This document shows, piece after piece, positions 1 through 23,436 of a stretch of 23,436 bases of DNA; the first letter of the stretch is position 1, and each line of letters opens with the position of its first letter. Below the pieces are notes generated by a model, which saw nothing but the letters and a program-made list of their open reading frames with translations, had not been told where the DNA came from and did no database searches. The stretch lies in IMG/VR virus record IMGVR_UViG_3300031566_007875, positions 1 to 23,436 of that record; one strand, 5' to 3'. A program made the position numbers and the translations under genes. This DNA comes from a virus.

Positions 1-108
1 ATCAGATAAGCATTCGTAAATATCTGTTTCAATGTGTACAAATATTTCTTTTGCTGAAATTTTAGTTAATTCTTTTATACTAATTATTTTTGTTGTATTT
101 TGAATCAT
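1..108 (-). CDS. partial small protein, unknown function
   Basis: An open frame starts at an ATG read on the minus strand at 108 and runs off the left edge of the window, giving 36 codons (begins MIQNTTKIISIKEL). It matches no family I recognise. Two points favour a real gene. It shares an upstream element, AAAGGA-W-ATTCTGGAA, with the next minus-strand gene, at nearly the same distance from the start (27 versus 30 bases). The residue composition is also normal, not low-complexity. The 3' end and function cannot be seen. Confidence 0.45.
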   Translation of the reverse strand, partial: MIQNTTKIISIKELTKISAKEIFVHIETDIYECLSD

Positions 109-135
109 GATTAAAATATATTTATTAATATTAAG

Positions 136-151
136 TTCCAGAATATCCTTT
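136..151 (-). promoter_or_regulatory. conserved element upstream of minus-strand gene (copy 1)
   Basis: Read on the minus strand this is AAAGGATATTCTGGAA, 27 bases before the ATG at 108. A second copy, differing at one position, lies at 516-531 before the gene starting at 485. A TTAATA-like -10 lies 17 bases downstream of AAAGGA, so the element may be a -35 region plus an activator site for early genes. The role is inferred from position only. Confidence 0.4.
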
Positions 152-257
152 CAAATAATATAATATATATTAATTTTAAAAGGAAGTTTTGAAATTTAAA
201 TTTTTTATTTAATAAAATTTTAATTATTTTTTAATTATGTTAATAAATTAATTTTAA

Positions 258-485
258 TTATTCTTCTATAAATTTATTTTTGAATTGTGGTTCATCTATA
301 AGTTCAATATCAAATTCAAAATTATCAAATTTTTCTTTATATTTTTTATAGTTTTTCATTATATCTAAACAATCGTTTTTTGTTAATTCATTTCCGCTTA
401 AATCAATTACATTTTTGATATTAAACATATTTGTTAAACCTTTTTTTTGAATTTTAAAGTATAATTCTAATTTTCTTTTTGTCAT
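258..485 (-). CDS. small acidic/lysine-rich protein, unknown function
   Basis: A 75-residue protein on the minus strand, ending in TAA. It is rich in Lys, Asn, Asp, Glu and Phe, has no membrane segment or signal peptide, and matches no family I know. Residues about 20-40 (starting MFNIKN) could be the true N-terminus, because the first 19 residues are mostly basic and low in information. Upstream lies a TATAAT-like -10 spaced 17 bases from AAAGGA, inside the element shared with the other minus-strand gene. Together the two genes probably form the start of a leftward, perhaps early, transcription unit. Confidence 0.5.
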   Translation of the reverse strand: MTKRKLELYFKIQKKGLTNMFNIKNVIDLSGNELTKNDCLDIMKNYKKYKEKFDNFEFDIELIDEPQFKNKFIEE

Positions 486-515
486 TTTATTTTTTTTATT
501 AAATTATAATTTAAA

Positions 516-532
516 TTCCAGAATTTCCTTTT
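516..532 (-). promoter_or_regulatory. conserved element upstream of minus-strand gene (copy 2)
   Basis: Read on the minus strand this is AAAGGAAATTCTGGAA plus flanking A/T, 30 bases before the ATG at 485. It is followed by TATAAT with a 17-base gap from AAAGGA. It differs from the 136-151 copy at one position in 16, and both are followed by (C/T)TTAA. None of the plus-strand promoters carries it. Confidence 0.4.
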
Positions 533-1149
533 AAAATAATATATTTTTAAAATAATACAAACTATTATTTTTTTCATTGGTTGGTTTTTGCCATTTCCAA
601 TATTTGTATTAAGTTATTTTAATAAAAATATATTTTATCCTAGAATAAGGGGCTTTTATAAATATCAATAAATCTTTAAAAGTTTATATTTATTTTTTCA
701 AGGTGGTCGTGTTTGACCTTATTTGTGATTAATATATTTTATTTATTTTAAGGTACTATATAATATATATTATTTTTATTATATATTATATTATATTATA
801 TTATAATATATTTAGATATATTGTAAATGGTAATAAATATTTATTTTTATATTTATTATTAAAAACGTTTTTGATATTATTTTAATGTTTTTGTAATATA
901 GAATGATTTCTAAGACATTTAAATATATATAAAGGTATTATATTATAACTTTGAAACCTTTCGTTAGAATGCCACTAAACAAAATGTTATTAACTTTTAC
1001 TTAATATATATTATTATTTTTTTATTTTTTTTATTTTAATATATTTTTATATATTTATTTTTTATTATTTTTATTTTTTTATTTATTTTTATTTTTTATT
1101 ATTTTTTTATTATTTTTTATTTTTTTTATTTATTTTTATTTTTAAAACC

Positions 1150-1178
1150 TTTACAAAACCTATTATTTATATTATAAT
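1150..1178 (+). promoter_or_regulatory. sigma70-like promoter (upstream copy of tandem pair)
   Basis: TTTACA at 1150-1155, a 17-base spacer and TATAAT at 1173-1178. The same arrangement recurs 37 bases downstream and at four other places in the window. It would drive the ParB-like gene with a leader of about 200 bases. Confidence 0.6.
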
Positions 1179-1221
1179 ATATTTCCTTTACTTTTTTTAT
1201 TATTTATATTATAATATATTT
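1161..1221 (+). repeat. 24-bp direct repeat carrying duplicated -10 region
   Basis: A 24-base sequence at 1161-1184 is repeated exactly at 1198-1221. Each copy holds the 14-bp palindrome TATATTATAATATA and the TATAAT of a promoter, and each is preceded by CCTTTAC. The unit is therefore a duplicated promoter. The palindromes might also be operator sites, possibly for the ParB-like protein encoded next; that is inference. Confidence 0.6.
1187..1215 (+). promoter_or_regulatory. sigma70-like promoter (downstream copy of tandem pair)
   Basis: TTTACT at 1187-1192, a 17-base spacer and TATAAT at 1210-1215. It repeats the layout of the promoter at 1150-1178 and points to the ParB-like gene. A separate TATAAT at 1356-1361 with a weak -35 lies closer to the gene and could be a further start site. 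Confidence 0.6.
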
Positions 1222-1384
1222 ATAAAAAAAATACCAATTTTTAACCCCTCATAGGACCATGTCTATATTGCGTAGAAATTTTTGAATATGAGATATGGTA
1301 AGATATAGTAATCATTCATCTCGATTTACACTTATGTTTTTTTATGATAGTATATTATAATAATTAATCTAATATTTAAAATTT

Positions 1385-2254
1385 ATGAGCGTTGTTATTT
1401 TATTAGAAAGAATTGACCCAGATCCCAAGCAACCCAGGCAAAAATTTTTATCCGCCGAGTTAGAAGAATTAAAAAAATCGATCAAGGACAAAGGCATCTT
1501 AGTACCGTTAGTATTAGAAAGCAATTATACAGAAAAAAATGACCACTTTCTACTCTTAGATGGTGAGCGCAGATATAGATGTGCAAAAGAACTAGGATTA
1601 AAAGAAGTTCCCGCAACGATCACACAAGGTCCGTTATCTTTTGAAGAGAGGACTATATTGAGATTTCATATACAAGAACAGCACAAGAGCTGGACGTTAT
1701 TTGACAAAGCTAAAGCAATCTACGATCTAAAAAGAGAATCTGGTCTGAGTATTGCCGAAATTGCAGAGAAACTCAATACTAGTGCTCCCAGGATATCTAA
1801 CTGGCTTAGCATTACATTTTTAACAGAAGAAACACAGAAAGAAGTAATTTCTAAAAACGTCTCTTTTTCTTATCTGATTCATCTTGTAAAGATAACAAAA
1901 GACTATCTATCATTCTCAGATCTAAAACAAAGGGAGATTGAAGAGAAATTAATCAGAAAGATTGAAGCAGGGATATTCAATACGACTTTAAATTTCCAGA
2001 GATTCTCACGGTTAATGTCTACATATACTCATTATCCAGAGAAGATAGAATTTCTTAATAAAACGAACATGTTATTGAATGAGTTATTGAAAAAAACAGA
2101 ATTAGAAAAAACGATTGATTTAGAAATTTTTTACAAAAGCTTACTCAATCTTGTTCGTAATATATCTGAGATAAAAGATAAGAAACATAATCTATCAAAA
2201 GAATATATCGATATGCTTAAAATAGTTAGAGATAAAATTAACGAATTTTTATAA
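1385..2254 (+). CDS. ParB/Spo0J-like DNA-binding protein
   Basis: A 289-residue protein. Residues 1-85 form a ParB N-terminal domain: DPDPKQPRQKF (11-21) matches the usual 'NPxQPR' segment, and GERRYR (60-65) matches the GERRxR box that in true ParB proteins binds and hydrolyses CTP. A helix-turn-helix follows at about 119-142 (GLSIAEIAEKL then an arginine/serine recognition helix), as in ParB and KorB. The last 120 residues are helical and unassigned. No ParA lies beside it, so a role in transcription control or in binding the adjacent origin-like repeats is as likely as plasmid-style partition. It is the first rightward gene after the AT-extreme region, 32 bases before the glycosyltransferase. 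Family call is firm; the role is inferred. Confidence 0.85.
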   Translation: MSVVILLERIDPDPKQPRQKFLSAELEELKKSIKDKGILVPLVLESNYTEKNDHFLLLDGERRYRCAKELGLKEVPATITQGPLSFEERTILRFHIQEQHKSWTLFDKAKAIYDLKRESGLSIAEIAEKLNTSAPRISNWLSITFLTEETQKEVISKNVSFSYLIHLVKITKDYLSFSDLKQREIEEKLIRKIEAGIFNTTLNFQRFSRLMSTYTHYPEKIEFLNKTNMLLNELLKKTELEKTIDLEIFYKSLLNLVRNISEIKDKKHNLSKEYIDMLKIVRDKINEFL

Positions 2255-2286
2255 AGGCGAACAATAAAACAAAAAATTCTAATAAT

Positions 2287-3102
2287 ATGAAAATTTGCAT
2301 ACCTTCGAAAGAAAGAGCAGAAAGCATGACAACTCATTTATTTTTTAATTCTAAAGACGTTTTAATATTTGTCGAACCACATGAAGTTAAAAAATATCAG
2401 ATATTTTGGCCCGAATATAATATAGTTGATATTAAAAAATCTAACCAAGGTTTAGCTTACGTAAGAAATTTTATATTAGACTATATAGATGAACCAAAAT
2501 TAGTTATGGCAGACGATGATATAAGTTTTTTTGGGAAAAGAAACGATAAACACAGGTACGATAGACTGTCTGATTACAAAGAAATGCTTAAAGATATAGA
2601 AAAGGGTTTAGATTCTTTTTGGGGATATGAAATACCAAACAATTCATATTCTTTTTTTTTAAATAAAAACTCAGACAATAAAATAAGAATGACAGTGAAC
2701 AATAAATACGTTTCTGTATTTTATGGTATAAATAACAGTGAATTTAAAAAACATAATATTAAATACGATCCGCTCATAACATCAGATGGTGACGATATCG
2801 ATATTTCGATTCAGATTTTATTGAACGATGGGAAAATATGTCATGATTATAAATATTGTTTAGCGCACGAAATAAATACTTCTGGAGGATTAGCTAATCA
2901 TCGAAAAGAGTCTAATTTAAGTAGAGATATGATACTTAGAGAATGTGCTACTACTATTGCAAAAAAATATGGAGTAGAATTTGTCAAAATTTCTCATGAC
3001 TCGAAAGGATACGCTAGAGTATGTTCTTTCAACACGAATTTATTAAAAAAAAGAAAAGAAGTCGTAAAAAAGAACTACGAAAAATATTTGACTAAAATCT
3101 AA
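2287..3102 (+). CDS. GT-A glycosyltransferase, resembling TET/JBP-associated type
   Basis: A 271-residue protein that opens with MKICIPSKERA, typical of the phage glycosyltransferases found with TET/JBP oxygenases and other base-modifying genes. ADDDIS (75-80) is the metal-binding acidic motif of a GT-A fold, and a second acidic stretch, SDGDDIDIS, sits at 166-174. SGGLANHRK (199-207) resembles the conserved Gly-Gly/Arg region near the C-terminal half. No signal peptide or membrane segment is present. Its position beside a DNA-binding protein and away from the glycan block is consistent with a DNA target, but no oxygenase, thymidylate-synthase-like or other base-modifying gene is seen in this window. 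It could equally act on protein or sugar acceptors. Confidence 0.6.
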   Translation: MKICIPSKERAESMTTHLFFNSKDVLIFVEPHEVKKYQIFWPEYNIVDIKKSNQGLAYVRNFILDYIDEPKLVMADDDISFFGKRNDKHRYDRLSDYKEMLKDIEKGLDSFWGYEIPNNSYSFFLNKNSDNKIRMTVNNKYVSVFYGINNSEFKKHNIKYDPLITSDGDDIDISIQILLNDGKICHDYKYCLAHEINTSGGLANHRKESNLSRDMILRECATTIAKKYGVEFVKISHDSKGYARVCSFNTNLLKKRKEVVKKNYEKYLTKI

Positions 3103-3121
3103 AGATATTTTATAGTAGAAA

Positions 3122-3150
3122 TTTACAAATCGAAATAAAAGAAGTATAAT
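3122..3150 (+). promoter_or_regulatory. sigma70-like promoter
   Basis: TTTACA at 3122-3127, a 17-base spacer and TATAAT at 3145-3150. The expected start at about 3157 gives a leader of about 16 bases to the ATG at 3173, without a Shine-Dalgarno sequence. Confidence 0.7.
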
Positions 3151-3172
3151 AAAATTAATAATAACAATAATC

Positions 3173-3427
3173 ATGTCTACACAAGAATATCTAATATTAG
3201 GACCAATCGGTATACTTTTTCTTATTTCAATACGTGAGTTTTTTGCTTACCTGAAAGCAAAGAAAAATGGTAATATTATTGATTATGGAAAAGAATTAGC
3301 TTCTATTAATTTACAATTAAGTAATCATATTACTTCTTTTAGTGAAGATTTGCGAGAAGTAAGAAACGATATCAAGACAATAAAGGAAGCTATTATAGAT
3401 ATCAAGATAAGCATATCTAAAAAATAG
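3173..3427 (+). CDS. single-TM coiled-coil membrane protein, possibly holin-like
   Basis: An 84-residue protein with a hydrophobic segment at about 5-24, a basic stretch (KAKKNG, 28-33) and then a long amphipathic, probably coiled-coil region (about 40-82). This one-TM plus charged-helix architecture is shared by BhlA/UviB-type holin-like proteins and by small phage membrane anchors. No diagnostic motif is present, so the lysis assignment is inferred from shape and from the three-TM protein encoded nearby. The promoter at 3122-3150 serves it. The stop codon overlaps the left arm of a long RNA stem (3427-3444). Confidence 0.6.
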   Translation: MSTQEYLILGPIGILFLISIREFFAYLKAKKNGNIIDYGKELASINLQLSNHITSFSEDLREVRNDIKTIKEAIIDIKISISKK

Positions 3428-3565
3428 TTCTTTGAAGCAGGGACATAATAAGAAAAGTTCATTACAAGATTTTCTTTTTAAAGAAAACCTTCAAAGCAGA
3501 GACTAGAACATATTTAATTATTATGTTCCGGCAAATCTTATTTTTACGTCTCTGCTTCAGAGAAC
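3427..3565 (+). ncRNA. candidate structured RNA: three-way junction between small genes
   Basis: Bases 3427-3444 pair with 3548-3565 over 18 positions, including two G-U wobbles, closing a loop of about 100 bases. Inside are two further hairpins: 3470-3477 with 3480-3487, and 3506-3512 with 3522-3528. A second copy of the left arm (AAGCAGAGAC, 3494-3503) pairs perfectly over 10 bases with the same right arm (3548-3557), so two mutually exclusive folds exist. No coding frame of note is present. It may be a regulatory leader for the gene at 3623, a processing site or an attenuator. The structure is read directly; the function is not known. Confidence 0.5.
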
Positions 3566-3581
3566 ATCTAAGAGATAGTTC

Positions 3582-3599
3582 TTTAAAACCAGCAGTCAA
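3582..3599 (+). repeat. left arm of inverted repeat flanking the gene at 3623
   Basis: TTTAAAACCAGCAGTCAA is complementary at 17 of 18 positions to 3971-3988, on the far side of the 108-residue gene. It is followed by a run of AGTC words (3594-3622) leading into the start codon. Confidence 0.6.
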
Positions 3600-3622
3600 G
3601 TCGAGTCAAAGTCATAAAAGTC

Positions 3623-3949
3623 ATGTCAAGCAAAGTTGAAGAAAAAAGTCAAGTTGTTAAAAAGTTTATAACTACTGGAGAGTTTAGTAAAAAGATGGCA
3701 GAGAAATCTCTCTCTGGTCATTCAGTTTCTTCTCAAATAAGATTTCTAGCTGGAAGAATTTTAACTATCATAGATGCTTCTATAAAAGAGGAGAAACAAA
3801 ACAAAGCGATTAAAGATCTAATTCGAAACGAGGTCGCGAATACACTAAGTTATATTACTACTTTAGTTTTAGGAGATTTTGAATTAGTCGTATCAGACAA
3901 AGAAGCTATTGAAGCAACCGAAGTTTCTTTGGAAGAAGCAATAAAATAA
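3623..3949 (+). CDS. small helical protein, unknown function
   Basis: A 108-residue soluble protein, predicted mostly helical, with a basic N-terminal half and an acidic C-terminus (SDKEAIEATEVSLEEA). I recognise no family. It contains no Cys, no membrane segment and no clear nucleic-acid motif. The gene stands alone between a structured RNA (3427-3565) and an inverted repeat whose arms are at 3582-3599 and 3971-3988, so its mRNA would lie in a large loop closed by about 17 base pairs. The leader just before the ATG repeats AGTC five times. No promoter of the window's usual TTTAC type is visible immediately upstream; it may be co-transcribed from 3122. Confidence 0.7.
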   Translation: MSSKVEEKSQVVKKFITTGEFSKKMAEKSLSGHSVSSQIRFLAGRILTIIDASIKEEKQNKAIKDLIRNEVANTLSYITTLVLGDFELVVSDKEAIEATEVSLEEAIK

Positions 3950-3970
3950 ATAATAGCTAAGACATAGATT

Positions 3971-3988
3971 TTGACTGCTGATTTTAAA
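3971..3988 (+). repeat. right arm of inverted repeat flanking the gene at 3623
   Basis: TTGACTGCTGATTTTAAA is the reverse complement of 3582-3599 with one mismatch. It is followed by an A-run rather than a T-run, so it is not a standard terminator. Confidence 0.6.
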
Positions 3989-4027
3989 AAAATAAAGGTC
4001 GGTAAAAAAGATTAACTAAAATATACT

Positions 4028-4330
4028 ATGGAAACAATATTATTATACATTGGAGGCACTTCAGTTGTAGCAGTATTTTTACTTAATTTGTTAAAAAAGT
4101 GGATTAAAGATGTAGTATCTCCAAGATGGGGAGACTTAGGAGTTCAAGCCGCTTTATTAGCAATTTCGTTCGCTTTGGCAGGCATAGGAAAAGCAATGGA
4201 TCTACTTCCACCAGAGGGATTGAAGTTAATTGGAGCGATATATACTGGAGCAATACTTATATATCAAATTTTGATAAAATCTGTTTACCAAAAACTTTTG
4301 CTCAATCAATTAGACCCTGACGACAAATAA
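4028..4330 (+). CDS. three-TM membrane protein, holin-like
   Basis: A 100-residue protein with three hydrophobic segments (about 2-23, 37-55 and 65-84), a basic patch after the first (KKWIKD, 23-28) and an acidic tail ending DPDDK. Size and topology are those of many class I phage holins, and another small membrane protein is encoded 850 bases upstream, so a lysis role is plausible. No endolysin gene is seen nearby and holins share little sequence, so this remains a topology-based call. A TATACT hexamer touches the start codon but has no good -35 partner. Confidence 0.6.
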   Translation: METILLYIGGTSVVAVFLLNLLKKWIKDVVSPRWGDLGVQAALLAISFALAGIGKAMDLLPPEGLKLIGAIYTGAILIYQILIKSVYQKLLLNQLDPDDK

Positions 4331-4379
4331 GTCAATTTAATAGTCTTAATAGTAAAATAAAGACAAATATAAATTGACT
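4330..4379 (+). other. intercistronic stem-loop before the glycyl-radical gene
   Basis: AGTCAATTTA (4330-4339) pairs perfectly with TAAATTGACT (4370-4379). Inside it GTCTT (4343-4347) pairs with AAGAC (4360-4364). The stem begins at the last base of the upstream stop codon and ends 14 bases before the next ATG. No T-run follows, so control of translation or mRNA processing is more likely than termination. Confidence 0.5.
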
Positions 4380-4393
4380 GTTCGTTTTATTTT

Positions 4394-4705
4394 ATGGTAC
4401 TTGAACAAACAAGACCTTGTCAAAAATTTTTCTGTTATGATTGTCAGAAAGAAATAAAAGTAGAAAGAAAAGAAATTAAAAACGGAGTATTCCTGGCATA
4501 TAAAAATGGAGAAGAGAAAATCAACATTTTAAAATGCCAGGAATGTTTTGACAAATCAAAAGAATTAAGAAATTATCAGGCCTGTGAAGTTTATTCACGA
4601 GTAGTTGGATATCTAAGACCCGTCAGACAGTGGAATCTGGGAAAACAGAAAGAATTCAAAGACAGAAAAAATTATAAGATTAATTTTATGAAAAAAAGAA
4701 AATAG
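4394..4705 (+). CDS. zinc-ribbon protein with NrdD-type glycyl-radical C-terminus
   Basis: A 103-residue protein. CYDC (14-17) and CQEC (48-51) form two CxxC knuckles of a zinc ribbon. Residues 64-94 (CEVYSRVVGYLRPV, then WNLGKQKEFKDRKNY) match the extreme C-terminus of class III anaerobic ribonucleotide reductase (NrdD), where RVxGY holds the radical glycine, here Gly72. In NrdD the same order, four zinc cysteines and then the glycine loop, ends a protein of roughly 600-700 residues; here the catalytic barrel is missing. It may be a detached radical domain working with an NrdD encoded elsewhere, a spare radical subunit like GrcA/YfiD for pyruvate formate-lyase, or a remnant of a split gene. 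Intact motifs argue against decay. A terminator follows. Confidence 0.7.
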   Translation: MVLEQTRPCQKFFCYDCQKEIKVERKEIKNGVFLAYKNGEEKINILKCQECFDKSKELRNYQACEVYSRVVGYLRPVRQWNLGKQKEFKDRKNYKINFMKKRK

Positions 4706-4720
4706 GAAAGAAGAAAGAAA

Positions 4721-4750
4721 CAAAAGCTCTTTTCTATAAGAGTTTTTTAT
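4721..4750 (+). terminator. rho-independent terminator
   Basis: CTCTT and AAGAG form a short stem around TTCTAT, extended by flanking A and T runs, and are followed by TTTTTTATTT. It lies 16 bases after the glycyl-radical gene and separates the small-gene group from the head operon. Confidence 0.65.
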
Positions 4751-4835
4751 TTAACGTTTGCAAAATTTATATAAAAACAAAGAACTGAAAAAACTCTAGA
4801 TTTCTCTGACAAGTTTATAGCTTTGTAATTTCATT

Positions 4836-4864
4836 TTTACAATATGCACTTTATAATGTATAAT
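4836..4864 (+). promoter_or_regulatory. promoter of the head operon
   Basis: TTTACA at 4836-4841, a 17-base spacer and TATAAT at 4859-4864. The leader to the portal ATG is about 73 bases and contains an 8-bp hairpin with one bulge (4884-4892 with 4900-4907) that may protect the transcript or tune translation. Confidence 0.75.
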
Positions 4865-4943
4865 AAAATAAGAACATAGATCTCTCTTTAATAAGTAACA
4901 TTAAGAGTAATTTAAATGAGATTGATTAATATAAAAATATAAC

Positions 4944-6422
4944 ATGGCATTTTACTCATTCATAACAGATCGTTTTAAAAGAAAACCTAAAAAGAAAAAA
5001 CATAACGAAGATCGCGGATCAGTTTTGTCTGTCAAACAGATGATGGAAGAACTGGGTGTCAGAACTTCGGCAACAATAGGTTCTTATGAAGATGAAGAAA
5101 GACCAGATAAACTTACAATAGATAATTATTTGACAATGCAAGACAATGATGGCACGGTTCGAGCTATTACTCGTCTTTTTTCTATGCCTATTGAATCAGC
5201 ACCTATAAAAATATTACCAAGTGAAAATGATAAAGGAGAAAGAGATTTCATCGAAGCAGTTTTTTTAGGACCACAGAATAGTGGAGGCATGTCTACACCT
5301 CTTCCATTTATTATAGCAGATATGACTCGGGCGATTTTCGAAGGCTTTCGTTTTTATGAAAAAGTACCACATATTATTAAAGAAGGCAAACACAAAGGTT
5401 TGATTGGTTGGAGAAAGTTAGCACCAAGAGATGCAAGTACTATAAGATTAAGAGCAGATAAAAACGGGGGTTTTCTTGGAGCACACCAATCAGCAACTTT
5501 TGGATCAAGATCAGTCGATGTAAATATTCCAGCAGAAAAAAGTCTACTATTTACTTTTCAAAGAGAAAGACATCCTTTATATGGAGAATCAATTTTAAAA
5601 ACAGCTTGGTATCATTATGATAAGAAACATAAGCTTTATTACTTAGCACACAAAAAAGCAGAAATCGATGCAGTCGGTCTTAAGATTTTAAAACTTGGTA
5701 AACCTTTTTCAGAGACAGAAGTTTCGAAAGCAGAAGAGGCGGTTGAAACGATTGGAGTCAATTCAAGAATAACTCTGCCAACCGGGTTTGAACTAGAAAT
5801 TGATAGAGCACCATCGGGATATGATGTATTAAGACTCATCGAACACCATGACACTCAAATTGCTCTTTCAACTCTTACACAAGCAACACAGCTTGGATCA
5901 AAATCAAAATACAATTATCCATATGGCAGCGGATATAGCACACAATCTAATTATATTGTTCAAATGTTACAATCAGTTATGAAGTCTATGGAAGACACTT
6001 TAAATGAATGGGCAGTTGCTCCACTCATTGATTGGAATTTTAAGAAAGGAAGCTATCCCAAGATTAAGCTAATGCCTTTAAAGACTGATACGGAAAAGTT
6101 TTTAATTTCAATCTTCGAATCTATTGTCAAGAAAGACCCAACGTATCTTACACCTGCTTTCATAAATAAAATAAGCAACGAAGTTGCAGAGATTCTTGGC
6201 CTTGAAATTAAAGAAGTATCAGACAAAGATGCAATCAAAGCTTTTGAATCGGGAAAAAGAAAAGAATACGATAAACAGAAAAAACCAGCAACTACGACAC
6301 CACAGAGTGTTAGAGATAAAATACAAAAGAAATCAGTGGAGTTAAAAGATGATCCGTATTTCTTAGAAAAGTTTGAAGCAATCGGTCGAAACTTTGCTAT
6401 CAAACATCTTAATAAAAAGTAA
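4944..6422 (+). CDS. phage portal protein, Mu gp29-like
   Basis: A 492-residue protein. It would form the dodecameric ring at the head vertex through which DNA enters and leaves. Residues 1-25 are strongly basic. The segment from about 206 (RERHPLYGESILKTAWYHYD) through the following basic helix and AEIDAVGLKIL is typical of DUF935/Mu gp29-type portals, where a 'hPlG.s.l..a.w....K' block precedes the stem and wing. Asn/Ser-rich loops at 310-340 fit the tunnel region. The C-terminal 60 residues are charged. Length agrees with the family. It is the first gene after the promoter at 4836 and is followed after 3 bases by the next head gene. Terminase, which usually precedes the portal, is not in this window. 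Confidence 0.82.
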   Translation: MAFYSFITDRFKRKPKKKKHNEDRGSVLSVKQMMEELGVRTSATIGSYEDEERPDKLTIDNYLTMQDNDGTVRAITRLFSMPIESAPIKILPSENDKGERDFIEAVFLGPQNSGGMSTPLPFIIADMTRAIFEGFRFYEKVPHIIKEGKHKGLIGWRKLAPRDASTIRLRADKNGGFLGAHQSATFGSRSVDVNIPAEKSLLFTFQRERHPLYGESILKTAWYHYDKKHKLYYLAHKKAEIDAVGLKILKLGKPFSETEVSKAEEAVETIGVNSRITLPTGFELEIDRAPSGYDVLRLIEHHDTQIALSTLTQATQLGSKSKYNYPYGSGYSTQSNYIVQMLQSVMKSMEDTLNEWAVAPLIDWNFKKGSYPKIKLMPLKTDTEKFLISIFESIVKKDPTYLTPAFINKISNEVAEILGLEIKEVSDKDAIKAFESGKRKEYDKQKKPATTTPQSVRDKIQKKSVELKDDPYFLEKFEAIGRNFAIKHLNKK

Positions 6423-6425
6423 AAA

Positions 6426-7046
6426 ATGCCTTATAAAAATTTTCATAGTTGTCGTTTACAAGAACCCAGTCTTTTCAAATCAGATTCTTTTCGAACACTA
6501 CATACAAAGACTAAAGGTTTGTCTTTTATTACTGCTATTTTAAAAAAATCTGGAAAATCTGTAGTTCAGAGTTTTAGGTATAATAAAAAATACTGGAAGA
6601 AAGATAGAGCAACGTCACACTGTAGTTCTCATAAAGGCAAGTTTGAAGCAGCTGCTATTAAAGCAAAAATGATGCTCTTCAAAAAACAGGGCGTCGACTT
6701 TGATATTAGAAATGAAAAAGTCAATGAACTTGTTAATGATGCTCTATGTTTAAAAGAAATTTGGAAAGTAATGAAATTAAAGAATATTATCGGAGACTGG
6801 ACGAAAGAAGAAGTTTCAGAATATTACAAAAAAGTTATAGAAGTATTGAAAAAGAAAAAGTATCCGATAATAAAGAAAGACTTAACATCGTCAGATATAT
6901 CAGAGTTGTTAAAACCAGGTGGTAATACTGCTTTTCAGAGTCCGAAAATCTCAGGACTTGTATATAAGCTTTGTATGATTGAAGAGATAGAAAAAGGAAC
7001 TCCAAAAAATGAAGCAAAGAAAAACTGCAAAGAGTTCAAAAAGTAA
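6426..7046 (+). CDS. small head-associated protein with paired-Cys motif
   Basis: A 206-residue protein. The N-terminal 75 residues (KNFHSCRL, DSFRTL, SVVQSFRYNKKYW, HCSSHKGKFEAA) match a short domain often found at the start of phage proteins encoded next to portal or prohead protease genes. The middle is helical and lysine-rich. The C-terminus holds C183 and C201 with 17 residues between, plus Gly and Ala at fixed positions; the same pattern recurs in the protease/scaffold encoded next (C583, C601). It starts 3 bases after the portal stop codon. The biochemical role is unknown; a structural or scaffold-linked function is inferred from the neighbourhood. Confidence 0.65.
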   Translation: MPYKNFHSCRLQEPSLFKSDSFRTLHTKTKGLSFITAILKKSGKSVVQSFRYNKKYWKKDRATSHCSSHKGKFEAAAIKAKMMLFKKQGVDFDIRNEKVNELVNDALCLKEIWKVMKLKNIIGDWTKEEVSEYYKKVIEVLKKKKYPIIKKDLTSSDISELLKPGGNTAFQSPKISGLVYKLCMIEEIEKGTPKNEAKKNCKEFKK

Positions 7047-7094
7047 ATCTGAAGTAAAGATAAAAGACATTGAATTATACCAAACGGTCGACAT

Positions 7095-7123
7095 TTTACT
7101 ATTCGAAAAAAAATTAGTATAAT
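7095..7123 (+). promoter_or_regulatory. promoter giving a near-leaderless protease/scaffold mRNA
   Basis: TTTACT at 7095-7100, a 17-base spacer and TATAAT at 7118-7123. The expected start at about 7130 is only 2-4 bases before the ATG at 7133, so the transcript would be almost leaderless. Confidence 0.65.
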
Positions 7124-7132
7124 AAAAACAAT

Positions 7133-9427
7133 ATGAACGATTTTACTTTTAAGTTAGACATCGTTAAGACTTTAGCTTCTATCAAAACGGGTGATCGTAT
7201 CGTTGTTGGTTATGCATCAAGTTTTGATGTTGACACTGACAATACTCAGATCACACGACAGGCATTAGAAGGAGCTAAAGATGATTTATTGTCATATTCG
7301 ACAGTACTGTTTAATCATGATGTAGATAGACCAATCGGTAAAGTTATTGAGACAGATGTTGACGACGTCGGTCTTCTTGTTAAAGTAGTTATTTCAAAAG
7401 AAGAAGACGAAATTTGGAAGAAGATTGAAGAAGGCATAATTAATAAATTTTCAATTAAAGGTCGAGCATTTGATCTAAGCCCAATTGAGGGCGAAAATCA
7501 AATATTGCAAATAAACAAAATTGAATTGTTTGAAGTTTCGTTAGTATCAGTACCAGCAAATAAAGAAGCATATACTATTAGTCATTGGGTAGCTAAATCA
7601 TTGAATTTAAAGAAAGATGTCGAAGAAACTTCAAATAAAATAAAAACAAATATGAAAGACTTATTAGAAAAACTTAAAAATATTCTCAGTAAAGAAAACG
7701 TTGAAGAAGTCAAAAAAGATCTTGATTCAGTTATCAAAGATTTTGAAAAAGAAGGAGACATTATCGAAAAACTTCAAGTTATTTCTGGCAAACTTTCAGG
7801 TGATGACAAAGAAGTCGTTGATAGCGCGATCGAAATACTCAAAACAAGCAGAAATAAATTTAATATGAAAGAACCAGAAAGTGAAGAAGAGAAAGAGGAA
7901 TTTCCAGAAACATGTAATAAGTATGATCTAGGTGACGAATCAGAAGTAAGACCCGTGTTTCAGTTAAACAAATCGTTTGATTCTATCGAATTGTCTGAAG
8001 ACAATAAATTCAAAAAACAGATTCTAAAACTTGGAAAATGGTTCCACTGGGATGCTGATGGTGGTGTTTTGAATGTCACTAATGAAATTATCGATAATAT
8101 AGTTAAAAACTTCAAAAAGTCTGTTATAGAACATGTTTTCGTACCAGTCACTCATACTACAGATCCGACAAAAAACGCTGGTGAAGTCATTTCTCTTCAG
8201 AAAACTGCTGAAGGTCTTGATGCAGTTATCGAAATTAAGGATGAAACAATTCTTGAAAAGATCAAGAAAGGTCTTATCAAATGTGTTTCAGCTAGTTTGG
8301 ATCCGAACTATAGAGTTAAGACATCAAACAAATTTGTCGGTCCTACTCTTCTTCATACTGCATTGATTTCTGAGCCATATATTAAAGGTATGGGAAATTT
8401 CGTTGCTTTATCTGAAGGATTCGAGGGAAGAAACATTATTCAATTGGAAGATGAACAACCAAGCTTTTTCTCAGTAATGAAGGCTTTAAAAGATAGCTTA
8501 GAAAAAATTGAAAATAATGTTATTACCTCAGACGTTTTTGCAGAAGAGTTTGCTAAACTGAAAACAGATATAGGTATCGCAAAACAGATTGAAGAAGAAG
8601 CAGAAAAAATCGTTGAAGAAGAAAAGAAAGAAGAAAAAGAAGAAGAAAAGATAGAAAAGATAGAAAAGAAAGAAGAAGAAAAGGAAGAAGAAAAAACTAT
8701 CGACGATGATAAAGAATCTATAGAAAACGTTGAAAAGAAAAAGAAAGAAATCAAAGTCGGTGATGAATGCATCATCGATAAAAAGAAAGGCAAATACGTA
8801 AAAGATGGAGATGAATTGGTATGCAAGACATTGTCAGAAGAAGAACTTAAGACATTGACAAAAAAGAGTTTTCGATCATGTATGTCAAGAGAAATGAAAG
8901 CTGGAAAAACAATGGCAGACGCATCAAAAATTTGTAAAGAAGAAGTTAAAAAACCAGTTAAAAAAATATTATCGGAGGCGGCATCGGGAGAAAAAGCCGA
9001 GGTCAAGTCCGAAAATATCGATCAGCAAAAACTCGACTTTGCTGATGCAGAAAGAGTTTATGAAGGCTATCTAGCGCAAGGAAAAATTGTTCCAGCGCAA
9101 AAAGATGCATTTATAAAACTCATGATTTCAGGCAAGGCATTAGAGTTAGGAGACAATAAGGTCGGCGTATCCGAGCTCATAAATGCTTTCATGGAGTCAC
9201 AAAAAACGTCTATCAACTTCGAAGAAGATGGAGTTCCTGTAGATGACGACGAAGAAAAAAAGAAAGAAGGTGATGAAAGTGCAGAACTTGCTGACGTACC
9301 AGAAGATGCTAAGAGTTTCTTTGGGAAGATGGGTATAAATAAACCAGAAGAAGTAAAGAAATCATGGAAGAATTTACAGGAGATGAAGAAAGAAGAAGAT
9401 GACGAGAAGTCGAGTCTGATTAGTTAA
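7133..9427 (+). CDS. prohead protease-scaffold with two protease-like domains
   Basis: A 764-residue protein. Residues 1-155 form an HK97-type prohead protease (S78): GYASSFDVD (26-34), FNHDVDRPIGKV (60-71) with catalytic H62, FSIKGRA (106-112) with S108, and the closing EVSLVSVPA. A helical linker (170-260) leads to a second domain at about 290-430 resembling the Mu gpI protease: VPVTHTTDPTKNAGEV (337-352, H341), GLDAVIEI, CVSASLD (384-390, S386/S388), and LLHTALISEPYIKGM. Then come a Glu/Lys-rich coil (485-545), a paired-Cys motif (C583, C601), and a delta-like tail with GKIVPAQKDAF (650-660). The usual products are a protease that trims the head shell and a scaffold that is digested. Having both protease types in one chain is unusual. 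An internal ATG at 7652 could give scaffold without the first protease. Confidence 0.85.
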   Translation: MNDFTFKLDIVKTLASIKTGDRIVVGYASSFDVDTDNTQITRQALEGAKDDLLSYSTVLFNHDVDRPIGKVIETDVDDVGLLVKVVISKEEDEIWKKIEEGIINKFSIKGRAFDLSPIEGENQILQINKIELFEVSLVSVPANKEAYTISHWVAKSLNLKKDVEETSNKIKTNMKDLLEKLKNILSKENVEEVKKDLDSVIKDFEKEGDIIEKLQVISGKLSGDDKEVVDSAIEILKTSRNKFNMKEPESEEEKEEFPETCNKYDLGDESEVRPVFQLNKSFDSIELSEDNKFKKQILKLGKWFHWDADGGVLNVTNEIIDNIVKNFKKSVIEHVFVPVTHTTDPTKNAGEVISLQKTAEGLDAVIEIKDETILEKIKKGLIKCVSASLDPNYRVKTSNKFVGPTLLHTALISEPYIKGMGNFVALSEGFEGRNIIQLEDEQPSFFSVMKALKDSLEKIENNVITSDVFAEEFAKLKTDIGIAKQIEEEAEKIVEEEKKEEKEEEKIEKIEKKEEEKEEEKTIDDDKESIENVEKKKKEIKVGDECIIDKKKGKYVKDGDELVCKTLSEEELKTLTKKSFRSCMSREMKAGKTMADASKICKEEVKKPVKKILSEAASGEKAEVKSENIDQQKLDFADAERVYEGYLAQGKIVPAQKDAFIKLMISGKALELGDNKVGVSELINAFMESQKTSINFEEDGVPVDDDEEKKKEGDESAELADVPEDAKSFFGKMGINKPEEVKKSWKNLQEMKKEEDDEKSSLIS

Positions 9428-9453
9428 ATATTAGTAACATTAAAAAATAAATA

Positions 9454-9861
9454 ATGACTGCTTTATCTGCTAACTACGAAGCAAAACGACAAGATGGAAT
9501 AATCCTTTCATACCCAGTTTTAGCTGCTTCTACGATTTATAAAGGTGCTCTTCTAGTTGATGTCGGTACAGGATTTGCTCAGCCTGGTTCAGGTGTCGGC
9601 GCTTACACTTTCTTAGGTGTGGCTGCTGAAGCTGCAACAGGTGGCACTTCTGATGGCGATGTGAGAGTACGTGTTTATAAGTCAGGTGTTTTCCAATACG
9701 CTAAAGCTTCAGCTGTTGATAGTGATCTTGGTGTTAAGATGTATCTTCATGATGACCAAACTGTCGGAACAAGTTCGACAAATACTAATTTCTGTGGTTA
9801 TTGTGTTGACATCGTTGACGGATCAACTATTAAGCTTCAAATCGACGCAGCAGTTAATTAA
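9454..9861 (+). CDS. head decoration/stabilisation protein
   Basis: A 135-residue, Gly/Ala/Thr/Val-rich, beta-strand protein. The order YPV...IYKGALL, GAYTFLGVAAEA, VRVRVYKSGVF, GVKMYLHDDQTV, GYCVDIVDGSTIKLQID follows the pattern of DUF2190-type capsid cement proteins, in which a 'kGdlv' strand, a 'fvGvA' strand and a 'G.f' strand are conserved. It lies between protease/scaffold and major capsid protein, the normal place for decoration proteins. It should trimerise on the expanded shell. More G and C are used here than in the surrounding genes, as in the capsid gene, fitting high expression. No signal peptide; starts without a Shine-Dalgarno sequence after an A-rich tract. Confidence 0.75.
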   Translation: MTALSANYEAKRQDGIILSYPVLAASTIYKGALLVDVGTGFAQPGSGVGAYTFLGVAAEAATGGTSDGDVRVRVYKSGVFQYAKASAVDSDLGVKMYLHDDQTVGTSSTNTNFCGYCVDIVDGSTIKLQIDAAVN

Positions 9862-9873
9862 TAACATACAAAA

Positions 9874-10821
9874 ATGCTTACAAAAGGTGATATTCCTAAG
9901 TTATTATTAGCTGGCATGAAGACTAACTTCATGAGCGCCTACGAAGTGGCTGTGAAAGATTACATGAAGATTGCTACCACTATAGTTTCAGGAAAGAGTT
10001 CTGAAACTTATCCTTGGTTAGGTTCTGTTCCCAAAATGCAAGAATGGAGAGACGAAAGAATTCCTCAAGCGATGCTTGAACACAACTTTACGATCGCAAA
10101 CCGTGACTTCGAAGCTTCTATCGCTGTAGATAGAAATGCAATCGAAGATGAACAATACGGTCAGATTGAAGTTCGTGTGAAAGAACTCGCAACTGAAGCT
10201 GTAAGATTTTTTGATGAATTGGCTTACACATTGATGGGGCAAGGTACTGCTTCAACTGGTACTGCTGGAACAATCTATGAAGGAGTAACTCTCAATTGCT
10301 ACGACGGTAATCCATTCTTTTATACATTGCATTCTGAAGGCGATTCTGGAACACTATCAAACCGTGGTTCAACTGCTCTTGGTGCGGGTGCACTACAAGC
10401 AGCTATCACGGCGATGAAGAAGTTTAAGAATGATAAGGGCAAACCTGCCCATGTCAGACCGAATCTTCTTGTTGTTCCTACCGATCTTGAATGGGAAGCA
10501 AAAGAACTTCTGAATTCTCAGTATTACCCAGAAGAAGGCACAACGACAAATAAGCTTGCGACAAACGTTTTGAAAGGATCTTTAGATCTTTTGGTAAACG
10601 ACTACTTGACAGATACCAATAACTGGTATTTGTTCGACACTAACAGAGTAGTTAAACCAATGATTCTTCAGTTACGTCAAGATCCTAAATTCTCAAGCTT
10701 AATATCTGGTACTGAATCTGCCTTTCTCCGCAAAAAACTATACTTTGGTGTAGATTGGAGAGGAGAAATTCTATGGGGAGACTGGAGAACAGGGTACGCT
10801 TCTATTGTAACTGGTGCTTAA
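9874..10821 (+). CDS. major capsid protein, Mu gpT-like
   Basis: A 315-residue protein that would build the icosahedral head. The segment 46-100 (YPWLGSVPKMQEWRDER, then TIANRDFEASIAVDRNAIED) is characteristic of the Mu gpT major head subunit: Trp-x-Gly, ...EW.geR..., 'nk.fe.ti.v.R..iEDd'. The C-terminal part (LRKKLYFGVDWRGEILWGDWR) fits the end of the family, where a Trp/Gly-rich strand closes the A-domain. Length is near that of gpT. It begins 12 bases after the decoration gene. Codon choice is less A/T-biased than in the glycan block, consistent with strong translation. A structured RNA follows the stop codon. Confidence 0.88.
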   Translation: MLTKGDIPKLLLAGMKTNFMSAYEVAVKDYMKIATTIVSGKSSETYPWLGSVPKMQEWRDERIPQAMLEHNFTIANRDFEASIAVDRNAIEDEQYGQIEVRVKELATEAVRFFDELAYTLMGQGTASTGTAGTIYEGVTLNCYDGNPFFYTLHSEGDSGTLSNRGSTALGAGALQAAITAMKKFKNDKGKPAHVRPNLLVVPTDLEWEAKELLNSQYYPEEGTTTNKLATNVLKGSLDLLVNDYLTDTNNWYLFDTNRVVKPMILQLRQDPKFSSLISGTESAFLRKKLYFGVDWRGEILWGDWRTGYASIVTGA

Positions 10822-10842
10822 TAGCTTGTAGTTAACTTAGAA

Positions 10843-10858
10843 CGGGGTATAAACCCCG
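10843..10858 (+). other. G/C-rich tetraloop hairpin after the capsid gene
   Basis: CGGGGT (10843-10848) and ACCCCG (10853-10858) enclose the loop ATAA. An outer pair AGTTAA/TTAACT brackets it. So many G-C pairs stand out in this genome. No T-run follows, so it is more likely a 3' stabiliser or processing element than an intrinsic terminator. Confidence 0.55.
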
Positions 10859-10890
10859 GGGAGTGTAATTAACTCTTTTACTCAATGAGG

Positions 10891-10962
10891 ATAATCCTTT
10901 AAATCTTGTTCGGACACAAACCTTTCCGGATGTGCCGGAACAAGTGGAAAGGAAGGGATTAT
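10891..10962 (+). ncRNA. candidate pseudoknot RNA before glycosyltransferase gene
   Basis: An outer helix pairs 10891-10897 with 10956-10962 perfectly. Inside, CTTGTTC-GG-CAC (10905-10917) pairs with 10932-10944 as 12 bp with two single bulges. Its 14-base loop contains CCTTTCC (10921-10927), which pairs perfectly with GGAAAGG (10946-10952) outside the hairpin, giving an H-type pseudoknot topology. A competing hairpin TTCCGG/CCGGAA (10924-10940) also exists. The right strands are purine-rich and end 14 bases before the ATG at 10976. A regulatory leader for that gene is the simplest reading. Confidence 0.5.
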
Positions 10963-10975
10963 ACTAAAAACATTT

Positions 10976-11653
10976 ATGTTGAAAAATACAAAATTAGCCA
11001 TTGGAATCCCGACAACTGGACAAGTTTCTTGGCAGTTTGCTAGTAGCCTGATGGCTTTGCAACTTTTGCCAGACACTCGTGTAATATGGATGGTCAAGAC
11101 GATGATAGATACTGCACGAAATAATCTTGTTCAGACAGCAATGAAAGATCTGAGTTATACTCATTTATTGATGATCGACGACGACATGACGTTTGAACCA
11201 GATTTTGCTCTAAAACTTTTAGAGCATGATGTAGATATAGTTGGGGGTTTAGCTTTCAAGAGAAGACCCGATTACCAACCATGTGTATATCGTCAAAATG
11301 AAAAAGACAAACAATACTATCCAATTTTACCCGATGTCTTTCAAGAAGTAGATGTCATTGGGACAGGCGGTATTCTGATAAAAATGGAAGTATTACGAAA
11401 AATGAAAAGTCCTTGGTTCTTTACAGATTATGATAAAGATGGAACTCATTGGAGTGTTGATTTTCGATTTTGTCAAGAAGCTAAAAAAGCTGAGTTTAAA
11501 ATATTCGTTGATCCAGATTCAAAAATGGGTCATATAGGAGAACCAGAATTAGTAACAATTGAAACTTTTTATAGAAATGTTAAAAAAATCAACGAAAGAA
11601 AAGTTCAGCTAGAAAATAAAAGAAAAGATCAGCTAGAAAATAAAAAAGGATAG
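10976..11653 (+). CDS. GT-A glycosyltransferase linked to capsid genes
   Basis: A 225-residue protein. It opens with LAIGIPTTGQVSW, and IDDDMTF (67-73) carries the DxD metal-binding site of a GT-A fold. GTGGILIKMEVLRKM (129-143) and DFRFCQEAKKAEFKIFVDP (162-180) match phage GT2-like enzymes in which 'GtGg.li....l' and '(E/D)D..fc..a...G..i..d' are conserved; Asp162 is a candidate catalytic base. It has no membrane anchor. It stands directly after the capsid gene and before a small beta-rich protein, which makes a virion protein a reasonable acceptor, though that is inference. The last 16 residues are a tandem duplication (QLENKRKD/QLENKKG), from a 24-bp DNA repeat. Confidence 0.75.
   Translation: MLKNTKLAIGIPTTGQVSWQFASSLMALQLLPDTRVIWMVKTMIDTARNNLVQTAMKDLSYTHLLMIDDDMTFEPDFALKLLEHDVDIVGGLAFKRRPDYQPCVYRQNEKDKQYYPILPDVFQEVDVIGTGGILIKMEVLRKMKSPWFFTDYDKDGTHWSVDFRFCQEAKKAEFKIFVDPDSKMGHIGEPELVTIETFYRNVKKINERKVQLENKRKDQLENKKG
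11597..11644 (+). repeat. 24-bp tandem duplication in gene 3' end
   Basis: Two adjacent 24-base units, 11597-11620 and 11621-11644, differ at one base (T/A in AGAAAAGTTC versus AGAAAAGATC). They add one extra 8-residue charged repeat to the C-terminus of the glycosyltransferase and look like recent slippage. Confidence 0.8.
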
Positions 11654-11660
11654 AGAAGAG

Positions 11661-11689
11661 TTTACATATGTTTCTAAATATGGTATGAT
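11661..11689 (+). promoter_or_regulatory. sigma70-like promoter
   Basis: TTTACA at 11661-11666, a 17-base spacer and TATGAT at 11684-11689, the only -10 of this set that departs from TATAAT. Transcription would start at about 11696, just before a 13-codon mini-frame at 11698-11739, and go on to the gene at 11754. Confidence 0.6.
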
Positions 11690-11753
11690 ATACTCAGATG
11701 CTTAAAAGTCGAAGAATTTTAAAAAAAGATTTTTTATAAATATATAAAACAAT

Positions 11754-12014
11754 ATGCAAGTAATCAAAATAACAGCAACTGGTCTAGCATTTACTGGACA
11801 TGCGTCAGTCGAGGGAATATCTCTTATACCAGATACAGCCGAATCAACGATCGTCCTTAATGATAGTTTGACTGGTTTGGGAGATGATAAGGGTGAAGTA
11901 AAAACACAAAAAGAGTATTCAAAAGAAGTTTCATTATATGGACAAATGTTTTCGACTGGTATATACGCGACTCTAACGGGTTCTGGGGCAGTTGCATATA
12001 TCTACGTTCGTTAG
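11754..12014 (+). CDS. small beta-rich, probably structural, protein
   Basis: An 86-residue protein made of alternating polar and hydrophobic stretches typical of a small beta-sandwich (ISLIPDTAESTIVLNDS, then EVSLYGQMFSTGIYATLTG, AVAYIYVR). The 'F.tGiyatltG.gavayiyv' ending resembles small head or tail decoration proteins of phages, but I cannot place it in a named family. It has its own promoter at 11661-11689. Between a capsid-linked glycosyltransferase and the glycan block, it could be a minor virion protein and perhaps the acceptor for glycosylation. That last point is a guess. Confidence 0.6.
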   Translation: MQVIKITATGLAFTGHASVEGISLIPDTAESTIVLNDSLTGLGDDKGEVKTQKEYSKEVSLYGQMFSTGIYATLTGSGAVAYIYVR

Positions 12015-12056
12015 AGAATAATTGAATTTTAATTAAATGCTTTTAAAGCAGGCAAT

Positions 12057-13040
12057 ATGAAGAAATCTCTTAATATAGGAGTATTCAACCCATCATTAAT
12101 ATATCAAGCGTCTCCCTATTGCGGAGATCAAATTTTCGCAAAAGGTTTAGAACAGAATGGTTACGATGTTGTTCGATTTGATTATCGCGCGACGAACGAT
12201 CCGAACGATGATCTTATTAGATTAGCAATGTCGATGAAGCAGAAACCAGAGATAGTTTGGTTTGGTAAAGCTGAAAGAATACTACCTCTTACATTAAATA
12301 TTTTGCGCCAGGTTTTTCCTGACGCAGTTTTTGTTAAGTGGGCAGCAGATATAAGAAATGAACCTACTGTGCATGATATTAAACATAATGAATATGTCGA
12401 TTGGTTTTTTGGTACATTCGGTGGAGATTATCTAAAAAAACATCTGCTTCCAACTATGAAAGGTGTTGGTTCAATAATCGCTTTTACTGATTCTTCTTTC
12501 TATCGACATATCGATGAAGTAGATATACAAGAAGAATGGAAAACGGATATAGTTTGGACTGGAAGACGTTCTGTTGGAAACAACATACTCAGAAATCAAA
12601 CTATAGATAGACTTTTAAAATACAATAATTCAAAAGTGCATGGTTTAACAAATTGGTTAGGTAATCCTGATTATCTGTATGCTATAAATGGTGCTAAGAT
12701 AGGCATTGGTGTTAATAGTTATGATCATACTATCAAGTCGTCTTCAGATAGACTTGGAAATTATATGGCATGTGGTACTTTTTATTTATGTCATGATTTT
12801 GGAAATATCGACGAAATTTTTAAGAGGGGTTATCATTTAGATTGGTTTCAAGACATCGAAGAAATGGAAGAGAAAATAGACTATTATCTAAAACATGACG
12901 ACGAAAGAAAACAAATCGCAAAAAATGGACAGGAATTTGTTTTGAAATATTTCGATACTAAACCATTAGTCCAGAATCTTCTAAATATTATCAAACATGG
13001 AGAAAGTAAGTATGCTTGGGATGATGTCTACCTTAACTAA
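12057..13040 (+). CDS. CgeB-like GT-B glycosyltransferase
   Basis: A 327-residue protein. The N-terminal half (LNIGVFNPS, then NGYDVVRFDYR, PEIVWFGKAE, DAVFVKWAADIRNE) has the alternating beta-alpha pattern of a GT-B N-domain. The C-terminal half carries the CgeB/'Glyco_trans_1_2' block: SDRLGNYMACGTFYLCHDF (230-248), LDWFQDIEEMEEKIDYYL (261-278) and DDERKQIAKNGQEFV (281-295), which binds the sugar nucleotide. It opens the glycan block 42 bases after the small beta protein. Substrate cannot be predicted. Its 3' end overlaps the next small gene. Confidence 0.8.
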   Translation: MKKSLNIGVFNPSLIYQASPYCGDQIFAKGLEQNGYDVVRFDYRATNDPNDDLIRLAMSMKQKPEIVWFGKAERILPLTLNILRQVFPDAVFVKWAADIRNEPTVHDIKHNEYVDWFFGTFGGDYLKKHLLPTMKGVGSIIAFTDSSFYRHIDEVDIQEEWKTDIVWTGRRSVGNNILRNQTIDRLLKYNNSKVHGLTNWLGNPDYLYAINGAKIGIGVNSYDHTIKSSSDRLGNYMACGTFYLCHDFGNIDEIFKRGYHLDWFQDIEEMEEKIDYYLKHDDERKQIAKNGQEFVLKYFDTKPLVQNLLNIIKHGESKYAWDDVYLN

Positions 13041-13332
13041 ACTACAATTAGAAATAGATAAGAAAAATGAAGAGTTTACTGAAAAACTTCTGAGAGGAGA
13101 AGTAACTCTCATTGATCTGACTCCTTTTCAAACGTCTGATTATATAGAATGCAAAGGCCAGTATATTGAAATTATTGGAGGTTGTGAAAGATTAGCTTTT
13201 GTTAGATGTCCGAAATGTAGAGAATATATAAGTGTATACAAAGACGAAATCAGTTCTGATGGACGAACAGAAATGAAAAGATGTCTTTGTGGTTTTAAGA
13301 AATCTTTAATATTAAAAAAATGGAAAAAATAA
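12997..13332 (+). CDS. small zinc-ribbon protein
   Basis: Up to 111 residues from the first ATG at 12997. Later in-frame ATGs at 13012, 13021 or 13024 would reduce the overlap with the preceding glycosyltransferase gene, and I cannot decide between them; a GGAG at 12999-13002 slightly favours 13012. CPKC (71-74) and CLCG (96-99) form a likely zinc ribbon. The N-terminal part is a charged helix. No family is recognised. It overlaps the following glycosyltransferase gene by 13 bases, so the three genes are translationally coupled. Confidence 0.65.
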   Translation: MEKVSMLGMMSTLTKLQLEIDKKNEEFTEKLLRGEVTLIDLTPFQTSDYIECKGQYIEIIGGCERLAFVRCPKCREYISVYKDEISSDGRTEMKRCLCGFKKSLILKKWKK

Positions 13333-14060
13333 CGACAATTTTACAGGTTTATAAAAGACCTGGATATTTACAAGAACAACTCGAAGCAGTTGCGAATCAG
13401 ACTATCAAATCAGATAAGATCATTATTGTTCATAATGAAGGAGACATAGATTTTAACTATCCAAATAATGTTCAATTGGTTTATGCAAATCCGAATTTAA
13501 AATTTCACTTGAGATATGCAGTTGGTTTGCTAGCAGACACTGAATATCTTTCTTTTTTTGATGACGATAGTATACCACAACCGAGATGGACAGAGAACTG
13601 TATTAACACTATTGCAAAACACGACTGTATATGTGTCACAAATGGCAGAATTGTAGACAGGAAAAATAAAAGACAATACGGACCAGGCTGGAGCAACCCA
13701 TCTGACACTGAAATTGAAGTCGATTTTGGTGGTCATGCTCTTTTTTTGAGAAAGAAAAATCTTAAATATATGTTTTATGATGATATTATCGAATATAATA
13801 ATGGAGAAGACATACAACTTAGTGCAAATGCACAAATTTTTGGAAAAATACCAACATTTGTACCACCTCACCCGAAATCGAACAGAGAACTTTGGGGTTC
13901 TGATCCAGAAAAAGCAATGAAATATGGTTGTGACTCTGTTTCTTCGTGGATAGTTAACAAAACACATAATCAAGAACGTTTTAAACTCTTCGATGAGTAT
14001 GTTAAGAGGGGCTGGAAGCTAATTCTTGAGAATACTACTCACAGAATAACGATTATTTAG
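13320..14060 (+). CDS. family 2-like GT-A glycosyltransferase
   Basis: A 246-residue protein beginning ITTILQVYKRPGYLQEQLEAV, the usual GT2 opening, followed by QTIKSDKIIIVHNEG. FFDDDSIPQPRW (79-90) contains the metal-binding acidic triad, and YNNGEDIQLSANAQIFG (159-175) is the catalytic-acid region ('gEDi.ls'). The position of the DGG-like stretch VDFGGHALFLRK (134-145) also fits. It overlaps the zinc-ribbon gene by 13 bases. A gap of 133 bases with a stem-loop follows. Confidence 0.82.
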   Translation: MEKITTILQVYKRPGYLQEQLEAVANQTIKSDKIIIVHNEGDIDFNYPNNVQLVYANPNLKFHLRYAVGLLADTEYLSFFDDDSIPQPRWTENCINTIAKHDCICVTNGRIVDRKNKRQYGPGWSNPSDTEIEVDFGGHALFLRKKNLKYMFYDDIIEYNNGEDIQLSANAQIFGKIPTFVPPHPKSNRELWGSDPEKAMKYGCDSVSSWIVNKTHNQERFKLFDEYVKRGWKLILENTTHRITII

Positions 14061-14117
14061 AGGAATACATGTATAAAAAGGTATATTATATTAGATTTTA
14101 GCAAAAAATGTCTTAGA

Positions 14118-14155
14118 AGTCATTCTAGAGTGATAAGAAATGATCTAAAATGACT
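14118..14155 (+). other. stem-loop before the radical SAM gene
   Basis: AGTCATTCTAGA (14118-14129) pairs with TCTAAAATGACT (14144-14155) at 11 of 12 positions around a 14-base loop. TGACT (14151-14155) can alternatively pair with AGTCA at 14163-14167. No T-run follows. It sits in the only sizeable gap (14061-14193) of the glycan block. Confidence 0.5.
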
Positions 14156-14193
14156 ATTATACAGTCAAAAATAGTATAAAGTATCAAAAAAGT

Positions 14194-15357
14194 ATGTATA
14201 TTGAAGAATCTAATAAAAAATATGAAAAAAGACAAAAAAATAAAGAAAATAGACCCAATGTTTATCAATATTTTGAACAACTTGAAAAACATCTAGGAGG
14301 TGATTTAAAAAAGATATTTAATGGAAAGATAGTTTATCCCAGACAGTTAGAATTGCATCTTCCAACTGATCATAAAAAACCCTGCGTCTTTAATTGTTTC
14401 TATTGTGCTGGCAAACGTTTTCAAAAAGACTTAGGCGATTTTGAAATGAATGCTTTAGAATTGTTAAGAAAATTAGATGGTCGTATACCTTATGTTATCT
14501 ATGGTGGAAGTTATACAGAACCACTGCTAAATCCGTATTTTATGGCTTTTTTAGCAATGACAAAAAAGACGGGCAGTCATTTTGGTATTCATACGAATGG
14601 TTCTATGCTTAAGCGTTTAGAGGAAACTCAAGGTTGGCTTACTGTGCTATCTGAAATTGCAGAAGATAAAGTAGATTATCTTTCGATAAGTTTAGATGCT
14701 GGTTCGACTGAAAGTCATTGCAAAATAAAAGGTGTAAAACATGATTGGTATAGCGAAATTATAGAAGGAATAAAAATGGCAGTAAAAGCATCAAAGGGTA
14801 AGAAAGGACCAGCAGTAAGAGTCTGTTATTTATTAAATGAATTTAATTCTTCAGAAAAAGAGATAGCAAACATCGTAAAAACAATGAAAGATATTGGAGT
14901 TGATTCTTTACGGTTTTCAATTCCCTTTGCGCCCTATGCACAAGACTTTGATGTAGTTAGACAATATAAACAGAATGTAGAAGACAAAAACGACTATTCG
15001 TATTATAAAAAAGTGGAACCATATTTATCTAAAAGTCAGAATGAGAAACCATTCATTTTTTATATCTCACCAGAATTTCAAAACATAGAGCTTTTCAATT
15101 TTAAACAATGCATTTATGGGTATTATCAAATATGCTGGGGAGCAGATGGATATGTTTATCGTTGCACTACTATTTCTACTCCTACTTTTAAAGAACTCCG
15201 ACTTGGAAAGATAACAGATGATTTAGAAAAGTTTAATCAGATGATATTAAAGAATCAAGATCCAACTTTTAATTGTAATAAATGTTTTTCTATAAAAGGT
15301 AGGTGCAATAGAATGGGATTAGAAATAAATAAAAAATGGAAAGAATTAAATGAATAA
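14194..15357 (+). CDS. radical SAM enzyme with SPASM-like C-terminus
   Basis: A 387-residue protein. CVFNCFYC (64-71) is the CxxxCxxC motif that binds the [4Fe-4S] cluster used to cleave S-adenosylmethionine. GGSYTEPLL (104-112) corresponds to the 'GGEP' motif, HTNGS (133-137) to the next strand, and YLSISLDAG (162-170) to the SAM-contacting strand. Six C-terminal cysteines (306, 314, 324, 361, 364, 371) are arranged like a SPASM or twitch domain that holds auxiliary clusters. Set among sugar genes, it may oxidise, epimerise or otherwise alter a sugar or its nucleotide carrier; peptide modification is the main alternative. It ends 3 bases before a methyltransferase gene. Confidence 0.82.
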   Translation: MYIEESNKKYEKRQKNKENRPNVYQYFEQLEKHLGGDLKKIFNGKIVYPRQLELHLPTDHKKPCVFNCFYCAGKRFQKDLGDFEMNALELLRKLDGRIPYVIYGGSYTEPLLNPYFMAFLAMTKKTGSHFGIHTNGSMLKRLEETQGWLTVLSEIAEDKVDYLSISLDAGSTESHCKIKGVKHDWYSEIIEGIKMAVKASKGKKGPAVRVCYLLNEFNSSEKEIANIVKTMKDIGVDSLRFSIPFAPYAQDFDVVRQYKQNVEDKNDYSYYKKVEPYLSKSQNEKPFIFYISPEFQNIELFNFKQCIYGYYQICWGADGYVYRCTTISTPTFKELRLGKITDDLEKFNQMILKNQDPTFNCNKCFSIKGRCNRMGLEINKKWKELNE

Positions 15358-15360
15358 AAA

Positions 15361-15933
15361 ATGAATTATTCTTCATCAGATTTTGTAGACAAGATGCTCA
15401 TATCTAACCCTAATCGTTATTGTGACAAATGGACAGTTGATAGAAATAAAGAAATACTTAATTTTGTAAAAGATATTAAATTCAATAATATTTTTGAATT
15501 TGCTGGAGGTACTGGAACATTGGCTAAAATGTTTTTAATCTCACACGCAGAGATCGAATCGTATATTTTTAGTGATTTCAGCCCAATAGCTTGTAAATTA
15601 GCAAAAGAATACTTAAAAGAATTTGATAATATCAGAGTGAATCTCTATGATATGACTAAAGATTTGGATAATATTCTCTGGAAGAATTTTGATTTAATCG
15701 TATGCACTTCTATGGAGCATTTTCCAAAAGATCTCGATCTCAAAATTCTAAAACATGTTCAGAAAGGCACTTATATATTATTTGGAATGTCAACTTTTCG
15801 GGAATGCACACACCAGCATGTTTATCCAAATATCGAATATGTCATCGTTCGTTTCAAAGATATTATCGATATAGAAAATATATCTTATAGTAATAAAAAA
15901 CGTCAAATATTATTATATGGCAAATCAATCTAA
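15361..15933 (+). CDS. class I SAM-dependent methyltransferase
   Basis: A 190-residue protein. IFEFAGGTGTLAKMF (44-58) is motif I for SAM binding, SDFSP (71-75) provides the acidic residue at the end of strand 2, and DLIVCTSMEHFPKD (111-124) is the strand-4 region. The short length suggests a bare Rossmann-like catalytic domain. It follows the radical SAM gene by 3 bases and may act on the same substrate. The acceptor is unknown. Confidence 0.75.
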   Translation: MNYSSSDFVDKMLISNPNRYCDKWTVDRNKEILNFVKDIKFNNIFEFAGGTGTLAKMFLISHAEIESYIFSDFSPIACKLAKEYLKEFDNIRVNLYDMTKDLDNILWKNFDLIVCTSMEHFPKDLDLKILKHVQKGTYILFGMSTFRECTHQHVYPNIEYVIVRFKDIIDIENISYSNKKRQILLYGKSI

Positions 15934-15936
15934 AAT

Positions 15937-16896
15937 ATGAATGGTCTAATACTAATACCAGATACTTATGCTCATATTTACAATTCTATAGGTCGGTATT
16001 TGAATTTTTTTGAATTATTGAAGAATAGGCTGGGTTTTAAGATACTGTTATGTCAAGATTGCAAAATCGATTCACCCGAAATACAGAAAGCAGATGTCGT
16101 AATAGTTTTTAAAAGTCCAGAAAAAGGACGTTTGTCTTTGATGGAAAGCATGAGTAAGTTGCCAAAATCAAAGAAATTGATTGTATACTTTACAGATCTG
16201 CATGGTGGTAGTAGTGATACAGGAAATCCTAAATCTAATATTCCATTTAGAAATAAGATGATAAAAATGTTGGATCGAGCTGATAAGATTCTGTGCCCAT
16301 ATGATTACTTTTTCAGAAAACATTGGTCACAATATGAAGACAAATATGAATTTTTCCCTCAATTTATTACGCCTTTAAGATATTTCAATAGTTTGAAAAT
16401 AAATGATAAACCGATTATGAAGTGTCTTTTGACGGGTGCTCTTTATCCACCCTATTATCCATTGAGAATTTTAATAGATCAACAAAAAAGTCAATATGTA
16501 GAGACATTAGTACATCCAGGATATGCTGCTAGAGAAGGCACAGAGATAAAGGTTGGAGAAGACTATGTCAAAGAATTACATAAATATTTTTGCGGAGTAG
16601 CGACACCTAGTATTTTAGATTATATCGTAGCAAAATATTTCGAAATTCCAGCTACTGGTTCTTTATTATTAGCAAAACACTCTCCCGATTTAGATAAAAT
16701 TGGGTTTATAGAAAATAAACATTACATCAAAATAGATAAAGATAATTTTTTTACAATATTAAGTGACGTTTTAGAAAATCCCAGAAAATATAAAAACGTC
16801 AGAGAAGAAGGTAGAAAATTTGTCTTTGAAAATCATACTGACGAGAATAGGTTTAATCAATTAAAACAAATCATAGAAGAATTATGTATAACATAG
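15937..16896 (+). CDS. GT-B glycosyltransferase, CgeB-like
   Basis: A 319-residue protein. Two Rossmann-like halves are visible: LILIPDTYAHIYNSIGRY near the start, ADVVIVFKSPEKG and KLIVYFTDLHGG in the N-domain, and MKCLLTGALYPPYYPLR (161-177) followed by SILDYIVAKYFEIPATGSLL (225-244), GFIENKHYIKID and a closing helix (REEGRKFVFENHT) in the C-domain. The C-terminal block is the sugar-nucleotide site of CgeB-type enzymes, where '..k.fEipa.G.lll' is typical. The last 13 bases overlap the oxidoreductase gene. Confidence 0.75.
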   Translation: MNGLILIPDTYAHIYNSIGRYLNFFELLKNRLGFKILLCQDCKIDSPEIQKADVVIVFKSPEKGRLSLMESMSKLPKSKKLIVYFTDLHGGSSDTGNPKSNIPFRNKMIKMLDRADKILCPYDYFFRKHWSQYEDKYEFFPQFITPLRYFNSLKINDKPIMKCLLTGALYPPYYPLRILIDQQKSQYVETLVHPGYAAREGTEIKVGEDYVKELHKYFCGVATPSILDYIVAKYFEIPATGSLLLAKHSPDLDKIGFIENKHYIKIDKDNFFTILSDVLENPRKYKNVREEGRKFVFENHTDENRFNQLKQIIEELCIT

Positions 16897-17765
16897 CTTT
16901 GATCGGAGTTGGATATTGGGGTTCTAAATTAAAAAAATATATTGAGAACAACTCAAATTTTAATTTGAAATATGTATGTGATGTTAATTCTGACTTAAAC
17001 GAAGTTTGGAATGATAAAAATATAACTGCTGTTGTAGTAGCAACGCCTAATGCAACTCATTATGAAATCGTTAAATCAGCTTTATTGAGTGGAAAGAATG
17101 TTTTGTCAGAAAAACCATTGGCGTTAAAAACTAAAGAATGCAAAGATCTTAAAAAGATTGCTTCTGATAAAAACTTAGTGATTTTGACAGAATATACGTA
17201 TACTTTTTCTAAAGCATTAAATAAAGCAAAAGAATTAGTTGAAAAAGGCGAAATTGGGCAAATATTGGGAATAGAAATGGCAGTGAGACATCTTGGAAGA
17301 TTTGGTGGAGGAAGTGTTTATTGGCTTTTGGGTTCACATATGTTGTCTGTTTTGGATATGTTTATCTCGTTAGAAAAACTTTCTTTTAAAAAGACAGATT
17401 TAGTCGTTTCTGATGGCCAGGTTGAAACAGGTGTTATCTCTTTTGATGGTGAGATATCAGGTCAGATTTTTCTTAGTCTTAATTATCCAGAAAAGGAAAC
17501 ACGGATAACGATATATGGTGAGAACGGAACAATTGTGTACATTCCATCTTCTTTATTATCTTTGTATGTTGAAAAATACAAAAAACTGAAATGGTCTACT
17601 GAGTTGCCACGTGAGCGTGCAGAGTTTCATATCGATGAGAAAAATAATTTGAAATATGCAATTGAACGTTTTTATAATGTTTTAGAGAGACTGAATGAAG
17701 ACAATATTGATAGAGCAATATCGATAACTAAAATACTTGAAAATATTAATAAAAAATGGATATAA
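16884..17765 (+). CDS. Gfo/Idh/MocA-type NAD(P)-dependent sugar oxidoreductase
   Basis: A 293-residue protein. IALIGVGYWGSK (4-15) is the dinucleotide-binding GxGxxG loop, VVVATPNATHYEIVKSAL (50-67) and VLSEKPLA (73-80, with the family's EKP motif) follow in order, and GSHMLSVLDMF (150-160) supplies the active-site histidine region. Relatives include WlbA-like UDP-sugar 3-dehydrogenases and inositol dehydrogenases, so oxidation at a ring carbon of a nucleotide sugar is the best guess. It is slightly shorter than many relatives (about 320-360 residues). It overlaps its neighbours on both sides (13 and 10 bases). Confidence 0.85.
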   Translation: MYNIALIGVGYWGSKLKKYIENNSNFNLKYVCDVNSDLNEVWNDKNITAVVVATPNATHYEIVKSALLSGKNVLSEKPLALKTKECKDLKKIASDKNLVILTEYTYTFSKALNKAKELVEKGEIGQILGIEMAVRHLGRFGGGSVYWLLGSHMLSVLDMFISLEKLSFKKTDLVVSDGQVETGVISFDGEISGQIFLSLNYPEKETRITIYGENGTIVYIPSSLLSLYVEKYKKLKWSTELPRERAEFHIDEKNNLKYAIERFYNVLERLNEDNIDRAISITKILENINKKWI

Positions 17766-18466
17766 AAGATTTTGCAACTTTAACAGTATCATATAACGAT
17801 GAAAAACACATAGGCGGGATGCTTAAAGGCGTTGAAGATTTGCATAATCTAGTTATCATCAGCAAACCGTGGAGAGGGGAACATATAAGATTTGATAAAT
17901 CAAGAGAAATTGCTGAACGAATGAATGCTGAAGTCATCTATCAAGATTTTGTAAGCGAAAAGGACGAAAGAAATTTTGGAATGGAATATTTGGAAAAGAG
18001 CGGTTTTAAGCATATTTTTATTATAGACACTGATGAATATTATAAAAAAGAAGATATTTACAAAATGATGAAATATGTTGAAGAACATCCGTCTGATTCT
18101 TGCAGAAATAATAATGACAAAGTCTATTGGAAGTCTTGGAAACATCATTTTCAACATCGTTCATGTATTAGTTATATGAAAGCAAGTAGTAGATTTTCTG
18201 GAAAAAGAACTCCAAAAGAAAAAACCACTCATGGTTTTCCAGCAGAAATCGAAATGCATCATTTTACTTTTGAAAGAACTGAAGAGGAAATGTTAGAAAA
18301 AGCAGAAACACGAGAGTATTTAGTGCTGACTAAAACGTGGATAGAAAAATATTGGAAAAATTGGCAACCCGGAGAAAATTATAAAGATTTTAAAATTATA
18401 CGGACAGTAAATATACCAGAAGAGATTTTAGGAAGATATATTAAATCAATTAATTTGTTGTATTAA
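17756..18466 (+). CDS. GT-A glycosyltransferase (GT2-like)
   Basis: A 236-residue protein. ATLTVSYNDEKHIGGML (7-23) is the usual opening of a GT-A domain, the region 64-84 (DFVSEKDERNFGMEYLE) resembles the 'qa.aRN.g.' segment, and IIDTDEYYKK (89-98) carries the DxD metal-binding motif. The C-terminal half is rich in His, Lys and Trp and lacks a membrane segment. Donor and acceptor are unknown. It overlaps the oxidoreductase gene by 10 bases and ends 1 base before the next start codon. Confidence 0.75.
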   Translation: MDIKDFATLTVSYNDEKHIGGMLKGVEDLHNLVIISKPWRGEHIRFDKSREIAERMNAEVIYQDFVSEKDERNFGMEYLEKSGFKHIFIIDTDEYYKKEDIYKMMKYVEEHPSDSCRNNNDKVYWKSWKHHFQHRSCISYMKASSRFSGKRTPKEKTTHGFPAEIEMHHFTFERTEEEMLEKAETREYLVLTKTWIEKYWKNWQPGENYKDFKIIRTVNIPEEILGRYIKSINLLY

Positions 18467-18467
18467 G

Positions 18468-19460
18468 ATGAATAGACATATTTATTCGGGTGAATATCAA
18501 GATATAGAAATAAACGGCGAACTTTTGATAAAAGGAAAACGAAGTTGTTCAGATCGTTGGGAAATACTCAAAAAACATATTAAACCAAACTCAACTGTCA
18601 TTGACATTGGTTCGTATCATGGTTATTTCGGAATAAAAATAGCTAGAGAAATTGAAAATACGATGATATTATCTATTGAATCAAATCCGACGTGGGTAAC
18701 GGAACAAGCTCAAATAGTCGAATCAAACAATCTGTCTAATATTGTTGTTAGTAAACATCATTTTTCTCTAGATGATTTAAAATGGTTAGATAATGTTGTC
18801 GAAGGCATAGATTATTTTATGATGTTTTCAGTTTTGGAATATTTTCCAGTATGTTCAATCGAAGAAATCATAAAACATATTAGTAGAATAAGTCCAAAAT
18901 TTATTGTAGAATTTCCAAACAAAGAAGAAACTAAAGCAGCAGGATATGGTGCGATCCAGAAATTTTCTCCTTTTATAGAATATTTAAAAAAATATTTTGA
19001 AAATGTACAAATTATAGGTAAAGCTATTGCTACGACTGACCATAGTATGACTCGCAACATTTATCTTGCTGAAAATAAATATCTAGAACGACACGGTTTG
19101 AAAAGTAGTAAAGATCATTTTAAAAGCCGAGACCACAAATTGATTTATAAAGACGACAAATGGGTAATGAAAGAAGTTGATATTCAAAATAGAGAATGGA
19201 TTACTGGTTTTAACCTTCATAATCTTTTGAAATTTAATATTATATACCCGAAACAACAGTGGTTTTTAGATAACGCGCGTATAAAATATCAAGAAATATT
19301 TGATAAATATAAGGAAATTTCTGATATTTCATTAAAGAATATTTTGTATACTTCTAAAGGATTAGAAATAATTGATTATCTAGAAGTTAAAAATATCAAA
19401 ACACAAGATGCTTTCGACGAGCATTTTAAAAAATTTGTTGTTAATTCAATAAGAACATGA
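18468..19460 (+). CDS. methyltransferase with extra C-terminal domain
   Basis: A 330-residue protein. VIDIGSYHGYFGIKIAR (44-60) is motif I of a class I methyltransferase, LSIESNP (68-74) carries the acidic residue binding the SAM ribose, and FMMFSVLEYFP fits strand 4. The fold should end near residue 200. A further 130 residues (from about 205) contain aromatic and basic segments of unknown role; in related proteins such tails recognise a sugar or lipid-linked acceptor. It ends with TGA, overlapping the next start codon by 4 bases. Confidence 0.72.
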   Translation: MNRHIYSGEYQDIEINGELLIKGKRSCSDRWEILKKHIKPNSTVIDIGSYHGYFGIKIAREIENTMILSIESNPTWVTEQAQIVESNNLSNIVVSKHHFSLDDLKWLDNVVEGIDYFMMFSVLEYFPVCSIEEIIKHISRISPKFIVEFPNKEETKAAGYGAIQKFSPFIEYLKKYFENVQIIGKAIATTDHSMTRNIYLAENKYLERHGLKSSKDHFKSRDHKLIYKDDKWVMKEVDIQNREWITGFNLHNLLKFNIIYPKQQWFLDNARIKYQEIFDKYKEISDISLKNILYTSKGLEIIDYLEVKNIKTQDAFDEHFKKFVVNSIRT

Positions 19461-20116
19461 TCACTCTTGCTAAACTTAAACATTTAAAAGATAAGAAGTT
19501 TCAACGATTGCATAAAGAAGTTGCCGAATATCATACAAAAGTTGTTTATATGTATGATTGGTCACGCCAGTGGGAATACCCTTGGGTTTTGCAAAACGTG
19601 CCTTTCAAGAAAAAAGATATAGTATTAGATGCGGGTGGCGGAACATGTCATTTTCCTTCTTTAGTAGCAAGACGAGTGGAAAAAGTTATTGTTGGAGATA
19701 TATATCGAGAAAGAATTTTTAAACCAGAAGCTAGCAACGTTGAATTTTTAACTTTGAACGTGTTGAATTTCAAGACTGATAAGAAATATGATATAGTTTT
19801 GTGTCTTAGTGTTTTAGAACATGTTGATAATTACTTCGAAGCAATAAAAAATCTGACAGAGTCTGTTAAAAAAGACGGTTATCTAGTAATAACGTTAGAT
19901 TTATTTTTAGATGACTTCAAAAATTGTAAAAAGAAAGATATTCCCAAAATATTAGAATTATTTAAAGATTTTGATCTTGGAAAAGTTGATTTATCTGAAG
20001 ATGATTTATATCAAAAGACGACTTTGCAAGAAATGAAATTAGATTTGCCAAATCTTTATAGTCGAAATTATAAAAATAGAACTTCATTAGGAATTATTAT
20101 TAAAAAACATGAATAA
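19457..20116 (+). CDS. class I SAM-dependent methyltransferase
   Basis: A 219-residue protein. DIVLDAGGGTCHFPSLVA (54-71) is motif I, VIVGDIYRE (78-86) holds the acidic residue of strand 2, and DIVLCLSVLEHVDNYFEAI (112-130) is the strand-4 region typical of methyltransferase 11/12-type enzymes. The N-terminal helices (1-50) are aromatic and basic. Start and stop overlap the genes on both sides, so it belongs to one operon. Target not predictable; a sugar hydroxyl is the natural guess from context. Confidence 0.78.
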   Translation: MITLAKLKHLKDKKFQRLHKEVAEYHTKVVYMYDWSRQWEYPWVLQNVPFKKKDIVLDAGGGTCHFPSLVARRVEKVIVGDIYRERIFKPEASNVEFLTLNVLNFKTDKKYDIVLCLSVLEHVDNYFEAIKNLTESVKKDGYLVITLDLFLDDFKNCKKKDIPKILELFKDFDLGKVDLSEDDLYQKTTLQEMKLDLPNLYSRNYKNRTSLGIIIKKHE

Positions 20117-20678
20117 AAAGATAATAGTAATATCATACGATGATTTATGGGAAGGAAATGATAAATGGGTTGTTTTTGAAAAATTCTACGCAAAATTTCC
20201 AAAGTATAAAGTTACTTTTTTTGTAAATCCCGGTCAGTGTTCTCCAGAATTTTTGAAAAAAATTAAAAAACCGTGGACAGAATTAGTTTATCATGCAGAA
20301 AATCATACGGGTAGTCACATGAAATGGTCAAAAGAAGAATCTAAAGAAAAATTATTGAAATATTATGACAAACATGGCTTCGTTAAGGGTTTTAAAGGGC
20401 CTGGTTGGAGACTTTCACAAAATATTATTGACGCATGTAAAGAATTAGGATTCTGGATTGCTTCTATTTCGACTATACCTGTAGAGATTGACAAAAAATT
20501 TTATACTTATTATAAAAAAGGAGAAGGTTTAAGTCATTTACCGAATTATTCACAATATTATGGTCATATACAAAGTCATAATTTTAATGAAAATTTAAAA
20601 GAACTTGAAGAACATTGTAATGAATGTGATCCAGAGTTTAGATTTGTTTCTGAAATGCTAAATATACCTTTAAGATGA
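20109..20678 (+). CDS. NodB-like polysaccharide deacetylase
   Basis: A 189-residue protein. IVISYDDLWEG (6-16) has the paired Asp of motif 1 (catalytic base and metal ligand), YHAENHTGSHMKWS (61-74) has the HxxxH-type metal-binding histidines of motif 2, and FKGPGWRLSQNIIDACKELGF (95-115) is motif 3 leading into the usual 'a...lGy' helix. It should remove an N- or O-acetyl group from a sugar. Without a signal peptide it would act in the cytoplasm, on a nucleotide sugar or a lipid-linked sugar. Shorter than most family members. It begins 8 bases inside the preceding methyltransferase gene. Confidence 0.72.
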   Translation: MNKKIIVISYDDLWEGNDKWVVFEKFYAKFPKYKVTFFVNPGQCSPEFLKKIKKPWTELVYHAENHTGSHMKWSKEESKEKLLKYYDKHGFVKGFKGPGWRLSQNIIDACKELGFWIASISTIPVEIDKKFYTYYKKGEGLSHLPNYSQYYGHIQSHNFNENLKELEEHCNECDPEFRFVSEMLNIPLR

Positions 20679-20682
20679 TAAA

Positions 20683-21429
20683 ATGAAAAACTTCATTCAT
20701 ATAATTTATAGTAATTTTATTAAAAAACCGACAAAATATGAACCTGATTTATTTTGGTCATATCGGTTGAAAATTTTTGAACATTATACTATTAAAAGTC
20801 TGATAGGTCAAACAAATAAAAATTTTTGTTTTTTAATGTATCTGACACATCATTTTCCTGATAAATATTATAATGAGCTAGAACGTATATTAAAAGAGTC
20901 TAGAATTAACTATTTTATATCATATCTAGAGAAAAAAGATGAAAAGAAAGATATGTTTAAGGGAATAGAAAAAACGAAATATGTATATGTTACTCGTATA
21001 GATTCAGATGATTTATTTCATAAAGAAGTCGTAGAAGAAATACAACAACATGATTTTAGTTGGCGTCGTGCATTGATATACCAGTATGGTTATTGTTTTG
21101 ACTGTGTCAATAAACGAATGAGATATCATTATGTACCCTGCCCACCTTTTTCAACTATAATATATCCAACTGAGATTTATATAGACAAAGATCCGTCTAG
21201 AATTTCAAAATATGTAAATACTATCTCTGGACATGATCAATTATTACGAAGTATGAATTCATTGCCTCTTTCAAAATATAAATATATCGTTCTTTGTCAT
21301 AAAATGAATGATTCTACTTATTATACAGAAAGGAAAGAAGAACATCTTAAAACAATCGATAAAAAGTTGCATAATAATATATTACTAGATTTTAACATAA
21401 GTACGAAGACATATGAAAAAATTGTATGA
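20683..21429 (+). CDS. glycosyltransferase of the rhamnosyltransferase-like type
   Basis: A 248-residue protein. LFWSYRLKIFEHYTIKSL (23-40) followed by QTNKNFCFLMYLT (43-55) resembles the 'R...f..yTl.Sl..Qt...f....' start of putative rhamnosyltransferases, and VTRIDSDDLFHKE (103-115) is the acidic metal-binding motif. The late SGHDQLLRS segment would carry the catalytic region. Four bases separate it from the deacetylase gene, and its 3' end overlaps the fused methyltransferase-glycosyltransferase gene by 17 bases. Confidence 0.68.
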   Translation: MKNFIHIIYSNFIKKPTKYEPDLFWSYRLKIFEHYTIKSLIGQTNKNFCFLMYLTHHFPDKYYNELERILKESRINYFISYLEKKDEKKDMFKGIEKTKYVYVTRIDSDDLFHKEVVEEIQQHDFSWRRALIYQYGYCFDCVNKRMRYHYVPCPPFSTIIYPTEIYIDKDPSRISKYVNTISGHDQLLRSMNSLPLSKYKYIVLCHKMNDSTYYTERKEEHLKTIDKKLHNNILLDFNISTKTYEKIV

Positions 21430-22765
21430 TAAAAATATTAATACGTCTGAATATTGGGAAAAATATAAAGGTCTAAAGTATCAATCAGATGTTAGAAAAA
21501 CTGGAGAATTACGATATCTAGAAGTTTTAAAATATATCAATAAAGATTCAAGAATTCTTGATATAGGTTGTAATTTTGGAGACTTTTTGAAATATATGAC
21601 AGAAAATAAAGTCAAATTTGCCGATTATAGCGGTCTCGATTTTTCGATACCAGCAATTGAACGTGCAAAAAAAGAATTTTCTGAACGAGAGTGGATTCTT
21701 GGAGACTGTCAGACGATAGAAATTGAAAAAGACAAATACAATGTTATACTTACTATGCAAATGTTAGAACACATAGACAATCCAGAAGAGATTTTAAAGA
21801 AAGTTTTTAATATTTTGAAAGAAAATGGTAAGATAATTATAACAGTACCGAATGAAACAAGAATACGACACGAATCACATTTTTGGTCTTTTGATAAAGA
21901 AGATTTAAAAAAGATGCTTTACTCTGCTGGTTTTAGAAATATCGAAACTAGAGAGGTCAACGAAAAAAAGAATCTTTTAGCAGTAGCAACAAAATTACGA
22001 AAAATAACTGTAGTTACGCCCGTTTTATGTCCAAGCGAGAATGTATTTAAGACGATCAAAGTTTGTTTCGAATCGATACGAAAAGCGGTTGATAAAGTGA
22101 ATGGTGAGTGGATTATTATCGATGACAATTCAGAGATTGGGAAAGAGTTTTTCTCAGAAATTGGAAACGTTTATATAAGAAATAACAAAACAATAGGAGT
22201 GTCGTCTTCTTTAAATAAAGGAATGAAAATTAGTTCGGGTTCGTTTTTGGTAAAATTAGATTCTGATTATCTTGTTCCAGAAAATCTTTTTGAAGTTCTT
22301 CTTAAAGATTGGACAGACGATCTTGCTTTTATTTCTCCATCTTTTATGTTCGGTCGGCCGAATGATAAAAAACATTATGATGTCGCTAATATACCAATTC
22401 CAGAAGGGGGTGTTTTTGATAAACCTTCTGGTATGAACAGAAGTTCTATATATCAATGGGGTGGTGGCATCTTAATGTTTGACAGTAAAAAACTAAAAGA
22501 AATAGATTATTTTGATGAAGATTTCGATATAGGCAGTGCTCAAGATAACGACGTTATTTATAGAATATTAATGAAAGGACATAGTTGGCGTTGGTCAAAT
22601 AATGTCTTGACTAGACATTTTGCATCTATCTCTTCGACAGATCCGAATGCGCCAGACTCTCGTGGAGAACGAAGAAGAATTGGAAAAGAAATTTTTATTA
22701 AGAAAAATGGTTTTGCTCCAGGCGGTTTTATAAGTAAAGTTATGAGTCATTTTAAATATGAATAA
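21413..22765 (+). CDS. methyltransferase-glycosyltransferase fusion
   Basis: A 450-residue protein with two domains. Residues 1-195 are a class I methyltransferase: RILDIGCNFGDFLKY (47-61), GLDFS (74-78), and ILTMQMLEHIDNPEEIL (112-128) with a C-terminal FWSFDKEDLKKML helix. Residues 198-450 are a GT2-like GT-A domain: ITVVTPVLCPSE, GEWIIIDDNS (231-240), TIGVSSSLNKG (260-270) and VKLDSDYLVPE (280-290) with the DxD, then DIGSAQDNDVIYRIL with the acidic acceptor-site region. The joint near residue 190 is in frame, with no stop or shift. A fusion suggests transfer and methylation of the same sugar, for example as a chain-capping step. Confidence 0.8.
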   Translation: MKKLYDKNINTSEYWEKYKGLKYQSDVRKTGELRYLEVLKYINKDSRILDIGCNFGDFLKYMTENKVKFADYSGLDFSIPAIERAKKEFSEREWILGDCQTIEIEKDKYNVILTMQMLEHIDNPEEILKKVFNILKENGKIIITVPNETRIRHESHFWSFDKEDLKKMLYSAGFRNIETREVNEKKNLLAVATKLRKITVVTPVLCPSENVFKTIKVCFESIRKAVDKVNGEWIIIDDNSEIGKEFFSEIGNVYIRNNKTIGVSSSLNKGMKISSGSFLVKLDSDYLVPENLFEVLLKDWTDDLAFISPSFMFGRPNDKKHYDVANIPIPEGGVFDKPSGMNRSSIYQWGGGILMFDSKKLKEIDYFDEDFDIGSAQDNDVIYRILMKGHSWRWSNNVLTRHFASISSTDPNAPDSRGERRRIGKEIFIKKNGFAPGGFISKVMSHFKYE

Positions 22766-23436
22766 TAAAAATAAAAAAGAATGTTTTATACTAGGGACGC
22801 GACCGACAATTATTAAATTCGCACCTATTATAAAAAAGATGGATGCATTTGTCATACACACTGGTCAACATAAGGAATTAGCAGACGAGATGTATAAGAT
22901 TTTCGATATCGTACCAGATATAGATTTAGAACTAATGACAGAAAATCAATCTTTGCCAGAGCTTACTTCAAGATGTATAACTGCATTAGATAAAGTTTTT
23001 AAAGAAAATCAGTTTGATAGAATCTGGGTTCATGGTGATACTGCTTCATGTATGGCTGGTGCTTTAGTAGCATACATGAACAGAATTCCTCTCGTTCATA
23101 ATGAAGCTGGTTTGCGATCGTATGATAAGAATAATCCTTTTCCAGAAGAGATGTTTAGAACAATTATTGATAGTCTTTCTGATATCATGTTTGCTCCAAC
23201 TATTAGAGCCGTCGAAAATCTTAAAAAAGAAAATGTAAAGGGAAAAGTATATTTGGTTGGAAATACTATTGTCGACGCTTTGACAATGATTAAACCAAGA
23301 CTTCCAAAAGAAAGACCGATCAAAGAAAAGTATATTTTAGCAACTGTCCATAGACGAGAAAGCTTTGGTACAGATATACTTAATATTTTTGAAGCTCTAA
23401 AAGAAATCTCGAAAACTACTAGACTTATTTTACCAG
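22758..23436 (+). CDS. wecB: UDP-N-acetylglucosamine 2-epimerase (partial)
   Basis: An open frame of 226 codons from ATG 22758, cut by the right edge. ILGTRPTIIKFAPI (11-24), HTGQH (34-38), VHGDTASC (91-98), NEAGLRS (115-121), NPFPEEMFR (126-134), LVGNTIVDAL (166-175) and ATVHRRESFG (195-204) are the conserved blocks of the non-hydrolysing epimerase that converts UDP-GlcNAc to UDP-ManNAc. The family usually has about 370-390 residues, so roughly 60% is here. It is the only gene in the block whose substrate can be named with some confidence. It overlaps the preceding gene by 8 bases. HRRES replaces the common HR(R)EN. Confidence 0.88.
   Translation, partial: MNNKNKKECFILGTRPTIIKFAPIIKKMDAFVIHTGQHKELADEMYKIFDIVPDIDLELMTENQSLPELTSRCITALDKVFKENQFDRIWVHGDTASCMAGALVAYMNRIPLVHNEAGLRSYDKNNPFPEEMFRTIIDSLSDIMFAPTIRAVENLKKENVKGKVYLVGNTIVDALTMIKPRLPKERPIKEKYILATVHRRESFGTDILNIFEALKEISKTTRLILP

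Follow-up and report, generated by a model that had tools for sequence, protein, structure and literature searches.

The stretch of DNA analysed here (the window) comprises 23,436 nucleotides of the IMG/VR virus record IMGVR_UViG_3300031566_007875, and carries a Mu-type head module followed by a run of sugar-related genes, the last of which is cut by the contig end. An Rfam scan and a tRNA search of the window gave no matches, and GenBank phages contained nothing closely related to the capsid protein. The gene order and the family memberships, read directly from the window, are as follows:

2287..3102, + strand: HMC-glucosyltransferase-like glycosyltransferase (GT), neighbour of ParB (phrog_842, 7e-20)
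4944..6422, + strand: portal protein, Mu type (PF06074, 1e-23; phrog_113, 1e-31), context
7133..9427, + strand: head maturation protease/scaffold (PF04586, 4e-14; phrog_80), context
9454..9861, + strand: capsid cement (decoration) protein, candidate glycan acceptor (PF09956, 1.5e-5; phrog_1731, 2e-19)
9874..10821, + strand: major head protein gpT, Mu type (PF10124, 1e-59)
10976..11653, + strand: core GT-A glycosyltransferase, immediately after gpT (phrog_1574, 9e-20; present in 14/14 relatives)
11754..12014, + strand: 86-aa all-beta jelly-roll protein, inside the operon between the core GTs (AlphaFold2 pLDDT 96; viral fold matches at TM 0.87-0.90; conserved in 12 contigs)
12057..13040, + strand: core GT-B glycosyltransferase (PF13524, 3e-21; kept in relatives)
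12997..13332, + strand: small Cys-rich (zinc-ribbon-like) protein of no known family, with orthologues in relatives
13320..14060, + strand: family 2 GT (PF00535, 1e-8)
14194..15357, + strand: radical SAM enzyme, probably with a SPASM domain (PF04055, 1e-12; CX3CX2C; TIGR04085, 0.005, weak)
15361..15933, + strand: methyltransferase (PF08242, 1e-7; TIGR04371, 3e-7)
15937..16896, + strand: GT (PF13524, 5e-7)
16884..17765, + strand: Gfo/Idh/MocA oxidoreductase (PF01408, 1e-18; PDB relatives)
17756..18466, + strand: probable family 2 GT (PF00535, 5e-4, under cut-off; orthologues in G001 and G002)
18468..19460, + strand: methyltransferase-like protein, extended by a C-terminal domain of unknown fold (weak family matches; G001 orthologue at 60%)
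19457..20116, + strand: methyltransferase (PF13489, 1e-11)
20109..20678, + strand: NodB-like protein, possible deacetylase (PF01522, 0.015, under cut-off; D-H-H pattern)
20683..21429, + strand: putative rhamnosyltransferase-family GT (PF11316, 5e-14)
21413..22765, + strand: methyltransferase (N-terminal half, PF13489, 2e-22) fused to a family 2 GT (C-terminal half, PF00535, 2e-12)
22758..23436, + strand: UDP-GlcNAc 2-epimerase, WecB type, cut by the contig end (PF02350, 2e-58; TIGR00236; full-length relatives)

It was initially proposed, in the preliminary description, that the sugar genes run from 12057. The run is indeed consecutive and lies behind the Mu-type head module, but it starts earlier, with the GT at 10976-11653, and another GT lies upstream at 2287-3102. 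The latter, which gave no match in a PDB sequence search and is missing in the relatives G003, G007, G009 and G010, probably has a function separate from the island. The statement that starts overlap stops throughout was slightly overstated, as 8 of the 13 junctions from 12057 on do overlap, while four have gaps of 1-4 bases and one has a gap of 133 bases.

Most of the enzymes that had been named could be confirmed. At least five GTs are present on family matches (12057, 13320, 15937, 20683 and the C-terminal half of 21413), and the 17756 protein, a weak GT-A match, retains an acidic DxD-type motif. The three free methyltransferases (15361, 19457 and, weakly, 18468), the fused one (N-terminal half of 21413) and the Gfo/Idh/MocA dehydrogenase were also recovered. 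For the proposed radical SAM/SPASM enzyme, the radical SAM assignment held and the SPASM match was weak; a PDB sequence search with this protein gave no match. The epimerase, despite its truncation, still scores above the TIGR00236 (WecB) cut-off (222 bits against 210), and in an alignment with 5enz and 1o6c a full-length relative retains the motifs GTRP..IK, HGDT, NEAGLRS, PFPEE, HRRE and DSGG, so that both score and active-site motifs are those of a non-hydrolysing UDP-GlcNAc 2-epimerase (WecB/MnaA).

The assignment of a deacetylase was less secure. The 20109 protein scores 15.7 bits against the PF01522 cut-off of 23.1, below the Pfam threshold for NodB/polysaccharide deacetylases (CE4), and an alignment of the NodB-like proteins found no match in a PDB sequence search, but the NodB-type metal-binding D..H..H pattern is retained in three phage copies. 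The suggested ManNAc-derived, methylated, partly deacetylated glycan is therefore a fair guess, in which the UDP-ManNAc step has a strong family match, deacetylation depends on a weak one and the methyltransferases have no assigned substrates. In the 18468 protein, a kinase-like C-terminal motif (DISLKN..IIDYL) recalls WbdD; this reading is not claimed, since the AlphaFold2 model, built from two sequences, reached a pLDDT of only 51 (poor). No close relative of this protein was found in viral contigs.

Relatives of the window were found in seven other metagenomes (IMG/VR datasets) and in one binned contig, all with sugar genes immediately after gpT. Three of these contigs span the entire island, which is 12-19 kb long, and continue into neck, tail-tube and tape-measure genes, supporting the earlier view of a phage-encoded, late sugar pathway behind the head module. 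Island orthologues at 40-77% identity keep their order in independent contigs, therefore the run of sugar genes is not a product of chance. The framework of the island is conserved, with partial co-divergence with the capsid gene. It is not strictly required, because G010 has no recognisable epimerase and a broken copy of the 12057 GT. The remaining genes in the middle of the island turn over in the manner of O-antigen loci: 132 proteins fall into 62 families, 34 of which are confined to one contig. In L011, heptose-activation genes occupy the island site. A host among the Patescibacteria was considered and rejected; a gpT at 84% identity occurs in one 4.7 kb MAG contig, but this is 1 out of 380 genomes of the phylum, the gene leaders of the MAG are unlike those of the phage and the contig is probably mis-binned. 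The predicted host belongs to the Bacteroidota.

The lack of a flippase, polymerase and lipid-carrier transferase, reported earlier for 12057-23436, extends to the relatives, in which neck and tail genes follow the island and no Wzx, Wzy or priming transferase occurs in it. Searches for the priming glycosyl-phosphate transferase (PF02397), the flippase (PF01943) and the polymerase (PF04932) matched the control genomes and none of the 10 contigs, and at most one membrane segment is predicted in any of the 181 island proteins. As the sugar enzymes come without export machinery, the virus probably gives its particles a custom glycan coat instead of leaving them as bare protein. We favour, at a probability of roughly 0.6, a soluble, cytoplasmic, phage-encoded glycosylation pathway, which would build a lineage-variable oligosaccharide on virion proteins late in infection.

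In such a pathway, the epimerase (22758) would produce UDP-ManNAc, and the core GTs 10976 and/or 12057 could prime Ser or Thr on a virion surface protein. The chain would then be extended by the GTs 13320, 15937, 17756, 20683 and 21413, and could be tailored by the methyltransferases and the NodB-like enzyme, while the Gfo/Idh and radical SAM enzymes may modify either the sugar or the acceptor. Likely acceptors would be the cement protein (9454) and the jelly-roll protein (11754), to which the relatives add Ser-Pro-repeat proteins encoded at the right-hand boundary of their islands. Based on its modelled fold, the 86-aa jelly-roll protein is a probable virion surface protein and a candidate glycan acceptor; its orthologues share no invariant Ser or Thr. 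Middling PDB matches of this model to nucleoplasmins and carbohydrate-binding modules were taken to reflect a shared jelly-roll only, and no homology was found between the 86-aa protein and the small genes that lie close to the GT of vir323 and ctyzp037.

The main rival is modification of the host surface, in which the island enzymes would feed the lipid carrier and export machinery of the host, altering its O-antigen or capsule so that other phages are kept out. Host machinery could provide this alternative route for the glycan, and the O-antigen-like gene mix and turnover, together with the heptose-activation genes in L011, fit it; similar clusters of GT, epimerase and kinase genes have been read in this way in a review of jumbo phages (PMC7824862). 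However, a priming transferase, flippase or polymerase occurs in no contig, the window showed neither an integrase nor a prophage context, and the sugar genes are part of the head-tail structural module, for which expression is expected late, at a stage with little to gain from superinfection exclusion. The evidence thus leans towards the virion over the host surface as the site of the glycan and makes this rival unlikely, and the island may have mixed roles.

Less probable again is that the island has nothing to do with virion or host surface, and yields a sugar metabolite, free or attached to the cell, or modifies a host protein inside the cell. Secondary metabolism also employs radical SAM and Gfo/Idh enzymes, and the island enzymes have no assigned substrates, but several GTs per island and a conserved site between virion genes argue against it. 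Glycosylation of a modified base in the phage genome is very improbable. The HMC-glucosyltransferase-like gene adjoining ParB would suit it, but this gene is distant from the island and missing in relatives with full islands, and an epimerase, methyltransferases and a NodB-like enzyme in a virion module suit DNA poorly. In addition, a thymidylate-synthase-type hydroxymethylase (PF00303) was found in none of 10 contigs, all of them fragments, while controls matched; the Tet/JBP search (PF12851) matched no control. An assembly chimera with a bacterial O-antigen locus, which the resemblance to such loci and the contig end inside the sugar genes might suggest, is for practical purposes refuted, as the junction recurs in the independently assembled contigs and the far end of the island is joined to tail genes in three of them.

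Phage-encoded GTs are shared with the mycobacteriophages Che8, Rita and their relatives, in which glycans become covalently linked to subunits of the capsid and tail within the host cell, with no export step (Freeman et al. 2023, as cited in PMC12619734 and PMC11256854). The GTs responsible are few and lie near the genome end (PMC11256854), whereas here there is a 12-19 kb head-tail island with an epimerase, tailoring enzymes and O-antigen-like turnover, and the glycan is a predicted one. The mycobacteriophage glycans sit at the C-terminal ends of the subunits that form the capsid and the tail tube, as cited in PMC12619734. A candidate acceptor segment, C-terminal and Ser/Thr-rich, is present on the cement proteins of L011 and G010, as ten-Ser or Ser-Pro tails, but not on that of the window.

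The polysaccharide clusters of cyanophages and other very large (jumbo) phages (P-SSM2 type), read as O-antigen or capsule modification, likewise contain GTs, sugar-nucleotide and tailoring enzymes that vary among related phages (PMC7824862), but the island has no export gene and is located in the structural module of a Mu-headed phage. With bacterial Wzx/Wzy O-antigen and capsule loci it shares a conserved framework with exchanged middle genes, a WecB-type epimerase, GTs, methyltransferases and Gfo/Idh enzymes; it differs in having no priming transferase, flippase or polymerase, and in its location between phage head and tail genes. Distant relatives of the 10976 GT occur in unrelated phages, either two genes past the one for the major capsid protein or within a group of tail genes. 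The phrog_1574 GTs of vir323, ctyzp037, ctvy9321 and Synechococcus phage ACG-2014f are of this family, close behind the capsid gene or inside the structural module, but at 27-29% identity or less and with no long sugar island annotated behind them. The second core GT had no match among GenBank phages, and our literature search found no paper on such a glycan island.

A more specific possibility, which we put forward tentatively, is that the island is an O-antigen-like 'serotype' locus for the phage's own virion. At one fixed position, after the capsid genes and before those of the tail, conserved GTs and usually a UDP-ManNAc epimerase would frame a freely exchanged cassette, so that the decoration proteins of the capsid and Ser-Pro-rich fibres bear differing glycans in related phages. 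Phage enzymes alone would make these glycans, in the cytoplasm.

To our knowledge, phage capsids are commonly assumed to be bare protein, and firm examples of phage-made virion glycans are few. If the proposed virion glycosylation is correct, a whole uncultured lineage devoting 12-19 kb between head and tail to a rapidly changing glycan pathway would imply strong diversifying selection on virion glycans, like that on bacterial O-antigens. The purpose of the glycan, such as adhesion, evasion or receptor mimicry, would become testable, and the islands would be a source of enzymes that glycosylate proteins in the cytoplasm without the help of membrane partners.

The record is linear, and its 23,436 bases are the entire IMG/VR entry. 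Family matches placed a Mu-type head module (portal, protease/scaffold, cement protein and the major head protein gpT) in the left and middle of the window, and family scans detected the sugar genes claimed in the preliminary description. The run of sugar genes is real, but it does not start at 12057 as described, since two genes precede the glycosyltransferase (GT) at that position behind gpT:

10976-11653, GT of family phrog_1574, first gene behind gpT
11754-12014, 86-aa protein, between GT(10976) and GT(12057)

Counted from 10976, the window encodes seven GT domains (10976, 12057, 13320, 15937, 17756, 20683 and the C-terminal half of 21413) and four of methyltransferase type. It also has one gene each for a radical SAM enzyme, a Gfo/Idh/MocA enzyme and a NodB-like protein, a small Cys-rich ORF and, in last place, a UDP-GlcNAc 2-epimerase truncated by the contig end. 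Three calls are weak and score under the curated cut-offs, 17756 (GT), 18468 (methyltransferase) and 20109 (deacetylase); one or more orthologues of each occur among the relatives.

Relatives were gathered from viral contigs by a gpT search, followed by epimerase and GT(12057) searches, and gene orders were compared by tblastn and all-against-all comparison. The order gpT, GT(10976), 86-aa protein, GT(12057), sugar genes was common to contigs of seven other IMG/VR datasets, except that G011 has two additional GT copies plus a different protein in place of the 86-aa gene. Its first four genes were also present in L024, a contig binned with a Patescibacteria MAG. The window is therefore not a chimera, which had been named as a possible refutation, as the same junction occurs in independent contigs. 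Three contigs (G004, G007 and G009) span the entire island; behind it, G009 has matches to neck (phrog_26), tail-tube (PF18906) and tape-measure families, and its neck and tube genes have orthologues in G004 and G007. Between gpT and the first large virion gene lie ~12 kb in G004; in G007, G009 and G010 the interval is 17-19 kb. In G007 (IMGVR_UViG_3300020171_000728, reverse complement 19443-21244), the gpT gene is split by a homing-endonuclease-like ORF (19823-20527); this may be an intron or intein.

L011, a deeper relative with gpT at 52%, has a methyltransferase gene and split HldE-type heptose-phosphate adenylyltransferase and kinase genes (10734-12007) at the island site behind its phage gpT. 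With sugar genes behind gpT in the relatives, including L011, the site probably came to be occupied at an early stage of this phage lineage. ORF inspection of a Planctomycetales MAG with a remote gpT relative (35%) found no recognisable sugar genes behind gpT.

Over 14 contigs, GT(10976) was present in all 14, and the 86-aa protein and GT(12057) in 12 each. The epimerase was seen in 7; many contigs stop short of its position. In pairwise comparisons, identity in GT(10976), in the 86-aa protein and in GT(12057) tracks identity in gpT (Spearman 0.68, 0.73 and 0.56). No such relation holds for GT(13320) (0.19) or the epimerase (-0.09), which suggests exchange of genes within the island. The 132 island proteins of 8 contigs fell into 62 families, 34 of them confined to one contig. 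The relatives also carry other sugar genes: SDR epimerase/dehydratases in G002 and G009, the latter also with a nucleotide-sugar dehydrogenase, and different radical SAM enzymes in G007, G009 and G011. O-antigen and capsule loci have the same pattern of constant genes and turnover. G010 is an exception, with a broken GT(12057) and no recognisable epimerase. In most relatives, the GT that follows the epimerase carries a fused short domain that is conserved (ITSPxNFSPDxxIEHGT...IPxWAKNN); in G007 this domain is free-standing:

G003 20940-22169
G009 34296-35579
G007 reverse complement 30370-30603

The genes, their order and conservation and the lack of export genes are observed; the most likely reading of them is a cytoplasmic route to a virion glycan, of which we infer the substrates, acceptor and timing as follows. 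The epimerase would supply UDP-ManNAc, a core GT (10976 and/or 12057) would prime Ser/Thr on a surface virion protein and the remaining GTs would lengthen the chain, while the methyltransferases would cap and tailor the glycan, with de-N-acetylation possible, all in the cytoplasm prior to or during assembly. The preliminary description had seen no export genes, and the check for Wzx, Wzy and priming transferase, now run on the relatives, found none in ten contigs: PF02397 (priming transferase), PF01943 (flippase) and PF04932 (polymerase) had no matches there, and matched 10-13 of 14 control genomes as positive controls. In a hydropathy scan of 181 island proteins from nine contigs, none had more than one candidate membrane segment. 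As far as the phage genes go, the chemistry would be cytoplasmic. The strongest rival is host-surface modification through borrowed host export; phage-borne export genes are absent, though a link to the host's own export is possible. DNA glycosylation, for which the window has an HMC-GT-like gene at 2287, is a weak alternative, as this gene stands outside the island and relatives whose islands are complete lack it. The contigs searched, all of them fragments, yielded no hydroxymethylase of the thymidylate-synthase type.

For the cytoplasmic virion-glycan route, four indirect lines point to virion proteins as candidate acceptors. The first is the island's location inside the structural module. 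The second is the 86-aa protein between the core GTs, modelled confidently as an all-beta jelly-roll (pLDDT 96); its nearest structural matches are small proteins of uncultured phages, and its PDB matches are a generic jelly-roll set with a phage cement protein and a viral turret among them. It is rich in Ser/Thr, at 20-28% in the contigs listed, and diverges faster than gpT (mean identity 39% vs 69%). The third is the position of distant GT(10976) relatives in unrelated phages: two genes behind the major capsid gene in three spring phages, within the structural module in vir323, and, in a Synechococcus phage, next to a second GT and a nucleotide-sugar epimerase in a group of tail-collar genes. 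The fourth is the tails on cement (capsid decoration) proteins, of ten Ser in L011 (8514-9005) and of an in-frame Ser-Pro repeat of ~55 residues on one of the two cement copies in G010:

IMGVR_UViG_3300031227_000173 (G010), 6578-7180, reverse complement, cement protein with Ser-Pro repeat tail

Repeats of this type also account for much of the sequence of the large proteins that lie at the island's right border in G007, G009 and G010. Mycobacteriophage capsid and tail-tube subunits are reported to carry C-terminal glycans (work cited in PMC12619734).

None of 24 window genes has a Shine-Dalgarno (SD) motif at its start; start sites are rich in A, which peaks at -3 and -6, and strongly depleted of G. 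The same signature was seen in G001-G004, G007, G009 and G010. In Bacteroidota, SD is absent and A at -3 is favourable (PMC6847099), so that, judged by SD absence and A-rich leaders with a -3 peak, the signature resembles that of Bacteroidota. Patescibacteria as host, from the MAG bin of L024, was not supported. Full NrdD genes of anaerobic ribonucleotide reductase in two relatives (G003, G009) suggest an anaerobic host. The window itself has:

4394-4705, + strand, 103-aa ORF, free-standing C-terminal glycyl-radical tail of anaerobic ribonucleotide reductase (TIGR02487)

This tail (RVVGYLRPVRQWNLGKQKEF) matches TIGR02487 positions 540-580 of 581 (1e-10), and the ORF recalls GrcA/YfiD, the spare glycyl-radical part of pyruvate formate-lyase. 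Positions 1-1300 (~15% GC, AT-rich tandem repeats, no credible gene) are a possible origin or regulatory region. At 1385-3102 (+), a ParB-like gene adjoins the HMC-glucosyltransferase-like gene (phrog_842), a pair also present in G001, G002 and G004.

Among GenBank phages (50,697 records), GT(12057) had no match and the best gpT matches were at ~37% identity. Virion glycans made by phages and sugar clusters in phages are already known kinds; what sets this island apart is its constant position between the capsid gene and the tail genes, its length and its O-antigen-like turnover.
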